Origin: Thalassobacillus devorans
GTDB taxonomy: Bacteria > Bacillota > Bacilli > Bacillales > Halobacillaceae
Assembly (NCBI RefSeq): GCF_900176565.1
Contig: NZ_FXEH01000006.1
Coordinates: 372,001 to 436,000, forward strand
Length of the DNA stretch: 64,000 bases
Direction of reading: 5' to 3'
Shown: positions 1-64,000 of the stretch, piece by piece
How positions within the stretch are numbered: position 1 is the stretch's first letter
Layout: every line of letters begins with the position of its first letter
Made by a program: the position numbers and the translations under genes
Notes under the pieces: model-generated
What the model saw: only the letters and a program-made list of their open reading frames with translations
Database searches by the model: none
Told to the model about the DNA's origin: nothing

Positions 1-2
1 AC

Positions 3-368
3 GACGTTGTATTGGCCAAGCGGTTAGAGGAAGCGGGCATTCATGCCATCATGCCGGGGGCCTCTCCGATCGGCTCCGGCCGGGGAATCGTCAATGAGAT
101 GAACCTGCAATTTATCATTGAACAGTCAGAAATCCCGGTCATCGTCGATGCTGGAATTGGTTCTCCGAAGGATGCCGCTCATGCGATGGAGCTTGGTGCC
201 GATGGAGTACTATTGAATACTGCCGTGTCTAGTGCCGGTGATCCGGTCAAAATGGCGGAGGCTATGAAGTTTGCTATTCAGGCAGGAAGACTCGGGTATG
301 AGGCAGGAAGAATCGGGAAGAAGGCATACGGGATAAAAAGCAGTCCGGAAAGCGGGCTGGTCACCTGA
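3..368 (+). CDS. thiG: Thiazole synthase ThiG, C-terminal part (cut by window start)
   Basis: This is the last 121 codons of thiazole synthase. The enzyme builds the thiazole phosphate ring of thiamine in the cytoplasm from deoxyxylulose phosphate, dehydroglycine and the ThiS thiocarboxylate. The visible part carries the family signature [11 protein letters not shown], the phosphate-binding region [10 protein letters not shown] and the [10 protein letters not shown] stretch of the TIM barrel. The frame is open to the left edge, so the true start is outside the window. Its TGA stop shares its last base with the ATG of the next gene (ATG at 368), so it is translationally coupled to thiF. The rest of the thi operon and any TPP riboswitch must lie upstream of the window. 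Confidence 0.93.
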
Positions 369-1384
369 TGGCAGAACGGTACTCCCGCCAGGAGCGGTTT
401 GCCCCGATCGGGAAAGAAGGACAAGCACTATTAGCTGAAAAACATGTACTCATCGTCGGAGCGGGGGCTTTAGGCAGTGCCAATGCAGAAATGCTGGCGA
501 GGGCCGGGATAGGCAGGATTAGGATTATCGACCGCGATTATATCGAGTGGAGCAACCTTGCCAGACAACAGCTGTATACGGAAGAAGACGCTGCGGGCTC
601 GAGGGCGAAAGCAAAAGCAGCGGAAGCCAGGCTGAAAGCAATAAACTCCACAATCAATGTGGAAGGAATTGCGGAAGAATTTGACCCGGAAAATGCAGAA
701 CTGTTGTTGAAAGATGTTGATATCCTGATCGATGGGACCGATAATTTCAACACGCGTTTCATCATTAATGATGCTGCTTGTAAGTATAAGGTCCCCTGGA
801 TCTATGGCGGGTGTGTCAAAAGCGATGGCATCTCGCTGTCTATCCTGCCTGGTCAAACACCGTGCCTCCAATGCCTGATCGATCAGCTGCCGCAGGACGG
901 GGAGACTTGTGAGACTGCTGGCATTATCGGACCGGCTGTCCAGGTGACCGCAGCCTATCAGACGGCGGAATGTCTGAAGTTCCTTACCGGTCATTCAATG
1001 TCGACGCACTTGGTTTCTTTTGATGTGTGGGGTAGGCAGTACAGTTCGATTGACGTAGTGAAACTTAAAGATCCTCATTGTGCTTCTTGCTCAGACGACG
1101 CTCAGTTTCCTTATTTGAAAAAGGAAAAAGGCATCCGAACCGCCGTCCTGTGCGGAAGGAATACGGTCCAAGTCCGACCGGGCCGGAAAGAAAACGTTAA
1201 CCTGGAGCGATTAGCCCAGCGAATCGAACCTTTTGCCGGGGAAGCCAGGGTAAATGAGGTGCTCCTCCGGTTCCATATGGAGGAGAAGAGATTCGTCGTT
1301 TTTAAGGATGGAAGAACATTGATCCATGGTGTGGAGGATGTGCAGGAAGCGAAGAAGTTGTATCATCGATATGTGGAAGCATGA
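368..1384 (+). CDS. thiF: ThiF/MoeB-family sulfur carrier protein adenylyltransferase
   Basis: The protein has 338 residues. It adenylates the C-terminal glycine of a small sulfur carrier (ThiS, possibly also MoaD) so that sulfur can be loaded for thiazole or molybdopterin synthesis. The nucleotide-binding loop GAGALG lies at about residues 31-36, followed by an acidic DRDYIEWSNLARQ stretch typical of E1-like enzymes. Zinc-ligand cysteine pairs are visible as CLQC and, later, CASC. A C-terminal extension of about 80 residues beyond the E1 core is usual in Bacillus proteins and is not a rhodanese domain. The one-base overlap with thiG places it in the thiamine operon. A repeat-type terminator follows at once. 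A MoeB role as well is possible, since a molybdenum enzyme is encoded 10 kb away. Confidence 0.9.
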   Translation: MAERYSRQERFAPIGKEGQALLAEKHVLIVGAGALGSANAEMLARAGIGRIRIIDRDYIEWSNLARQQLYTEEDAAGSRAKAKAAEARLKAINSTINVEGIAEEFDPENAELLLKDVDILIDGTDNFNTRFIINDAACKYKVPWIYGGCVKSDGISLSILPGQTPCLQCLIDQLPQDGETCETAGIIGPAVQVTAAYQTAECLKFLTGHSMSTHLVSFDVWGRQYSSIDVVKLKDPHCASCSDDAQFPYLKKEKGIRTAVLCGRNTVQVRPGRKENVNLERLAQRIEPFAGEARVNEVLLRFHMEEKRFVVFKDGRTLIHGVEDVQEAKKLYHRYVEA

Positions 1385-1391
1385 GCTGAAA

Positions 1392-1448
1392 AAGTGCCTG
1401 ATCCCAGTGAGCTAACGCTTTTCTACAATGGGGGTCAGGCACATTTTT
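1392..1448 (+). terminator. Repeat-type terminator hairpin (GTGCCTGA family), copy 1
   Basis: GTGCCTGATCCCAG at 1394-1407 pairs with TGGGGGTCAGGCAC at 1429-1442 and is followed by ATTTTT. It lies 8 bases after thiF. The loop (GAGCTAACGCTTTTC) resembles the loops of other copies in this window at 34923 and 44738. Confidence 0.8.
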
Positions 1449-1513
1449 GATGCCCCTTCACCCCAGGTCCTCCAGTTAATGGTAAAATCACAGGAAAGGA
1501 GAGTGGTGGATGG

Positions 1514-1885
1514 GTGGGTAAGAATCTGAAGGAACAAATCAAGAAATTAGAGGAGAGTCATTTGAACCTGGATGTGCGGAAATCTTCGGAAGAACTCGAT
1601 AAAATCCTGACGGATGACTTTTTTGAAATTGGCAGCTCAGGGCGAATGGTTTATAAGGAAGAATGTATAACCAGCGGGGTGGATCTCGATGAACTGGAGC
1701 TTTATGACTTTGAGCTTCATCCACTGGGACCGGATATTGTCTTAACTACTTATTTTATCCATAACAAAACGAAAAATCGTAATACGCTTCGGAGCTCGAT
1801 TTGGAAGCATCAGGAGGGAAGATGGCGGTTGTATTTTCATCAGGGGACGGTTACGAATAGGCCAATACCAGGTCCTGAAAAGTAA
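1514..1885 (+). CDS. DUF4440 / SnoaL-like small protein
   Basis: The protein has 123 residues and reads like the NTF2/SnoaL fold group DUF4440: an N-terminal helix (LEESHLNLDVRKSSEELDKI), then LTDDFFEIGSSGR and a C-terminal SIWKHQEGRWRLYFHQGT strand pair. Members of this fold bind small ligands or act as enzymes; no substrate can be assigned. The GTG start at 1514 is chosen because AAAGGAGAG ends about 10 bases upstream; the ATG at 1510 is out of frame and stops at once. It is monocistronic, sitting between the thiF terminator and the S-box promoter. A decayed relative with the same upstream sequence lies near 39883. Confidence 0.75.
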   Translation: MGKNLKEQIKKLEESHLNLDVRKSSEELDKILTDDFFEIGSSGRMVYKEECITSGVDLDELELYDFELHPLGPDIVLTTYFIHNKTKNRNTLRSSIWKHQEGRWRLYFHQGTVTNRPIPGPEK

Positions 1886-1984
1886 AATAATATAGAGCTA
1901 TTAAAGGGAGATATACAAATGCCAAAAAGTGTCTGCTAATCTTTTATTTATGTTTAGCATGAATTACTAAATTTTAAAAAAATA

Positions 1985-2012
1985 TTGACGCTAGACCTGA
2001 TTATGATAGAAT
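1985..2012 (+). promoter_or_regulatory. Sigma-A type promoter for the S-box transcript
   Basis: TTGACG (1985-1990) and TAGAAT (2007-2012) are separated by 16 bases, about 35 bases before the start of the riboswitch aptamer. This is a motif match only. Confidence 0.6.
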
Positions 2013-2045
2013 AAAGCCTAGTTTATTTATATGTATTATCAATAT

Positions 2046-2218
2046 TCTTATCTGGAGAGGTTGAGGGACTGACCCAATGAAGCCTCGGCAACCGGCAAAT
2101 TTTGCACGGTGCCAATTTCAGAGGAAGGCGAAAGCTATTCCGAAGATGAGAATCGATAGGCAAGCGTTAAGGCGGTTGTAGTCGACTCTTCTCTCTTCGT
2201 GAGGGAAGGGTTTTTTTA
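2046..2218 (+). promoter_or_regulatory. SAM-I (S-box) riboswitch with terminator
   Basis: The S-box core motifs appear in order: CTTATCTGGAGAGGTTGAGG, then GACCCAATGAAGCCTCGGCAA, then GGTGCCAATTTC and a closing GATGAGAA strand (about 2153-2160) that can pair with the 5' TTCTTATC. The expression platform is a 10-bp hairpin CTCTTCTCTC/GAGGGAAGGG at about 2186-2211 followed by seven T. When S-adenosylmethionine is high this class terminates transcription, so the downstream symporter genes should be induced by methionine or SAM shortage. Confidence 0.93.
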
Positions 2219-2284
2219 TTGGAAAAGGGAGGGCAGGCAACATGTTGGAGCAAGAAAAAATTTATAGATAGGAGGAATTTCCAT

Positions 2285-2419
2285 ATGGTAATCGCAATGA
2301 TGACTTGGGTAGGAACAATGATTTTCTCTTTTCTGTTAGGTACGTTTCTCTGTTATAAAGTTGAAAAGTCTGGCGTGAAAAGATGGGGAGCTACGGGGAA
2401 GTTGTTTAAGTACAAATAA
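2285..2419 (+). CDS. Small single-span membrane protein, likely symporter accessory peptide
   Basis: The protein has 44 residues, with one hydrophobic segment (about residues 2-22, MTWVGTMIFSFLLGTFLCY) followed by a basic tail (KVEKSGVKRWG...LFKYK). The ATG at 2285 is chosen because ATAGGAGGAA lies just upstream; a longer frame from TTG 2219 would begin inside the riboswitch terminator T-run. It is the first gene after the S-box and lies 24 bases before the symporter gene. Short membrane partners of this kind occur next to sodium:solute symporters, and the MetP/MetS methionine transporter pair is an analogy from a different family. A role as an obligatory or stabilising subunit is inference. 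Confidence 0.7.
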   Translation: MVIAMMTWVGTMIFSFLLGTFLCYKVEKSGVKRWGATGKLFKYK

Positions 2420-2443
2420 GAGTCGGAAGGATGTTGTTCAAGC

Positions 2444-3994
2444 ATGATTTGGTATGTAATTGTATTTTGTTTTTATATTATTTTTCTTATATGGGCTAAT
2501 GTGAAAAGTCTTAAAACGGCAGAATCGGTGGATGATTATACTACTGGTGGACATAGAATGGGATTATTACTTGGAATTGGTACGACTGCAGCAACCTGGG
2601 TAAGTGTGGCCTCAGTTGTTGGGGTTCCAGGATATTTATACAGTTCAGGTGTTGCTGCGGTTATAGGCTGGGTAGCGGGCTGGTGCTTTGGGGGAGCTTT
2701 AATTCCGATTGTTGCTTACAAAATTAGAAGGCCTGAAAAACCGGCCAGGACATTTCCCGAGTATATCCGGCATCGGTTTGAACCCTTTCAGAAAAAGAGT
2801 ACGCTGCAGGCGATTGTTGGCATTTTAATGTTTATTGGCTATTTGCTGTTAGTCAACATTCAGGTGACTGGATTTGGAATTGTGTTTTCCAGCATCACGG
2901 GCATTGATTATAAGCTGGCGATATTCGGTTTTTTATTATTTATTTTAATTACAAGTGTAGGAGGTTTCTGGTCTGTTGCTGCTACGGATACATTAAACAC
3001 CATCCTGATTACTGTCGGGGTTTTACTTGCAAGTGGTGTCATATGGTCACTCACGGGTGGGCTAGGCAATATAGTAGAAACGCTTGCAACGACTACTGCT
3101 CCAACCATTGAGGGAGGACCACCCCTTGAAGAAGGAATTTTGTTGTCCCCTTTAGGAACGTTTGGCTTGGGGGCACTGTTTTCCATTTTTATTTCCAATT
3201 CACTAGGAACACCATCTTCACCTCACTGGGTTACACGGATGCTGGCTCCTAAAAATGTTAAAGTCGCTATATTACAAATCATGGGCACCATCCTGGTACT
3301 TATTTTCATTATGGGTCCATTAATTATTATCGGGTTAGGCGCGAAAGTTCTAATACCTAGCATACCTGCAGGGAAAACGACTGACTACATTATTCCATTA
3401 GTGATCCAGGAGTATACCCCGCCTATTGTTGGAGGGATCACATTGGTTGCTATTTGCGCAGCGGCTATATCTACTGCGAATTCCATGCTTCTGCACTGTG
3501 CCACTTCTCTATATTATGATGTGTACTTGAATATATCTTCTAAAAGGATCAGTGATAGAAAGTTTAAGAACTGGCTTCGACTGAGTATCTTAGGCATTGC
3601 AGCTGTAGCAGTTGTATTAGCTATTAATCCACCGTGGTTCTTGGCGATGGGATTCGTCTATATTTATGGAGGATTTGGAGCAGCCTTCTTCCTGGTAGTT
3701 ATCCTGGGACTTTATTGGAAGAGGATGAACAGAGCTGGAGCCTATGCAGGCATTACCATCGGAGCAGTGGTGTATGTGGTGGCTAAGGCAATGGGGTTTA
3801 CCGTGCCATTTGTAATTGCTGTGGCTGCGTCACTAATAGGAGTATTAATCGCTGTCTATTCTACTAAAAAAGCTCCTCTTGAAGCATATGAACCTTATTT
3901 TAAGGCAGAGATCAGCGATTCAACAAGAAGGGTATTGAATGATGTTAGAAATAGTTCCCATGAAGAATCGCAGGATAGATCTAAAATAGGATAA
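2444..3994 (+). CDS. Sodium:solute symporter (SSS family) under SAM riboswitch control
   Basis: The protein has 516 residues with about 12-13 membrane segments and the layout of the SSS/SLC5 family (N-terminal VDDYTTGGHRMG, then GTTAATWVSVASVVGVPGY; later a conserved SNSLGTPSSPHWVTRM segment). It takes up a small solute by sodium co-transport across the cytoplasmic membrane. Nothing in the sequence gives the substrate directly. The S-box upstream makes methionine or another methylated sulfur compound the best guess. The ATG at 2444 is preceded by GGAAGGA. The hydrophilic C-terminus is short (about 40 residues). It forms a two-gene operon with the 44-residue peptide and ends before a hairpin at 4101. 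Confidence 0.85.
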   Translation: MIWYVIVFCFYIIFLIWANVKSLKTAESVDDYTTGGHRMGLLLGIGTTAATWVSVASVVGVPGYLYSSGVAAVIGWVAGWCFGGALIPIVAYKIRRPEKPARTFPEYIRHRFEPFQKKSTLQAIVGILMFIGYLLLVNIQVTGFGIVFSSITGIDYKLAIFGFLLFILITSVGGFWSVAATDTLNTILITVGVLLASGVIWSLTGGLGNIVETLATTTAPTIEGGPPLEEGILLSPLGTFGLGALFSIFISNSLGTPSSPHWVTRMLAPKNVKVAILQIMGTILVLIFIMGPLIIIGLGAKVLIPSIPAGKTTDYIIPLVIQEYTPPIVGGITLVAICAAAISTANSMLLHCATSLYYDVYLNISSKRISDRKFKNWLRLSILGIAAVAVVLAINPPWFLAMGFVYIYGGFGAAFFLVVILGLYWKRMNRAGAYAGITIGAVVYVVAKAMGFTVPFVIAVAASLIGVLIAVYSTKKAPLEAYEPYFKAEISDSTRRVLNDVRNSSHEESQDRSKIG

Positions 3995-4100
3995 GAAAGA
4001 TTTTTGGAGCTTGCCTGCTTAATCATGGATAGGTAACGCAAGAGACCAAAAATATTCATATAATTACCAGGGTTAGAAGTAGAGTTAACTACAATCAACA

Positions 4101-4134
4101 AGGGAGGCTTCCGATGATGGAGGCCTCCCTTCTA
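4101..4134 (+). terminator. Rho-independent terminator after the symporter
   Basis: AGGGAGGCTTCC and GGAGGCCTCCCT form a strong GC stem around a short loop (4101-4130), followed by TTCTAATTT. It lies about 105 bases after the symporter stop. Confidence 0.7.
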
Positions 4135-4189
4135 ATTTACATAATTGGTATATCCTGAATTCCACACGAAAAACCAAAGGCCTGTAATC

Positions 4190-4219
4190 AAAAACACCAG
4201 CTTGCGCTCAAGCTGGTGT
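4190..4219 (-). terminator. Terminator of the beta-propeller lipoprotein gene
   Basis: ACACCAGCTT (4194-4203) and AAGCTGGTGT (4210-4219) form a perfect 10-bp stem. Read on the minus strand it is followed by TTTTGATT, 12 bases after the stop of the minus-strand gene. Confidence 0.8.
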
Positions 4220-4231
4220 CTCCTTTGGAAG

Positions 4232-5254
4232 TTAACAACTGCCTCCAATACCCGGCATTGCTTTGATTTCGATTCCGTGCGGGGAATCTCCAACTTTAAT
4301 TGTTTCCGTAACTTCTTTTGCCTCCATATCAATGACGGCCACCTGGTTAGTCCCGCTTATAGTGACATAGGCTTTTGTCTGTTTCCTGTTGAAGGAGATG
4401 TGCTTGGCACCCTTCAAATCAGGCAGGGTAGCGATTACTTCGTTCGTCTTCAAATCTATCATTTCCACCTGGTTGTTTTCCATTTCCGTTACGACAGCGA
4501 GACTTTCGTCTTCCGTAACCACAACATCCGTGGCATTGCCATTAGTGCTAATGATAGAAATCTGTTCAAAGCTTTCCGTATCATAAACCTCCAGTTGATT
4601 GGCTTGGCTTGCTGCTACGTATAGTTTGCTGCCATCCTCATTTGTTCTGACGACCCGAGGAACATCTCCTGTATCAATCGTATGGATGACTTCGTTATTC
4701 GTTGTATCAATAACATAGACCCTGGCATTTTCATGATCGGTGACAAACAGTTTTTCTCCGGAGAGAGTAAGATAGTTCGATTTGGCCTCTGCTCCAAGAT
4801 CAATTTTTTCTTTGACTTGCTGTTCGTTTGTATTAATGACGTCCACAAACTGATCACCGACGGTAGAAACGTAGAGTGTCTGGTTATCTTGGCTCAATGC
4901 TAATCCATGAGGCAGTGGACCCACTTCGATTTCCTTTTCCTGTTCCAGTGTCTGTGTGTTGATGACCCCGACCGTTCCACTGTTCTGGTTGGCGACGTAG
5001 GCGTTTCTCATCGTACTGTCAAAAACTAGATTGGTAGGCTTTTCTCCTGTATCAATCGTTCCAATTGGCTGGCTTTCTACAATGTCAATGATCGTGATAT
5101 TATTCTGCGATTCACTCGGTACGTAGAACTGAACATTCGTCAGCTGTCCAGCCTCTGCTCGCCTCGATGCTTCTTCTTTAGAAATCATTGCGCACCCTGT
5201 AAGAAATAGCAGTGTAAACAGGAATAGCGCGAACAATTTTTTCTTGAAAATCAT
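4232..5254 (-). CDS. YVTN-family beta-propeller lipoprotein
   Basis: The protein has 340 residues and begins with a lipoprotein signal whose lipobox is LFLTGC, so it should be anchored on the outer face of the membrane. The rest is a run of about 40-residue repeats of the YVTN/NHL propeller type, with recurring motifs such as VIDTTNNEVIHTIDTGD, LYVAASQANQLEVYDTE and AYVTISGTNQVAVID, enough for about seven blades. Such proteins are binding scaffolds; no catalytic site is visible. It ends in GIGGSC, an unusual terminal cysteine. It is divergent from the rhodanese/YeeE operon with about 110 bases between, so a role in extracellular sulfur handling is possible but unproven. Confidence 0.8.
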   Translation of the reverse strand: MIFKKKLFALFLFTLLFLTGCAMISKEEASRRAEAGQLTNVQFYVPSESQNNITIIDIVESQPIGTIDTGEKPTNLVFDSTMRNAYVANQNSGTVGVINTQTLEQEKEIEVGPLPHGLALSQDNQTLYVSTVGDQFVDVINTNEQQVKEKIDLGAEAKSNYLTLSGEKLFVTDHENARVYVIDTTNNEVIHTIDTGDVPRVVRTNEDGSKLYVAASQANQLEVYDTESFEQISIISTNGNATDVVVTEDESLAVVTEMENNQVEMIDLKTNEVIATLPDLKGAKHISFNRKQTKAYVTISGTNQVAVIDMEAKEVTETIKVGDSPHGIEIKAMPGIGGSC

Positions 5255-5367
5255 ATGATGATATACCCCCGAAAATTTATTTGCCGTTAATCCCTTGTAA
5301 TCTCATCGGAATAACTGTAATATATTTGTTACAAAAAACTATAATACATCCTGAGGAGGAAGTAAAG

Positions 5368-6291
5368 TTGAAAAAGAGCCTATTTTTATTTACAACTATA
5401 ATTCTTTCGGTCGTATTGATCGGTTGTTCTCAAAATAAAGAAACGAATGCGGACAGCTCAGAAGAAAAAGAAGCAACAGCAGCAGAATATGCAAATAGTG
5501 AGTTGCTTGTCGATACCGATTGGGTAGAAGATAATGCAGAGAATGTAACACTGATTGATACAAGGAGAGAAGGGTACGAAGGCGGCCACATTCCAGGTGC
5601 TATTCCATTTTCTACTTCCGACCTTGTGGATCCAGACGCGGAATTTGATGGCGTTTTGCTTGAGGCAGAAGGATTCGCTGCAAAAATGCAGGACATCGGT
5701 GTCAACCAGGACGACACGGTTGTCATTTATGACGATGGATCAAGCTTAAGTGCTGCCCGTTTGTTTTATGCCCTGGAATTCTATGGTCATCAGGACGTGA
5801 AAATCTATAACGGGGGATTCACTGAATGGCTGAATGCCGGTAAAGATACATCCACGGAGGCACCGGAACTACAAACAGGCGATTTCGTTGCTACCGCGAA
5901 TCAAGAAAAAATGTGTGACATCGAAACATTACAGACATCCGTTGATGATGAAAATGTCGTTATTCTGGATACGAGATCAGAAGCGGAATATACAGGAGAA
6001 GAAGTAAGAGCAGAACGCGGAGGTCATGTACCAAATGCGGTCCATATCGAATGGAGTGAAGCCATTACAGAAAAAGATGGCGTTCCAACTTTCAAATCAG
6101 CAGAAGAACTAACGGCACTATATGAAGAAAAAGGCGTAACCAAGGACAAAACGATTGTTCCATACTGCCAGACCAATGTACGCGGAGCACATACGTATTT
6201 TACCCTTCGTCTATTAGGCTATGATTCTATCAAACCATATGAAGGATCCTGGGCAGAGTATGGCAATGTAGCTTCTACAACTATCGAATAA
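5368..6291 (+). CDS. Two-domain rhodanese lipoprotein (thiosulfate sulfurtransferase type)
   Basis: The protein has 307 residues from a TTG start with GAGGAGGAAG just upstream; the frame extends further up but lacks a site. It starts with a lipoprotein signal (lipobox VVLIGC) followed by a Ser/Glu linker. Two rhodanese domains follow. The N-terminal one has LIDTRREGYEGGHIPGA but an Asp (VVIYDDGSS) where the active cysteine would sit. The C-terminal one has LDTRSEAEYTGEE and the catalytic loop CQTNVRG. This is the classic inactive/active pair of tandem sulfurtransferases, which move sulfane sulfur from thiosulfate or similar donors to a thiol. It is the first gene of a four-gene operon ending in a YeeE-type transporter. 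An extracytoplasmic site suggests pre-processing of sulfur compounds before uptake. A TATAAT at 5340-5345 is a likely -10. Confidence 0.88.
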   Translation: MKKSLFLFTTIILSVVLIGCSQNKETNADSSEEKEATAAEYANSELLVDTDWVEDNAENVTLIDTRREGYEGGHIPGAIPFSTSDLVDPDAEFDGVLLEAEGFAAKMQDIGVNQDDTVVIYDDGSSLSAARLFYALEFYGHQDVKIYNGGFTEWLNAGKDTSTEAPELQTGDFVATANQEKMCDIETLQTSVDDENVVILDTRSEAEYTGEEVRAERGGHVPNAVHIEWSEAITEKDGVPTFKSAEELTALYEEKGVTKDKTIVPYCQTNVRGAHTYFTLRLLGYDSIKPYEGSWAEYGNVASTTIE

Positions 6292-6300
6292 AAGGTGATT

Positions 6301-6663
6301 ATGATGGCATATGAAAAAGAAGGCGTCACCCAAATCGACGTTAACGAACTGAAACAGGCATTGAAAGAGGATCAAACGATCGTGATTGATATTAGGGAAC
6401 ACGAAGAATATGTGGAGGCCCATATTCCAGGGCTTCCGCTCATCCCTATGAGTGAGATTGTCGACGTAGTTGATGACTTTGAAAAGGATAAAGAGTACGT
6501 ACTTGTTTGCAGAAGCGGACGGCGCAGCCATGAAACCTCGAAGTTTTTCAAAATGAACGGCATTGAACAAGTCAAAAACTATGACGGCGGCATGCTTGCC
6601 TGGGATGAAGATGTGCAGACAGGCGAAGAGAATATCATCAAAGATGTGAAAGATCTTTATTAA
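6301..6663 (+). CDS. Single-domain rhodanese-like sulfurtransferase
   Basis: The protein has about 120 residues and no signal peptide, so it is cytoplasmic. It carries the rhodanese signatures VIDIREHEEYVEAHIPG and the active loop CRSGRRSHE, with the catalytic cysteine followed by the Arg-rich loop typical of GlpE/PspE-type enzymes. AAAAGGTG sits just before two adjacent ATG codons (6301 and 6304); either could be used. It starts 9 bases after the lipoprotein stop and lies 14 bases before the TusA-like gene. It probably takes sulfur from the imported compound and hands it to the TusA-like carrier. Confidence 0.88.
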   Translation: MMAYEKEGVTQIDVNELKQALKEDQTIVIDIREHEEYVEAHIPGLPLIPMSEIVDVVDDFEKDKEYVLVCRSGRRSHETSKFFKMNGIEQVKNYDGGMLAWDEDVQTGEENIIKDVKDLY

Positions 6664-6677
6664 AGGAGGAGTTTAAG

Positions 6678-6938
6678 ATGGCTTTAAGCACAGAAGAATT
6701 GAGCACAGTGATACCTGATTATACGGTGGACGGGATTGGAGAAGTTTGCCCTCACACCTTGAATATCGCATTAAAAGCATTGAAAAAAGCAAAGCCAGGT
6801 GAAATCGTCATGGAAGTGACGGATCACTCCATCGCGACGAAAACTATTCCCGCAGCTGTAAAAATGAACAAAATCGCTGAAGTATTAGGTATCGTATCTG
6901 AGAACGGCGAGTATAAAATCTACCTGAAAAAGTTGTAA
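6678..6938 (+). CDS. TusA-family sulfur carrier protein
   Basis: The protein has 86 residues with the TusA/YedF/YeeD two-layer fold. The sulfur-carrying cysteine is in DGIGEVCPHTLN. The canonical CPxP motif is altered here to CPHT, so the second proline is missing. A strong AAAGGAGGAG site precedes the ATG. TusA-like proteins next to YeeE/YedE transporters accept sulfur delivered by the transporter (the YeeD/TsuB role) or by a rhodanese. With two rhodaneses upstream and YeeE directly downstream, a sulfur relay from uptake to biosynthesis is the natural reading. Confidence 0.85.
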   Translation: MALSTEELSTVIPDYTVDGIGEVCPHTLNIALKALKKAKPGEIVMEVTDHSIATKTIPAAVKMNKIAEVLGIVSENGEYKIYLKKL

Positions 6939-6959
6939 CGCAGAGAGGAATCGATACAC

Positions 6960-8090
6960 ATGTTTTTTATCTTGGATATGTTCATCCTTGCTGGAATATT
7001 CGGCTTTCTATACGGTTTTCTGCTGCAAAAAGCAGATTTCTGTTTCACAGCATCGTTCCGTGACTGGATCAGTGTCCGAGATAGTCGAATCGGAAAAGGG
7101 GTCCTCGTCCTGATTGCTACCGCTATGCTCGGATTTGGACTTATGTTGACCCTTGGCTTCGCTTCGGTCAAGCAAGTCTGGTCGATGCCAATCGGCTTTT
7201 CTAACCTGATCGGCGGTATTCTGTTCGGTATCGGAATGACGATTGCCGGCAGCTGTGCTTCCGGTGCCCTATATCGTGCAGGTATGGGATACATCCAGTT
7301 CTGGATTGTCATCGCCTGTATGATTGCCGGGAACCTGTTGTTTGCTCTTGTATATGATCCATGGGCAGCCGACTATGTCATGGAGCCATTAGCATTGACC
7401 GAAGAAGGATTCAGCCTTTTCCAAATGAACCTGCCATTTCTGCTAATCCCTTTCCTGATAGTCGCCTTAATGCTGTTTATCGCATCTCATCAGTTTGGAT
7501 GGATCGGCATATGGCAAGGTGCTAAAGAATCCTTGCAGGATATGAAAGGAAATCCACTAACGAAAAGCCACTGGGACATCCGGTTTGTTGCTGTACTGCT
7601 AGGGATACTTGCAACCATTCAATTTGTAGTCATGTCTTCGATCAGCATCACAGGACCGGAAACCCGGATCGGCGGGGTACTCTTATCCTTCTTTTTCGGA
7701 GAGGATTTCATTTACCAGAACACCTACCTGAACGGCATGTTCGCAGACTTTCCAGTGATCGGACTTGGACCGGAAGAAACCCTGGTCATTTTCATGATCA
7801 TCGGGGCGTTCGTCTCAGCCTTATTAAGCAAAAGCTTCCGGATCAGAAAGCCGAAAGCCTCAAGGCTTCCTTACGCCATTGGCGGCGGCTTGCTGATGGG
7901 AATATCCTCCCGGATGGCACCAGGCTGTAATATCGCCAATGTGGTAGCCGGAATGGGCGGCCTTTCCATCAGTAGTTTGATTGTCATTGTCGGTATGGCT
8001 GGCGGTGTGTTCATTGCTACAGCCTATATCTTTAAAATGCCGTTGATGTTATTCCAAAAGATGGACTTTGATTTTGATGAAAGTGCATAG
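6960..8090 (+). CDS. YeeE/YedE (TsuA-like) thiosulfate transporter
   Basis: The protein has 376 residues, is very hydrophobic and has about nine membrane segments. It is built as two related halves. Conserved cysteines stand in the three family positions: KADFCFTASFRDW near the N-terminus, AGSCASGALYRAG in the first half, and APGCNIANV in the second half. In the structurally known thiosulfate channel of this family such cysteines line the path of the ion. The ATG at 6960 follows GCAGAGAGGAAT. It is the last gene of the rhodanese-TusA operon. A selenium role, known for the YedE branch, is the alternative, but no selenium genes are nearby. Confidence 0.85.
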   Translation: MFFILDMFILAGIFGFLYGFLLQKADFCFTASFRDWISVRDSRIGKGVLVLIATAMLGFGLMLTLGFASVKQVWSMPIGFSNLIGGILFGIGMTIAGSCASGALYRAGMGYIQFWIVIACMIAGNLLFALVYDPWAADYVMEPLALTEEGFSLFQMNLPFLLIPFLIVALMLFIASHQFGWIGIWQGAKESLQDMKGNPLTKSHWDIRFVAVLLGILATIQFVVMSSISITGPETRIGGVLLSFFFGEDFIYQNTYLNGMFADFPVIGLGPEETLVIFMIIGAFVSALLSKSFRIRKPKASRLPYAIGGGLLMGISSRMAPGCNIANVVAGMGGLSISSLIVIVGMAGGVFIATAYIFKMPLMLFQKMDFDFDESA

Positions 8091-8180
8091 TTTATTAAAT
8101 AGGCAGCCTGGATCCGTACGTATGTGATTCAGGTTGTTTATTAACGTAGTCTCTGTCTTCTCTTTTACTTTATTGCAGGA

Positions 8181-8220
8181 AAAATACCTGCCCCCAGTGA
8201 GTTAACTCTTAAAGATGGGA
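8181..8220. repeat. Degenerate half copy of the GTGCCTGACC repeat
   Basis: ATACCTGCCCCCAGTGAGTT followed by AACTCTTA matches the left arm and loop of the dispersed repeat (see copy at 34923), but the right arm is lost apart from GATGGG. Confidence 0.5.
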
Positions 8221-8265
8221 TTCATGATTAATTACTAATAGGCCAAAAACTGATTTAAGATGTAA

Positions 8266-8301
8266 AATAGGAAATCCCAACTTGGGGTTTCCTATTTTTT
8301 A
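8266..8301 (+). terminator. Terminator downstream of the sulfur operon
   Basis: AATAGGAAATCCC and GGGGTTTCCTATT pair around AACTT, followed by a run of T. It lies about 180 bases after the YeeE stop and could serve the operon in either direction. Confidence 0.65.
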
Positions 8302-8782
8302 AAGTCACCTCCCGTAGTTCTAATACTAAATAGAGGGATTATTTGGTGTAAATAAAATGAAGTAAGGCCTAAAAACTTTAAACGAAAACTTGTAGATAAA
8401 TATGTATCTTTTGTTTATTATCATTGATTATACGAGCAATAATATCCCCGAGACGAAATCTTAAGATTTTTTTGGAACAACTTGCATTCACTTCAATCGT
8501 ATTTTAGAAACTCAAATTTTGTTTCCGCTAATCAATCCCCTCTCTAATATCAATATTTTATAAAACCAAGTAAAAAAATACCAAGAGGTCAATTATTCTA
8601 TTTAGAGAAATATTTTAAACAGGTAAAAGCAAAAATTTAAAACAGAGTAATAAAAATCTCTTATATGCTAGTTAATAATCAGAAAATTCTAATAAGACAA
8701 AATTATAAAAAGTTAAGTGCAAGATTTTAAAACAACAGATAGGAAATCTTCGTTAGACTTTTTAAGTGAGGAGGAACTCAAT
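8302..8782. other. AT-rich intergenic region upstream of the molybdenum-hydroxylase cluster
   Basis: About 480 bases without a convincing gene. The sequence is very AT-rich, with a short palindrome AAATCTTAAGATTT followed by T at about 8456-8475. The regulatory sites for the response regulator operon probably lie here, but no operator can be named. Confidence 0.5.
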
Positions 8783-9559
8783 TTGGCTGAAGTGTTGCTT
8801 GTTGATAATGATAAACAGAGTCGGCATGAGTTCTGTCAGATTATTCAAGAAAGCAAGTATAATTTTCTTTCTATCTATGAATCAAGTACAGCTGATCGCG
8901 CTTTATTTCTATTAAAACAAAACAAGCCTAGTTGTATGGTTATTGATTTATCTTTGCCTGATATGGATGGAATTAAATTGGGACGAACTGCTTTGGAAAT
9001 GTATCCAGATTTACCGGTGATCGTAGTGACTCACCTAAAAATGTTTAGTCTCGTACAGGATGCTATCAATGCAGGATTCTCCGCCTATTTGTTGAAAGCG
9101 CTTTCTAAAGCGGATTTAGTTGAAACATTGGAACGGGTGTTGACTCCCGAGCTGAGTAAGCAGATAAACAATATCATGAACAGAGGGCAAGGTGGGATTG
9201 TATCAGATTTAAGTAAACCGATTGAGAGTGCTATTCATATTATTCAGGAGCGTTATAACGAATCACTTACCTTGAAAGATGTTTCCGATCAGGTTTATTT
9301 GAGTCCCTCCTATTTTAGTCGGATGTTCAAAGATGAGACAGGAAAAAGTTTTGTCGAGTATCTCGCTTTTGTCAGGATGCAAAAAGCAAAGACAATGCTC
9401 CGACTGTCATCGCTTCCAATTGAAGTTATTGCTAATAATACGGGATTTACAACTGCAGGATATTTTGCAACAACATTTAAAAAGCATGTGGGAAACACAC
9501 CTAGTGAATACCGTGATCAATTCTATTGGAAAAATGAATCACGAACTATTAAAGCTTGA
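8783..9559 (+). CDS. Response regulator with AraC-type DNA-binding domain
   Basis: The protein has 258 residues. The TTG at 8783 is preferred because GAGGAGG lies 7 bases upstream and the product then starts at the first receiver strand (MAEVLLVDND). The receiver domain (about 1-125) has acidic residues near position 8, phospho-acceptor D55 in CMVIDLSLPD, T83 and K105. The C-terminus (about 160-258) is an AraC/XylS double helix-turn-helix, with YLSPSYFSRMFKDETGKSF and the closing FATTFKKHVGNTPSEYR. No histidine kinase is encoded next to it. It lies 13 bases before the XdhC-like gene, so it is probably the local regulator of the whole catabolic operon, responding to a remote kinase or directly to a ligand. 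Confidence 0.88.
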   Translation: MAEVLLVDNDKQSRHEFCQIIQESKYNFLSIYESSTADRALFLLKQNKPSCMVIDLSLPDMDGIKLGRTALEMYPDLPVIVVTHLKMFSLVQDAINAGFSAYLLKALSKADLVETLERVLTPELSKQINNIMNRGQGGIVSDLSKPIESAIHIIQERYNESLTLKDVSDQVYLSPSYFSRMFKDETGKSFVEYLAFVRMQKAKTMLRLSSLPIEVIANNTGFTTAGYFATTFKKHVGNTPSEYRDQFYWKNESRTIKA

Positions 9560-9572
9560 AGGGAGATAGCTT

Positions 9573-10688
9573 ATGCTTCCGATTTATAAGGAAATGAAAC
9601 GATGTCGTGACCTAATGAAAAAAGGGGTTTTGGGTACTATCATTCGTACGGAAGGATCTACTTACCAAAAAGCTGGAGCAAAATGTTTTATTAGTGAAGA
9701 TGGTTTTATAACTGGACTTGTAAGCGGAGGTTGTGTGGAAGGAGACCTAGGTGAATATGCCAAACATGTTATGGAGACTGGAAACTCCAAAAAAGTATTT
9801 TATGATTTCCGAGATGGAGGAGATGATTTATGGGGATTAGGGCTGGGTTGTAACGGTTCGATTGAAATATATTTAGAGCCGTTTTACCCTATGTCCCCTT
9901 CATCTATTCAAATCGAAGAGTTTTTTTCTCGGGCGTTAAGTAGTTCAATATGCATGATTACTATTATTTCCTCAGATAATCCAATATCAAGTGAAAAGGA
10001 ACGAATAATCATTGAGGAGGAAAACTCAAGCCATAATGAGATAAAAGATGAGCGAATTAAGAATGAGTACAATAAACGTTTAAAGAATAATGAAACAGGT
10101 CTTTATAGACGTGAGGAGTTAGAAGTCTTTTTCGATTTCGTTATCCCTTCTCCTCATGTCATTGTGTTTGGGGCAGGACCAGATGCTGTGCCACTTGTTG
10201 ATGGGGTAAAACGATTGAATTGGAGAGTTTCTGTCATCGATCATCGGCCAGAGTTTGTTAGTGGCTCACATTTTCCTGATGCGGATGAGCTGATTTTGAA
10301 CAAAAGAGGGACCTTACCTGAAATGACATTGAACGAGCACTCGTTCATCGTTATAATGACCCACCATTTTGAACAAGACCAGCAAATACTGAGTGAGCTA
10401 CTGAAAGTGAAGACAGGTTATATCGGGATCTTGGGTCCAAGGAAACGTACGTACCAGCTACTCGAAGGAATATCCAATGCCAAAGACATTTCAGAACAAG
10501 AACTGATTAATTTTTATAGTCCTATAGGGCTTGATATTAGTGCAAAAACACCGGAAGAGATTTCCTATAGCATTGTTACTGAGATGATCAATGTTCACCG
10601 CGGAGGTAATGGTATTTCACTTAAGATGACAAAGGGGCCTTATATATGGGAGCAAAAAAGAGAGGAAGAAGCATCATTGACAACATGA
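9573..10688 (+). CDS. XdhC/CoxI-family molybdenum cofactor insertion protein
   Basis: The protein has 371 residues and binds and protects sulfurated molybdenum cofactor for insertion into xanthine dehydrogenase-family enzymes. The N-terminal XdhC/CoxI domain shows GTIIRTEGSTYQKAGAK and the signature VSGGCVEGDLG. A low-complexity charged linker (about 145-180) joins it to a C-terminal Rossmann domain with VIVFGAGPDAVPLVDG, VIDHRPEFV and a closing LGPRKRT. AAGGGAGATAG precedes the ATG. The gene overlaps the next by 43 bases. It is encoded ahead of the enzyme subunits it should mature, as in many xdh and cox operons. Confidence 0.88.
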   Translation: MLPIYKEMKRCRDLMKKGVLGTIIRTEGSTYQKAGAKCFISEDGFITGLVSGGCVEGDLGEYAKHVMETGNSKKVFYDFRDGGDDLWGLGLGCNGSIEIYLEPFYPMSPSSIQIEEFFSRALSSSICMITIISSDNPISSEKERIIIEEENSSHNEIKDERIKNEYNKRLKNNETGLYRREELEVFFDFVIPSPHVIVFGAGPDAVPLVDGVKRLNWRVSVIDHRPEFVSGSHFPDADELILNKRGTLPEMTLNEHSFIVIMTHHFEQDQQILSELLKVKTGYIGILGPRKRTYQLLEGISNAKDISEQELINFYSPIGLDISAKTPEEISYSIVTEMINVHRGGNGISLKMTKGPYIWEQKREEEASLTT

Positions 10689-11293
10689 AAAAAAGAGAAG
10701 TCTGGGGAATTGTTTTAGCTGCAGGGTTGTCTTCTCGTATGTCCGCTCCAAAGATGCTTCTACCTTTCAAAGGTAAGACATTGATTCGTTCAGTTATTGA
10801 GAAAGCAATCAACTCCTCCTTAGATGAAGTTGTAGTAGTAGTAAACCCGGAAGTAGAGGGTCTGGTCAATGAAGCAAGAATTCCTGGTGTTCGTAAAGTG
10901 GTCTTGAACAGCAGAGCGCATATAGGGTTGTCAACTTCGGTGAAAGCAGGATTGATCGCATTGCCTGAATATGCAGAGGCTGCTTTATTCCTTCTTGGGG
11001 ATCAACCTTATATAACAGAACACGAGATAAATAAAGTAATTGAAAGATATAAAAAGGCGAGGAACTCTTCCATCTTTCAATCAACTTCTTTTGGTGTCAG
11101 GGGACACCCAGTGTTGTTCCATAGAGAGCTATTTGGTGAGTTATTCAGCGTAACCGGCGATGAAGGTGGAAGATCAGTTATTAAAAAATATTATCAGCAA
11201 GTTGAGTTAGTAGAGATGAGCACAAATCACCTTTTTGATATCGATACAAAAGGTGATTATGAAAAAGTGTTGAGTGAGGAGGTTTGTTTATGA
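10646..11293 (+). CDS. MocA-like molybdenum cofactor nucleotidyltransferase
   Basis: The protein has 215 residues and is a MobA/MocA-type nucleotidyltransferase that attaches CMP (or GMP) to molybdopterin. The NTP-binding signature is IVLAAGLSSRMSAPKMLLPF, with the metal-binding LLGDQPYI and a later RGHPVLFHRELF typical of the MocA branch. The start at 10646 has AAAGGGG 8 bases upstream; a second in-frame ATG at 10685 would still leave the whole domain. Xanthine dehydrogenase-family enzymes outside the purine branch use the cytosine dinucleotide cofactor, which fits a cytidylyltransferase. Its stop overlaps the next start (ATGA at 11290). Confidence 0.85.
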   Translation: MGAKKRGRSIIDNMKKREVWGIVLAAGLSSRMSAPKMLLPFKGKTLIRSVIEKAINSSLDEVVVVVNPEVEGLVNEARIPGVRKVVLNSRAHIGLSTSVKAGLIALPEYAEAALFLLGDQPYITEHEINKVIERYKKARNSSIFQSTSFGVRGHPVLFHRELFGELFSVTGDEGGRSVIKKYYQQVELVEMSTNHLFDIDTKGDYEKVLSEEVCL

Positions 11294-13722
11294 CTCAATC
11301 AATAGGGACTCCTGTCAATCGAGTGGAAGATGATCGCTTATTAACCGGTCAGGGGAAGTACATGGATGATATTGGAACACCACCCAATACCGCTCAGGCT
11401 GCTATTTTGAGAAGTACGTATCCTCATGCGGATATTATTTCAATCGACACATCAGAAGCTGAAAAGGTAACTGGTGTGAAAGCAGTCATCACGGGTGAGC
11501 AAATTAAACAGTATATGAAACCTTTTAGTGTGGGTGTAAGTGCTCCTGTTAAATATTACCCGGTTGCTGTTGATAAGGTTCGTTATGTTGGAGAACCTGT
11601 AGCAGTAGTATTAGCTAAAAATCGATATATTGCTGAAGATGCGCTGGATAAAATTAAAGTGAAATATGAAGCACTCAAGCCGATTGTCGACATAGAGCAG
11701 TCCTTGGAATCTGATGCTCCGTTACTCCATGAAAATGTGGGTTCCAACATAGCGAATCATCGGACTTTCGATTACGGGGAGGTCAATCAGGCGTTCGAGC
11801 AAGCTGACCATGTAATCAAGCATAAATACCACTTCCCAAAATACTCTGCAATACCTGTAGAGACATATGGAATCCTAGCAAGCTATGAAAATAGCGAAGA
11901 CTGTTATACCATCCATGCAAATTTTCACGGGCCATTTGTTATTCAGGCGGTAATGGCACAAGCATTAGGTATCCCTGGTAACAAACTAAGAATTGTAGTC
12001 CCTAAAGATATCGGGGGGAGTTATGGAATAAAAGCAGGGGCATTTCCATACATGGTTCTGTTAGCCATCACCAGTCGTATTGCTGGCTGTTCAGTAAAGT
12101 GGATTGAAGATCGGCAAGAGCATTTATCAGCAAGCTCCAGTGGGACAGACCGAGTCACTTATATAGAGGCTGCTGTAAAGAAAAGTGGCAAGGTAACGGG
12201 CTTAAGGATGAAAATGATTGACAATGTTGGTGCATATATACGAGCTCCTGAGCCTGCTTGTTTATACAGGACGCATGCTAATTCTACTGGAGCTTATGAT
12301 ATTCCAAACCTCCATATTGAAGCAATTGCAACCATGACTAATAAGTTGCCGACAGGACTTATAAGAGGATATGGCGGTCAAGAGCTTTATTTTCCATTAG
12401 AAAGACTGATGCAGCGAGTTGCAAAGGAACTTGTTATGGACCCTGCAGATGTCATAAGAGAAAACATAATCAAGAAGCATCAGTTTCCTTATAAGACTGC
12501 CTCCGGAGGTATATATGATAGCGGGGATTATGAAAAGGGATTTGAGCTCGCGATTGAAACCGGCAAATATACAGAGTTTAGAAGAAAGCAGCAAGAGGCA
12601 AGAAAGAAAGGGAAAATTTTCGGTGTAGGACTTGCGAATATCGTGGAGCCTTCAGGTTCAAACATGGGATACATCACGGTGGCTTTAACACCGGAGGAAA
12701 GAGCTTCTTCCCTCCCTAAATCCGGGTGTGCTGAAGCGGCAACCGTATCTATGGATCCGACGGGTAGCGTCAATGTGAGAATCAGCACTACACCATCCGG
12801 TCAAGGTCATGAAACTGTTGCAGCCCAAATCATAGCTGATGTACTTGGTATCCCTATGGATAAAGTCAATGTAGTGGCGGAATTGGATACTTCAACAAGC
12901 GCCTGGTCGATTGCATCAGGAAGTTATTCCAGTAGATTCGCATCCTTAGGATCCAGTGCAGTATTTTATGCAGCCCACAAGGTGAAATCTAAACTTTTTA
13001 AAATAGCGGCCCATCAGCTGCAGGTGGAAGCTAGTGATTTGGAATTAAAAGCAGGAAGTATTTTTGTCAAAGACAATCCGGAACAGAAGTACTCATTAAA
13101 ACGTGCTGTCGGTACAGCACATTGGAACCCTCTGGCTCTGCCGGAAGGAATGGAACCAGGTATCTATGAAACTTATTATTATACAGCCAAAAATACTGAA
13201 CCGCCTGATGAACAGGATTTAATCAATTCTTCAGTGACCTATGGATTTGTCTCTGACCTGGTAACGGTAGAAATTGACCCGGAAACAGCAAATGTAGAGA
13301 TTATTGATTATGTGACCATCCATGATGCAGGGAAATTATTAAACCCTAAAATTGTAGATGGACAAATATTCGGCGGGCTTGCTCATGGGCTGGGTGGCGC
13401 CTTGTATGAAGAATTAGCATATGACTCAAAAGGGCAATTTTTAACTGGATCTTTTATGGATTACCTTTGCCCTACTGCCCCAGAAATGCCAAAAGTAACG
13501 ATAAAGCACATGGAGACTCCTTCACCGATTACTCCACTTGGAGCCAAAGGGCTTGGGGAAGGCAATACGATGAGTGCTCCTGTAGCTGTTGCCAATGCCG
13601 TTAGTGACGCATTGTCCCCTTATAATATTGAAATTGACACACTTCCTTTAAGTCCAAATTATATATGGAGACTTTTAGCAAAGTCAGATATCTATCAAAA
13701 ACACAAAGAGGTGAATGCATGA
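11290..13722 (+). CDS. Molybdopterin-binding large subunit, xanthine dehydrogenase family
   Basis: The protein has 810 residues and is the catalytic subunit of a three-part molybdenum hydroxylase. It starts with the family opening GTPVNRVEDDRLLTGQGKY and has the central GGSYGIKAG molybdopterin region. The substrate loop reads IRGYGGQE (residues 358-365), not the AYRCSFR loop of CO dehydrogenase, so it is not a true CODH. The catalytic glutamate is E757 in KGLGEGN. The ATG at 11290 follows GAGGAGG and overlaps the previous stop. With the CoA ligase and crotonase-fold enzyme downstream, the substrate is probably an acyl-CoA; 2-furoyl-CoA dehydrogenase (HmfA) is the best candidate. Carboxylates such as nicotinate are alternatives. 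Confidence 0.88.
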   Translation: MTQSIGTPVNRVEDDRLLTGQGKYMDDIGTPPNTAQAAILRSTYPHADIISIDTSEAEKVTGVKAVITGEQIKQYMKPFSVGVSAPVKYYPVAVDKVRYVGEPVAVVLAKNRYIAEDALDKIKVKYEALKPIVDIEQSLESDAPLLHENVGSNIANHRTFDYGEVNQAFEQADHVIKHKYHFPKYSAIPVETYGILASYENSEDCYTIHANFHGPFVIQAVMAQALGIPGNKLRIVVPKDIGGSYGIKAGAFPYMVLLAITSRIAGCSVKWIEDRQEHLSASSSGTDRVTYIEAAVKKSGKVTGLRMKMIDNVGAYIRAPEPACLYRTHANSTGAYDIPNLHIEAIATMTNKLPTGLIRGYGGQELYFPLERLMQRVAKELVMDPADVIRENIIKKHQFPYKTASGGIYDSGDYEKGFELAIETGKYTEFRRKQQEARKKGKIFGVGLANIVEPSGSNMGYITVALTPEERASSLPKSGCAEAATVSMDPTGSVNVRISTTPSGQGHETVAAQIIADVLGIPMDKVNVVAELDTSTSAWSIASGSYSSRFASLGSSAVFYAAHKVKSKLFKIAAHQLQVEASDLELKAGSIFVKDNPEQKYSLKRAVGTAHWNPLALPEGMEPGIYETYYYTAKNTEPPDEQDLINSSVTYGFVSDLVTVEIDPETANVEIIDYVTIHDAGKLLNPKIVDGQIFGGLAHGLGGALYEELAYDSKGQFLTGSFMDYLCPTAPEMPKVTIKHMETPSPITPLGAKGLGEGNTMSAPVAVANAVSDALSPYNIEIDTLPLSPNYIWRLLAKSDIYQKHKEVNA

Positions 13723-14177
13723 TGGAAGGAAAAGGAAAAATGAGTTTGAATGCTGGGATTGAAAGGTCATGGGAAGTATTAATGGATTCAAATGTACTTG
13801 AGAAATGCATTATGGGTTGTGAAAAGCTGGAGCAGATTGAAGAAAATAAATATGAAGCAGAGCTGGCAATGGGGATTGCTGCAGTTAAAGGGAGATATTC
13901 CTCCACTATAGAGCTGGCAGAGTTAGACAAGCCTAAGCACTACAAGTTGATCGTAAAAGGGGAAGGAGGTCCTGGTACAGTAGAAGCCGTGGGTAACATT
14001 GACTTAATAGCCGAGGATGAGACCGAAACTACACTTAAGTATACTTACGATGCAGAAGTTGGTGGGAAAGTGGCCATGATAGGTCAGCGGATGCTCGGCG
14101 GTGTTGCAAAAATGATTATTCAGGACTTCTTTAAGAAATTAAAAAAAGAACTGGAAAACACAAAGCAGCATACTTGA
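13719..14177 (+). CDS. CoxG-like SRPBCC protein
   Basis: The protein has 152 residues with the START/SRPBCC fold of CO dehydrogenase subunit G: it opens with a GIERSWEVLMDSNVLEKCIMG helix-grip region and continues LAMGIAAVKGRYSSTIEL and YDAEVGGKVAMIGQRMLGG. CoxG-like proteins accompany molybdenum hydroxylases as assembly or membrane-recruitment factors, not as catalytic subunits. Two start codons are adjacent (13719 and 13722), both after AAAGAGGTGA; the first overlaps the large-subunit stop as ATGA. It lacks the long C-terminal membrane anchor seen in some CoxG proteins. Confidence 0.82.
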   Translation: MMEGKGKMSLNAGIERSWEVLMDSNVLEKCIMGCEKLEQIEENKYEAELAMGIAAVKGRYSSTIELAELDKPKHYKLIVKGEGGPGTVEAVGNIDLIAEDETETTLKYTYDAEVGGKVAMIGQRMLGGVAKMIIQDFFKKLKKELENTKQHT

Positions 14178-14196
14178 ATGGAAAGGAGGTTGAGTG

Positions 14197-15066
14197 ATGA
14201 AACCAGCCAAATTCGATTATCACCGGCCAGATAACCTTCCTGATGCACTAAGACTTTTAGATGAAGCTGGATTTGACGGAAAGATAATAGCTGGTGGACA
14301 AAGTCTCGTCCCAATAATGAATATGCGCTTGGCAACTCCCGAGTGTCTGATCGATATCAACGGATTAACTGATCTTGACTTCATTGAGTGCAAAGACCAT
14401 GTAGTCAAAATAGGTGCTATGACACGACAAAGCCAGGTAGAGGATTCTGAAGTAGTAGGACAGAATATTCCTTTACTAAAAGAAGCAGTCCCATTTATTG
14501 GACATGTGCAAACAAGGAACAGAGGCACAATTGGTGGGAGTATCGTCCATGCTGACCCGAGTGCAGAACTCCCACTTGTACTGATGACACTTGGTGGGAA
14601 AGTAAAGATTTCTTCGGGAGATGAAGAACGAATAGTTGATGCAGAAGATTTTTTTATAACCTACCTTACTACTGATTTAATGCCAACAGAGATACTAACT
14701 GAAATCCATATTCCTGTCTGGGAAGGGCAAACAGGCCATTCATTTATGGAGGTTGCTCGTCGACATGGGGATTTTGCGCTGGTGGCTGCTTCGTGTCAGA
14801 TGGCCGTTGACGAGGTTGGCAGGATTGGAAACGTACGTTTAGCTTTGGGTGGTGTAGAAGCTATTCCATTTCTAATAGAAGATGCCCAAACAGTGCTCTG
14901 CGGAGAGCAGTTGACGGAGGGACTAATCGAACAACTAGCAGAAATAGTAGGGGAGAGTGTGGAGCCCGAATCAGACCTTCATGCCTCTGAAGAGTATCGA
15001 CGGCATCTAGCTAAAGTGCTGACTTCGCGTACGTTACGTCAGGCATATGAAAGAGCGAGAGGGTGA
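14197..15066 (+). CDS. FAD-binding medium subunit of the molybdenum hydroxylase
   Basis: The protein has 289 residues. It binds FAD and passes electrons from the iron-sulfur subunit to the acceptor. The FAD motifs of the family are clear: AGGQSLVPIMNMRLA near residue 30 and TRNRGTIGGSIVHADPSAEL near 105. There is no inserted cysteine cluster, so the extra 4Fe-4S centre of 4-hydroxybenzoyl-CoA reductases is absent. This argues for an oxidative dehydrogenase. The ATG at 14197 has a near-perfect AAAGGAGGT site, which makes it preferable to the GTG at 14194. The end overlaps the next frame by four bases. Confidence 0.88.
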   Translation: MKPAKFDYHRPDNLPDALRLLDEAGFDGKIIAGGQSLVPIMNMRLATPECLIDINGLTDLDFIECKDHVVKIGAMTRQSQVEDSEVVGQNIPLLKEAVPFIGHVQTRNRGTIGGSIVHADPSAELPLVLMTLGGKVKISSGDEERIVDAEDFFITYLTTDLMPTEILTEIHIPVWEGQTGHSFMEVARRHGDFALVAASCQMAVDEVGRIGNVRLALGGVEAIPFLIEDAQTVLCGEQLTEGLIEQLAEIVGESVEPESDLHASEEYRRHLAKVLTSRTLRQAYERARG

Positions 15067-15566
15067 TAAATTTGGCGATGCAGGAAATCGAGGTCACTAT
15101 CAATGGCACCAGATATGAGGAAATGGTGGAGCCTAGAATGCTCTTAAGTGACTTTTTGAGAGAGGTATGCGGACTTACTGGTACGCATGTCGGCTGCGAA
15201 CATGGGGTGTGTGGAGCTTGCACGGTCGTATTAGATGATGCTGCAGTTAGAAGTTGCTTAATCTTCGCGGTGCAGGCAGACGACAGGAGTATACTTACGG
15301 TAGAAGGGCTCGCACAAAATGGAGAATTAACGACTCTGCAGAAAAACTTCAAGGAAAATCATGGACTACAATGTGGTTTTTGCACCTCAGGGATACTCAT
15401 GGCAGCCACTGACTTTATTGAAAAAAAACCAGAAGCAGACAGTCAGGAAATTAAAGAAATGCTGTCAGGACATTTATGCAGGTGTACAGGCTACGATGGC
15501 ATAGTAAAAGCTGTAGAGAAGACTATTGAAGAAAACAAAAATTCCGTAAAGGAGTTGAACACATGA
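15063..15566 (+). CDS. 2Fe-2S small subunit of the molybdenum hydroxylase
   Basis: The protein has up to 167 residues. It has a plant-type ferredoxin domain with C45, C50, C53 and C65 (GCEHGVCGACTVV) and a second four-helix domain with C104, C107, C139 and C141 (CGFCTSG and LCRCTGY). This is the standard two-cluster subunit of the xanthine dehydrogenase family. GTG 15063, TTG 15072 and ATG 15078 are all possible starts; GAGAGGG just upstream fits the first two best. It overlaps the FAD subunit and, at its end, the CoA ligase gene (ATGA), so the stoichiometry is likely set by translational coupling. Confidence 0.9.
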   Translation: MINLAMQEIEVTINGTRYEEMVEPRMLLSDFLREVCGLTGTHVGCEHGVCGACTVVLDDAAVRSCLIFAVQADDRSILTVEGLAQNGELTTLQKNFKENHGLQCGFCTSGILMAATDFIEKKPEADSQEIKEMLSGHLCRCTGYDGIVKAVEKTIEENKNSVKELNT

Positions 15567-17119
15567 ATATTGCAAAGTTACTAGAGTTTGCAGTAGAAAG
15601 ACACCCAAATAAGACTGCGGTTGTACAAGGGGATATTCGCTTGACCTATTCCCAGTTGGATTCTAAGGTGTCTCAAGTGGCTGCCTCTCTGCAACGGATA
15701 GGGGTCAAGCAACAAGACCGGGTAGTCGTTATATTAAAAAACCGGTTGGAAAATGTACTTACTTATTGGGCTTTGCAGAGGCTTGGTGCTATTTATACGC
15801 CTATTAACTTTCGATTATCGGCCAAGGAAGTCGAGTATTGCGTGAACGATGCGGAAGCGTCCGCAATCGTCTATGAAAATGTCAGTCAGGAAGCTGTCCT
15901 GAATGCAGACTTTAAAGAGCGGCCTATTCTGATAGGCGTACATGACGTAGAAGGGGCAGATATTTATTTCAAAGAGTTAGTAGAAAGGAGTCCAGTAAGC
16001 TACAAACAACCAACCGTTCAGGATGATGACATAGCCCTTATGCTTTATACCTCAGGAACGACCGGCAAGCCGAAGGGAGTTCCGAGAAGTAATAAAAATG
16101 AATATGCGTCTGCTACAGCCCACATTATACAAAACCATTATACAGTAGGTGAAAGTACCCTTGGAACGATGCCTCTTTATCACACGATGGGGATGAGATC
16201 ACTGTTATCAATCGCCTTTGTCAATGGTAAGTATGTGATACTTCCCGATTTTGATGCTAACGATGCGCTTGAATTGTTAAGTGAGGAACAACTTACTTGC
16301 TTATATTTAGTTCCAACACTTTATCATGATATGTTGAACCAGCCACATTTTGAGGAATACGATCTCACTTCTTTGAAAAAATTAGGATACGCAGGGGCGT
16401 CCATGACCACTGCCTTGACAGAAAAATGTGTGAAATACTTTAAACCTGAAGTTTTCGTCAATCATTATGGAAGCACAGAAGTGTACACATTCACAATTAA
16501 TCCAAATGTAAGAGAGAAGCCTGGATGCGCTGGTAAGCCTGGGTTCCATCAAAATATCCGTATAGTGAATGCTGATCCAAATGGGGGCGCCAGTCACAAG
16601 GATGTAGTGAACAAGGAAGAGGTTGGGGAGATTATTGCGAGCCTGGATTCCAGTGAAGCTTTCAAAGGGTATTGGAATCGGCCGGATGCTACAAAAAAAT
16701 CGATTCGAGATGGTTGGTATTTTACTGGTGATTTAGGATATATAGATGCAGATGGAGATTTGCACGTAGTAGGTAGAGTAGATGATATGATCATCTCCGG
16801 TGGAGAAAATATTCATCCATTAGAAGTAGAAGATATTTTAGCGAAACACCCTAAGGTGTCAGAAGTTGCTATCGTCGGAGAAGAGGATAATCGTTGGGGG
16901 CAGATCGTAACTGCTTATGTAGTACCATCCGATTCATCACTTACTATTCAGGGGTTGGATGAGTACTGTAAAAACCACCCGAAGTTATCTAATTTCAAGC
17001 GACCTAGAAACTATATTTTCATTAAGGAAATACCGAAAAGTCCAGTAGGAAAGATCCTTCGCAGAAAATTACGTGAAGGGGAATTTGAATTATTTAGTGA
17101 TGAGCAGGTAGTCCAGTAA
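15563..17119 (+). CDS. AMP-dependent acyl-CoA synthetase (candidate 2-furoyl-CoA ligase)
   Basis: The protein has 518 residues of the ANL superfamily. It activates a carboxylic acid with ATP and CoA in the cytoplasm. The P-loop is YTSGTTGKPKGVP (from about residue 162), the A5 region has NHYGSTE, and the C-terminal hinge and catalytic lysine region reads GWYFTGDLGYID, GRVDDMIISGGENIHP and SPVGKILRRKLRE. Its start overlaps the ferredoxin subunit stop. Because activation sits next to a hydroxylase and a crotonase-fold enzyme, the operon most likely works on CoA-bound intermediates, as in furoate degradation (HmfD). A benzoate or other aryl-CoA ligase cannot be excluded from sequence alone. Confidence 0.85.
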   Translation: MNIAKLLEFAVERHPNKTAVVQGDIRLTYSQLDSKVSQVAASLQRIGVKQQDRVVVILKNRLENVLTYWALQRLGAIYTPINFRLSAKEVEYCVNDAEASAIVYENVSQEAVLNADFKERPILIGVHDVEGADIYFKELVERSPVSYKQPTVQDDDIALMLYTSGTTGKPKGVPRSNKNEYASATAHIIQNHYTVGESTLGTMPLYHTMGMRSLLSIAFVNGKYVILPDFDANDALELLSEEQLTCLYLVPTLYHDMLNQPHFEEYDLTSLKKLGYAGASMTTALTEKCVKYFKPEVFVNHYGSTEVYTFTINPNVREKPGCAGKPGFHQNIRIVNADPNGGASHKDVVNKEEVGEIIASLDSSEAFKGYWNRPDATKKSIRDGWYFTGDLGYIDADGDLHVVGRVDDMIISGGENIHPLEVEDILAKHPKVSEVAIVGEEDNRWGQIVTAYVVPSDSSLTIQGLDEYCKNHPKLSNFKRPRNYIFIKEIPKSPVGKILRRKLREGEFELFSDEQVVQ

Positions 17120-17142
17120 GAAAATAGAAGGGAGAAATAAAT

Positions 17143-17931
17143 ATGACAACGAGTACACAATATGATCACATTCGAGTGGAAAAAAACAGGGAGGACAAAA
17201 TTGCGACGATTGTTTTTGATCGACCAGAAAAAATGAACTACATCAGCATGCTCGCACGAGCTCAATTTTCTGAAATTTTCGAGGATTTAAATGCAGATGA
17301 AAATGTAAGGGTAATCGTTATTAAAGGAGAAGGTGACCAAGCCTTTAGTGCTGGGGGAAGCATTCCGCAGTTTTTGGAAGCTCATCCGGAAGAATTATCT
17401 CACTTGGCGGAAAATGTAGCAGCTCCTGAGCGTTCTCCAAAACCGGTGATTGCTCAATTGCAGGGATATACATTCGGGGTAGGTTTTGAAATCGCTATGG
17501 CTTGTGATTTTCGGATTGCTGCAGAAGATACCTTGTTAGCATTGCCTGAAATGAATTTGGGGATGATACCGGGAAGCGGTGGTACTCAACGGGTAGCACG
17601 GGCTGTTGGATTGACTAGAGCTAAAGACATGATTATGCGTGCCAGAAGAATTCCTGCCCATGAAGCTTATCAATGGGGGCTGCTCACTCAAGTAGTAGAA
17701 AAGGATCGATTAGAAGAAGAGGTAGCAAGTGTGGCTAAGGACCTTACTCGCTTCTCACCATTGGCACAACGTGTATGTAAAGAAGTATTAAATTCTGCAG
17801 AAGAAGGTCCGTTAAGTACAGGGCTGCAAATTGAAGGTAGAGCTTATGGCATGTTAAGGGGAACTGAGGATTTTAAAGAAGGTGTAGAGGCTTTCGTAGA
17901 AAAAAGAAAGCCGCAATTTACAGGAAAATAA
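17143..17931 (+). CDS. Enoyl-CoA hydratase/isomerase-family enzyme (candidate 2-oxoglutaroyl-CoA hydrolase)
   Basis: The protein has 262 residues of the crotonase superfamily. The oxyanion-hole segments are AFSAGGSIPQF and GYTFGVGFEIAMACD. Both catalytic glutamates of hydratases are kept, in GFEIAM and in LPEMNLGMIPGSGGTQR. It follows the ligase by 23 bases with its own GAAGGGAGAA site. In the known furoate pathway the crotonase-fold HmfE hydrolyses 2-oxoglutaroyl-CoA to 2-oxoglutarate, the last step. In other contexts the same fold would hydrate an unsaturated acyl-CoA. The assignment to furoate is drawn from the gene set, not from this protein. Confidence 0.8.
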   Translation: MTTSTQYDHIRVEKNREDKIATIVFDRPEKMNYISMLARAQFSEIFEDLNADENVRVIVIKGEGDQAFSAGGSIPQFLEAHPEELSHLAENVAAPERSPKPVIAQLQGYTFGVGFEIAMACDFRIAAEDTLLALPEMNLGMIPGSGGTQRVARAVGLTRAKDMIMRARRIPAHEAYQWGLLTQVVEKDRLEEEVASVAKDLTRFSPLAQRVCKEVLNSAEEGPLSTGLQIEGRAYGMLRGTEDFKEGVEAFVEKRKPQFTGK

Positions 17932-17938
17932 GGGAGGC

Positions 17939-17959
17939 CTGCAAGGGCTTCCCTTGCAG
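17939..17959 (+). promoter_or_regulatory. Intercistronic hairpin between crotonase-fold gene and transporter
   Basis: CTGCAAGGG and CCCTTGCAG form a perfect 9-bp stem around CTT. A T-run (GTTTTT) only appears about 8 bases later, so it may be a weak terminator or an mRNA-stabilising hairpin that lowers transporter expression. Confidence 0.5.
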
Positions 17960-18017
17960 CAGCCAGTTTTTATAACCAATAAATTCTGAATTTTCAGAAA
18001 GGTGGTAGGGGCTGTTG

Positions 18018-19256
18018 ATGAATGAACAGAACAATCTACTTAAGAATTTGAACGTAAATACCATCAGCGCCGGGACTCTTGCAGCAATCTTTGGATGTAC
18101 TGGCCCAGCTTTAATTGTCATAGGAGGAGCTCAAAATGGAGGGTTATCGCAGGCTGAAACGATTTCCTGGTTGTTTGCCATCTATTTTTTCGGCGGGTTA
18201 CTTGGGCTTATTCTATCTCTGAAATATAAGCAGCCAATTGCCGGTGCATATTCTATTCCAGGGGCCGTACTTGTAGCAGGTGCACTAACCCATTTCTCCT
18301 TAAATGAAGCAGCTGGAGCTTATCTTGTTTCAGGGATTATTGTATTTATCTTAGGTATAAGTGGATTGATTGGAAAGGTTATGCATTGGCTCCCCGTTCC
18401 TATTGTCATGGCAATGATTGTAGGAGCGATGATCAGATTTGGAACAGGCATGATTACATCCGTAGAAGAAGCTCCCTTGATCGCAGGGGCAGCCATTCTT
18501 GTATATTTACTTTCATCAAGGTTTATTGCACATGTTCCTCCGATATTAACAGCATTTCTGGTCGCAGTAATTTTTGCAGGTTCAATGAACCAGTTTCAAA
18601 TGGGCGCTATGGAACCCAGCTTTATTGTACCTGGTTTTGTGATACCTACATTCAGTATTGATGCTATCCTTTCGATTTCCATTCCCTTAGCATTATTGGT
18701 AATAGGTGCAGAGAATGCACAAGCGTCAGGTGTATTGATCGCTCAGGACTATAAGCCGCCGATCAATGCCATGACCATTTATAGTGGTATTGGCGGAATC
18801 ATTACTTCCTTATTCGGAGGACATAATGCTAATGTTGCCGGTCCAATGACTGCTATATGCGCTTCTGAAGAAGCTGGTCAAGATAAGAAAGGTCGCTATG
18901 CTTCCGTTGTTGTGAATGGTGTGCTTTTTGCAACCTTCGGATTGTTAGCGGGGGTTGCTGTCCCATTTGTTACTGGTATGCCTTCCGTATTGATCGGGAC
19001 TGTCGCAGGATTGGCAATGATTGGGGTCCTTTTAAGTTCTTTACAATCAGCTTTTTCTAATCCAAGGTTTCAAATAGGTTCCTTCTTTGCTCTTGTCATC
19101 GGTATGTCCGGGGTAAGCTTCTTTGACATCAGTTCGCCATTCTGGGCTATAGTCGGCGGTGTTCTAGTTTCCTTAATTATAGAAAAGAGAGATTTTGATG
19201 CCGTTAAACAAAGCAGAAAAGAAGATTCATCACGTACGAAAGTTGAAACAGCTTAA
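18018..19256 (+). CDS. BenE-family benzoate/H+ symporter-like transporter
   Basis: The protein has 412 residues and about 12 membrane segments. It resembles the BenE benzoate:proton symporter family, with GCTGPALIVIGGAQNGGL near the N-terminus, GAYSIPGAVLVAGAL, and GGHNANVAGPMTAICASEEAG in the second half. It should import an aromatic or heteroaromatic carboxylate, matching the CoA ligase upstream. The ATG at 18018 has GAAAGGTGG upstream; a TTG at 18015 is adjacent. It is the last gene of the cluster and is followed by a strong terminator at 19309. Confidence 0.85.
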   Translation: MNEQNNLLKNLNVNTISAGTLAAIFGCTGPALIVIGGAQNGGLSQAETISWLFAIYFFGGLLGLILSLKYKQPIAGAYSIPGAVLVAGALTHFSLNEAAGAYLVSGIIVFILGISGLIGKVMHWLPVPIVMAMIVGAMIRFGTGMITSVEEAPLIAGAAILVYLLSSRFIAHVPPILTAFLVAVIFAGSMNQFQMGAMEPSFIVPGFVIPTFSIDAILSISIPLALLVIGAENAQASGVLIAQDYKPPINAMTIYSGIGGIITSLFGGHNANVAGPMTAICASEEAGQDKKGRYASVVVNGVLFATFGLLAGVAVPFVTGMPSVLIGTVAGLAMIGVLLSSLQSAFSNPRFQIGSFFALVIGMSGVSFFDISSPFWAIVGGVLVSLIIEKRDFDAVKQSRKEDSSRTKVETA

Positions 19257-19308
19257 TGTTAATTTTGAGTTCAGTTCTCCGAGAGAAAACTTTAAATAAT
19301 ACAATCAG

Positions 19309-19342
19309 GAGTGCTAATCGCAATGCGGTTCGCACTCTTTTT
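19309..19342 (+). terminator. Terminator of the molybdenum-hydroxylase operon
   Basis: GAGTGC and GCACTC enclose an inner stem AATCGC/GCGGTT around AAT (19309-19337), followed by TTTTTG. It lies 52 bases after the transporter stop. Confidence 0.85.
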
Positions 19343-19607
19343 GTCGTCGATATATCAACATTTATGTGGATTTAACAATTCAATAATCACAATAATTAGT
19401 AACCTTTTTAAAAGCATCCATAAACCTATGTACTACTGCTGGTTGACTTGTAAAGACAAAAGTTAATTGGAGTGTTGTCTTCAATGTTAGCTTAGTGATA
19501 GTCCAAGTTTATTCTTAGGACCTTATGTTAAAATATGTATATAATTTTCGGATTTTTGTACTTAAACTAACTAGTCAGCATTGTAAAAAAAGAAGGACTC
19601 ACATTAC
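19343..19607. other. Intergenic region without a recognised feature
   Basis: AT-rich sequence between the operon terminator and a gene remnant. I see no open frame with a ribosome site, and no clear regulatory signal. Confidence 0.4.
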
Positions 19608-19975
19608 TATAGGAAGAAACTGAATGCAGAAACAGGGCCATGGCCGGTAGAGAGGAACGGTGAAGTCTGTAAATGGCTGGCATCTGATTATCGAGACACT
19701 CCTTATGTTTGCCATGAGGATGGACCAACAGAAGATTCAAAAGAGCGAGCTGGCGGAGGAGGAAGCTATCTTTCGAATGAAAGTCAATATCGCTTTACCC
19801 GTGTAAGAATTGGTCTTGGCGCCTTCCTGGCGGTCATCTGCATGTTGCTGCTCGAGAACACTATCCAGAAGACACCAGTGTTTACATCACCAAAGATTTC
19901 AAGAATTTCCTTATGGATACAGTAGACCAGACCGTGGAGCTTGTGAAGGCTGCAGCAAACGCAGTAGAAAGATAA
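19608..19975 (+). pseudogene. Frameshifted 3' remnant of a gene (possibly pyroglutamyl-peptidase-like)
   Basis: The frame starting near 19608 reads without stops through LNAETGPWPVERNGEVCKW, HEDGPTEDSKERAGGGG and SNESQYRFTRVRIGLGA, then meets a stop at about 19923. Shifting one frame near 19820 restores a sensible continuation, LPGGHLHVAA ... FLMDTVDQTVELVKAAANAVER, ending in TAA at 19973-19975. So this is the C-terminal part of a once longer protein with a frameshift and no visible 5' end. The SNE...YR/PGGHLH pattern recalls pyrrolidone-carboxylate peptidase relatives, but that is a weak recollection. A terminator follows immediately. Confidence 0.6.
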
Positions 19976-19990
19976 TTTTATTTTAAAATA

Positions 19991-20024
19991 GGTCACAGTT
20001 TCTCATGGGAGCTGTGATCTTTTT
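19991..20024 (+). terminator. Terminator after the gene remnant
   Basis: GGTCACAG (19991-19998) pairs with CTGTGATC (20012-20019) and is followed by five T. It presumably ended the ancestral gene whose remnant lies just upstream. Confidence 0.7.
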
Positions 20025-20072
20025 ATGATAAGAAAGGGGGGTATTAACTTATATTAATTAATAAAATTTCTA

Positions 20073-20101
20073 TTGACGTAAGCGTTTGCATGATTTATAG
20101 T
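20073..20101 (+). promoter_or_regulatory. Promoter of the LacI-family regulator gene
   Basis: TTGACG (20073-20078) and TATAGT (20096-20101) are separated by exactly 17 bases. The spacer holds GTAAGCGTTTGCAT, which resembles a cre or LacI-family operator, so catabolite control or autoregulation at the promoter is plausible. Confidence 0.7.
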
Positions 20102-20109
20102 TTTAGTTA

Positions 20110-20138
20110 CAGGTAAACGATTACGCAAACGTTTACCT
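20110..20138. promoter_or_regulatory. LacI-family operator 1 (autoregulatory site)
   Basis: AGGTAAACG-ATTACG-CAAACGTTTACCT is a near palindrome just downstream of the promoter and about 30 bases before the regulator start. The core CGATTACGCAA recurs at 21189 and, inverted, at 26858. Confidence 0.7.
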
Positions 20139-20167
20139 CGGTTTTAAATAGAAATGAGGAGTTAGCT

Positions 20168-21163
20168 ATGGCATCAATTAAAGACGTAGCAATCAAGGCA
20201 CAAGTTTCTACAGCAACGGTTTCCCATGTGATCAATGGTACTCGCTTTGTAGCTGAAGAAACGAAGGATAAGGTCTTTTCAGCTATGGAAGAACTAGATT
20301 ACCGGCCTAATCGGATAGCCCGCAGTTTAAGAAGTCGTAAATCATACACCATTGGGCTCTTAGTCCCATTAGTGGCAGAAGATACATCTAATTTCTTTTT
20401 TATGTCGATTGCTAACGGGATTGAACAGGTTTTGAAAGATAACGGATATAATTTGATTTTAAGTAATTCGAATGAAGATGTAGATACCGAACGTGATCAG
20501 ATAAGAGTATTTAACAGCCAGTTCATTGATGGGTTAATCATTGCCCCGGTCAATGGCGAAGATTGTAACTATGAGAAAGAGCTCTCAGGAGATTATCCGG
20601 TCGTATTCATTGACCGTCATCCTGCTGAATTAAAGGGAGATATGATACTGGTCAATAATCGTCAAGGTACCTATGAGGCTGTGACAAAGTTAATTAATAA
20701 AGGTCACCAAAAAATTGGCTTCATCACAGGATCGCTGGGGATTACGACAAGTGATGAGCGGCTGGAAGGCTATAAAGAAGCACTTGAAAACTATCAGCTT
20801 CCAATTGATGAAAACTATATGAAAGAAGGGCCGGCTACTTTCCAACAGGGATATCAGCTGGCGAAGGAATTACATGAAGCAAAGGTTACGGCACTTTTTG
20901 TCGCGAATAATGTTATGACAATGGGGGCGGTATCTTATCTGCAGGAAAAAGAAGTGAAGGTTCCAGAAGAAATGGCAATCATCGGGTACGATGATTATGA
21001 TTGGATGAAAATCACCTCGCCACCGTTATCCGTAGTGAGACAGCCAGCCTTGGAGCTTGGAAAAGCAGCAGTAGAGCAATTATTGAAGAAGGTGGAAGGC
21101 TCACAGGATGAACCGGTGGAGATTATGCTGGATTCTGAGTTGATTCTAAGGGGTTCCTGTTAA
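20168..21163 (+). CDS. LacI-family transcriptional regulator of the fructan island
   Basis: The protein has 331 residues. The N-terminal helix-turn-helix is SIKDVAIKAQVSTATVSHVI with the hinge helix NRIARSLRSRKS, followed by a periplasmic-binding-protein-like sensor domain that should bind a sugar. AATGAGGAGTTAG precedes the ATG. It lies directly before the ABC importer and fructosidase genes. The matching operators in front of itself, of the binding protein and of the giant secreted enzyme make it the probable repressor of the island, relieved by fructose, sucrose or a fructo-oligosaccharide. The inducer is inferred from the neighbouring GH32 enzymes. Confidence 0.88.
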   Translation: MASIKDVAIKAQVSTATVSHVINGTRFVAEETKDKVFSAMEELDYRPNRIARSLRSRKSYTIGLLVPLVAEDTSNFFFMSIANGIEQVLKDNGYNLILSNSNEDVDTERDQIRVFNSQFIDGLIIAPVNGEDCNYEKELSGDYPVVFIDRHPAELKGDMILVNNRQGTYEAVTKLINKGHQKIGFITGSLGITTSDERLEGYKEALENYQLPIDENYMKEGPATFQQGYQLAKELHEAKVTALFVANNVMTMGAVSYLQEKEVKVPEEMAIIGYDDYDWMKITSPPLSVVRQPALELGKAAVEQLLKKVEGSQDEPVEIMLDSELILRGSC

Positions 21164-21188
21164 AAGGCTCCTTTTCTTTTTAATCATT

Positions 21189-21212
21189 AGGTAAACGATT
21201 ACGTAAACGTTT
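21189..21212. promoter_or_regulatory. LacI-family operator 2, before the ABC importer operon
   Basis: AGGTAAACGATTACGTAAAC followed by GTTTTT matches operator 1 almost base for base over its left two thirds. It lies about 90 bases upstream of the binding-protein gene. Confidence 0.7.
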
Positions 21213-21298
21213 TTTTAAGGAGGTGTCCGCAAAACAACAAATTATTTGGGGTTTTGTAGAAAGGAAAATATGTATCAAAACAAAGGGAGGAAAGGTTA

Positions 21299-22663
21299 AT
21301 GAAAAAATTTACGTACGTGTTTCTGGGTCTGATGCTTTTGTTGGCGTTAGCTGCCTGTTCTAATGGCAGTGGTGGAGCGGAATCAGATGGTGGTAATGCA
21401 GGCAATGAAGAGTCAGGGGGTTCGGAGACGAGTGACACAGTTGAGACTGGTGAAGTGGATACCAGTGTCGAAGCGACTGGCGACGAAGATGTAGTATTGG
21501 AATTCTGGATTCACCAAACAGGGGAAGATGAAACAAATGCTTATATAGAATTGATTGATGGTTTTAATAAAGAGCATGAGGATATCCATGTGAACGCGGA
21601 AGTCATCATAGACGATGGTGCAAGTGCTTATAGCGATAGCATTAATGCAGCTCTTGTAGCCGGGAATCTTCCGGATGTCATGGCGATTGATGGACCATAC
21701 TTATCAAGTTTTGCCGATGCAGGGGTTATTCAGCCTATCGATGATTATGTTGATCAGGAAACTGTCGATCAATACGTTGATTCTATTATTCAGCAAGGAA
21801 CTTATCAGGATCAATTGTATTCACTGGGTGCGATGGAAGCTTCCGTCATGCTTTACTACAATAAGGACATTTTAGAAGAAGAAGGAATCGAGCCTGCTCA
21901 TTCACTGGATGAAGCCTGGTCATGGGATGAATTGTTGGAAAATTCTAAAAAGCTGACGACAGAAGACCGTTATGGGTTAAACCTGTTTATGAATTATGGT
22001 GTTGGAGAATGGCTGACATTCATGGGTGCTCCACTTGTCTGGTCTAATGGCGGTGATCTGATTTCCGAAGATGGAAAAGAAGTGGACGGGTATTTGAACA
22101 GCCCGGAAACATTAGAAGCTCTAAATTATGTCAAAGAATTGTTTGCTGAAGGCGTTGTCACGGAAAGCCCTGGTGAGATGCAGTTTGAGGAAGGAAAAGC
22201 AGCACTTGCTCTTGGTGGACCATGGATCGCAGTTTCTGCTGAAGAAGCCGGGATCAACTGGGGTATGATGCCTTATCCATATAAAGATGAGAAAGTATCT
22301 CCTTCTGGAAGTATGGCATATGCGATCACAACAAACACAGAAAACCCTGAAGAAGCAACCGAGCTGATGAAATGGATGACGAATGAAGAAGCCACGATTA
22401 AGATCTCAGAAGCCACAGGTATGCCGCCGGCTCAGGAGTCTGCATTTGAGAGTATGGATAAGTTCAATGAACTACCTTGGAGCGTGATGAAAGAGCAGGT
22501 TATTGAAACAGCACATGCCCGTCCGTCTACGCCGGCTTATCCAGTGTTAACTGATGCCTTTGCCCAATCCTTCCATGCTGCTGCGCTTGGAGAAGATGTG
22601 GAAAGCGTGGTAGAACAGCAAGTTTCACGGGTAGAACGTGAGCTGAAGCGATTCAACAAGTAA
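21299..22663 (+). CDS. ABC importer sugar-binding lipoprotein (fructan island)
   Basis: The protein has 454 residues. The lipoprotein signal has lipobox LALAAC with C20, followed by a Gly/Ser/Glu-rich linker of about 50 residues and a family 1 extracellular solute-binding fold (LEFWIHQTGEDETNAYIELIDGFNKEH, then PDVMAIDGPYLSSFADAGVIQPIDDYV). It captures an oligosaccharide outside the cell and delivers it to the two permeases encoded next. AAAGGGAGGAAAGG precedes the ATG. The acidic composition fits a salt-adapted secreted protein. A hairpin after the gene may raise its level over the permeases. Substrate by context: a fructo-oligosaccharide or sucrose. Confidence 0.88.
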   Translation: MKKFTYVFLGLMLLLALAACSNGSGGAESDGGNAGNEESGGSETSDTVETGEVDTSVEATGDEDVVLEFWIHQTGEDETNAYIELIDGFNKEHEDIHVNAEVIIDDGASAYSDSINAALVAGNLPDVMAIDGPYLSSFADAGVIQPIDDYVDQETVDQYVDSIIQQGTYQDQLYSLGAMEASVMLYYNKDILEEEGIEPAHSLDEAWSWDELLENSKKLTTEDRYGLNLFMNYGVGEWLTFMGAPLVWSNGGDLISEDGKEVDGYLNSPETLEALNYVKELFAEGVVTESPGEMQFEEGKAALALGGPWIAVSAEEAGINWGMMPYPYKDEKVSPSGSMAYAITTNTENPEEATELMKWMTNEEATIKISEATGMPPAQESAFESMDKFNELPWSVMKEQVIETAHARPSTPAYPVLTDAFAQSFHAAALGEDVESVVEQQVSRVERELKRFNK

Positions 22664-22676
22664 GACAGAAATCATT

Positions 22677-22704
22677 CAGAGCTTCCCTTGTGAAAGGGGC
22701 TCTG
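22677..22704 (+). promoter_or_regulatory. Intercistronic hairpin after the binding-protein gene
   Basis: CAGAGC and GCTCTG with inner TTCCCT/AAAGGG form a stem-loop 14 bases after the stop, without a T-run. Such hairpins usually protect the upstream mRNA and favour the binding protein over the permeases. Confidence 0.55.
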
Positions 22705-22768
22705 GATTGGCTGTAGGTCAGATGGAAAATGATAGGTTCACGAGGATAGATGAGGGAGGTAGAAAAAA

Positions 22769-23758
22769 GTGAAAGGGAATGATAGCTCAGCAGAAAAATT
22801 GGAAAATGAGCGCCATTTTCACCAAACGGCAAAGCAACCGCAATTGAAACCAACCCCTCCTCCACGAAAAAAAGGAAAACTGAAATCCCAGGCTTTTAGA
22901 GAGGCCATGACAGGATACTTCTTTCTTGCTCCGGCCTTGGTCCTGCTGGGTGTTTTTCTTTTATATCCGATGGGAGCGGCATTTTATTATAGTTTCACAG
23001 ATTTCTATATTCTTACCCCTGACGACGTATCTTTCATTGGGCTGGAGAACTTTAAGTATATTGTGGAAGATGCCCAGTTCAGGCAGGCATTTTGGAATAC
23101 GGTCTATTTCTCAGTGATTGTTGTGCCAGTCCAGTTATCTGTAGCGTTGGGTTTAGCTTTATTGATCAATAAAAAGCTTCGTTTCCGGGTATTTTTCCGG
23201 ACGGCATTCTTCTCTCCGGTAGTTATGTCACTTGTCGTCGTCTCTATTTTATGGACGTTTATGTACAATCCAAATGAAGGTCTTATCAATCAATTATTGC
23301 AAACCGTGGGTATCCCGCCGCAGCCTTTCTTAACCAGTCCGGATCAGGCGATGAATTCGATCATTGTGATGTCCGTATGGCAAGGGGCCGGGTTTCAGAT
23401 GATGATTTTCTTAGCGGGACTTCAAAACATCCCGAATCATTTGTACGAAGCAGCAGATATTGATGGCGCCAGCAGTTGGCAGAAATTCTGGCATATCACA
23501 CTTCCAGGTTTGCGAAACATTGCATTGTTTATTTTTATAACAATCAGTATCGCGGCCTTCAAACTATTGGTTCAGCCGATGATCATGACGCAGGGTGGAC
23601 CATTAGGTACGACCAAGTCACTTGTCTATCATATCTATGAAACTGGCTTTAACTACCGAGACGTTGGGTACGCTTCGGCTATGGCGGTAGTCTTTACGGT
23701 TATCGTATTGGTTATTACTATTATCCAGCGTGTACTGATTAAAGAGGAACGGGGGTAA
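22769..23758 (+). CDS. ABC sugar importer permease, MalF-type
   Basis: The protein has 329 residues. A hydrophilic N-terminus of about 40 residues is followed by six membrane segments. The EAA loop that contacts the ATPase is visible as YEAADIDGASSWQKFWHITLPGL. It forms the import channel with the next gene product. The GTG start has GAGGGAGG upstream. No ATP-binding subunit is encoded in the operon, so a shared MsmX/MsmK-type ATPase elsewhere is expected. It lies within the LacI-fructosidase island. Confidence 0.9.
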   Translation: MKGNDSSAEKLENERHFHQTAKQPQLKPTPPPRKKGKLKSQAFREAMTGYFFLAPALVLLGVFLLYPMGAAFYYSFTDFYILTPDDVSFIGLENFKYIVEDAQFRQAFWNTVYFSVIVVPVQLSVALGLALLINKKLRFRVFFRTAFFSPVVMSLVVVSILWTFMYNPNEGLINQLLQTVGIPPQPFLTSPDQAMNSIIVMSVWQGAGFQMMIFLAGLQNIPNHLYEAADIDGASSWQKFWHITLPGLRNIALFIFITISIAAFKLLVQPMIMTQGGPLGTTKSLVYHIYETGFNYRDVGYASAMAVVFTVIVLVITIIQRVLIKEERG

Positions 23759-23762
23759 ATCC

Positions 23763-24617
23763 ATGAGAAAAAAACGAATGATCAATAAATTCACCTTGTA
23801 TCTCTCGCTTGTTATCCTGACATTCATTTTCCTCTTCCCATTGGTATGGATGCTTGTATCCTCTTTAAAAAATGAATTTCAGATTTTCCGGGACATGCAA
23901 TCGCTGCAGGCATTTCTTCCGCCAGCTCCAGCTGATGTCGAGGGCGGTTATTTTCACAACTATGTGGCAGCCTTCCAACGGGTCGACCTGCTAAGGTATA
24001 TCATCAACAGTCTGATCTATACAATTGGCATCATTACCTTCGGGTTGATTGTCAACTCGATGGCAGGATATGCTCTGGCAAGGTTCCGATTCCCGCTTGC
24101 AGGTTTTTGGCTGGGGGTCATCATCGCTACGTTGATTATCCCTCCGGAAAGTATTTTCCTGCCGCTGTATGTACTCGTTTATGATCTTGGGTGGGTGAAT
24201 ACCTACACCGGTCTGATTGTGCCGTTCATTGCCAATGCTTTTGCTATCTTTCTATTTCGGCAGTTCTTTCTGGATTTTCCGAAAGAACTGGAGGAGGCGG
24301 CCAAGATTGACGGCTGTTCCCAGATCGGCATCTTTTTCCGGATTATTGTTCCGTTATCAAAACCGGTGTTCGCTACGGTGGCTATCGTGTTGTTTATCAA
24401 TCACTGGAACGACTTTTTGTGGCCGCTTGTGGTCGCCTCGGATGAAAGTATGCGTACCATTCAGATCGGCCTGCAATATTTCATGAACGAACCGCCGATC
24501 AAATGGGGGCAAGTGATGGCAGCACTTACGGTGGCAACGATACCAATGCTGTTAATATTCGCTTTTTTACAAAGGTATTATGTCCAGGGTCTTACACATA
24601 CAGGATCCAAGAACTGA
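23763..24617 (+). CDS. ABC sugar importer permease, MalG-type
   Basis: The protein has 284 residues and six membrane segments. It has the characteristic EAA loop EEAAKIDGCSQIGIFFRIIVPLS and a C-terminal LLIFAFLQRYYVQGLTHTGSKN, typical of the second permease of family 1 carbohydrate importers. It starts 4 bases after the first permease stop, so the two are translationally linked. It partners the upstream permease in the cytoplasmic membrane. Confidence 0.9.
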   Translation: MRKKRMINKFTLYLSLVILTFIFLFPLVWMLVSSLKNEFQIFRDMQSLQAFLPPAPADVEGGYFHNYVAAFQRVDLLRYIINSLIYTIGIITFGLIVNSMAGYALARFRFPLAGFWLGVIIATLIIPPESIFLPLYVLVYDLGWVNTYTGLIVPFIANAFAIFLFRQFFLDFPKELEEAAKIDGCSQIGIFFRIIVPLSKPVFATVAIVLFINHWNDFLWPLVVASDESMRTIQIGLQYFMNEPPIKWGQVMAALTVATIPMLLIFAFLQRYYVQGLTHTGSKN

Positions 24618-24656
24618 CAACTATGCAGGGGGACAAGAGAGGAGTGTCACATATTC

Positions 24657-26144
24657 ATGATTCAAAACCAAGAAACAACTACGACGAACAGCTACTACCA
24701 GGAACGATTTCGGCCACATATCCATTTTACGCCTGAGAAGATGTGGATGAACGATCCGAATGGACTGGTTTATTACAAAGGGGAATACCACCTTTTCTAT
24801 CAATACCATCCGGATAGTAAAAAGTGGGGGCCGATGCACTGGGGCCACGCTGTCAGTAAAGATTTGTTTACATGGGAACACCTTCCGATTGCTTTGTATC
24901 CCGATGAGCTGGGGATGGTGTTTTCCGGGAGTGTTGTTGTCGATTGGAACGACACCACTAGTTTTTTTGATGGAAAAGAAGGGCTGGTAGCTATTTTCAC
25001 CCATGCAGATGGCGATCTCCAGCGTCAGAGTATTGCTTATAGTAAAGATCAAGGACGATCCTGGGAAAAATATGCGGGCAATCCGGTCATTAAAAACCCG
25101 GGCATCCAGGATTTTCGCGATCCAAAGGTGATCTGGCATGAGGAAACAGCCAAGTGGGTGATGGTACTTGCTGCCGGCAGAAAAGTTCAGTTTTACACTT
25201 CCCCGGATTTGAAACAATGGACCTACGTCAGTGAGTTCGGCGAAGGCTGGGGTGCACGAGAGGGCGTGTGGGAGTGCCCGGATATTTTCCCGCTTATCAA
25301 CGAGAAAACAGGTGAGAAGAAGTGGGTACTGCCGATAGGTATTGATGCTGGTGGTCCTGCTGGTGGATCGGGTACGCAATATTTCATTGGATCTTTTGAT
25401 GGCAAGACATTTACACCAGAACAATCCAAACAAGAAGTACGCTGGCTTGATTACGGAAAGGACTTTTATGCTTCGCAGTCATTCTCAGATGTTCCGGGTG
25501 GTCGCAGGGTTGTCATCGCCTGGATGAGTAACTGGCAATACGCCAATGAAGTACCGACAGATCCATGGAGAAGCGCCATGAGCCTTCCCCGTGAACTAAA
25601 TTTAACTACCGTGGATGGCGAGGAATGCGTAATCCAGAAGCCTGTCCATGAGTTGGAAAGCTTACGTAAGAGCAGACCCGCTTCAGAAACCTTTACAGTC
25701 AACAACTCTGATAAGGTTACGAAAAGGCAGCCGGTACTTCCATTTGTAATAGATATGAAAGTTGTAGCGGGAACCAGCCAACGGTTGGAGGGGCGCGTAT
25801 TTGTCACAGGTGATGACCCTGGTTTCCTGTTTGGTATCGATTTTTCCAAGGATGTCCTCTATGTCAGACGGGGATATACGGAAGAAGGATTTTCCAAACA
25901 TTATAACGGAACATTTGAAGCTCCATTACGGAAGGGCAGGTCCGATTACCAGCTGACCGTTATTTGTGATCACTCATCGGTTGAGATATTTACCGATGAT
26001 GGCAAGGTGGCCTTAACCAATCTGCACTTGCCCTCCGAAGCAATATCCTACGAAATTGTCATGGAGGCCGTCGGTGGGACAGCTGATGTAAGCGATTATA
26101 AGGTAAGTGAACTTTCTCCACGTTGGCAGCAAGCTAACAGATAA
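24657..26144 (+). CDS. Cytoplasmic GH32 beta-fructosidase (sucrase/exo-fructanase type)
   Basis: The protein has 495 residues and no signal peptide, so it acts in the cytoplasm on imported fructosides. The five-bladed propeller carries the nucleophile D33 in WMNDPNG, the RDP motif at 154-156 (FRDPK) and the acid/base E206 in VWECPDIF; the C-terminal half is the family beta-sandwich. GAGGAG lies about 13 bases before the ATG. It is clearly related to the first catalytic domain of the giant secreted protein downstream. It most likely releases fructose from short levan or inulin oligomers or sucrose after uptake by the ABC importer. Confidence 0.9.
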   Translation: MIQNQETTTTNSYYQERFRPHIHFTPEKMWMNDPNGLVYYKGEYHLFYQYHPDSKKWGPMHWGHAVSKDLFTWEHLPIALYPDELGMVFSGSVVVDWNDTTSFFDGKEGLVAIFTHADGDLQRQSIAYSKDQGRSWEKYAGNPVIKNPGIQDFRDPKVIWHEETAKWVMVLAAGRKVQFYTSPDLKQWTYVSEFGEGWGAREGVWECPDIFPLINEKTGEKKWVLPIGIDAGGPAGGSGTQYFIGSFDGKTFTPEQSKQEVRWLDYGKDFYASQSFSDVPGGRRVVIAWMSNWQYANEVPTDPWRSAMSLPRELNLTTVDGEECVIQKPVHELESLRKSRPASETFTVNNSDKVTKRQPVLPFVIDMKVVAGTSQRLEGRVFVTGDDPGFLFGIDFSKDVLYVRRGYTEEGFSKHYNGTFEAPLRKGRSDYQLTVICDHSSVEIFTDDGKVALTNLHLPSEAISYEIVMEAVGGTADVSDYKVSELSPRWQQANR

Positions 26145-26165
26145 CAGACAGAAGGAGTGTCAGGA

Positions 26166-26768
26166 ATGAAGGGAACCGGTGCAATTATTTATGTCATTTG
26201 TGATTGGCTGATGCGTTTAGCTCTGCTGAATGTACTATGGATCGGATTCAGTCTGCTGGGAGCAGGAATACTGGGCTTTTTCCCCGCTTCCGTTGCAGGG
26301 GTTGCATTACTTAACGAATGGCTGTCCGGTCGTCGTCCGGCTCCATTATCCTTTTACTGGAACATCTATAAACGTAAATTTACCGCTGCAAACACCATAT
26401 TTATTCCTGCGCTCCTTATTTTCGTTGTCTTGATGCTGAATACATATGCCAGTCTCCATTTTGATGGCGTGTGGTTTTATGTATTTGTAAGCAGTACGTT
26501 GTTCCTGGCCGGAGGGGCGGCATTTATCCTGCTGTTATCCCTGCTTCCGCTCAGTCAAGGAGAGAAAGCGATCACAGCTGTTAAACGGGCCTTACACTTA
26601 TTGATGTACTATCCTGGCAGGGTTGTAATGATGGTGATCGGAATGGTACTCCTTGGTTTATGCATCAGACTGGTACCAGGTATCTTACCTTTGTATTCGA
26701 TTAATATCGTGCTCGGCCTGGTTATCTATTTATTTTCCTTTTATAAAAACTCACCGAAACCCGCCTGA
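26166..26768 (+). CDS. YesL/DUF624-family membrane protein
   Basis: The protein has 200 residues with about five membrane segments, beginning with a helix that resembles DUF624/YesL proteins (CDWLMRLALLNVLWIGFSLLGAGILGFFPA). These proteins are often encoded with ABC carbohydrate importers and GHs in Bacillaceae; their function is unknown. The ATG at 26166 is chosen because GAAGGAG lies 9 bases upstream. It is the last gene of the operon, and the hairpin at 26761 overlaps its stop codon. Confidence 0.8.
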   Translation: MKGTGAIIYVICDWLMRLALLNVLWIGFSLLGAGILGFFPASVAGVALLNEWLSGRRPAPLSFYWNIYKRKFTAANTIFIPALLIFVVLMLNTYASLHFDGVWFYVFVSSTLFLAGGAAFILLLSLLPLSQGEKAITAVKRALHLLMYYPGRVVMMVIGMVLLGLCIRLVPGILPLYSINIVLGLVIYLFSFYKNSPKPA

Positions 26769-26793
26769 TTGCGTTTATATTCAGGCGGATTTC
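26761..26793 (+). terminator. Weak terminator overlapping the YesL-like stop codon
   Basis: CCGCCTGA (26761-26768) and TCAGGCGG (26781-26788) form a perfect stem; the tail ATTTCCCCC is a poor T-run. Confidence 0.6.
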
Positions 26794-26853
26794 CCCCTTT
26801 CTTCAGCATCAGCTTTTGCCACGACAACATTTCAGCCCATTTTTATTTTTTAC

Positions 26854-26876
26854 ACCTTACGTAATCGATTAAATGA
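26854..26876. promoter_or_regulatory. LacI-family operator 3, before the giant secreted GH32 gene
   Basis: TTACGTAATCG at 26858-26868 is the inverted core of operators 1 and 2 (CGATTACGTAA). It lies about 40 bases before the TTG start, so the secreted enzyme probably belongs to the same regulon. Confidence 0.6.
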
Positions 26877-26905
26877 AAGAGCTATAGTCAAAAGGAGGAA
26901 CACTA

Positions 26906-29900
26906 TTGAATGCTAAAGTAGCTAAAAGTATCTCTGTGTTAATCATTTGTACGCTTGTGTTGGCTTTATTCCCTACGACTCTCCTTAAAGCGGAGACAAA
27001 TCAGGAGTCATCAGCTGATAATCCGTCAGAAACTTACCGGTCTCAATTTCATTATTCTCCCTCAGAAAATTGGATGAACGATCCCAATGGACTGGTTTAC
27101 TATGATGGGGAATATCATTTGTTTTATCAGCATAATCCTACCGGTAACCAATGGGGCCCGATGTATTGGGGACATGCTGTAAGTGAAGATTTAATAAACT
27201 GGGAAGAACACCCTATTGCGCTCTACCCTGATGAAAATGGTTTTATTTGGTCGGGGAGTGTTGTAGTGGATAAGGGCAATACAGCTGGGTTTCAATCAGG
27301 TGATGAAGCCCCTATGGTTGCTATGTTCACCCATGAAAAGGGAGGACATCAGACACAGAGTCTCGCTTACAGTAATGATAAAGGGCGGACTTGGAATAAA
27401 TACGAAGGCAACCCTGTGATTGAAATGCCGGAAAATACCGACGTATTCCGAGATCCAAAGGTCTTTTGGCATGAAGAGACTGAAAAATGGGTCATGGTCC
27501 TATCAGCAGGTCAAAGTGTAGAAATCTATCGATCGGCTGATTTGAAAGAATGGGAACATACGGATTCATTCCCGCGTCCGGAAGATGCAGGAAGCGGGGT
27601 ATGGGAAGTTCCTGATTTAGTAGAATTACCTGTCGATGGCGACGAAAGCAATAAAAGGTGGGCTTTGCTGGTAAGCGTCAGTGAAGGAGCAGCTGCAGGG
27701 GGCTCTGGAATGGAGTATTTTGTCGGTGACTTTAACGGAAAAACATTTACCAAGACCCAGGAAGCCACCCCGGTTGATTATGGGGCAGATATGTATGCAG
27801 GAATCACATGGAGTAACATCCCTGAAGAGGATGGACGCAATATTATGCTTGGCTGGATGAATAACTGGCAATATGCACAGGATATCCCGACCGAAGGCTT
27901 CCGTGGTGCCATGTCTTTACCACGTGAACTAGGCCTCTCATCTAGGAGCGATGGCTCACTCTCTCTGACACAGAAGCCTATTTCCGAGTTTGATAGCTTA
28001 AGAGGAGAGAGCACAGAGTGGACAGATGAATTGGTCGATGGAAATGGCAAGCAGCTCCTATCTGAGACAGAAGATTTAATAGAAATTGAAGCTGAGTTTG
28101 ATATGAAGGGAACTTCAGCAGAAGAATTCGGTTTCCAGTGGAAGAATAGCAATGAACAATCAATGGCAGTTTCCTTCAATACCCAAACTCAACAATTGAA
28201 TGTAGACCGGTCAGAAGCAGGGGAATCCAGCTTTTCGGATGATTTTGCCAAGAAACACGAAGCACCCATGCAGATAGAGGATGGGAAAGTAAACCTACGT
28301 ATGATTGTTGACCGGGCATCCATTGAGGTGTTCGGAAATGATGGAAAAACCGTGCTGACGAATCAGGTATTCAGAGACCAATCTCCATCTTCCTTAGAAC
28401 TTTACACAGTCAATGGAGATATTCAAGTAAACACAATTAAAATTACAGAGTTAAACAAAGCCGACATCCGGGTGAAAGAAGATACGATACCGGAAGATGT
28501 CCCTTCTACTCTGGAAAATGGAAACTTTGAAACGGGGGATTTGAGTGGCTGGAAACAACAAGGAAATGCGTTTGCAGGTGCTGTATCCGATGCCGAAAAT
28601 TACTGGGACACTCATCCGTTTCAGCAGGAGGGTAAGTGCCATGTATGGGGATTTGCTGGAGAGTCCAGCGACCCTGATTTCCGGACAGGGACGTTACAGT
28701 CAGACTATTTTAAGCTCTCGGGAAATGGAAAAATTGAATTTTTGATAGGTGGCGGGCAGGATATCGAGAAGTTATATGTTGCTCTTGTCCGGGCAGAGGA
28801 TGGCAAAGAGCTGTTTAAAGCCACAGGAGCCAATGAGGAAAAATACCGACGTGTGTCCTGGGATGCCAGTAAATATGTTGGGGAAACCCTTTATCTGAAG
28901 GTAGTTGATTACCATACGGATGGTTTTGGTCACATTAATGTAGATGATTTTCAAGTCTATCATGAGGGGGAAATCCTTGGAGACACGATTAAAAATGGCG
29001 ATTTTGAAACAGGCGACCTGACAGGCTGGACGATTAAAGAAGGAGACGCATTCAGCGCTGAGGATGTCACTTCCGATACAGACTGGGGATGGGGAGGTCC
29101 ATTCAATCATCAAGGCGATTATCATTTATGGGGAGCTAAAGAGGGAGGAGATGAACAGACGGGTGTGCTTAAGTCGTCTCCGTTCATTCTCTCAGGAACA
29201 GGGAAGATTTCCTTCCTGATTGGAGGAGGAAACGACATTGATAATTTATATGTCGCCCTTGTCCGAGCCTCGGACGGAAAGGAATTGCTGAAAGCGACCA
29301 ATACGGAATGGAACGATGACGAAAGCTATACACCTGTCTCCTGGGATGCTTCCGATTACCTCGGAGAAGAACTGTATATCAAAGTAGTAGATAAAGCAAC
29401 CGGTGGCTGGGGCCATATTAATGTAGATGATTTTCAGGTGAAACAAACCGGTCTGCTGGCCCATTGGCCATTGAATGAAGCAGAAGGAAGCGAAGCGAAA
29501 GATGAAGTTACAGGTAAGATGGATCCTGTCTCGTATGTATTCAACGAGGCGGAATACAAGCCTTCCACGGACCCGTTATGGCGTGATGGATTAATTGGAA
29601 ACGCGCTGTTGTTTGATGGTTATTCAACCTGGATTACCCGTGATGCTGAAAGCATGATCCAGCCTGAAGAAGCCCTTACGATTGAGGGATGGGTAGCTCC
29701 GAGGTCATACGAATGGGGAGATCTTGGACAGGTTTCTGCGATCGTTAACCAGCATGATCAATCAAAAAATGAAGGGTATATCTTAGGGATGGGAAGACAT
29801 GGGAAGCTGTCTTTTCAAGCCGGTATCAATGGCGAATGGAAAGAGGTTGCCCCGGAAGGAAGTATCCTTCCGAAAAATGAATGGTCCCATATTGCTGCTA

Positions 29901-32608
29901 CCTTTAATCAGGGTGACCAGAAGCTCCAGTTATATTTGAATGGCGAGCTTGTTGGGGAGACGGATACACCGGAAAACGGGACAATCTCTCCGTCTGACAA
30001 TGACTTGCTGATTGGTAAACATAATCAGGCGGCAGTGATCAATGGTGTATTCACCGCCAATATGTTCAATGGAATGATGGATGAAATAAAAATATCCAAT
30101 GAAGCAAAATCGGCGGAAGAAATAAAACAAGGCTATCGTGAAACGGTCGATTCATTTGAGAATAACCAGCTTCCGAAGCCTGATTTGGAAGCGGACCGAA
30201 GCCGTTTTGATGGCGATCAGCACCGGCCGCAATATCATTTCATGCCACCGGAGCATTGGATGAACGAACCCCATGCACCCATTTATTATAATGGGAAGTA
30301 TCATATTTTTTATCAGAAAAACCCGCAAGGCCCATATTGGCATCAAATACACTGGGGCCATGCTGTCAGTGATGATATGGTTCATTGGGAAGAGCTTCCG
30401 GTCGCGTTAGCACCTGAAGGAGACTCTGTTTCACCTGATGGTGTCTGGTCAGGCAGCGCTACGCTGGACGGTAACGGCGAGCCGGTCCTCTTTTTCACGG
30501 CCGGGGATGATAGTAAATTCCCGAACCAGATGACCGGGCTGGCTGTAAGTGAAAACCCGGAAGACCCTGACTTGAAAGAATGGAAAATGCTCGATGAACC
30601 AGTGACGGTTCAGGAAGAAGGCTTGCCAGCTGAAGAAGGAGAAGTCATGTACGGTCAATTCCGTGACCCATTCGTTTGGCAGGATGGAGATACCTGGTAT
30701 CAACTGGTCAGTTCAGGGATTGATGGCGTAGGCGGAACGGCTTTATTATACTCCTCTTCCGATTTGGAAAACTGGGAATATGAGAAACCTTTCTACACTG
30801 GTGATGCAGAGAAATATCCAAAGACAGGGGATGTATGGGAACTGCCGGTATTCCTGCCGCTCGGTAAGGATGAGGAAGGAACAGAAAAATATGCTTTCTT
30901 CATTAATCCGTGGTTTAAAGATTATAGTCCCCATGATGTGAAATACACTTTCTATTGGATCGGTACCTGGGACAAAGAAAAGATGGAATTTGTTCCTGAT
31001 CAGGAAGAACCGCAGTTGTTTGATTACGGGGAACATTTTACCGGACCTAGCGGAATGGTGGATAAAGATGGGACCCCAATCTTATTCAGTATTGCTCAGG
31101 ATAAACGAAGCGAGCAGGACCATTATGATGCCGGCTGGGCACATAATGCTGGTTTGCCAATCGAATTATCATTAACAGAGAATAACGACCTTGGCATCAA
31201 ACCAATTGAAGAACTAACTTCCCTAAGAGGAGAGCAACTGGCCTCTTTTACAAACAAAAAGCTGGCGGATGCCAACGAACTGCTAAGTGATGTGAAAGGT
31301 GACATGCTTGAACTTGTAGTGGAAATCGATCCAAAACAAGCGGAAAAGGCAGGGATAAAAGTCCGCCAGAGTGAGAATGGGAAAGAAGAAACGTTACTTT
31401 ATTTTGATAAGATGGAGCAGACATTTAATGTAGATCGTAACAATTCCAGTCTGGATCCCGATGTCCGTAAAGGAATTCAGGGAGGCGAGTTAACGATTGA
31501 GGATGAGAGTGTGAAGCTCCATATCTATCTCGACCGTTCCATGATTGAAGCATACGCGAATGAACAGAAAAGCATCACCACCAGGGTGTATCCGACAAGG
31601 TATGATGCACTTGGCCTTGAGCTGTGGAGTGAAGGCGGAGAAGCTTTCATTAATTCGATGGAAGTGTGGGAAATGAAATCCTCCTATGGCGAGGCAGCTT
31701 CGGTCTTTGAAAAAGAATCAGAACCTGTCCCGCCTCACGGAGAACTCCCTAACCATGATTTCCAAACTGGGGATCTGACAGGCTGGAATATCATTGAAGG
31801 TAATACGTTTACGGATGATCATGTAACAACTAAAGGTGATTGGGGATGGGGAGGCCCGTTCCACCAGGCCGAAGACTCCATTGATCCTGAGCGTTACCAC
31901 CTTTGGGGATTCCATCCTGATGCAGGTGGAGATGCTGCTACCGGTATCTTGCAATCGGACACCTTTGAATTAGGAGGGAACGGTCAAATCAACTTCCTTG
32001 TAGGTGGAGGAAACAATATCGAAGACTTGCATGTAGCGCTTGTAAGAGCTTCCGATGGAGAAGTTTTATTCAAGGAAACTGGAAGAAATGATGAAGCTTA
32101 TCGAAGAGTGGAATGGGACGCCTCCGAATACTTGGGCGAACAGCTCATCATTCAAGTAACAGACAATGCTACTGGTGGATGGGGGCACATCAATGTCGAT
32201 GATGTCAATGTCCCTGTCGCATTGGGAGAAATAGAGCAACTGATTCTGTCACTAAAAAATATGCCCCTTCAAACTTCCGGTGATTTAGATGAAAAAATGG
32301 AACGATTTTATGAAGTGAACGATCACCTTTCCGATTTGGAGGAAGCTAATGAAAATTGGAAGGAAAAACTATCAGAAATAAAAGCAGAGATGATCGCGTT
32401 TTTAGAAGGTAAACTGAAACCGCATCAGGAATCCTATCAGTTGACCGATGACCAGTTACGTTTTCTGGTTGAATATGCAATCGAGCAAACAGACGAAGAA
32501 AATCCGAATGATGAAGGGGAAGTCCAGGGTTATGTTATGAAAAGAGTAAATAAGCATGTAACTGGGGAAGAGGTACGAGAAATTGTAAAAGAGCAATTGG
32601 AGCAATAA
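26906..32608 (+). CDS. Giant secreted protein with two GH32 domains, LamG and three carbohydrate-binding-like repeats
   Basis: The protein has 1900 residues. The TTG start has AAAGGAGG 7 bases upstream. Residues 1-30 are a Sec signal peptide. Domain order: GH32-A (about 45-515; nucleophile D59 in WMNDPNG, FRDP with D183, acid/base E234 in VWEVPD), repeat 1 (538-685), repeat 2 (696-845), LamG/concanavalin-like domain (about 850-1070), GH32-B (about 1105-1592; WMNEPHAP with E1121 where the nucleophile Asp should be, FRDP with D1254, VWELP with E1312), repeat 3 (1614-1768) and a helical acidic tail. No LPXTG anchor is seen, so it is released or held by its tail. It should degrade extracellular levan, inulin or related fructans and feed the ABC importer. 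Two catalytic domains of different type suggest combined endo and exo action, which is inference. Confidence 0.88.
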   Translation: MNAKVAKSISVLIICTLVLALFPTTLLKAETNQESSADNPSETYRSQFHYSPSENWMNDPNGLVYYDGEYHLFYQHNPTGNQWGPMYWGHAVSEDLINWEEHPIALYPDENGFIWSGSVVVDKGNTAGFQSGDEAPMVAMFTHEKGGHQTQSLAYSNDKGRTWNKYEGNPVIEMPENTDVFRDPKVFWHEETEKWVMVLSAGQSVEIYRSADLKEWEHTDSFPRPEDAGSGVWEVPDLVELPVDGDESNKRWALLVSVSEGAAAGGSGMEYFVGDFNGKTFTKTQEATPVDYGADMYAGITWSNIPEEDGRNIMLGWMNNWQYAQDIPTEGFRGAMSLPRELGLSSRSDGSLSLTQKPISEFDSLRGESTEWTDELVDGNGKQLLSETEDLIEIEAEFDMKGTSAEEFGFQWKNSNEQSMAVSFNTQTQQLNVDRSEAGESSFSDDFAKKHEAPMQIEDGKVNLRMIVDRASIEVFGNDGKTVLTNQVFRDQSPSSLELYTVNGDIQVNTIKITELNKADIRVKEDTIPEDVPSTLENGNFETGDLSGWKQQGNAFAGAVSDAENYWDTHPFQQEGKCHVWGFAGESSDPDFRTGTLQSDYFKLSGNGKIEFLIGGGQDIEKLYVALVRAEDGKELFKATGANEEKYRRVSWDASKYVGETLYLKVVDYHTDGFGHINVDDFQVYHEGEILGDTIKNGDFETGDLTGWTIKEGDAFSAEDVTSDTDWGWGGPFNHQGDYHLWGAKEGGDEQTGVLKSSPFILSGTGKISFLIGGGNDIDNLYVALVRASDGKELLKATNTEWNDDESYTPVSWDASDYLGEELYIKVVDKATGGWGHINVDDFQVKQTGLLAHWPLNEAEGSEAKDEVTGKMDPVSYVFNEAEYKPSTDPLWRDGLIGNALLFDGYSTWITRDAESMIQPEEALTIEGWVAPRSYEWGDLGQVSAIVNQHDQSKNEGYILGMGRHGKLSFQAGINGEWKEVAPEGSILPKNEWSHIAATFNQGDQKLQLYLNGELVGETDTPENGTISPSDNDLLIGKHNQAAVINGVFTANMFNGMMDEIKISNEAKSAEEIKQGYRETVDSFENNQLPKPDLEADRSRFDGDQHRPQYHFMPPEHWMNEPHAPIYYNGKYHIFYQKNPQGPYWHQIHWGHAVSDDMVHWEELPVALAPEGDSVSPDGVWSGSATLDGNGEPVLFFTAGDDSKFPNQMTGLAVSENPEDPDLKEWKMLDEPVTVQEEGLPAEEGEVMYGQFRDPFVWQDGDTWYQLVSSGIDGVGGTALLYSSSDLENWEYEKPFYTGDAEKYPKTGDVWELPVFLPLGKDEEGTEKYAFFINPWFKDYSPHDVKYTFYWIGTWDKEKMEFVPDQEEPQLFDYGEHFTGPSGMVDKDGTPILFSIAQDKRSEQDHYDAGWAHNAGLPIELSLTENNDLGIKPIEELTSLRGEQLASFTNKKLADANELLSDVKGDMLELVVEIDPKQAEKAGIKVRQSENGKEETLLYFDKMEQTFNVDRNNSSLDPDVRKGIQGGELTIEDESVKLHIYLDRSMIEAYANEQKSITTRVYPTRYDALGLELWSEGGEAFINSMEVWEMKSSYGEAASVFEKESEPVPPHGELPNHDFQTGDLTGWNIIEGNTFTDDHVTTKGDWGWGGPFHQAEDSIDPERYHLWGFHPDAGGDAATGILQSDTFELGGNGQINFLVGGGNNIEDLHVALVRASDGEVLFKETGRNDEAYRRVEWDASEYLGEQLIIQVTDNATGGWGHINVDDVNVPVALGEIEQLILSLKNMPLQTSGDLDEKMERFYEVNDHLSDLEEANENWKEKLSEIKAEMIAFLEGKLKPHQESYQLTDDQLRFLVEYAIEQTDEENPNDEGEVQGYVMKRVNKHVTGEEVREIVKEQLEQ
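28517..28960 (+). repeat. Carbohydrate-binding-like domain repeat 1 (within giant GH32)
   Basis: It encodes NGNFETGDLSGW through FGHINVDDFQVYHEG. The opening NG-FETGDL-GW, central LIGGG-DIE-LYVALVRA and closing GHINVDDFQV are shared with the other two copies. Confidence 0.8.
28991..29440 (+). repeat. Carbohydrate-binding-like domain repeat 2 (within giant GH32)
   Basis: It encodes KNGDFETGDLTGW through GHINVDDFQVKQ, directly after repeat 1 and before the LamG domain. It contains a DWGWGGPF insert also present in repeat 3. Confidence 0.8.
31745..32212 (+). repeat. Carbohydrate-binding-like domain repeat 3 (within giant GH32)
   Basis: It encodes PNHDFQTGDLTGW through GHINVDDVNV after the second catalytic domain. 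It is closer to repeat 2 than to repeat 1 in the DWGWGGPF segment. Confidence 0.8.
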
Positions 32609-32631
32609 ATCGTTATAGCTAGTTGATTGGA

Positions 32632-32668
32632 AAAACCGCAGTGTGTTGCATCACAGCTGCGGTTTTTT
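32632..32668 (+). terminator. Terminator after the giant GH32 gene
   Basis: AAACCGCAG and CTGCGGTTT pair across TGTGTTGCATCACAG, which itself folds, followed by TTTTAA. It lies 24 bases after the stop. Confidence 0.85.
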
Positions 32669-32852
32669 AATGTCCAAAAATAGAAATTGTGTATCTATCA
32701 ACCTGTGAGTTGATGTATTTTTTGTTTTAAAATAAAGTATCAAATACTTTACGTTTACATACATTATATAAACTTAAAACCGACTAAACCACTCGTATTA
32801 ATAGGTGGTTAAGTTCTGAAGTACATGACTATCTTAGAGAGGTGAACAAATT

Positions 32853-34232
32853 ATGGCTAAGTGGGTTGGTACGGATCCCACGTTTTACCCTTCTCCTAAA
32901 TCAGCAATGGAAGGTCCAAGGGAGAAACTTGCTTACGTTGCGCTCCTTCAGCCGGATGCACTTGGGGTGATCGATCTTGACCCTGACTCAGAGACTTATG
33001 GACAATTGATTCATCAATTGCTTTTGCCTGGGGAGGAGGAAGACGAACTTCATCATTTCGGCTGGAATGCCTGCAGTTCTGCGCTTTGCCCTACCGCTTT
33101 TCATCCCACGCTGGAGAGACGTTATTTAATTCTTCCTGGTATCCGCTCGTCCCGTATCTATATTGTCGATACGCAGCCAGATCCGAAGCACCCCCGTATT
33201 GTCCGAACGATTGAACCGGAGGAGGTCAAGGAACGAACGGGCTACAGCCGCTTGCATACCGTTCATTGCGGGCCGGATGGAATCTTTATCAGTGCTCTGG
33301 GCTCCGGGGATGGGGACGGTGGTCCGGGCGGTATACTTGTTTTGGACCATTTCAATTTTAATGTGTTAGGTGCCTGGGAAATGGACCGCGGGCCGCAGCA
33401 TTTTTCCTATGATTTCTGGTGGCATATTGCGCATGATGTGACGGTGACCAGTGAATGGGCAACACCGGATCTTTTTGAGAATGGATTACACCTGGATGCC
33501 CTCTTGCAGAGAAAGTATGGACATAAAATGCACTTTTTTGACAGCCGTTCCAGAAAGCATCTGACTGAAATTGACTTTGGCGATCAGCATCAGATGGTAT
33601 TAGAGCTTCGCCCGGCCCATAATCCGAAGAAAACGTATGGATTTGTGAGTGTTGTCACCGATGTCACCAATCTGGCCAGCTCAATTTGGACGTGGTACCA
33701 GGAGGATGGGAAATGGGACGTGAAGAAAATCGTTGAAATTCCTGCCCAGCCGGCCGACCCGGACCAGCTTCCGCCAGCACTCAAAGACGTTGGTGCCGTC
33801 CCGCCGTTAGTGACCGACATTGTGCTTTCCCTTGATGATCGTTACCTTTATGTCCCGTGCTGGGGGACTGGGGAACTAAGGCAATATGACGTCAGTGACC
33901 CGTTTAATGCGAAATTGACGGGAAAAGTGGAGATTGGAGGAATCGTGAATCAGAAAGCCCATCCGAATGGAAAAAAGATAACCGGCGGACCGCAGATGGT
34001 GGAATTAAGCAGGGACGGAAAACGGCTTTATTTCAGTAATTCCCTCTATAGTTCCTGGGACGATCAATTTTATCCGGAAGGCATTCAAGGAGCCGTGGTC
34101 AAAGTAGATATCCTTCCAGAAGGAGGAATGGAAATCGATAAAGACTTCCTTCTCCAATTAGAGAAGGGCAGGGCTCACCAAATCCGGCTGGATGGGGGAG
34201 ACTGCTCCACGGATACGTTCTGCTACCCATGA
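32853..34232 (+). CDS. Selenium-binding protein SBP56 / methanethiol oxidase family
   Basis: The protein has 459 residues, of the SELENBP1 family, which includes bacterial methanethiol oxidase (methanethiol to formaldehyde, hydrogen sulfide and hydrogen peroxide). Family landmarks are visible: GPREKLAYVALLQPD near the start, HHFGWNACSSAL, LHTVHCGPDG, PQHFSYDFWWHIAHDVTVTSEW and, at the C-terminus, HQIRLDGGDCSTDTFCYP. The His residues in these motifs are candidate copper ligands. No signal peptide is seen, so it is probably cytoplasmic, unlike the periplasmic Hyphomicrobium enzyme. GAGAGGTGAAC precedes the ATG. It is followed after 21 bases by a membrane protein gene. Confidence 0.88.
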   Translation: MAKWVGTDPTFYPSPKSAMEGPREKLAYVALLQPDALGVIDLDPDSETYGQLIHQLLLPGEEEDELHHFGWNACSSALCPTAFHPTLERRYLILPGIRSSRIYIVDTQPDPKHPRIVRTIEPEEVKERTGYSRLHTVHCGPDGIFISALGSGDGDGGPGGILVLDHFNFNVLGAWEMDRGPQHFSYDFWWHIAHDVTVTSEWATPDLFENGLHLDALLQRKYGHKMHFFDSRSRKHLTEIDFGDQHQMVLELRPAHNPKKTYGFVSVVTDVTNLASSIWTWYQEDGKWDVKKIVEIPAQPADPDQLPPALKDVGAVPPLVTDIVLSLDDRYLYVPCWGTGELRQYDVSDPFNAKLTGKVEIGGIVNQKAHPNGKKITGGPQMVELSRDGKRLYFSNSLYSSWDDQFYPEGIQGAVVKVDILPEGGMEIDKDFLLQLEKGRAHQIRLDGGDCSTDTFCYP

Positions 34233-34253
34233 TCTTGATCGGAGGAAAACAAA

Positions 34254-34895
34254 ATGGAAATGCTAGTTTCTGAGGGCAGCCAGATTGCCATTGCTGCCCT
34301 TCTTGGTGCCTTTCATGGACTGAATCCGGCGATGGGCTGGCTCTTCGCCGTCTTTCTAGCCGTTCAAAAAGACGACTGGCGGGTGCTCATTTATGCGATT
34401 ATCCCGATTGGCATGGGGCAGATGTTAGGAGATGGAGCGGTCGTCCTCCTTCAGACGATCGCCCGGTTTCAATTTCCTTTGCATATCGTCCATTTGAGCA
34501 TCGCTTCCATCGTGCTTGGCTACGGGATCTATCGTTTGTTTCGCTATTTTCGTCATGTGAAATGGACGGGGGGATTGAAGGTAGGGTACGGACAGCTGCT
34601 GCTTTGGTCGTTTCTCGCTGCCTCGACTCATGGATCCGGACTGCTGCTCTCTCCGTTCATCTTAGGAGCAGATTCTATTGCTGACATTCTGCCGCTTTAT
34701 TTATTTCATGAACTTGCGATGCTTACTTCGATGACCGTGGTCGCCTTTATTGTTTACCATATTGGCATGATGAAAATACGAAAGTATATTGTTAATTTTG
34801 ATTTGATTTGGGCAGTTTTGTTAATCGTTGTCGGTCTGATTCTCTTCCTGATGAATGTGAACATTGGTGGAGAGATGCCGGGTCACATGCATTGA
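34254..34895 (+). CDS. Polytopic membrane protein encoded with SBP56
   Basis: The protein has 213 residues and about six membrane segments. I do not recognise a named family with certainty. The first segments carry the distinctive motif GAFHGLNPAMGWLFAVFLAVQ, with a later STHGSGLLLSPFILG. His and Met residues sit in or near the membrane, and the tail ends GEMPGHMH, which could bind copper or another soft metal. It starts 21 bases after the SBP56 stop with GGAGGAAA upstream, so the two form an operon ended by a repeat-type terminator. A metal-supply role for the oxidase is a guess. Confidence 0.7.
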   Translation: MEMLVSEGSQIAIAALLGAFHGLNPAMGWLFAVFLAVQKDDWRVLIYAIIPIGMGQMLGDGAVVLLQTIARFQFPLHIVHLSIASIVLGYGIYRLFRYFRHVKWTGGLKVGYGQLLLWSFLAASTHGSGLLLSPFILGADSIADILPLYLFHELAMLTSMTVVAFIVYHIGMMKIRKYIVNFDLIWAVLLIVVGLILFLMNVNIGGEMPGHMH

Positions 34896-34922
34896 AACCC
34901 GGCGATTCGCTCTCTCTTTTTA

Positions 34923-34980
34923 AAGTGCCTGACCCCCAGTAAGTTAATGCTTTACTGCAGTGGGGGTCAGGCACTTTTTT
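34923..34980 (+). terminator. Repeat-type terminator hairpin (GTGCCTGACC family), copy 2
   Basis: AAGTGCCTGACCCCCAGT pairs with the right arm GTGGGGGTCAGGCACTT, followed by TTTTT. This is the best-preserved copy; an inner pairing ACTGCAGT is also visible. It ends the SBP56 operon. Confidence 0.85.
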
Positions 34981-35067
34981 AGTATTAGGTCCTGCTTCGA
35001 TAGTGAATCCGAAACAAATAACTGGTATGGTAACTAAAGAGATGATTTACAGGGAAAAGGCTACTTA

Positions 35068-35096
35068 AAAGCGTCTGATCTTTTGGGGTCAGGCAT
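35068..35096. repeat. Partial copy of the GTGCCTGACC repeat
   Basis: GCGTCTGATC, a short loop and GGGGTCAGGCATT are a shortened, imperfect version of the repeat, about 90 bases after copy 2. Confidence 0.45.
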
Positions 35097-35119
35097 TAAT
35101 TAAGAACTAGGAAAGAGAG

Positions 35120-36388
35120 GTGGGGCTAATCAATTCAGAGGTTAGTATTTTAGGTGTGTTAGTGGCAATGGCATTAACGATAATTTTGATATTCAGGAGA
35201 ATTAACCCTCCATATGCCATGATGGCAGGTGCTTTAGCTGGCGGAATTGTCGGAGGCCTTCATATAACAACTACCCTCGACTTCATGATCGAAGGTGCTC
35301 AATTACTGACACCAGCCGTATTACGGATTTTAGCAGCAGGAGTTTTGGTTGGGGTTTTAATAGAATCAGGCGCGGCCAACGTCATTGCGAATACAATTGT
35401 TACAAAAATGGGAGAAACAAGAGCTTTATTAGCGATTACGGTATCCACATTAGTTTTAACAGCAGTAGGTGTGTTTATCGCAGCAGCTGTTATTACAGTT
35501 GCCCCGATTGCTTTAATGATCGCCAAACGAACCGGAGTTTCAAGACTAAGTGTTTTAATCGCCGTCGTATGTGGGGCGAGAGCAGGGAATGTAATGTCAC
35601 CTAACCCGAATACCATAGCAGCGGCTGAAAGCTTTTCCTTACCGTTAACGAGCGTCATGTTTGCTGGACTAGTGCCAGCTGTCGCAGGAGCGGCGTTTAC
35701 ATATTTTATTGCCAAAAAGATAAATAATAAAGGTTCGATGGTCACTAAAAATAGGGAAGAAAAGACAGATGAGATGAATAAGCCTTCTTTTTTTGCGGCC
35801 ATTTCAGGGCCATTGTTTGCGATTTTTCTCCTATCCTTACAACCGTTATTCGATATTAAAATTGATTCATTACTTGCATTACCAGCTGGAGGGATCTTTG
35901 GGGCGGTTGTAATGAGAAAAACAACAGATTTAAAGTCTTATATGTCAAGTGGGCTTCAGAAAATGGCTGGGATATCCATTTTAATACTAGCGACGGGTAC
36001 GTTAGCCGGCATTATCGTGAATTCCTCACTCAATAGCATGATTATGAGCGGCTTGAATGCATTTGATTTACCCATCTCTTTCATAGCACCTCTATCAGGT
36101 TCGTTTATGGCGTTAGCGACTGCATCCGCAACATCTTCTGCGGCGATTTCCAGTAATGTGTTTGGTGAAATATTGTTAGAGAATGGAGTCAGCGCTTTAG
36201 CTGCTGCAACGATGATCAATGCTGGTGCCGTTTCTTTTGATCATTTACCGCATGGTCCCCTCTTTCACATTTCACGGGATAGTTTCTACATGCATATGAA
36301 AGAACGACTGAAAGCACTGCCATATGAAACGTTAATTGGAATTGTAATCGTGATTGTTTCTACGATTATTTATGGAGGTTTACTTTAA
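35120..36388 (+). CDS. GntP-family organic acid permease
   Basis: The protein has 422 residues and about 12 membrane segments. It resembles the GntP/gluconate:H+ symporter family, with RRINPPYAMMAGALAGGIVGG near the start, GVFIAAAVITVAPIALMIAKR, GARAGNVMSPNPNTIAAAESF and a late NAGAVSFDHLPHGPLFH. Members carry gluconate, glycerate or hydroxy acids; the substrate here is not determined and no catabolic gene sits beside it. The GTG at 35120 follows GGAAAGAGAG closely. It is probably monocistronic. Confidence 0.78.
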   Translation: MGLINSEVSILGVLVAMALTIILIFRRINPPYAMMAGALAGGIVGGLHITTTLDFMIEGAQLLTPAVLRILAAGVLVGVLIESGAANVIANTIVTKMGETRALLAITVSTLVLTAVGVFIAAAVITVAPIALMIAKRTGVSRLSVLIAVVCGARAGNVMSPNPNTIAAAESFSLPLTSVMFAGLVPAVAGAAFTYFIAKKINNKGSMVTKNREEKTDEMNKPSFFAAISGPLFAIFLLSLQPLFDIKIDSLLALPAGGIFGAVVMRKTTDLKSYMSSGLQKMAGISILILATGTLAGIIVNSSLNSMIMSGLNAFDLPISFIAPLSGSFMALATASATSSAAISSNVFGEILLENGVSALAAATMINAGAVSFDHLPHGPLFHISRDSFYMHMKERLKALPYETLIGIVIVIVSTIIYGGLL

Positions 36389-36599
36389 AAGCTGGAGTAT
36401 CTGGAAAGTTTTTACTTAAAACTGAAAATCCCCCAACATTTCGATATTAAGGTTAGGGGAAAATATATTCATTCGTTTCGGATGATTAAACCAGGTTCTG
36501 ATCGGGTTTTGGAGCAGTGCATTAAGGAAACAAATATATATGAAAAACTATTCTTCTAGTGGCAGAAGAAGGGGAGTTACGAATAAAAAAGTTTGACAA
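36389..36599. other. Intergenic region with a weak hairpin
   Basis: It contains CCCCCAAC ... GTTAGGGG (about 36430-36459), which could stop transcription from either side, although the T-run is poor. Nothing else is recognised before the PyrR leader. Confidence 0.4.
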
Positions 36600-36787
36600 C
36601 TTCCCCTGTATTTTGTCATAATGTTGACTAACAACATACTGGTACCTTTAATTCAGTCCCGTGAGGCTGACAAGGACGGCGTTTTAAGAAAGATCTGTAG
36701 AAATGTACAATTCCGAGAGAGTTGTATCTTTTTCATGCAGTATCTTAAGGCTTCTTGTCGGAAAACGGCAGGAAGCCTTTTTTTATG
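36600..36787 (+). promoter_or_regulatory. PyrR-binding attenuator leader of codBA
   Basis: At 36648-36676 the leader reads TTTAATTCAGTCCCGTGAGG followed by CTGACAAGGA, which matches the PyrR RNA-binding loop (AGUCCNGNGAGGCU). A strong terminator follows: AAGGCTTCTTG and CAGGAAGCCTT around GTCGGAAAACGG (36747-36779) with seven T. PyrR bound to UMP or UTP should promote termination, so cytosine uptake and deamination are turned on when pyrimidines are scarce. Confidence 0.85.
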
Positions 36788-36845
36788 CCCAATCTTTCCC
36801 GCTCCCGGTACCGGTATCTAATTACAGATACTGGAGGAATCGAAT

Positions 36846-38102
36846 ATGAAAATGACTAATAGCGATTTTGCATTAAAGGCTGTACCTCAGTCAGAACGAC
36901 ACGGATTCTGGAAGATGCTGATGGTGATGATGGGACTGACTTTCTTCTCAGCGAGCATGTGGTCAGGCGGTACACTCGGTACAGGTTTAACGTTTGTTCA
37001 GTTTATGGCGATTGTCCTGCTTGGTAACCTTATCCTTGGCGCTTATACAGGTGCGCTTGCTTATATTTCTGCAAAAACTGGCCTTTCCACTCACTTGCTC
37101 AGCCGTTATGCTTTTGGTGAAAAAGGATCCTACCTTGCCTCGCTACTTCTTGGCGGAACGCAGGTCGGATGGTTTGGTGTCGGAGTGGTCATGTTCGCGC
37201 TTCCTGTTCAGAAAGTGACCGGTATTGATATGATTTGGCTGATCGCAGGTGCTGGGGTATTAATGACAGCTACTGCTTTCTTCGGGATGAAGGCGTTGAT
37301 GTGGCTTAGCTTTATCGCAGTTCCCTTGATTACGATTCTTGGAAGCTTCTCCGTTTTTCATGCAGCTGGAAGCATGGGTGGCTTTGAGCAGCTGATGGCG
37401 CACAGTCCGTCTGAATCACTTGGACTAGCGGCTGCACTGACGATTTGTATCGGTTCCTTTATTAGCGCTGGTACGTTAACCCCTGATTTCACCCGTTTTT
37501 CCAAAACTAAAAAATCTGCCGTCACTAGCACGGTCATTGCGTTTTTTATAGGGAATTCACTTATGTTTCTATTCGGTGCAGTAGGTGCAATGGCGACAGG
37601 AAAAGCGGATATCTCCGAAGTGATGTTCACGCAAGGACTGATCATTCCAGCCATTCTGGTACTCGGGATGAACATCTGGACAACTAATGATAATGCACTC
37701 TATGCTTCTGGTCTCGGTTTCTCAAGCATTACGAAAATCACTAAAAACAAAGTGGTCATTTTTAACGGGATTGTCGGAACAGTAGCCGCGATGTGGCTGT
37801 ATAACAACTTCGTCGGATGGCTGACAATGCTCGGCTCTGCACTACCGCCGATTGGAGCAATTATTTTAATCGATTATTATTTATACCGTCGTAAAAACAT
37901 GGCTGCATTTGAACAGCAGACGTTCAAAAAAGTCAAATGGACCGGAATCATCGCCTGGGCAGCAGGTGTCGCGGCCGCCCAATGGGTACCAGGTATTGCA
38001 CCAGTGAATGCCTTGATTGCTTCCATCCTTATCTATACCGTGCTGTCTAAGTTAGCCGAACAGACCGTACACCACCAAGTTGAAGAAGGAGAAGTTGTAT
38101 GA
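36846..38102 (+). CDS. codB: Cytosine permease CodB
   Basis: The protein has 418 residues and about 12 membrane segments, of the nucleobase:cation symporter-1 family. It imports cytosine. Typical segments include [16 protein letters not shown] in the first helix, [32 protein letters not shown] and [28 protein letters not shown] precedes the ATG. It overlaps codA by four bases (ATGA) and is preceded by a PyrR attenuator, which fits pyrimidine salvage. Related purine or allantoin permeases are unlikely given the codA partner. Confidence 0.9.
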
Positions 38103-39334
38103 TTATTAAACAAGCGAAACTCCGCGGAAAAGAAGGCCTTTGGTCGATCGTGATAGATAATGGCGTTATCCAGAAAATTACGCAGGACCAAATCAACCAG
38201 GAGGATGAAACCACCATCGATGCAGGAGGGTCGCTTGTCATCCCCCCATTCGTCGAACCGCACATCCATCTGGATACGACCCTGACTGCCGGAGATCCGG
38301 AGTGGAACAAAAGCGGTACTCTTTTTGAAGGAATTCAGCGCTGGGCAGAACGGAAAGATAAGCTGACGGCAGCGGATGTGAAAGAAAGAGCAAAGCAGGC
38401 TCTATCGATGCAGATCGCAAACGGCATTCAGTATGTCCGTACCCATGTCGATGTCACAGATCCTGAGCTGACCGCCTTGAAAGCTCTTTTAGAAGTAAAA
38501 GAAGAAATGAAAGAAGCGGTTGATCTTCAGCTCGTTGCTTTTCCACAAGAAGGCATTCTTTCCTACCCGAATGGAAAAGAATTGCTGGAAGAAGCATTGA
38601 AGCTTGGGGCAGACGTGGTAGGAGCTATTCCGCACTTTGAGTTCACCCGCGAGTATGGGGTAGAATCTTTGAAAATTGCGTTTGATCTCGCTCAGGAATA
38701 TGACCGGTTTGTCGATGTGCACTGTGATGAAATTGATGATGAACAATCCCGGTTTGTGGAAGTCGTCGCAACAGAGGCATTAGAAAGAGGCATGGGGGAG
38801 AAGGTGACTGCAAGTCATACGACCGCCATGGGCTCTTATAACGAGGCCTACACATCGAAGCTGTTCCGTCTGTTGAAGATGTCCAGGATTCATATTGTCG
38901 CTAACCCCCTCGTCAACATCCACCTGCAGGGCAGGTTCGACAGCTATCCAAAGCGGAGAGGTTTAACGAGGGTAAAAGAATTAAAGGAAGCCGGTATCAA
39001 TGTTGGTTTTGGCCACGATGACATCTTCGATCCGTGGTACCCGCTCGGAACAGGCAATATGCTGCAAGTCCTTCATATGGGGCTCCATCTCTCCCACCTG
39101 ATGGGATATGAGCAAATCAAACAGGGCATGGACTTCATTACTGAAAATAGTGCCAAAATTTTAAACCTGAAAGACAAGTATGGCTTAGACGAAGGTCGAC
39201 CAGCCAACTTGATTATTCTCGATGCTGAAGATGAATACGAAGCGGTAAGAAAGCAGGCGGCAGTCCGTTACTCGATCCGCCACGGAAAAATTTTATCCAA
39301 AACGAAACCAGCTGAAACGACGGTACATTTTTAA
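38099..39334 (+). CDS. codA: Cytosine deaminase CodA
   Basis: The protein has 411 residues of the amidohydrolase superfamily. It converts cytosine to uracil and ammonia in the cytoplasm. The metal ligands are visible as H55 and H57 in EPHIHLD, the HCDE motif in [23 protein letters not shown] and the aspartate in [15 protein letters not shown]. The region [18 protein letters not shown] is typical of E. coli-like CodA. It is translationally coupled to codB. A terminator follows 18 bases after the stop. Confidence 0.92.
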
Positions 39335-39352
39335 TAGAGTGACGGCATAATG

Positions 39353-39381
39353 AAAGACTGGCTGACTGCCGGTCTTTTTTT
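39353..39381 (+). terminator. Terminator of codBA
   Basis: AAAGACTGGC and GCCGGTCTTT pair around TGACT, followed by a T-run. Confidence 0.85.
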
Positions 39382-39672
39382 GTATACAGTGAGATTGGTA
39401 TTGTGTTTGTAATGGTAGTCATTATGTGATAAAGTCGCTGTTTCCTAAAAGTTACACATGCAATTTTTTCAACTCAGTACCTCGGGTAAAAAGTTGGAGC
39501 AAAGGATTGTTGCCCTTCCTTTAATAATTAATCACCTCTATATAACATGCCATCTCCATAATACTCCCCAGTTATTCTATTCCAATCATCTGAATCTCTT
39601 AGTAACTCAAAACCCGGATGTAGAGGGGGATTGGTAAATAGTAATTTAAAGGAGCAAATAAAGGAATTAAAT
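39382..39672. other. Intergenic region without a recognised gene
   Basis: About 290 AT-rich bases between the codBA terminator and a dispersed repeat. No ribosome-site-supported frame is seen. Confidence 0.4.
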
Positions 39673-39734
39673 TAGTGCCTGACCTCCAATTAGCTAAAGC
39701 TTTAAATGATTGGGAGCCACTGGCACTCTTTTTA
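39673..39734 (+). repeat. GTGCCTGACC-family repeat, copy 4 (diverged)
   Basis: TTAGTGCCTGACCTCCAATT, then the loop AGCTAAAGCTTTAAATG and the right arm ATTGGGAGCCACTGGCACT, with T following. The left arm and loop align with the other copies; the right arm carries a short insertion. Confidence 0.7.
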
Positions 39735-39882
39735 TTATCTAATCCTATTTTACGTTTATCATTCAATCCAAGTTTCTCCTCCTGTTATAGTAGTATAGGC
39801 ATATATACAGTTGAATGGAAAATAAGACATATTGAGTCATCCTTGTTCCTCCAGTAAATGGTAAAATTCAGTGAGAGGGGTG

Positions 39883-40045
39883 GTGGGTAAGTGGATAATA
39901 ATTCGAAGAAAAAAAGGATAGAGAGATTTGTACTTTGAAGTACGTATATTTATAGAGGAACTAAAAAATGTTCTGGCGGATACATTTAAAATTTTGAGAG
40001 AATTATATATAAGGAAGTGTGTGTTGAGAGAGAGGAAAGAAAGCT
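39883..40045 (+). pseudogene. Decayed copy of the DUF4440 gene
   Basis: The region resembles the gene at 1514. Upstream, CTCCAGTAAATGGTAAAAT matches CTCCAGTTAATGGTAAAAT before 1514, and GTGGGTAAG matches its start codon context. After several frame changes, GAGGAACTAAAAAATGTTCT onward can be read as EELKNVLADTFKIL, matching EELDKILTDDFFEI of the intact protein, then a relic of VYKEEC. No intact frame remains. Both copies follow a GTGCCTGACC repeat, so the repeat and gene may have been duplicated together. Confidence 0.6.
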
Positions 40046-40175
40046 AGTGGTTTCGAAGTTCTTCTGCTGGAATAAAATTGTCTCTAAACCATTCATTTCA
40101 ATAATAACCAAAATCATAAATTACAGTTTTATTAGAATGAATTTAAAACTTTTACTGCAAGGGGAGTTTCGGTAA

Positions 40176-40781
40176 ATGTCTTATAAAATAGTAAAAAAAT
40201 CAGATGAAAACCAAATGAGATTGTTAAAGTTCCTAAAAAGAATATTTCCTTATACATTATTAGTAACCATTTTAAGCTTTATAAATTATGGGTTAGGTTA
40301 CACTTTTTTGTATGGTTTTTTTATTGGAGGTGATCTTAATAAAGAAACCGGTGCTACAATGGATTTATTTATAAATCCTGCTCCTTTTGATTTTTATGCA
40401 GTTAGTTTAATGGGACTTTTTATATCACTCAGTGTATTACTATTAATGACATTAATATATCATTTGCTCTTTAAAGTTAATGAGGGGAAAATAGAGAAAC
40501 TAAGGAATTCATTTATTGTCTTCGTGTTGTTTTGTGGTTTTCAATATTGTTTAACTTTATTTTTAATAACTGGATTTAATGGCTCTTTTATAATTTACTT
40601 TAAATCCTTTATAATTTGGCTGATTCCTTTTGCGATTGCTATAGTGTTGGGTTTTATAATGATGATGTATTATAGTTGGCATATTGGAATAACAGGAATG
40701 GTAATAGGTATTTTATTACCGGGGTTACTATCAGAAAAATTCGGGCATAATTCATCAATTTTTTTAAGGGAAATGTCCCCT
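40176..40781 (+). pseudogene. Polytopic membrane protein, 5' part (interrupted by IS21 element)
   Basis: The first 202 codons of an unrecognised membrane protein, with a GGGGAG site before the ATG. It holds about five membrane segments (for example YTLLVTILSFINYGLGYTFL and IIWLIPFAIAIVLGFIMM). The frame is cut by an IS21-family element at 40782 and runs four codons (CDC and stop) into it. Joining 40781 to 43293 restores one uninterrupted frame of 406 residues. No catalytic motif is seen, so no function is assigned. The insertion looks recent because neither half has decayed. Confidence 0.85.
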
Positions 40782-40921
40782 TGTGACTGCTAAACTAAAG
40801 TAGACAGTTTCCGCTAGATTAGAAGAAACACTTATTTACCCAAATATACCAGTAAAATATACAGCTCTCCCATTGTATGATATTTAAGATTATACAGACA
40901 TCAATGGAGGGCTCAGAAAAG

Positions 40922-42490
40922 GTGGATAAGTGGGAAATGTATATGGAGATTCAACAGTTAATTAAGCAAGGATTTAGTAAATCGAAGGTGGCGGAAAAGT
41001 TGGGGGTTTCAAGATCAACGGTATATCGCAACCTGCAGAAGTCTCCTTCGGAGATGGCTGAATGGGTAGAAAGAATAAAAACGAGAGAGAAAAAGTTAGA
41101 TCCTTACAAAGCGTTAATTTTATCCTGGCTGAGAGAACATCCTGATATGTCGGCAGCACAAGTGCAAGATTGGTTACAGGAAAGGTATGAATCACTGGAG
41201 ATTGGCGAGAGCACGGTTCGTGCCTACGTTAGAGAATTACGTACTGAATATAGAATAGAGAAAGAGACTCTACCACGGAATTATGAAGCTATTCCTGACC
41301 AGCCAATGGGAGAACAAATGCAGGTTGATTTTGGTCATACAAAACAAAGAACACCTGACAATCAAGAGGTGAAGCTGAGCTTTATCGCATTTGTTTTGTC
41401 TAACTCGAGATACAAATATAAAAAATGGTTAGACAGACCTTTCACTACCCAGGATGTGATGGAAGCACATGAAGATGCATTTCGGTGGTATGGCGGAATC
41501 CCAAGAGAAATCGTTTATGATCAGGATAATTTAATCGTGGTCAGTGAAAATGGCGGGGATCTTATCTTAACGAAAGAGTTTCAACACTATAAGGAAACCA
41601 GGCGTTTAAACCTTAGGGTTTGTAGAAAAGCTGACCCGGAAAGTAAAGGGAAAATTGAAAATGTGGTTGGCTTTATCAAGCATAACTTTGCAAGACATAG
41701 AGTGTTTCACAACATTGATTCCTGGAATGAGCAGGGTTGGCAGTGGCTAAACCGGACAGGGAACTATAAAATCCATAACACAACAAAAAAAAGACCGGCC
41801 GAAGTGTTCTCCTTGGAAAAGCAACACTTAAGACCAGTCGCAGAAAAATTAACTATCAAAAACAATTATGAAAATAGTATAACAAGAAGCGTCCATAAGG
41901 ACAATACAATTCGTTATTTGTCGAATCGGTATTCTCTTCCACTTGGAACATTCCATAAATATGATACCGTCGGTATCAAGGAAACGGAAGACAAACAACT
42001 ATTCATCTATATTACCGATACAGGAGAATTGATTGCAAAACACACTATTCCTGAAGGAAAAGGCCAATTAGTAAAGGATAGAAGCCATTCGCGCGATCGA
42101 ACAAAAGGCATCAATGCATTTATGGATACGGTTGCGAAACGGTTTGAAGAGGTAGATTCCGCATACGACTATCTTAATATCATCCGGCAAAACTACCCTC
42201 GGTATATTAGAGATCAGTTGCAGATTATTTTAAAGCAGACAAAGGAGAACAATGGGGCAATCTTATCAGCAGCACTGAAAGAATGTGTGAAAAGAAATCT
42301 TTATAGTGCGACAGATTTTAGCGATATCGTTTCATACATCAAACGACAACGCCAAGTTGATGATACAGTAACCGATAACGCCCGGGCTGTATCATCTATA
42401 AATAAGATTTCAGGCTGGCTCATGGATACGGAAGCCCAAAAGAGAACAGTAAATGCCTATACTGAAATATTGGAGGGTGAGTCTAATTGA
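40922..42490 (+). CDS. istA: IS21-family transposase IstA (element 1)
   Basis: The protein has about 522 residues from the GTG at 40922, which has GGAGGG upstream (the frame is open to 40877). A helix-turn-helix (GFSKSKVAEKLGVSRSTVYR) precedes the integrase core. The DDE triad is seen in MQVDFGHTK, IVYDQDNL and ESKGKIENVVGF. It cuts and joins IS ends together with IstB. Intact, so the element may be active. Confidence 0.9.
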   Translation: MDKWEMYMEIQQLIKQGFSKSKVAEKLGVSRSTVYRNLQKSPSEMAEWVERIKTREKKLDPYKALILSWLREHPDMSAAQVQDWLQERYESLEIGESTVRAYVRELRTEYRIEKETLPRNYEAIPDQPMGEQMQVDFGHTKQRTPDNQEVKLSFIAFVLSNSRYKYKKWLDRPFTTQDVMEAHEDAFRWYGGIPREIVYDQDNLIVVSENGGDLILTKEFQHYKETRRLNLRVCRKADPESKGKIENVVGFIKHNFARHRVFHNIDSWNEQGWQWLNRTGNYKIHNTTKKRPAEVFSLEKQHLRPVAEKLTIKNNYENSITRSVHKDNTIRYLSNRYSLPLGTFHKYDTVGIKETEDKQLFIYITDTGELIAKHTIPEGKGQLVKDRSHSRDRTKGINAFMDTVAKRFEEVDSAYDYLNIIRQNYPRYIRDQLQIILKQTKENNGAILSAALKECVKRNLYSATDFSDIVSYIKRQRQVDDTVTDNARAVSSINKISGWLMDTEAQKRTVNAYTEILEGESN

Positions 42491-43251
42491 GTCAGCTGAA
42501 TCAATTACAAGATTTGATGAAAACCCTCCGCCTGACCGAAACAGCTAACCATCTTCCTACACTCATAAGAGAAGCTGAGCAAAAGGACGCATCCTTTACT
42601 CAGTTTCTCCTGGATGTAGCAACCTATGAACAAAAGCGCAGAGAAGAAAAGCTATTAGAGAAACGGTTTAAATGGGCGACGTTCCCGTTTTTCAGCACTT
42701 TGGAAGAATACGATTTAAAAGAACAGAAATCATTAAGTTCGAAGAAACTAAATCAGTTAAAGGACTTAACGTGGATGGAGCAGCTATATAATATTATTTT
42801 CCTTGGCCCGCCAGGCGTCGGCAAAACCCACCTATCGATTGGGCTGGGCATTGAGGCTCTCAACCAAGGATATAAAGTGATTTTTACTACGATGGGTGAT
42901 CTCATTCATGTATTAAAGACTGAAGAAATCACAAGGAAATCGAAAACAAGAATGAAGAGAATACGAGAAGCAGATCTAGTTATCATTGACGATTTAATGT
43001 TTATGGCAATGGACAAACAGGAAGCCAATATGTTTTTTCATTTGATCAATGATTTATACAATCAAACATCGATTATATTAACGTCCAATAAAGGTCCTAA
43101 AGAATGGGGGGAATTATTAGGAGATCAGGCAATTACAACTGCGATTCTAGATCGTATATTGCATCGAGTGGAAATCATTCATTTAAATGAAGACAGTTGG
43201 CGAATGAAGCATCGAAAAACCATATTTGGGCAGCAAAGTGTTTCAAATTAA
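42487..43251 (+). CDS. istB: IS21-family helper ATPase IstB (element 1)
   Basis: The protein has 254 residues and is an AAA+ ATPase that helps IstA choose and capture target DNA. The Walker A is GPPGVGKT, in IIFLGPPGVGKTHLSIGLG, and the Walker B is LVIIDDLMFM. It overlaps istA by four bases (ATGA). Intact. Confidence 0.9.
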   Translation: MSQLNQLQDLMKTLRLTETANHLPTLIREAEQKDASFTQFLLDVATYEQKRREEKLLEKRFKWATFPFFSTLEEYDLKEQKSLSSKKLNQLKDLTWMEQLYNIIFLGPPGVGKTHLSIGLGIEALNQGYKVIFTTMGDLIHVLKTEEITRKSKTRMKRIREADLVIIDDLMFMAMDKQEANMFFHLINDLYNQTSIILTSNKGPKEWGELLGDQAITTAILDRILHRVEIIHLNEDSWRMKHRKTIFGQQSVSN

Positions 43252-43292
43252 TAAGCAGAAATTGTGTCATTTTACTTGACGGTCACACCCCT

Positions 43293-43907
43293 TATATAAT
43301 GATGTTTGTAAGTTTGCTTTTAATGTCCATAGCTAATGTTAAACTGTTGAAGTGGAAAAATTATTTCTTTTATAGGTTTTTATTTTTTAGTCCCCTAGTT
43401 TGGTTATTATCCTTGTTGATTTGGGGTTGGGTGATAAATCCAGTAGATTTAAAAAGTTTAATTATAACTGGCGCAACTAGTGTAATAATATCTTTTGTAT
43501 TATCATACCTTTTAAATTTCAAGCCAAGGACTTTTCCAGGCATGAATCACCACATTAAAGATTTTTTTATTATAGAGAACTTAATGATAGATAGAAAACT
43601 GTTTCTAACGGTAGTTTTTACTGCAATTTTAGTATTTACTACAATTGTTCCAAATTTAGTATACGGGTCTGGGAAATACATTAGGAGTTTAATTGTTCCA
43701 TTAAGGGTCTGTACAGAGCATCCTCCAAATGTTTATAGAGATACTATAGAGGTGGATGGGCAAATCTTTATAGGTTATATTTTTTCAGAGAAAGATTCAG
43801 TTTATTATATTGCAGATGAAAATTGGGAAATGAGAAGGCTGAAGGGGAGGGAAATTTATACTTATCCTACTCCTCAAGAAAAAATAGAAGAACTTTGTAA
43901 GCAATAA
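43293..43907 (+). pseudogene. Polytopic membrane protein, 3' part (interrupted by IS21 element)
   Basis: The last 204 codons of the membrane protein whose 5' part ends at 40781. It has four membrane segments (such as FLFFSPLVWLLSLLIWGWV and KLFLTVVFTAILVFTTIVPN) and a C-terminal soluble domain of about 75 residues with IEVDGQIFIGYIFSEKDSVYYIADENW. It is in frame with the first part once the element and one CCCCT copy are removed. The next gene (43955) follows closely and may be a partner. Confidence 0.85.
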
Positions 43908-43954
43908 AGGACTTTAATGCAGCTATTATACCCTAATGGAAAAGATGTGATGTA

Positions 43955-44548
43955 ATGTCTAGAGAGTCAATTATGCTTATTGGTATAATTATTTCTGCGG
44001 TATTTGGTGTGCTTAGTTATTTTTCTACCAAAAAAGGTGTTTTTATTAATACGGTAAGCGCTGAGAGAATAAAATGGATCAATCAACTAAGAGAGCATTT
44101 TAGTGAGTACACTAAGATGGTTTATATTTATGCGAATGCTGTAGATGATTACAATAAAGGTGAAATTACTTACGAAGAATTTAGGAAAAATAATTATAAT
44201 GATGATATTGTCTATAAAACTACAATGATTGAATTATACTTAAACCCAACTGAAAATATAAATTTAGCTTTAATGGATCTCCATATTAAAATGCTACAAG
44301 AATTAAGAGAAGAGTTTAGAGAATTAAGCTATGATACTTATTATGATTTTCAAGAAGACATTGAGTTCTTACATCAAGTAATCCTAAAAGCAGAGTGGAG
44401 GCGATTTAAGCTAGAAAGTAAAAAAGGGAAAGAAATCTCTAATAAGAGAATGAAAGAAATATTTAAAGAAGTTGGAGAAGAAATTAATAAAAGTAAATAT
44501 AATAATTTATTAGAAGATAATGATGGTTTAACATACCCAATTGAATAG
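43955..44548 (+). CDS. Membrane-anchored helical protein of unknown function
   Basis: The protein has 197 residues. One N-terminal membrane segment (about 6-25) is followed by a long helical cytoplasmic part rich in charged residues (VSAERIKWINQLREHF, then IKMLQELREEFRELSYDTYYDFQ). I do not recognise the family. It lies 47 bases after the interrupted membrane protein gene and is probably co-transcribed with it, so the two may act together. The ribosome site is weak (GATGTGATG). Base composition is more AT-rich than the neighbouring operons, which hints at acquired DNA. Confidence 0.6.
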   Translation: MSRESIMLIGIIISAVFGVLSYFSTKKGVFINTVSAERIKWINQLREHFSEYTKMVYIYANAVDDYNKGEITYEEFRKNNYNDDIVYKTTMIELYLNPTENINLALMDLHIKMLQELREEFRELSYDTYYDFQEDIEFLHQVILKAEWRRFKLESKKGKEISNKRMKEIFKEVGEEINKSKYNNLLEDNDGLTYPIE

Positions 44549-44737
44549 AAATAAAGTCATAAATAATGTAATTACTATTATTTACTGTATATAATTTTAA
44601 GTTGATTTATAGGTGTCCAGTTAACCACAGCTTAATAAAGGAAGAGAAGAGGAGTAATTCCTTTTCTCTAAATTATGGGCAGGATTAATTTTTTTTATCT
44701 TTTTGTATAATATTTCCCAGCTCATCAAACTGTATGT

Positions 44738-44794
44738 AAGTGCCTGACCTCCAATGAGTTAACGCTTTACTGCAGTGGGGTAAGGCACTTTTTT
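44738..44794. terminator. Repeat-type bidirectional terminator, copy 3
   Basis: AAGTGCCTGACCTCCA and the right arm TGGGGTAAGGCACTT enclose the conserved loop ATGAGTTAACGCTTTACTGC; T-runs flank the right side. It sits between convergent genes ending at 44548 and 44813 and can serve both. Confidence 0.75.
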
Positions 44795-44812
44795 TTGTTT
44801 GTTCTTTATACT

Positions 44813-45664
44813 CTATTTTCCATTATTATAAGGGGCGCTTCGGTTTACATGTATGTCTGTCGTGATTGGTAAATGATCAGAGGCCAGTGTATCGATTACT
44901 ACTGATTGGCTTGGCTTCAGTACGTTAGAGGTGAAAATATAATCAATTCTTTTTGTTGGATCGGCAGATGGATAGGTATAAGCTTCCGGTTGGTCGGCAA
45001 AAGCATCCTGGTAATGATGATACAAAGGCTGCAATTCTTCAGAGTCAGGGAGTGCGTTTAAATCTCCCATGATCACGTTTGGCCCATTTGTTTCATTTGC
45101 AATATCGATGGTTTCCTCCACCTGAAGGATACGCTCTTCGGTAGTCAATGCAAGATGCGTGTTGAATACATTAAGATGTGTACCCTTCACATTGATTTTC
45201 GCTTCCAGTAAACCGCGTTGCTCGGTATCACCGATTTTGGATAAAAAGTGATTCTCAGATTCCAAGATAGGGTAGCTGCTCAAAATAGCCGTGCCGTATT
45301 GGCGATTGGGTTCACCTTCTTCGGAAGATTCAATGTCAAGGTTGGCCCCATAGACATAAAACATACCTAGACGCTCTGCAATCTGTTTGGCCTGATCCTG
45401 AAAATTACTTCGTGAGGACCAGTGGTTGTCCACTTCCTGTAGTCCGATAACATCAGCTTTTGATTCTTTGATTACTTCTGCAATCCGTCCTAAATCCAGC
45501 TCCCCATCTACTCCTTCCGCATGGTGAATATTATAGGACATGACCTTTACTTTCACCGACTCTCCTCGCGGAAACTCTGAGTCCTCCGCATAAACAGTTC
45601 CAGCTGTAGAAACTAACATGACAAGTAACATAGAAAAACATAAAATCTGTGATAGCTTCTTCAT
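44813..45664 (-). CDS. Secreted endonuclease/exonuclease/phosphatase-family protein
   Basis: The protein has 283 residues. A Sec signal peptide (about 1-26, ending VYAED) is followed by the EEP fold: VMSYNIHHAEGVDG, VIGLQEVDNHWSSR (catalytic Glu), NVFNTHLALTT, VIMGDLNALPDSEE and SDHLPITTDI (metal and catalytic His/Asp). The fold includes DNases, sphingomyelinases and inositol phosphatases; the substrate is not determined. It lies after a second secreted phosphoesterase gene on the same strand. A candidate Pho box at 45734 suggests induction under phosphate limitation. Confidence 0.85.
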   Translation of the reverse strand: MKKLSQILCFSMLLVMLVSTAGTVYAEDSEFPRGESVKVKVMSYNIHHAEGVDGELDLGRIAEVIKESKADVIGLQEVDNHWSSRSNFQDQAKQIAERLGMFYVYGANLDIESSEEGEPNRQYGTAILSSYPILESENHFLSKIGDTEQRGLLEAKINVKGTHLNVFNTHLALTTEERILQVEETIDIANETNGPNVIMGDLNALPDSEELQPLYHHYQDAFADQPEAYTYPSADPTKRIDYIFTSNVLKPSQSVVIDTLASDHLPITTDIHVNRSAPYNNGK

Positions 45665-45733
45665 GTGCCCATTCCTCCTTACTTATTTTGTTACCAGTGT
45701 AGAAGAGAACCAGATGACTATCTATGGTGAAAG

Positions 45734-45749
45734 TGTTAATAATTGTAAA
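45734..45749 (-). promoter_or_regulatory. Candidate Pho box before the secreted EEP gene
   Basis: Read on the minus strand, TTTACA and TTAACA are separated by four bases, matching the PhoP repeat unit TT(A/C/T)A(C/T)A. It is about 70 bases before the start codon. Only two clear units are seen, so the call is tentative. Confidence 0.4.
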
Positions 45750-45780
45750 GTTTTGATGTGCAAATCACCTTGATACAATA

Positions 45781-47745
45781 TTAATCTTGTATAATATTAC
45801 CCTCATCATCAAACTGAATCGTCTGCACATCATCATAGACCCGGCGTTCTGTACGAACCAAGTCATAATTATCATCCAGGATCGGGAAAATATAGACTGG
45901 CGTTAAGGTCAATTCCACACCATCCGACTTATTTTCAAAATCCATCTGGAGATGGCCATAATGTAGGCCACCATCAATTAAGTGTTTGACGCCATTTTCA
46001 TTTGTTTCCCAATACTCCGGCTCATCTTTGGTGGCGCTCCATTGCGTGTGCGTATTAAATTCTTGTGGCACAAGGTTGCCGTCTTCATCTCGAATCATCT
46101 TTTCTCCTCGTAAGCCGTCAGCGGCTACACCCACGTCATAGGAATGAAAGCCATTGCCGTCTCCATCCAAATCAACCCAGCTGCGTTCGAACATTTCATC
46201 ATGGCCCGAGATAACAGCAGCTACGCCATATTCTTCAAACATTGGGGAATAGACACGCATGGCGACACCGGATTGGTTGTCGGCATATTCGTGATTTGGC
46301 GGTGCACCATGGACACCGCTGGAATAAGCGGCATGGTGGAATTGGACTAACACAATCTGTCCTTGTTCACGTGCATCTTTTAGCTGTTCTTCTACCCATT
46401 GATATTGCTCCGTGCCTGGGTTGAAGTTTGGAAGGTCAGAATCCTCGATTGATAGTTCGTGGAAAAGCTTAGTGAACGCATGGTTATAAGCTTCGGTTGT
46501 AAATTGTCCTTGGGTATCGGTAGTGATATATGGATCGCCATCCACACCTTGTTCTGCCCATACGGATTCATTTAATATAGAGTCATTTTCACTGTATACT
46601 TCCCCTGTAAAAGTCCCGGTTGCTGTAGACTCATCAGGGACACCATTGGTAGAATCCAAGGTTAATAACGTGATAGGCCCGATATCTGTCCGGTAATAGG
46701 AATCTTTATACTGCGGGTTGTCCTTATCCCCAGGAGTATCGAAGTATTCATGGTACTTATTCCGGGAGATGACCGCCGGTGAACGATCTTCCGCAGTCCC
46801 ATATCCGCCATTTATGGAGGCATAAGTTTCCCAGTTTCCTATCGCCGGTAATAACGGGGTATGTGTCGCGAAATCGGTAAAATCCCCGGCAAAGTGTCGC
46901 CAAAACTCATCCCAGGCCGGCTGGTATCCGGAACCTTGGGATAGATCACCAGCAATAAGTAATGCATCGGGATCAGCTGCTTCGATATGAGCCAGGTTTT
47001 CATTTAAAGCCGTTTGCTGGTCGAGCGGGTAACGTACCAGGAACATATCATTTCGATTCTGGTTTCCATACTTTTCATCAAAAGCTGATCCTTTACCAGG
47101 ACGCTCCTCAGAACCTGGGGCGTAAGGGTTCATCGGATGTAATTCCCACTCTCGATGTTCCAATTCACCGTATGGTTCGGTCTCCGTATCGGAAAAGGCA
47201 ATCAACGATAATTCATCCCAATTTTCGCTGTCAGGAAACGTTTCAAATTTAGACGTGTGTGTCTTTTTCCCTTGTTTAACGACAACGTTGTATCTGGTGT
47301 CAGGTTCTAATCCATCAATGGTTACCGAGTGTTTGTAGTTGGAATTGGATTCTAACCAGGAACCCTGCGGAAGTGTTTCTATAACGCCATTGCCGCTATC
47401 ATAGGTTAATTCCTGTTCCAATTCTTTTTGTGTGTACTCCATCAAATCCATGTATTGCGGTGTAGAAGTCATTTTTTTCGCCTTCATGCCGGGACCGGTT
47501 ACGATGACTTTGCCAGGTTCCTCTATTTCTGAAACCCAGTTAATTGTCATCGATGTGCTGGATGGGGACTGTAAGTAAGGTAAGACACGAAACCCTGTTT
47601 TTGGCTCACGGACGGTTGATTCTGAAACTTCCTGGCCTGCTTTTCCTTTTGGCGCTGCTTCTGCATAGGGAAGCGGACTGGTTACAGCGAGTAATGAAGC
47701 AATGGTTGGGATTACGATTCTTCGTAACAATACACTTTTCTTCAT
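45781..47745 (-). CDS. Secreted metallophosphoesterase (purple acid phosphatase-like) with fibronectin-like domain
   Basis: The protein has 654 residues. The ATG at 47745 has AGGGAGA at good spacing; a second ATG lies two codons earlier. A Sec signal peptide ends near YAEA. An N-terminal fibronectin-type region (about 45-160, ending DTRYNVVVKQG) precedes the calcineurin-like phosphoesterase domain: LIAFSDTE, LLIAGDLSQGSGYQ, AIGNWETY (GNHE-like position with Trp), VQFHHAAYSS and VISGHDEMFERSW are the metal-site motifs. It should hydrolyse phosphate esters outside the cell. The change from GNHE to GNWE is notable. It is on the same strand as the secreted EEP enzyme 116 bases downstream. Confidence 0.85.
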   Translation of the reverse strand: MKKSVLLRRIVIPTIASLLAVTSPLPYAEAAPKGKAGQEVSESTVREPKTGFRVLPYLQSPSSTSMTINWVSEIEEPGKVIVTGPGMKAKKMTSTPQYMDLMEYTQKELEQELTYDSGNGVIETLPQGSWLESNSNYKHSVTIDGLEPDTRYNVVVKQGKKTHTSKFETFPDSENWDELSLIAFSDTETEPYGELEHREWELHPMNPYAPGSEERPGKGSAFDEKYGNQNRNDMFLVRYPLDQQTALNENLAHIEAADPDALLIAGDLSQGSGYQPAWDEFWRHFAGDFTDFATHTPLLPAIGNWETYASINGGYGTAEDRSPAVISRNKYHEYFDTPGDKDNPQYKDSYYRTDIGPITLLTLDSTNGVPDESTATGTFTGEVYSENDSILNESVWAEQGVDGDPYITTDTQGQFTTEAYNHAFTKLFHELSIEDSDLPNFNPGTEQYQWVEEQLKDAREQGQIVLVQFHHAAYSSGVHGAPPNHEYADNQSGVAMRVYSPMFEEYGVAAVISGHDEMFERSWVDLDGDGNGFHSYDVGVAADGLRGEKMIRDEDGNLVPQEFNTHTQWSATKDEPEYWETNENGVKHLIDGGLHYGHLQMDFENKSDGVELTLTPVYIFPILDDNYDLVRTERRVYDDVQTIQFDDEGNIIQD

Positions 47746-48054
47746 TATCATTCTCCCTTATTTTTTTATTGCAGATTCCTCTGCTTTGAAAAATTAATAG
47801 AAAAGGAACTAATCAACACCATTCGTGCCGTTGAAAAAGGTAGAGTAGTCTAAAAGTGTGAGGTTGATCTAAGAGGATGGAGATATTTTTGACACTGTCT
47901 TTTCTTGCACTTATTCCGTGAAATATAGAAGGGCATCCCCCCTATGTAATAGGATTGGTTAAAGCCTACCATACGGGTGTAGGAAAAGAATTGAATTCTA
48001 GCAGATAGTGATAAAATAACTATGAAATTGTAACTAAGTTACTAGACCACAAAT
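47746..48054. other. Intergenic region upstream of the secreted phosphoesterase
   Basis: It should hold the promoter for the minus-strand phosphoesterase gene. No clear Pho box or other operator was found. Confidence 0.4.
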
Positions 48055-48086
48055 AAAGCCTGCCCCCATCCTAGGGAGCAGGCTTT
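48055..48086. terminator. Hairpin terminator, GCCTGC type
   Basis: AAAGCCTGC and GCAGGCTTT pair with inner CCCC/GGG around ATCCTA, with A-run and T-run on both sides. Its arms recall the GCCTG core of the dispersed repeat, but the loop is different. Confidence 0.6.
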
Positions 48087-48312
48087 AAAAAATTTATTTA
48101 GTAGAAACACGTAATGGGATACAGTAAACTTAAGATTATAGGTCCTTAGTCGTCCATTTATGTTGTAATTAATAATATGATTTTATAGAATGTTAGATAA
48201 TTCAAATAAAAGAAATTAAGTGATAAACGATAGTTACGGCTGCCCAATAATGAAAACGCTAACAAAAAAGTGTGCATTATTATGTTCTGCCGTTTCGAGA
48301 AGGGAGAAATAT

Positions 48313-48506
48313 ATGACTAAGATATCTGTTGCACAAATAACTCCAGTTACAGGCGAAAAAGAAATAAATATGAAGAAAATGAAAGAACTAATTGAGAAAG
48401 CAGCTGGACAAGGAGTCGAGTTAATTGTTTTTCCAGAATTAGCGCTAACAGGATACAATTGTGGAGACCATTTTTTTGAAGTTGCAGAAACGATTCCCGG
48501 GCAATC
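48313..48506 (+). pseudogene. Nitrilase-family amidohydrolase, 5' part (interrupted by IS21 element)
   Basis: The first 64 codons of a carbon-nitrogen hydrolase. GAAGGGAGAA precedes the ATG. It contains the first catalytic residue E42 in VFPELALTGYN. The frame is cut by an IS21-family element at 48507. Joining 48506 to 50935 restores an intact 289-residue protein whose triad is E42, K112 and C155. The substrate (an amide or a carbamoyl compound) cannot be named. Confidence 0.9.
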
Positions 48507-48573
48507 TGTATTTGGCAAGTAAAAAATGTAGTAAATGGCAGTTAAAAATGTATGCCACTTGCCACTCCGCATT

Positions 48574-49287
48574 TTAGATTAAAGATTCCTTGTATCGAAA
48601 GCTCTCTCCGGTAAATAACAGTAGATGGGAGTGATGAATCAACCGATCAATCACTGCTTCCGTTAAGATTGGATCTCCGAATACATGGTTCCACTGCCCA
48701 AACTGTAAGTTTGTTGTGATTATAATACTTTTGGTTTCGTAACACATTGATATCACTTGAAAGAGTAGTTCTGCTCCTTCTTTATTCAATGGAATGTACC
48801 CCAATTCGTCTAACACTAATAAATCAAGCTTTTTAATCTGCTTCATTACTTTCTGAAGTTCTCCTTTTTGATTGGCTTCAATGAGATGATTCACCAAAGA
48901 TGCCACCGTAAAGAACTTTACTTTACTGCCAAACCTATGTATGGCATTCAAGCTAATTAACGTTGCCAAATATGTTTTTCCTGTGCCAACCCCTCCATAC
49001 AAAATGAGGTTTCCTTTTTCATGGATGAAGTCACCATTCAACACAGATTCTCGGCTAATCCCTTGTGGGATTTGAATATGCTCCCACTGAAATGGTTGTG
49101 TACCTGTCTTGGGTAGTTGAGCCTGACTAAGTAATAGGTTGATTTTTCTTTCTTCCCGATTCTCTACTTCTCGTTGGAATAATTCCAGAAGGAATTCTTC
49201 ATTTGTATCGGCTTTGACCTCCTGATAGTGCTCACGAATCCAGCTTAGTTTCAAACGTTTCGCCAACATTTCTATTTGATGATTCAC
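48574..49287 (-). CDS. istB: IS21-family helper ATPase IstB (element 2)
   Basis: The protein has 237 residues, with Walker A GGVGTGKTYLATLIS and Walker B LLVLDELGYIPLN. It helps the IstA transposase select target DNA. It overlaps istA (ATGA) and is intact. Its sequence differs strongly from the IstB of element 1. Confidence 0.92.
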   Translation of the reverse strand: MNHQIEMLAKRLKLSWIREHYQEVKADTNEEFLLELFQREVENREERKINLLLSQAQLPKTGTQPFQWEHIQIPQGISRESVLNGDFIHEKGNLILYGGVGTGKTYLATLISLNAIHRFGSKVKFFTVASLVNHLIEANQKGELQKVMKQIKKLDLLVLDELGYIPLNKEGAELLFQVISMCYETKSIIITTNLQFGQWNHVFGDPILTEAVIDRLIHHSHLLLFTGESFRYKESLI

Positions 49288-50777
49288 TTTATGCCACCTC
49301 CAGTCTCCATAAGTGAGTCATAGTGAGACAATCCCCTGGTGGCTGCTGGCACTCTAGGAACTTTCATCGTTGGCGTAATTGTTTGATAGCTGCTGTCTCC
49401 TTGTATGATGGAATAAACACAATGCTTAATCTGATCTGCTTTAGGGTGACCATGCTTCATTGCCGATTCAAGTGCTTGATTCAATAACTCAAAATCATTA
49501 TTCTTCAACAGTTTCCCGAGTAATTGTAAGGCTTCTTTCTGTTCTTGCTCTGTGCAATTGTTTAAGTATTTCGTCCATACTGGCGGGAACTGCTCATACA
49601 AGCTTGAATACTTGATTGCTCTTGGACGTCTGGACAACAAATCTAAATAAGGCTGCCAGATCATCGACTTTCTCTTTATTCCATACAATCTGTTGTGCTT
49701 CACAATCACCTCGTTATGATCATTTAGAATGACTACAGAATTATAGGTGATTTGGACATTTACTTTCTGCTTGGCAAAACGCGGGGAAGTAGAGTATTGC
49801 TTATGATCTACCGACACCATCCCATATTTATCTGCGGTTAATGTTTCATGCCTTACGCAATCAAAAGATTTAACGGGGGTCATCAACCACTCATCTTTAT
49901 CTTCTGAGTGAAGGTGTGTTTGTAAAATACCCTTATCATAATGCATACGATCTCTGTCTTCTTCGGCTAATGCCCATAAAGTCTTGTTGAAGTGATCAAG
50001 GTCCAGGATAGTACATTCAGGCAATAGGAAATTATTTCGTACATATTTCACCATGGCTTCTACATGCCCTTTTTCATTTCCTTTCCCTGGATTACAAAAC
50101 TCATAGTTGAAGCCGTAATGTAATACGAACCGTTCAAATGTGTTGGTGAGCTCACGCTCTCCCTTAGCCCCTATTTTCTTTACAGCTGGCGAAAGGTTAT
50201 CAAACCGTATCGTGTGTGGTACGCCTCCCATATAATGAAACATACGCTGAAGACCTTCCAGTAAACACTCTGTATTTTCCGAAGGAAAAACCTGAAAATA
50301 AAAGGTATTACTGTAGGGGAAGGACATCACTAAATAGGGAAGGTCAATCACTTTCGATTGATAGATGAATGGTGCTTCCCCAAAATCTACTTGGGCAGTC
50401 CCAGGGATAGATTCAAGAGGCAGAGCTGCCTCTTCCACATACGCTTTCAATTCTTGCTTTTTCTTTGAAACATAGTCACGCACACTTCTATATGAACCTG
50501 TAAAACTATGATTCTTTACTAGCTGTGTGTACATGCGTTTGGCCGTGCGATGATTCTTCTTTTTCTTCTTAAGATCTTCGTTGATCCACTTCTCAAGAAT
50601 CGGTTTGACTGGATCCATGACCGGTGAACGGCGTGTTTGCTTCTTTCTGGGCTTGAATTCTTCCTGATTGGCATACTTGCTAACCGTACGTGGATCGACC
50701 TTCATGCGCCGTCCTATATCTGCGTAGGATTCACCTTTTTGATTGGCTTCATATCTGATATAATTAATTTCAGTCAC
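49284..50777 (-). CDS. istA: IS21-family transposase IstA (element 2)
   Basis: The protein has about 497 residues. The GTG at 50777 is preferred: AGGAG lies 8 bases upstream, while the ATG three codons earlier is too close to it. A helix-turn-helix (SYADIGRRMKVDPRTVSKY) precedes the DDE core: AQVDFGEAPF, IRFDNLSPAV and EKGHVEAMVKYVR. Its opening MTEINYIRYEANQKG is of the IS232 type. Intact. Confidence 0.9.
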   Translation of the reverse strand: MTEINYIRYEANQKGESYADIGRRMKVDPRTVSKYANQEEFKPRKKQTRRSPVMDPVKPILEKWINEDLKKKKKNHRTAKRMYTQLVKNHSFTGSYRSVRDYVSKKKQELKAYVEEAALPLESIPGTAQVDFGEAPFIYQSKVIDLPYLVMSFPYSNTFYFQVFPSENTECLLEGLQRMFHYMGGVPHTIRFDNLSPAVKKIGAKGERELTNTFERFVLHYGFNYEFCNPGKGNEKGHVEAMVKYVRNNFLLPECTILDLDHFNKTLWALAEEDRDRMHYDKGILQTHLHSEDKDEWLMTPVKSFDCVRHETLTADKYGMVSVDHKQYSTSPRFAKQKVNVQITYNSVVILNDHNEVIVKHNRLYGIKRKSMIWQPYLDLLSRRPRAIKYSSLYEQFPPVWTKYLNNCTEQEQKEALQLLGKLLKNNDFELLNQALESAMKHGHPKADQIKHCVYSIIQGDSSYQTITPTMKVPRVPAATRGLSHYDSLMETGGGIK

Positions 50778-50934
50778 TGCTAACATCTCCTAATAGCCTC
50801 CTGTCGAACGTTGTTGGTCCAACGAGGAGTTTAAAGTTATTGGGAGTGATTGGCAAGTGACTTTTTTTATGTTTTTATACTACATAAATTAGCTGCCAAA
50901 CCTTACATTTTTAGAATGCCATAAACAGGCAATC

Positions 50935-51610
50935 CACTGATTATTTTAAAGAATTAGCCAGGACATATAATATCTATATTATTTGGGGGTTACCTGAAAA
51001 AGGAAACATTCCAGGTTTATTATATAATTCTGCTGCTATTGTAGGACCTGAAGGGTATTTAGGCAGGTGGCGAAAGAATACATTACCGGGTCATGCTACT
51101 GATAAAGGTGGAGCGGGTGCCTTTCCTGATCGAAGATTCTTTAAAAAGGGCGGAGATCTGGCAGTTATTGATACTAAGCTAGGAAAAATAGGATTATTAA
51201 TCTGTTATGATATTTTCTTCCCGGAGCTGGCTCGTTATCTAACATTGAAGGGTGCAGATCTAATTATAGGGATATCAGGTTCGCCTTCTTTTGAGCGAGA
51301 CATTTTCGAACCTATTGTGAAGGCAAGAGCCATGGAGAATGTGATCCCGGTGGTCTACACAAATTTAGTAGGTAAAGAAGGAGATACAGAATACTGGGGT
51401 GGCGGGTGTATGATTGGTGCTGGTGATGTAAACTCCAAGGTCCCCGGGAGTCCTGAGATTTGTAAAGCTTCTTATACCGAAGAAGGAATCACCATTGGTG
51501 AAGTTGATTTGACACATTCGCAACGTGTTCGCCCATTCTTTCCTGTCCTTAGAGATATAGAAACAGATATGTACCATAAATTAGCCAAAGTTCATCAAGA
51601 TCTGACCTGA
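50935..51610 (+). pseudogene. Nitrilase-family amidohydrolase, 3' part (interrupted by IS21 element)
   Basis: The last 225 codons of the nitrilase-family protein that starts at 48313. It carries K112 in WRKNTLPGH and the catalytic C155 in LLICYDIFFPELA, then ARAMENVIPVVYTN typical of the family. It has no start codon of its own until 51245, so the separate protein would be inactive. The stop is 42 bases before an IS1182-family element. Confidence 0.9.
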
Positions 51611-51652
51611 AAAATTCAGATCATGATGCATAACAGGATAGTTATGATAAAG

Positions 51653-53489
51653 GAGGCTGGGACATAACTAGCCGAAAATAGTAAAAAAAGGGTTCCGATT
51701 ATCGAATTTTGATGACCGGAACCCTTTTTTACTGAGTCAATCTCATAATTGGTTAGACGGTTTCCGTTTCAGGCCGTGTACTTTCTCAAGTTCACGGCCA
51801 AAAAGGCAAAACCTAATTCATTTTCAACGTTATCGCTGCCCCTAACGGACATGCGAGTGAAACGCAAATTAGCCTTCAGAAATCCAAAAACTGGCTCTAC
51901 ATCTACTTTGCGTCTGCCGTAGAGTTCGCCGGTTTTCTCATCCGAAAGCTTCTCTCTCACCGTATTTTTTTGTTGCTCCCACTTTTCATTATAATAGATT
52001 TTTCGATTGTTCCCTTCTTTTGCCTTCGTGCACGGGGAACGGAGCGGACATCCCGTACAATCTTCGCTCTCGTACACTTTGAACTCCCGAGTATAACCGT
52101 TTCGATCGGTTTTCTGGGATCGGTAACGGAACGTCACTTGTTTTCCGTTAGGACACGTATAGGAATCTTCTTCTTCATTGTATGACCAATTCGCGGAGTG
52201 GAAGGCATTTTTTTGAAAGCTCTTCGTCTTCTCTTTACGATAAGAGTTGTATGTAATCAGAGGCTCACGCTCCCGGTTTTCCAGGACATCTTCATAATTT
52301 TCTTCACTCCCATAGCCCCCATCGGCGACGATGTAGTTCGGAAGTTCAAAGTAATCCTGTTCGATCCGATCAAGGAAAGGACCGAAGGTACGCATATCCG
52401 TGGGGTTCGGAAAAATATCATAAGCGAGGGCGTATTGACCTTCCGTCGCAACTTGGATATTATAGCCGGCTTTCAATTGCCCATTCTTCATGTAATCATC
52501 TTTCATCCGCATAAATGTCGCATCGTGGTCTGTCTTCGAATAACTATTCCTTTTCCCGAAGATTTCCATGTCGTTCGCATATTTTTGCTTGCGCGCCGCA
52601 AAGTCTCTGAACTGTTTCCTGGCCTGATTCGGTTCTTTGCGTTCGGAACGAATTTGTTTTCGTTCACTTGTGTCTTCGCTTTCTTCAATTTTCCGGTTCA
52701 AGTCTTCGACTTTTTCATCTAATGTTTCGGCTATATCAGAAAGTTCGTCGACCGATAATTCCTCCGGATTTTCCCTTTCTATTTCAGGGATGATTTCCTT
52801 TTCCACTAATTCATCATACATTTGGTTGGACTTTTCTATTAGCTTGTCGCTGTAGTTTTCGACGGCCTTACGCCAGACGAACGTAAACTTGTTGGCGTTT
52901 GCTTCTATCTTGGTTCCATCAATAAAAATAGCTTCCGCATCAATGATATCTTCTTGAACCAGTCGGGAACGAAACTGGACAAAGCTCTGGCGAAGAAGAT
53001 CTTTGACGGCGGGGTGGACACGGAACCGATTAATGGTTCGATAGCTGGGTTCATAACCTTGAGCCAGCCACATCATACGCACACTATCCTTGAGTAGCCC
53101 TTCGATTTTTCTTCCAGAGAACACGGATTGGGTGTAGGCGCATAAAATGACCTTCATCATCATGCGTGGGTGATACGCCGGGCATCCCGTGTCACGCAGG
53201 AATGCTGAAAAGGCTTCATCCGGAATACTTTCCACCAACTCATGCACGGCATAGGCGATATCATTATCTTGAAGTTTCATTTCCACATCCATAGGCAAGA
53301 TTACTTGGTTCATGTTATACTGTTTAAACATAAGGACACCTCCGATGGTTATTGTGTGGTAACTTTAATTTTATCAGAGGTGGTCCTTATTTTCTTTATT
53401 GAAAATAAAAGAAAACCATAAAAAAGTGGTCGGCATCATTTTGATGCCGACCACTTTCCGTTTAATTTACTGGGTTTTGTCCCAGCCTC
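51653..53489 (-). mobile_element. IS1182-family insertion sequence
   Basis: Both ends carry GAGGCTGGGACA as an inverted repeat (51653 on the plus strand; complement ending at 53489). Length is about 1837 bp. Subterminal hairpins lie at each end (GGGTTCCG ... CGGAACCC near 51686-51727; GTGGTCGGCATC ... GATGCCGACCAC near 53425-53454). No clear target duplication was found. The transposase is intact and on the minus strand. Confidence 0.85.
51769..53331 (-). CDS. IS1182-family transposase
   Basis: The protein has 520 residues. The N-terminal domain reads YNMNQVILPMDVEMKLQDND and continues with GCPAYHPRMMMKVILCAY. The catalytic DDE residues are in FIDGTKIEANAN, IVADGGYGSEENY and VEPVFGFLKANLRFTRMSVRG. 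A cysteine cluster (SEDCTGCPLRSPCTKA) lies in the insertion domain, as usual for this family. Intact frame. Confidence 0.9.
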   Translation of the reverse strand: MFKQYNMNQVILPMDVEMKLQDNDIAYAVHELVESIPDEAFSAFLRDTGCPAYHPRMMMKVILCAYTQSVFSGRKIEGLLKDSVRMMWLAQGYEPSYRTINRFRVHPAVKDLLRQSFVQFRSRLVQEDIIDAEAIFIDGTKIEANANKFTFVWRKAVENYSDKLIEKSNQMYDELVEKEIIPEIERENPEELSVDELSDIAETLDEKVEDLNRKIEESEDTSERKQIRSERKEPNQARKQFRDFAARKQKYANDMEIFGKRNSYSKTDHDATFMRMKDDYMKNGQLKAGYNIQVATEGQYALAYDIFPNPTDMRTFGPFLDRIEQDYFELPNYIVADGGYGSEENYEDVLENREREPLITYNSYRKEKTKSFQKNAFHSANWSYNEEEDSYTCPNGKQVTFRYRSQKTDRNGYTREFKVYESEDCTGCPLRSPCTKAKEGNNRKIYYNEKWEQQKNTVREKLSDEKTGELYGRRKVDVEPVFGFLKANLRFTRMSVRGSDNVENELGFAFLAVNLRKYTA

Positions 53490-53571
53490 TTTTTATGAGC
53501 CTTTGTTTGAAATGGTGCAGGAACATATACATAAAAGAATGTCAGAAATGACAGTGGTAGTTCATAAATAA
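53490..53571 (+). pseudogene. 3' tail of a gene truncated by the IS1182 element
   Basis: Right after the IS end a frame reads EPLFEMVQEHIHKRMSEMTVVVHK and stops at 53569-53571. It has a coding look but no start. It may be the tail of a gene that followed the nitrilase gene; the rest is lost. The family is not recognised. Confidence 0.4.
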
Positions 53572-53616
53572 TCTGCTGATGGTTAGTGGCTTCCTGTAAA
53601 ACAAAGCATTGCTTTA

Positions 53617-53625
53617 TTGGTATAT
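53617..53625. promoter_or_regulatory. Candidate GntR operator 1 (autoregulation)
   Basis: TTGGTATATCATGTTATATT lies about 40 bases before the regulator start. The 9-base core TTGGTATAT recurs at 54897 before the ABC operon. Confidence 0.45.
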
Positions 53626-53658
53626 CATGTTATATTATTTATGTGTGAGGTGAAAAAG

Positions 53659-54786
53659 TTGGAGAAGCCACTATATGAAATCATTTATGAAAAATTAAAA
53701 TCAGATATTATCTCAGGGATATATAAATCAGGGGAAAAAATTCCATCTGAAAAAGAATTGTCTGAAATGTGGAAGGTAAGCAGAATTACGCCAAAAAAGT
53801 CATTGGAGAAATTAGTTAGTGAAGGCTTGATAGTGAGGCATGCAGGAAGAGGATCTTTTGTAGCTGAAATAACGGATGATAAAGTTTCTGGAGACATAAC
53901 TTCCAATAAACAAAATAAACCCAATTTAATAGGGTTTGTGATACCCAACCTGGATTCAAATTATGGTACAGACCTTCTTAACAGCATTGAGGAGGAGGCA
54001 GAGAATAACAATAGTCACATTGTAGTGAAACGCTCATTAGGTGATCCTGAAAAGGAAAAAGAAGCAATAAAAAAACTAATTGAAATCGGTGTTTCTGGAA
54101 TCATTATCTTCCCTGCTCAAGCGGAGCAATATAATGAAGAGATACTCAAACTCGTTGTTAATAATTTTCCCATTGTGTTAGTAGACCGGTACTTAAAAGG
54201 GGTTCCGGCTGTTTCGATCAGCTCAGATAATTTCATGGCAGCTAAAAATGCTACTGAATATTTATTTCGTCTAGGGCATGATAATATCTGCCTTTTAACT
54301 TCTCCCCATTATGATACCACTGCTCTGGAAGAAAGGTATGAAGGGTTCATTGAAGCACATGTAAAAAATAACATCACTATTGATAAGAGCAAATTGATGA
54401 GTGATATTTCTTTTCCTTTGATCGATTATTATACAAAAGGAGATATTGAAAAAGATATACGTAATATTAGAAAGCATTTAGAGGAAAACCCTCAATTGAC
54501 GGCATTGTTCGCCACTGAATATCGAATTGCTTTGCTGGCAGAAAACGCTGTGGCTCAGATGGGGTTAAAAATCCCCAATGATATTTCTATTTTATGCTTT
54601 GATTATACAAGGGAAACCGTAGAAAAGGATAAGTTTACTTACATTAAGCAAGACCAGGAGCTAATGGGAAAAATGGCTGTGCAAAGTGTCTTCGAAATGT
54701 TGAAAGGCCAAGACCAGAAAAGAGAAACGGTCAAGCTTCCAGGAGAAATTGTCGAAGGTAAATCAACGAGGCGGATTAATCAGTAA
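53659..54786 (+). CDS. GntR-type regulator with LacI-like sugar-sensing domain (AraR-like)
   Basis: The protein has 375 residues. The TTG at 53659 is chosen because GAGGTGA lies 8 bases upstream and the product then begins at the winged helix (LYEIIYEKLKSDIISGIYKSGEKIPSEKELSEMWKVSRITPKKSLEKL). One substitution is seen where most GntR proteins have VSR-TVR. A periplasmic-binding-protein-like domain follows (from NLIGFVIPNLDSNYGT). The architecture is that of AraR. It lies directly upstream of the mannoside ABC importer and GH38 genes and probably controls them in response to a sugar. Confidence 0.88.
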   Translation: MEKPLYEIIYEKLKSDIISGIYKSGEKIPSEKELSEMWKVSRITPKKSLEKLVSEGLIVRHAGRGSFVAEITDDKVSGDITSNKQNKPNLIGFVIPNLDSNYGTDLLNSIEEEAENNNSHIVVKRSLGDPEKEKEAIKKLIEIGVSGIIIFPAQAEQYNEEILKLVVNNFPIVLVDRYLKGVPAVSISSDNFMAAKNATEYLFRLGHDNICLLTSPHYDTTALEERYEGFIEAHVKNNITIDKSKLMSDISFPLIDYYTKGDIEKDIRNIRKHLEENPQLTALFATEYRIALLAENAVAQMGLKIPNDISILCFDYTRETVEKDKFTYIKQDQELMGKMAVQSVFEMLKGQDQKRETVKLPGEIVEGKSTRRINQ

Positions 54787-54818
54787 CGATTGAAATCTGC
54801 TAATTAGCAATTAACAAA

Positions 54819-54858
54819 AGCGATGGGCGCTGGTAAAGAGAGCGTCCATCGTTTTTTT
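54819..54858 (+). terminator. Terminator after the GntR-type regulator gene
   Basis: CGATGGGCGCT (54821-54831) pairs with AGCGTCCATCG (54841-54851) and is followed by seven T. Confidence 0.9.
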
Positions 54859-54896
54859 ATACTTTGCGAAAATCACTGAATAATAGATTAGTATAT

Positions 54897-54905
54897 TTGG
54901 TATAT
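54897..54905. promoter_or_regulatory. Candidate GntR operator 2, before the ABC/GH38 operon
   Basis: GTATATTTGGTATATATAAT holds the same TTGGTATAT core as the site at 53617. It ends 9 bases before the -35 box of the operon promoter. Confidence 0.45.
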
Positions 54906-54913
54906 ATAATATA

Positions 54914-54942
54914 TTGACCTTTCAGAAAATTTATATTATTAT
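54914..54942 (+). promoter_or_regulatory. Promoter of the mannoside importer operon
   Basis: TTGACC (54914-54919) and TATTAT (54937-54942) with a 17-base spacer, about 170 bases before the binding-protein start. Confidence 0.6.
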
Positions 54943-54982
54943 GTTATTTGAAAGCGGTTTTATGGAAGCGGAAGGAGGTTTA

Positions 54983-55018
54983 ATGAACTTATACCTGAAA
55001 GTAATCCGCACTCCCTGA
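54983..55018 (+). CDS. Possible 11-residue leader peptide
   Basis: GAAGGAGGTTTA is a very strong ribosome site before ATG at 54983; the frame encodes MNLYLKVIRTP and a TGA. It sits in the 5' leader of the mannoside importer operon. It could be a leader peptide that affects downstream translation, or a chance site. Confidence 0.3.
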   Translation: MNLYLKVIRTP

Positions 55019-55111
55019 TTATATGAAAGTTTCAGGACATAGTGGGTAGAGGGAAAATCGAAGTCGTCAAAGTTTTCTAAGCTAAACCATACTATTAGAG
55101 GAGTTGATGAG

Positions 55112-56392
55112 ATGAAAATAAGTAAACGCTGGCTTTTTGGGATAGTTTTCCTGGCATTTTTCATGGTGGGGTGTAGTTCTGACAGTTCTGGAGAAGATGC
55201 TGTTGATTTGAATTGGGCGTCTCCAGCTGGATATACACCTCAATCACCAGTTGAAAGTGATGCCGAGTATATTAGTGAAAAAGTAAGTGAGTTTGAAGAA
55301 GAGAATCCTGATGTCAACCTGAATGTCGATGTAATGGCTAATAACGTTAATGAAGCAATGGCTCGTTTGATGGAACAAGCCGAGTCAGGAAGAGCCCCTG
55401 ATCTTGCGGCAATAGATGGATACATACTGCCTAACTTCTATGATCATCTGCAGCCATTGGATGATCTGATGGAAGAATACGGAATAGACCCAGACGACTA
55501 CCTGCCCTTTGCCAAAGATGTGGTAACTGGTCCAGATGGTAAAATTTATGGATTATATATGAACACAGATACTCGTGTACTTTTTTATGATACCGATGTT
55601 ATTCCAGAGCCGCCAAGTACATGGGATGAAGTAATTGAAGTTTCAACAAAAATTCAGGAAGAGGGCTATAATGGCTTAATGCTGCCAGGCGGTCGTGGTG
55701 AAGGGACGTCTGTAACTACATTGTGGCCGCTCTTCTGGGCGCAAGGTGGAGAATTGACCGATGACGATGGTAACCCCACCTTTGGTGAAGGAGAGAACAG
55801 AGAGAAGATGCTTAATGTCTTAACTACTATTCAAGAAGCGGCAGAGGCAGGCGCTATTCCTCAACGAGTCTCCAGTTATGGTGCTGAAGGAGATTTAGAC
55901 CAGGAGGTTGCTACCGGAAAAACGGCTATGTTCCTGGGTGGAAATTGGCAAGAGACAGTCATTCCAGATTTAATTGGTGAAGAAGAATTTGAAAGTTGGG
56001 ACGTAGCGCCACTTCCACAAATTGAAGAAGGTACAGATGCTACCAGTGCAGGTGGCTGGACGTGGGGGATCTTTACGGAGGATGAAGAAAAGCAACGGGC
56101 TGCATTTGACTTGATGGCACGACTGTATATGAGTGATCAAGGCATGGGAGAGTTCAATAACGTATTTGGTGGCCTGCCATCCCGTGAGTCTGTATTTGAT
56201 TCCGAATATTATAAAGGAACTAAATTCAGTGATGAATATCGTGAAATGTTAGAGGAAGCTCAAACTAGACCGCCATCACCTGAATATAGCAAAATTTCTA
56301 CAGAGATGCAGATTGCTATCTCGGAAGTTATTTCAGGAGGAAAAACTCCAGAGCAAGCTTTAGATGACGCGTGGAATTCGGTAAATAATTAG
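55112..56392 (+). CDS. ABC importer sugar-binding lipoprotein (mannoside island)
   Basis: The protein has 426 residues. The lipobox is FFMVGC near residue 21, followed by a family 1 solute-binding fold (DLNWASPAGYTPQSPVESDAEY, then GRAPDLAAIDGYILPNFYDHLQPLDDL and later GGWTWGIFTEDEEKQ). The protein is acidic. GAGGAGTTGATGAG precedes the ATG. It is first in an operon with two permeases and a GH38 enzyme, so it most likely binds an alpha-mannosidic oligosaccharide. No ATPase gene is in the operon. Confidence 0.88.
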   Translation: MKISKRWLFGIVFLAFFMVGCSSDSSGEDAVDLNWASPAGYTPQSPVESDAEYISEKVSEFEEENPDVNLNVDVMANNVNEAMARLMEQAESGRAPDLAAIDGYILPNFYDHLQPLDDLMEEYGIDPDDYLPFAKDVVTGPDGKIYGLYMNTDTRVLFYDTDVIPEPPSTWDEVIEVSTKIQEEGYNGLMLPGGRGEGTSVTTLWPLFWAQGGELTDDDGNPTFGEGENREKMLNVLTTIQEAAEAGAIPQRVSSYGAEGDLDQEVATGKTAMFLGGNWQETVIPDLIGEEEFESWDVAPLPQIEEGTDATSAGGWTWGIFTEDEEKQRAAFDLMARLYMSDQGMGEFNNVFGGLPSRESVFDSEYYKGTKFSDEYREMLEEAQTRPPSPEYSKISTEMQIAISEVISGGKTPEQALDDAWNSVNN

Positions 56393-56406
56393 TAAGGGGG
56401 GGTTCG

Positions 56407-57330
56407 ATGAGTAATTTCCAAAGTGTTAAATCCCCTAAAATCAAACCAGGGAAAAGGGCATTTGTAAATTCGCCCTTCCCCTGGCTTTTACCTTTAGGGC
56501 TTATACTGACATTTGTCTTTGTTTATCCCATCTTTGAAATAATCAGGCTGAGTTTCACTGATGCCTCCTTATTGGGGTCGGACTATTCTTATACAACAGA
56601 ATCCTATGGACGTCTTTTCGGTCAATCTGAATTCTTTAGCATGTTACTGATTACAGCTATCTTTGTCAGTTTCAGTGTTGTATTCCAGTTGTTTTTCGGT
56701 TTCATTATCGCTTTTTTGATCGATCAGGGGCAAAAGCTCGATTTGAAAGGTACGGTGATTGTCAGGACCTCCGTTTTAACGGCCTGGGCGATTCCGGGAG
56801 TTATTATCGGGATTATCTGGAGAGTGATGTATACCGAGACAGAGGTGGGAATTTTTAATAGTTTAGTAGGAATGATGGGAATGGATTTGATACCGTTTCT
56901 ATCGGATCCTACTATTGCGTTGATTTCAGTGATTGTCGCAAATGTCTGGAGAGGAACAGCGTTCAGCATGATTTTAATATACGCGGCCATTCAAACATTG
57001 CCTAATGATGTCATGGAAGCTGCGAAAATTGATGGAGCTAACGGACTGCAAAGGTTGTTCAAAGTGATGCTTCCGATGCTTGCCCCAATCATTTTGGTAA
57101 CATTGATTATCATTTCAATCGATACGTTTAATACATTTGATATGGTTATGGCTTTAACCGGTGGTGGACCTGGGCAAAGTACAGAAGTTATTGCTTTAAG
57201 TATTTACACTACTATTTTCAGAGAGTTTAATTTAGGGCAAGGGGCTGCAACTTCAGTAGTTCTATTAAGCATAAATGTCATCATGACACTGGTTTATTTA
57301 AAAATACTGGGAAGACAGGGGGAGAAATAG
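56407..57330 (+). CDS. ABC sugar importer permease, MalF-type (mannoside island)
   Basis: The protein has 307 residues and six membrane segments, with the EAA loop MEAAKIDGANGLQRLFKVMLPML and the following FNTFDMVMALTGGGPGQSTEVIAL typical of the first permease. GGGGGGTTCG precedes the ATG. It is one base from the next gene. It forms the channel with the second permease. Confidence 0.9.
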   Translation: MSNFQSVKSPKIKPGKRAFVNSPFPWLLPLGLILTFVFVYPIFEIIRLSFTDASLLGSDYSYTTESYGRLFGQSEFFSMLLITAIFVSFSVVFQLFFGFIIAFLIDQGQKLDLKGTVIVRTSVLTAWAIPGVIIGIIWRVMYTETEVGIFNSLVGMMGMDLIPFLSDPTIALISVIVANVWRGTAFSMILIYAAIQTLPNDVMEAAKIDGANGLQRLFKVMLPMLAPIILVTLIIISIDTFNTFDMVMALTGGGPGQSTEVIALSIYTTIFREFNLGQGAATSVVLLSINVIMTLVYLKILGRQGEK

Positions 57331-57331
57331 T

Positions 57332-58174
57332 ATGTCGCATCACAATAAGACGTTGGTGAAAAAAATCGGTATATATTTCAGCTATGCTGTCATTACCTTG
57401 TTTTTCTTGTTCCCCCTCCTTTGGATTATATCGATGTCGTTTAAAACATCACAAGAACTCTTTGCTATACCACCCACTTTAATGCCGGAAACTTTTGCTT
57501 TTGAAAACTATAGATATGTCTTAGAGACCACTGGAGTGGTAAATTACTTGAAGAATTCAGCTATTATTGTCTTCTTTACCGTGATTTTTACACTTTTGGT
57601 TTCTGTTCCGGCGGCTTATGCATTGTCCCGGTTTAAATTTAAATTGAAAGTACCGATTCTGATCACTGTCTTAATGACTCAGATGATTTCTGCTGTAGTC
57701 ATATCTATTCCGCTGTATCGGCTGTTCAGTAATTGGAATCTACTGAATAACTATATCGTTTTAATCATCGTGTATGTATCCGTAGTATTACCCTTAGCCA
57801 CATGGTTTTTGAAAGGGTATTTCGATACCATACCTGCCGTTTTGGATGAAGCGGCTACCATAGACGGAGCAAATAGGTGGCAGTTTATAACTAAGATATT
57901 ATTCCCTACCAGTATGCCTGGAATCGTTTCAGTAACCATATTGGTAGCAGTTCAAAGCTGGTCACAATTTGTCATTCCATTCATTCTTTTGGATGACGAA
58001 AGCTTATATCCAGTTTCAGTGGGCGTCATGAATCTACAATCCACACAGCAGGCTGTCACTACTCATTACCTTGCAGCTGGCAGTGTGATTTCTGTAATCC
58101 CCGTAATAATTTTGTTTGTAGTTTTTCAAAGGCTTATCGTCGGTGCTTTGACAAGTGGAGCAGTCAAGGGATAA
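57332..58174 (+). CDS. ABC sugar importer permease, MalG-type (mannoside island)
   Basis: The protein has 280 residues and six membrane segments, with the EAA loop LDEAATIDGANRWQFITKILFPTSMPG and the closing FQRLIVGALTSGAVKG. It starts one base after the first permease stop. It pairs with that permease; the ATPase must be supplied from elsewhere. Confidence 0.9.
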   Translation: MSHHNKTLVKKIGIYFSYAVITLFFLFPLLWIISMSFKTSQELFAIPPTLMPETFAFENYRYVLETTGVVNYLKNSAIIVFFTVIFTLLVSVPAAYALSRFKFKLKVPILITVLMTQMISAVVISIPLYRLFSNWNLLNNYIVLIIVYVSVVLPLATWFLKGYFDTIPAVLDEAATIDGANRWQFITKILFPTSMPGIVSVTILVAVQSWSQFVIPFILLDDESLYPVSVGVMNLQSTQQAVTTHYLAAGSVISVIPVIILFVVFQRLIVGALTSGAVKG

Positions 58175-58206
58175 GAATTAAGTAATGTACATAGGAGGGA
58201 ATTGAT

Positions 58207-61200
58207 TTGTTTAAAATTGAACAAAAACTTGAAAACAGAATTCGTGAATTAAGTGAATATCGCTATAGAGATTCGATAAAAATCAACGATCTATTTTTTC
58301 AACAGGATGAACAAGGGGAAGTGGGAGCAAGGCCTCCAGAAAATGATAATTGGGAGCAGCTAAAGATTGGTGACCATTGGAAGGGATGGGATAAGTATAT
58401 TTGGCTGAAAACCACCATTCAGTTTCCTAAAGAGTGGGAAGGGCGTTCGATATTAGGAAGATTTGATTTTGGTAAAACTGGAGATGGGAACAACTCTGGT
58501 TTTGAGTCACTTCTTTATGTTGATGGAAGTCCTTACCAAGGTGTGGATACAAACCATACAGAAGTGTTTTTCTCCCAGGAACATATCAATCAAGACTTGA
58601 CGTTGCATTTTAGATTATGGTCCGGACTGGATGGGATGGAAGGAAGACACTTGGAACAAGAACATAAAATCCGACAAGCGGAATTAGCGTGGCTGGATGA
58701 TAATACAGACCTTCTATATTTCACCGCAAAAGCAGCAATAGAATCAATCAACGTTATGCCTGAAAGCGATTTAAATAGAACAAAACTATTAAAAATTTTA
58801 GATAGAACATTTAAATTGATTGATTGGGCGAATCCTGGGAACTTAGCATTTTATAATTCTATCGAGGAAGCGAACCAGCTATTGCAATCAGAGCTTGAGC
58901 AACTGAAAACGGAGGAGGGGGTAACCGTCCGTACCATCGGACATACCCACATCGATGTGGCATGGCTCTGGAGGCTTCGACATACAAGGGAAAAAAGCGC
59001 CAGATCTTTCTCTACTGTATTACGATTGATGGAGAGGTATCCTGATTATGTATTTCTTCAGACACAACCCCAATTGTATGATTATATAAAAAATGACTAT
59101 CCAGACATATATGAAGGAATAAAGGAAAAAGTCAGAGAAGGTAAATGGGAAGCAGGGGGAGCGATGTGGCTGGAAGCTGATGCGAATATTCCCTCTGGAG
59201 AGTCCTTAGTCAGACAGATACTGAAAGGACAGACATTTTTTGATGAAGAATTCGGTGCCCCAGCTTTCAAATATTTATGGTTGCCTGATGTGTTTGGTTA
59301 TTCCTGGGCTCTTCCTCAGATTTTGAAAAAGTCTGGGATCGAAGCATTCATGACAACGAAGATAAGCTGGAATCAATACAACCGGATGCCCCATGACACC
59401 TTTTATTGGCGTGGAATCGATGGATCGGAAATACTGACTCACTTTATAACCACACCAGATTATAATAATAGTGATTTTTATACGTATAATGGCGTGATAG
59501 ACGCTCCCTCTGTCAAAGAGATATGGGATGAGTACAAAGATAAACCATTGAATCAGGAGTTACTATTATCCTACGGATATGGGGATGGGGGAGGCGGCGT
59601 TAACCGGGAAATGTTGGAGATGCGCCGCGGTTTAGACAAAATACCAGGTATGCCGAATGTTACAACAGGCCGAGTGGACGAGTACTTTTCTGGATTAAAG
59701 GATAAGGTGGAGGAAAGTGACCAGTATGTTCATACCTGGGATGGAGAATTGTATCTTGAGTACCATAGGGGAACTTATACGAGCCAGGCTTATAATAAGA
59801 AGATGAACAGAAAAATGGAGCTATCTTACCGTGAAGCTGAGTGGCTGAGCACTCTCGGGTATCTCATCTCAAACAAATGGGATGGGGCATCTCAAGAAAA
59901 GCTGAATGAGGGCTGGAAGATTATTTTGCGTAACCAGTTCCATGATATCATTCCAGGTTCATCGATACGAGAAGTGTATGAAGATAGCAGGGAAGAATAC
60001 GAAATTGCAGATGAACTTGCTAATACTGTCAGGGAGACACAAGAAAACATTATTTTATCAGGTGAAGCCGAAAACAGCTATATCGTGTTCAACTCTTCTC
60101 CATGGACTCAATCCAATACAGTTTGTATCGAAGGCTTAGCTAATAAAACCGGGAAGTGGAAGACACATCAAGGAGATGATTTGGAAGCTCAACAGGAAGA
60201 TGGCTGCTGGTATGTTCAGGTTAAAGGTATACCTTCGCTTGGATATACTACGATTATCTTTGAACAATCGGAAGAGAGTAAGGCAAGTGGGGATGTTTTC
60301 ACTACTGGTCAAAATAGTATAACCACACCATATTACGAGATTGAGTGGAATGATCGAGGTCAACTTACAAAAATCTATGACTTGGAAAATGGGCGCCATG
60401 TGTTAGATGGCAATCCGGGCAATGTATTCCAAGTGTTTGAAGACAAGCCCTTAAATTTCGATGCCTGGGATATTGATTTATTTTACCAGGAAAAATACAA
60501 ACAAATTGAGCAAGTAGAAGAGATTACAATCAAAGAGATTGGACCACTTCGTTCAGTCATATCATTCAAGTGGACATATGAAGGTTCTGCCATCGAACAA
60601 GACATGATCGTTTATGCGGCGAATCGTAGAATTGATTTCAAAACGAATGTAGAATGGTATGAGCACAACCAGCTGTTAAAAGTTAAATTCCCTGTAGAGG
60701 TAAGGTCGCCAGAAGCTACTTATGATATTCAATATGGAAATGTTAAACGCCCGACACACTGGAATACCAGCTGGGATTATGCACGCTTTGAGTCGGTTGG
60801 GCATCAGTGGGCGGATCTATCAGAACGAGGATATGGGGTCAGTCTTCTGAATGACTGTAAGTACGGTTATGACATCAAAGACAACGCCATGCGGCTCTCC
60901 CTTATCAAATCTGCTGTGCATCCCGATCCTGAGCAAGATCAAGGGAAACATCAATTCACCTATTCCTTATATCCACATAGTGGTGACTGGTACGAGGGAG
61001 GAACAGTGCAAGAAGCATGGTACTTAAACAATCCGCTCTCCTATGTTAAAGGCACTTCAGAAAAAGAGGACTTTTCTCTGTTTGCAGCTTCAACAGATAA
61101 TGTCATGGTGGATGCCGTCAAAAAAGCAGAACAGAGTGATGAAGTGATTGTAAGAGTTCATGAATATGCAGGGAAGAGAAATGTATTAGAGCTGCAAAGT

Positions 61201-61338
61201 GATGCTGCTATTTTAGAATGGACGGAATGTGATCTAATGGAAAAACCTGTTGGTGAGACAGTGAAAAGCAGTGTGATCGAGTGTAAGGTTTCTCCTTATG
61301 AAATTAAGACCTTCAAAGTTAAGTTCGGAAGTAATTAA
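58207..61338 (+). CDS. Alpha-mannosidase, GH38 family
   Basis: The protein has 1043 residues and no signal peptide, so it is cytoplasmic. It trims imported alpha-mannosides. The zinc ligands H246, H248 and D250 are in IGHTHIDVAWLWRLRHT; the nucleophile is D361 in YLWLPDVFGYSWALPQ. The central three-helix bundle has NQFHDIIPGSSIREVYEDS, and the C-terminal beta domains begin near 630. The TTG start has AGGAGGGA 7 bases upstream. It is the last gene of the ABC operon and is followed by a terminator at 61387. Yeast mannan or protein N-glycan fragments are plausible sources of substrate. Confidence 0.92.
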   Translation: MFKIEQKLENRIRELSEYRYRDSIKINDLFFQQDEQGEVGARPPENDNWEQLKIGDHWKGWDKYIWLKTTIQFPKEWEGRSILGRFDFGKTGDGNNSGFESLLYVDGSPYQGVDTNHTEVFFSQEHINQDLTLHFRLWSGLDGMEGRHLEQEHKIRQAELAWLDDNTDLLYFTAKAAIESINVMPESDLNRTKLLKILDRTFKLIDWANPGNLAFYNSIEEANQLLQSELEQLKTEEGVTVRTIGHTHIDVAWLWRLRHTREKSARSFSTVLRLMERYPDYVFLQTQPQLYDYIKNDYPDIYEGIKEKVREGKWEAGGAMWLEADANIPSGESLVRQILKGQTFFDEEFGAPAFKYLWLPDVFGYSWALPQILKKSGIEAFMTTKISWNQYNRMPHDTFYWRGIDGSEILTHFITTPDYNNSDFYTYNGVIDAPSVKEIWDEYKDKPLNQELLLSYGYGDGGGGVNREMLEMRRGLDKIPGMPNVTTGRVDEYFSGLKDKVEESDQYVHTWDGELYLEYHRGTYTSQAYNKKMNRKMELSYREAEWLSTLGYLISNKWDGASQEKLNEGWKIILRNQFHDIIPGSSIREVYEDSREEYEIADELANTVRETQENIILSGEAENSYIVFNSSPWTQSNTVCIEGLANKTGKWKTHQGDDLEAQQEDGCWYVQVKGIPSLGYTTIIFEQSEESKASGDVFTTGQNSITTPYYEIEWNDRGQLTKIYDLENGRHVLDGNPGNVFQVFEDKPLNFDAWDIDLFYQEKYKQIEQVEEITIKEIGPLRSVISFKWTYEGSAIEQDMIVYAANRRIDFKTNVEWYEHNQLLKVKFPVEVRSPEATYDIQYGNVKRPTHWNTSWDYARFESVGHQWADLSERGYGVSLLNDCKYGYDIKDNAMRLSLIKSAVHPDPEQDQGKHQFTYSLYPHSGDWYEGGTVQEAWYLNNPLSYVKGTSEKEDFSLFAASTDNVMVDAVKKAEQSDEVIVRVHEYAGKRNVLELQSDAAILEWTECDLMEKPVGETVKSSVIECKVSPYEIKTFKVKFGSN

Positions 61339-61386
61339 AAGTCTTGCCAGTGTTTAAGTTAGTGAAACCATTTCTATAATAAAAAA

Positions 61387-61425
61387 TGGTGCCTGTTCCA
61401 TCATTATTGGAGCAGGCACTATTTT
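61387..61425 (+). terminator. Terminator after the GH38 gene
   Basis: GGTGCCTGTTCC and GGAGCAGGCACT pair around ATCATTATT, followed by ATTTT. The arms resemble the GTGCCTGACC repeat, but the loop does not, so it may be a related but different hairpin. Confidence 0.8.
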
Positions 61426-61477
61426 AGATTGATTTATTCACAAATAATAATAGTACAAAGGATTCAAGAACTACTAA

Positions 61478-62523
61478 TTAATACGGTCTCTCTTCCTGTA
61501 CCGGCAAGTCATCCCAGAAAGAAACACCCTTATCCTGAATGCTTCCATCAGCAATCGCTTTGGCTGCTGCATCCATTGCTACTACTGCCTGTTTCGTCAG
61601 GTATCCATTACTCTTTTGACCGAGTACTTCAAAGTCGTTGGCATTGTCCTGCGTTCCTCGCATTTCAAAAAGCAGAGTGGAGATGTCGTAATCATGGGCG
61701 AGTCCATAGACGCTGATGCCGTTGTCAAAAGCGGACCCTTTTCCGGCATAGTTGGCGAGATGCCCCCAGCCTTTTGGTTCGATTGCATCGTAGACGACAG
61801 CGCCCAGTTGCTGGGATCCGTGAAATACATCCGGTGCTGTGTGGTCAGGGTGAGAAGGGAAGATAGCGCCGGATACATATTTATCGTCTTTTATCCATTG
61901 TGCTCCTTGATGATGAAGGTCGATCATATAATCGATATCATATTTTTGAAGGACATTTTCATGAAGTGCCTGTGTTTCTGGCTGTGTCTTGGCGTCATGA
62001 TCGCGGTTCAGATCTACCTCATTCGCGTTCAGACGAGTCAGGTGACGTTCGCCCTTTGCTGCGTAATCTTCTAATTCATAATTGACATCTCCCATTGCAC
62101 CGTCGGCATTATACATCGGGATGATCAGGAGATTGACGTTTTCTAAGATTCCTTTTGTCTTCCCCGTGCCAAGCTGCTTGATGAATTCGAGTGAACCTTC
62201 CGTCGTTAGCGCCTCGTCCCCATGCTGCTGGGCGATGTAGAGGATGGTCGGGTTGTCCTGATTCTGCATGTACTTCACCATATGCATGTCCCGTCCTTTC
62301 ACCGTTTCCCCGATCACTTCGAGCTCCATATTTGCCTGTTTTTTCTCTTGTGTTTCCAGGAAGTCCACCATTTCCGTGTATGTATGCAGGATGGAAGTGT
62401 TGATCGTCTCGTACCCTGGTAGTCTGGTCCGTTCCCTGCCGCCTTGGCTTTTGGGATGTCAGCCATCATTCCACCGGTTAGGATTGTGCCGGATAAGGCG
62501 ATGGTTGCTAGTTGTTTTTTCAT
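61478..62523 (-). pseudogene. Secreted M14 zinc carboxypeptidase, split by a frameshift
   Basis: A signal peptide (MKKQLATIALSGTILTGGMM...KAKA) starts at 62523 with AAAGGAGGAATATGT upstream. The mature domain continues in another frame: the reading NGPDYQG should be followed by YETINTSILHTYTEMVDFLE, but one base is missing near 62412-62416, so the reading stops early. The M14 site is intact in the second frame: QHGDE (zinc His and Glu), LNRDHD, DLHHQG and LFEMRG (catalytic Glu). It is either a recent pseudogene or a sequencing error. Repaired, the protein would be about 348 residues and would cleave peptides outside the cell. Confidence 0.8.
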
Positions 62524-62669
62524 ACATATTCCTCCTTTGTTTACACATTTCGACAAAAAACACATGAATCCTTTTCTTATTACCTAATTATGAAAATGGT
62601 CTTAGTGAGCTATTGGTAATTGGTCATAGAGATCAGGAATATAATGACAGTATAAAAGGGGGAGAGCAG

Positions 62670-63395
62670 GTGAAAGAATTTTTCAAATCGAAAACAGCAA
62701 AAGTTACTGGGGTTGGTTTAGCTATTATCCTTATTGCCTCCATATTTTATGGAGTTGGCACTACCCAGGCCAAAGGCGACTTCCAGGATTCAAAAGTAAC
62801 CCTTTCCGAATTGCTTAACAAAATCAGTGAAGCGGAGGGAGAGCTTGAAAATCTGGAGGAAGAGGTAGAGCAGGCAGTTGAAGAGAAGGAAGAGAAGGTG
62901 TCGGAGAACGAAGAAGAGATTCGGGATACAGAGAAAAGGCTGGATAAAGTGAAGGCTGATTATAAAAAGGAAAAAGAAGCGTATGACGAAGCGGTAAAAA
63001 TCATTGAAAAACGCGATGCAGCTGAACAGGAGCTATCCACTTTCCAGAAAGAGATCGATGACTTTAATTCCACCATCAAAGGTAAAAAGAAAGAAGTGTC
63101 TGACTTAGAAAGCGAGATTGAAAGGCTGACTAATATAATAGTAGAAACTGGAGAGGAGCCAAAGGAATTCGCAGCCGGGCAATACCTCGTTGGTCAGGAT
63201 TTTCCGGAAGGGAGATACAAAGCTGTCCCAATAGGGGAAGGAAGCAATTTTATCATATATGGAAGTTCCGGTTATGCAGATGTAAATACCATCTTAGGGG
63301 ATGGGAGTTTTGGCGAAACGGAATATATCTTCTGGACGTCTGAAGGAGATGTTATGGAGACTGCTGCAAGGGTGAAATTGGTTCCTTTGGAATAA
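62670..63395 (+). CDS. Membrane-anchored coiled-coil protein with C-terminal YLVGxDxPxGRY domain
   Basis: The protein has 241 residues from a GTG at 62670, which follows AAAGGGGGAGAG; the frame extends further up without a site. A membrane segment (about 12-30) leads to an extracellular coiled coil rich in Glu and Lys (about 45-160), then a short beta domain AGQYLVGQDFPEGRYKAVPIGEGSNFIIY. This domain occurs at the end of many Bacillales surface proteins; its function is unknown. No lipobox is seen. It is monocistronic and ends before a hairpin at 63501. Confidence 0.7.
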   Translation: MKEFFKSKTAKVTGVGLAIILIASIFYGVGTTQAKGDFQDSKVTLSELLNKISEAEGELENLEEEVEQAVEEKEEKVSENEEEIRDTEKRLDKVKADYKKEKEAYDEAVKIIEKRDAAEQELSTFQKEIDDFNSTIKGKKKEVSDLESEIERLTNIIVETGEEPKEFAAGQYLVGQDFPEGRYKAVPIGEGSNFIIYGSSGYADVNTILGDGSFGETEYIFWTSEGDVMETAARVKLVPLE

Positions 63396-63500
63396 TTTTC
63401 GTAAAAGTACATGTTTGCAGGGAGGTGCACGATTCACAATCAAGGAACTCTTTTCAACTTTTTGTTATAACGATGAGATTAATACCTGCAATCAAAGGAA

Positions 63501-63531
63501 ATGCTCGGAGGGTAAGCTCCGAGCATTTTAT
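63501..63531 (+). terminator. Terminator after the coiled-coil protein gene
   Basis: ATGCTCGGAG and CTCCGAGCAT pair around GGTAAG, followed by TTTTATA. Confidence 0.85.
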
Positions 63532-63582
63532 ACTTTTAAGAACGTTTAACCTTGTTGAAGGATTAAAGTGTTCGCCATAAGG

Positions 63583-63604
63583 ACTTGGCATACGCCAAGT
63601 TTTA
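63583..63604 (+). terminator. Second hairpin in the same intergenic region
   Basis: ACTTGGC (63583-63589) and GCCAAGT (63594-63600) form a perfect stem around ATAC, followed by TTTAT. It lies about 95 bases before the next start. Confidence 0.5.
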
Positions 63605-63695
63605 TAAATATTTTACCAGTGAAAGAGTAAGAAAATTGAAAAATATTCGATCAAATATGCTAAACTATTACATTATACGAAGGGAGGAGAGGTAG

Positions 63696-64000
63696 ATGAC
63701 TCGTTTGTTTTATGGTGCGGCTTTTATCATGTTTGTAACCGTTTTCTCGGTCTTTTTATATTTTTCTATTAAAGCTTTCAGTATAAATCCTGACACTGTA
63801 ACACAGGCTTATTCATACCCCCGGCATCACATTGTTCTCATTCCCGAAGAAATCAATAATGATTATTGGCGACTGGTTGAAAAGGGGGCTCGGGCTGCGG
63901 CCAGGGATTTCGGCATAGCCTTGGAATATACCGGGCCGAAGCAGGCGGATCAGGAAGAACATCTGAAATCTATAAATATGGCTGCGGCAGCGAAAGTGGA
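63696..64000 (+). CDS. Sugar-binding-protein-like membrane-anchored protein, N-terminal part (cut by window end)
   Basis: The first 101 codons are visible. GAAGGGAGGAGAGGTAG precedes the ATG. A membrane segment (about 5-30) is followed by a periplasmic-binding-protein-like start, IVLIPEEINNDYWRLVEKGARAA, with the usual downstream GIALEYTGPKQADQEEHL. Proteins of this type often partner a sensor kinase and response regulator in Bacillaceae. The rest is outside the window. Confidence 0.7.
   Translation, partial: MTRLFYGAAFIMFVTVFSVFLYFSIKAFSINPDTVTQAYSYPRHHIVLIPEEINNDYWRLVEKGARAAARDFGIALEYTGPKQADQEEHLKSINMAAAAKV

Follow-up and report, generated by a model that had tools for sequence, protein, structure and literature searches.

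A probable 2-furoate catabolic (hmf) operon of Bacillota type on apparently horizontally acquired DNA in Thalassobacillus devorans

2-Furoic acid is a breakdown product of plant-sugar furans. Does the gene cluster at positions 8783-19256 of a 64,000-nucleotide stretch of Thalassobacillus devorans DNA (the window) encode a pathway for its degradation? A preliminary description had proposed this from gene content, regarding the route as one described in proteobacteria. The hmf route is indeed known there, but not only there, as plasmid pHTA426 of Geobacillus kaustophilus has the operon under generic gene names. We give a probability of roughly 0.86 to the reading of the locus as an hmf operon (Trudgill route) for 2-furoate catabolism, of Bacillota type and gained by horizontal transfer, and the ten-gene kit would very probably convert 2-furoic acid to 2-oxoglutarate. 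The proposed match to the furoate pathway is upheld by the A-B-C-D-E gene order, 46-52% identity, phylogenetic trees and the ligase pocket, from which we infer furoate itself as the substrate. Further support comes from the UbiD/UbiX genes near related operons and from a Pseudomonas locus of a furoate user.

The locus is a single co-directional operon of ten genes on the + strand. Nine had been named previously, and all nine are present at the coordinates given for them on this strand, but the count omitted the coxG gene (13719-14177). The genes are, as had been noted, mostly overlapping or closely spaced, with 4-base overlaps at five junctions (XdhC/MocA, MocA/HmfA, HmfA/CoxG, HmfB/HmfC and HmfC/HmfD). 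The first gene (8783-9559, + strand) encodes a regulator with a receiver domain and an AraC-type HTH (Pfam Response_reg 1.7e-18, HTH_18 1.5e-22), relatives of which adjoin hmf genes in Bacillota loci; it starts with TTG at 8783, with GAGGAG upstream, and has an alternative GTG start at 8717. No histidine kinase is encoded among the ten genes. Two cofactor genes follow, for an XdhC/CoxI-family molybdenum-enzyme maturation factor (9573-10688; Pfam XdhC_C 2.1e-34, XdhC_CoxI 6.6e-17) and for a MocA-type molybdenum cofactor cytidylyltransferase (10685-11293; NCBIfam TIGR03310 1.3e-50, 172 bits, slightly below the cut-off of 186.45). MoaA is present in the same genome. Promoter-like matches (31 versus 31.3 in shuffles) and terminator-like matches (6 versus 8.8) were not in excess, and an Rfam scan of positions 1-22000 gave one match above threshold, a SAM riboswitch at 2045-2152, and three weak ones below threshold.

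The genes for HmfA (11290-13722), HmfB (14194-15066; Pfam FAD_binding_5 1.6e-48, CO_deh_flav_C 8.1e-23) and HmfC (15063-15566; Pfam Fer2_2 2.2e-28, Fer2 1.5e-9) stand in hmf order and encode a molybdenum hydroxylase of the HmfABC kind, the putative furoyl-CoA dehydrogenase. HmfA, the molybdenum-binding large subunit, is assigned by profile matches, identity and tree position. It carries the motifs GYGGQ at 360 and GLGEGN at 754, lacks a C-terminal CoxG domain, and is 46-51% identical to HmfA of syntenic proteobacterial operons. In the HmfA tree it belongs to a 15-row Bacillota group inside the branch with proteobacterial HmfA, with all four PDB enzymes outside, and it is apart from CO dehydrogenase, quinoline oxidoreductase and the 6-hydroxypseudooxynicotine enzyme. 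The large-subunit phylogeny proposed earlier as a check thus places the protein with HmfA of hmfABCDE operons, represented by proteobacterial proxies. Of the relatives' loci, 41 of 91 were hand-picked for spread and joined in the tree by L121; L041_HmfA2 grouped with the outgroup, L040 did not join the main group, and L034, a MAG from Bacillota, was placed among the proteobacteria (81). Both trees, of HmfA and of HmfD, were built by a quick method; their outgroup branches are long, and in neither does the outgroup form one clean side. Nicotinate and xanthine PDB chains, left out of the tree, scored 161 bits (a half-length chain) and at most 128 bits, respectively, compared with 477 for the best PDB chain, and a xanthine dehydrogenase was rejected. 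HmfB, of 290 residues, has cysteines only at 51, 66, 201 and 236, all outside what we take to be the position of the 4Fe-4S insert of 4-hydroxybenzoyl-CoA reductase, which agrees with the earlier remark that the insert is missing. In HmfC, cysteines at 45, 50, 53 and 65 and at 104, 107, 139 and 141 would hold two 2Fe-2S clusters.

HmfD (15563-17119) is an ANL ligase, predicted to be 2-furoyl-CoA synthetase on the basis of Pfam matches, 46-50% identity to proteobacterial HmfD, tree and pocket. At nine of ten positions of what we presume to be the pocket, the window ligase agrees with every one of 20 proteobacterial rows and with 49 of 51 HmfD-like rows, but with none of seven paralogs from the same genome, nor with 4-chlorobenzoate ligase. 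The HmfD tree, built on 42 of the 91 relatives' loci, hand-picked, and on 7 of about 10 ligase paralogs of the genome, groups the protein with ligases of hmfABCDE operons, apart from 4-chlorobenzoate-CoA ligase and the seven acyl-CoA ligases of the same genome. The clustering with benzoate or other ligases against which the preliminary description had cautioned was not found; benzoate-CoA ligase (PDB), left out of the tree, was judged by its score of about 164 bits, where proteobacterial HmfD reaches about 500-555 bits. However, the sister group of the window ligase and its allies consists of second ligases encoded upstream in other Bacillota (16 rows, 97) and not of the HmfE-adjoining ligases there, so that a simple one-to-one orthology of HmfD is not established. 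Since the pocket is also identical in these second ligases, present at seven Bacillota loci, the pocket alone does not fix the substrate.

HmfE (17143-17931; Pfam ECH_1 1.3e-58), a crotonase-fold protein predicted to be 2-oxoglutaroyl-CoA hydrolase, is 48-52% identical to proteobacterial HmfE, and its crotonase-type glutamates E116 and E136 are invariant (12/12 in the family alignment). The last gene (18015-19256) encodes a carboxylate/H+ symporter whose assignment to the BenE type stands, as it passes the cut-off of NCBIfam TIGR00843 (207 bits versus 203.4) and matches Pfam BenE at 2e-78; furoate would be its putative cargo. According to the proposed pathway, furoate would be imported by BenE and converted by HmfD to 2-furoyl-CoA, the furan ring of which would be hydroxylated at C5 by HmfABC after maturation assisted by XdhC and MocA. 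The hydroxylated product would open as a lactone, and HmfE would complete the hydrolysis of 2-oxoglutaroyl-CoA, delivering 2-oxoglutarate to the TCA cycle. CoxG would dock the dehydrogenase at the membrane, with electrons passing to the quinone pool, and the receiver/AraC protein would switch the operon. By family (Pfam/NCBIfam), neither an aldehyde dehydrogenase nor a separate lactone hydrolase is found among the ten genes, which counts against the furoate reading, while a putative 'hyd' gene appears in the passages of PMC12064950 on P. umsongensis.

Genes A to E are present in 78 of the 92 tabulated stretches (window counted); of these 78, 39 have UbiD nearby, 32 UbiX and 23 a GMC oxidoreductase. 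For HmfA, HmfD and HmfE, identity is 46-52% to proteins of proteobacterial operons in A-B-C-D-E order, often with UbiD/UbiX alongside; having the same gene set, these operons served as proxies for the characterised proteins of C. basilensis, P. putida Fu1 and P. pseudoalcaligenes; that this identity is only 46-52% was counted against the furoate reading. The Bacillota HmfA group contains 14 loci besides the window; eight of these have the nine genes from the regulator to HmfE in exactly the same order, indicating that the layout is more than chance; three of the remaining six keep the order with XdhC and/or MocA undetected, and three are rearranged. The T. devorans genome has no second HmfA homologue and no match to UbiD (PF01977), whereas 9 of 14 control genomes have one. 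The missing UbiD was the ground for rejecting HMF or furandicarboxylate, which would enter through the HmfFGH upper pathway; the expected substrate is furoate or furfural, not HMF or FDCA.

The same enzymes could instead take another five-ring heteroaromatic acid, such as thiophene-2- or pyrrole-2-carboxylate, or a furoate with substituents, through an unchanged sequence of ligation, hydroxylation at C5 and hydrolysis. Similar chemistry would apply, and the second HmfD-like ligases form the clade sister to the window ligase group. Moreover, haloarchaeal and Rokubacteria HmfA proteins are about equally close (46.6-49.8%) and their HmfA/HmfD-like pairs lie in loci without the standard layout, suggesting that other acids may be the substrates of the enzymes in these organisms. 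We nevertheless consider this rather unlikely, because the pocket is shared at nine of ten positions with proteobacterial HmfD, many of them UbiD-linked, and UbiD is in the stretch of the related Fictibacillus, Jeotgalibacillus and Geobacillus operons. A literature search for thiophene-2-carboxylate gave no result.

Much less probable still is a CoA pathway of the benzoate or hydroxybenzoate type, which could be suspected from BenE and from the nearest solved structure to HmfD, 4-chlorobenzoate-CoA ligase (278 bits). HmfB lacks the insert cysteines and reaches 85 bits against a cut-off of 404.55 for the 4-hydroxybenzoyl-CoA reductase beta profile, no ring reductase or oxygenase is among the ten genes, and the pocket is unlike that of the chlorobenzoate ligase. 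The names CoxG, CoxL-like and XdhC/CoxI evoke an aerobic CO dehydrogenase operon, and the top NCBIfam match of the large subunit is a CODH group, its top PDB match being CoxL (476.5 bits). Yet the NCBIfam score is 545 bits, far under the cut-off of 950, the loop is missing as described before (neither AYRCSFR nor CSFR is present), CODH rows lie outside the HmfA group, and the operon holds a ligase and a crotonase, which makes this the least credible of the alternatives to a furoate operon.

The operon lies on inserted DNA. Positions 8140-20055 are absent from a close congener (G041), which has an empty site with 111 bp instead, and the edges of this 11.9-kb insertion enclose the operon. A core (8230-19211) is common to another genus at 93% DNA identity, versus about 79% at recA; by these comparisons the operon was probably acquired horizontally. 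The operons nearest to it are all from Bacillota. No direct repeats of at least 14 bases were found within 7900-8400 or within 19200-20200, each edge being searched separately.

The hmfABCDE operon of Cupriavidus basilensis HMF14 and its relatives (proxies C. necator NH9 pENH92, L020, and P. xenovorans LB400, L074) share with the window the A-B-C-D-E order, domains, ligase pocket and crotonase glutamates. The C. basilensis HmfA-E sequences have the GenBank accessions ADE20399-ADE20403, as given in PMC6678421. In contrast to this type, the window HmfA has no fused CoxG domain, MocA and XdhC are inside the operon, BenE replaces an MFS carrier and the receiver/AraC protein a LysR regulator, and UbiD, UbiX and GMC genes are absent from the operon. 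Closest in layout within the Bacillota is pHTA426 of Geobacillus kaustophilus HTA426 (L009), with the same order of regulator, XdhC, MocA, HmfA, free CoxG, HmfB, C, D and E; unlike the window, it has UbiD, an MFS carrier and a second HmfD-like ligase upstream, and BenE was not found in its 20-kb stretch. Koopman et al. 2010 may mention Geobacillus kaustophilus, whose HmfF has presumably been studied. Pelotomaculum thermopropionicum belongs to the Bacillota. Passages of PMC10176493 present its HmfF with structures, so one hmf-type gene of Bacillota was already known. The hmf locus of Pseudomonas pseudoalcaligenes CECT 5344, proteobacterial unlike the window, likewise comprises hmfABCDE, benE, the XdhC-type psfD and an AraC-family regulator in the parts of PMC6678421 that treat it, a likeness of gene content and not of CoxG fusion or regulator domains; the same parts report that Pseudomonas growing on furoic acid lost the adapted phenotype once the mutated araC was inactivated. 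In the titles and abstract openings found by a search of open-licence papers, no hmf operon of Bacillota was described. What is new is the layout in Bacillota, where CoxG is free and the response regulator an orphan.

CoxG (Pfam PF06240, E 6.7e-28) is a free-standing SRPBCC-type protein encoded between the large and FAD subunits. At 63 of 84 HmfA-bearing loci, proteobacterial ones, the domain is fused to the HmfA C-terminus (phmmer domain cut-off 1e-8), whereas it is a separate gene in the Bacillota layout; five of the 84 (L010, L034, L041, L045 and L052) have no CoxG in the stretch. The plasmid of L010 does carry an annotated CoxG gene, outside that stretch. After the fused domain comes a basic tail: 62 of the 63 fused proteins have a net positive charge over their last 24 residues, a count without background control. 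The window CoxG scores 180.5 bits to PDB 2pcs, the sequence of which is CoxG of the Geobacillus kaustophilus operon; with 8uds, a CoxG from aerobic CO dehydrogenase operons, it reaches only 26.6 bits. With the latter and with the Sulfolobus glycerol-3-phosphate dehydrogenase anchor, in passages of PMC11962113, it shares the placing of a Pfam COXG protein beside a respiratory-linked dehydrogenase, its role in furoate catabolism being putative. The occurrence of CoxG free in Bacillota and fused in proteobacteria points to a membrane- or quinone-linked dehydrogenase. We put at about even odds that furoyl-CoA dehydrogenase is membrane-recruited and quinone-reducing with CoxG as membrane/electron partner, so that furan-ring hydroxylation would feed the respiratory chain, and that the Bacillota operon is switched by the orphan response regulator. 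Kropp et al. 2025, on CoxG and menaquinone, is cited in PMC13240472. Against such a role for CoxG, the S. acidocaldarius CoxG-like protein was dispensable for quinone reduction by its partner, as stated in a portion of PMC11962113, and O. carboxidovorans coxG mutants still used CO, more slowly, according to a section of PMC4240915.

A guess from gene content has thus become a well-supported furoate pathway outside proteobacteria, one that appears to pass as a compact unit from genus to genus within one family. The contrast between free and fused CoxG makes the electron destination of furoyl-CoA hydroxylation directly testable. Moreover, Geobacillus, Anoxybacillus, Aeribacillus and Fictibacillus may be Bacillota sources of furan-degrading enzymes, which could be used in cleaning lignocellulose hydrolysates.

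Ten co-directional genes on the + strand of the window (8783-19256) make up a Bacillota version of the hmf pathway known from proteobacteria, with furoate as the predicted substrate. In order, they encode a receiver/AraC regulator, XdhC, a MocA-type nucleotidyltransferase, the molybdenum large subunit (HmfA), CoxG, the FAD subunit (HmfB), the 2Fe-2S subunit (HmfC), an ANL ligase (HmfD), a crotonase (HmfE) and a BenE transporter that ends at 19256, and five of the gene junctions show 4-base overlaps. The preliminary description had named all of these genes except coxG, and thus counted nine instead of ten. Its furoate reading was right in substance, as gene order, phylogeny together with the ligase pocket, and the worked Pseudomonas case all agree, and its remarks that the large subunit lacks the AYRCSFR loop and the FAD subunit the cysteine insert were confirmed in the window proteins.

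A tree built from 48 large subunits (SH-aLRT support) places the window protein within a 15-row Bacillota group (99), nested in a 42-row group (99) that includes proteobacterial HmfA and leaves out quinoline oxidoreductase, 6-hydroxypseudooxynicotine dehydrogenase and both CO dehydrogenases of the tree. The branching order among Bacillota, Proteobacteria, Haloarchaea, Binatota and Rokubacteria was not settled with these 48 rows. The ligase tree (60 ligases) also bore out the proposed affiliation: 51 HmfD-like rows, window included, are parted (support 97) from seven paralogs encoded in the window's own genome and 4-chlorobenzoate-CoA ligase, with one unrelated Bradyrhizobium ligase likewise on the far side. 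Nevertheless, simple HmfD orthology is counted against by the position of the window ligase. It belongs to an eight-row group (96) with operon ligases of Fictibacillus, Anoxybacillus, Aeribacillus, Jeotgalibacillus, Halalkalibacterium and Halalkalibacter. Sister to this group are the second ligases that other Bacillota encode upstream of the regulator, rather than the HmfE-adjacent ligases of those operons. Such second ligases occur in seven Bacillota loci (L009, which is Geobacillus kaustophilus plasmid pHTA426, L027-L031 and L034), forming a single clade together with L035. Of ten alignment positions taken to form the acid-binding pocket in 4-chlorobenzoate-CoA ligase, nine (H T M Y A H G Y T) have the same residue in the window ligase and in all 20 proteobacterial HmfD rows. 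These nine residues are kept in 49 of the 51 HmfD-like rows, second ligases included, and in 0 of the 7 paralogs.

Relatives on proteobacterial plasmids and genomes show the order A-B-C-D-E, often adjoining UbiD, UbiX and a GMC-family oxidoreductase, gene kinds that act in the upper route for HMF and furandicarboxylate. We tabulated 92 stretches (79 from the genome collection, 12 plasmids and the window), picked by similarity to the ligase or the large subunit. With a genome list comprising the best 80 of at least 586 matches, an HmfA homologue is present in 84 of the 92 and all of A to E in 78, near which lie UbiD (39), UbiX (32), GMC (23), BenE (10), an MFS carrier (41), XdhC (17) and MocA (12); because of this selection, the shares describe close hmf-like loci and not all bacteria. 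The exact order regulator-XdhC-MocA-A-CoxG-B-C-D-E recurs in 8 loci of the window's Bacillota HmfA group, out of 14 besides the window itself; L023, L028 and L031 keep the nine-gene order, although MocA, or both XdhC and MocA, went undetected there, and L010, L026 and L038 are rearranged. Two haloarchaeal plasmid loci, L013 (Halorussus) and L121 (Natrinema), carry HmfB-C-A relatives with two AMP ligases, BenE, a PaaI-family thioesterase and DUF6282, and could be an archaeal variant of furoate breakdown; in the locus table, which took in L013 but not L121, HmfE had no match in L013.

Of ten HmfA proteins aligned, eight contain Pfam COXG and that of the window does not; the other protein without it is, by alignment, that of Geobacillus, and both loci have a separate coxG gene. 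Across the 84 HmfA-bearing loci, drawn with the same best 80 of at least 586 genome matches, CoxG is part of a fusion in 63 and encoded separately in 16; among the 5 loci where it was not seen, one carries it at another place on its plasmid. As raw counts on fused proteins alone, the last 24 residues are net positive in 62 of 63 and a loose hydrophobic-x-x-R/K-hydrophobic pattern occurs in 57 of 63, as would be expected of an amphipathic membrane tail. PDB entry 2pcs corresponds to the Geobacillus operon CoxG at 149 of 150 printed residues. For CO dehydrogenase, passages of PMC4240915 propose that CoxG recruits the enzyme to the membrane and report that coxG mutants remain able to grow on CO, though at a lower rate; electron delivery via bound menaquinone has also been proposed (as cited in PMC13240472). 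A Sulfolobus dehydrogenase is described, in the relevant part of PMC11962113, as anchored by a CoxG-like protein which its quinone reduction did not need. We infer that the furoyl-CoA dehydrogenase is membrane-recruited and probably quinone-linked.

The large subunit was found (E ≤1e-250) in 3 of 44 genomes of the family, namely this one and two of another genus, and in none of four congeners at that threshold; in the order it occurs in 15 of 397 genomes and 12 of 136 genera. The other-genus copies (L104 and L105) share 93% DNA identity with the window over 8230-19211 (8576-19211 in one copy), and in their fetched flanks only about 144 bp matches the window, plus 153 bp at 81% in one. That piece (window 1727-1871; L104 15672-15814; L105 5799-5940) lies 6 kb upstream of the operon in the window and directly adjoins it in L104 and L105, hinting at a shared insertion neighbourhood. 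Around recA, the identity of these two genomes to the window genome is 78.5-80% over the two larger pieces and drops to 66-67% over another; the close congener G041 is 95.9% identical there. Since G041 carries both flanks (window 5631-8139 at 97.5% and 20056-22431 at 95.9%) with 111 bp between them, the 11.9 kb at 8140-20055 was probably inserted here, loss in G041 being less likely. The G+C content is 40.8% in this stretch, lower than on either side (44.5% upstream, 44.7% downstream).

Adjoining the inserted stretch are genes for rhodanese-like sulfurtransferases and a YeeE/YedE-type transporter (5281-8090); further upstream, a SAM riboswitch (2045-2152; 79.6 bits, gathering 44.4) is followed by a sodium/solute symporter gene (2444-3994). 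Genes for a LacI-type regulator and a sugar-binding ABC protein are followed downstream by those for a GH32 enzyme (24657-26144) and a 1900-aa protein with GH32 and laminin-G-like domains (26906-32608), a region likely devoted to fructan use. An IstB-type ATPase of an IS21-like element (42487-43251) is preceded by a 537-aa ORF (40877-42490) with no Pfam match at 1e-8.

The furoate reactions run from ligation through C5 hydroxylation and lactone opening to thioester hydrolysis, as outlined in a review (PMC6604932). The locus of Pseudomonas pseudoalcaligenes, which can use furoic acid for growth, comprises, as presented in PMC6678421, hmfABCDE with benE, psfD (of the Mo-enzyme maturation type) and araC, a functional gene set also found in the window. 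There, an adapted strain was mutated in the AraC-family gene BN5_2307, and inactivation of the mutated gene brought back the original phenotype. The window regulator combines a receiver with a DNA-binding domain of AraC type; among 17 aligned regulators, 16 (that of the window included) retain the phosphoacceptor aspartate and L029 has glutamate, and no kinase gene was found within the ten-gene operon.

The Bacillota variant is already visible, under generic gene names, on the public Geobacillus plasmid. The genome of T. devorans has MoaA and no second HmfA homologue; since UbiD had no match in it, the expected substrate is furoate or furfural, rather than HMF or furandicarboxylate.
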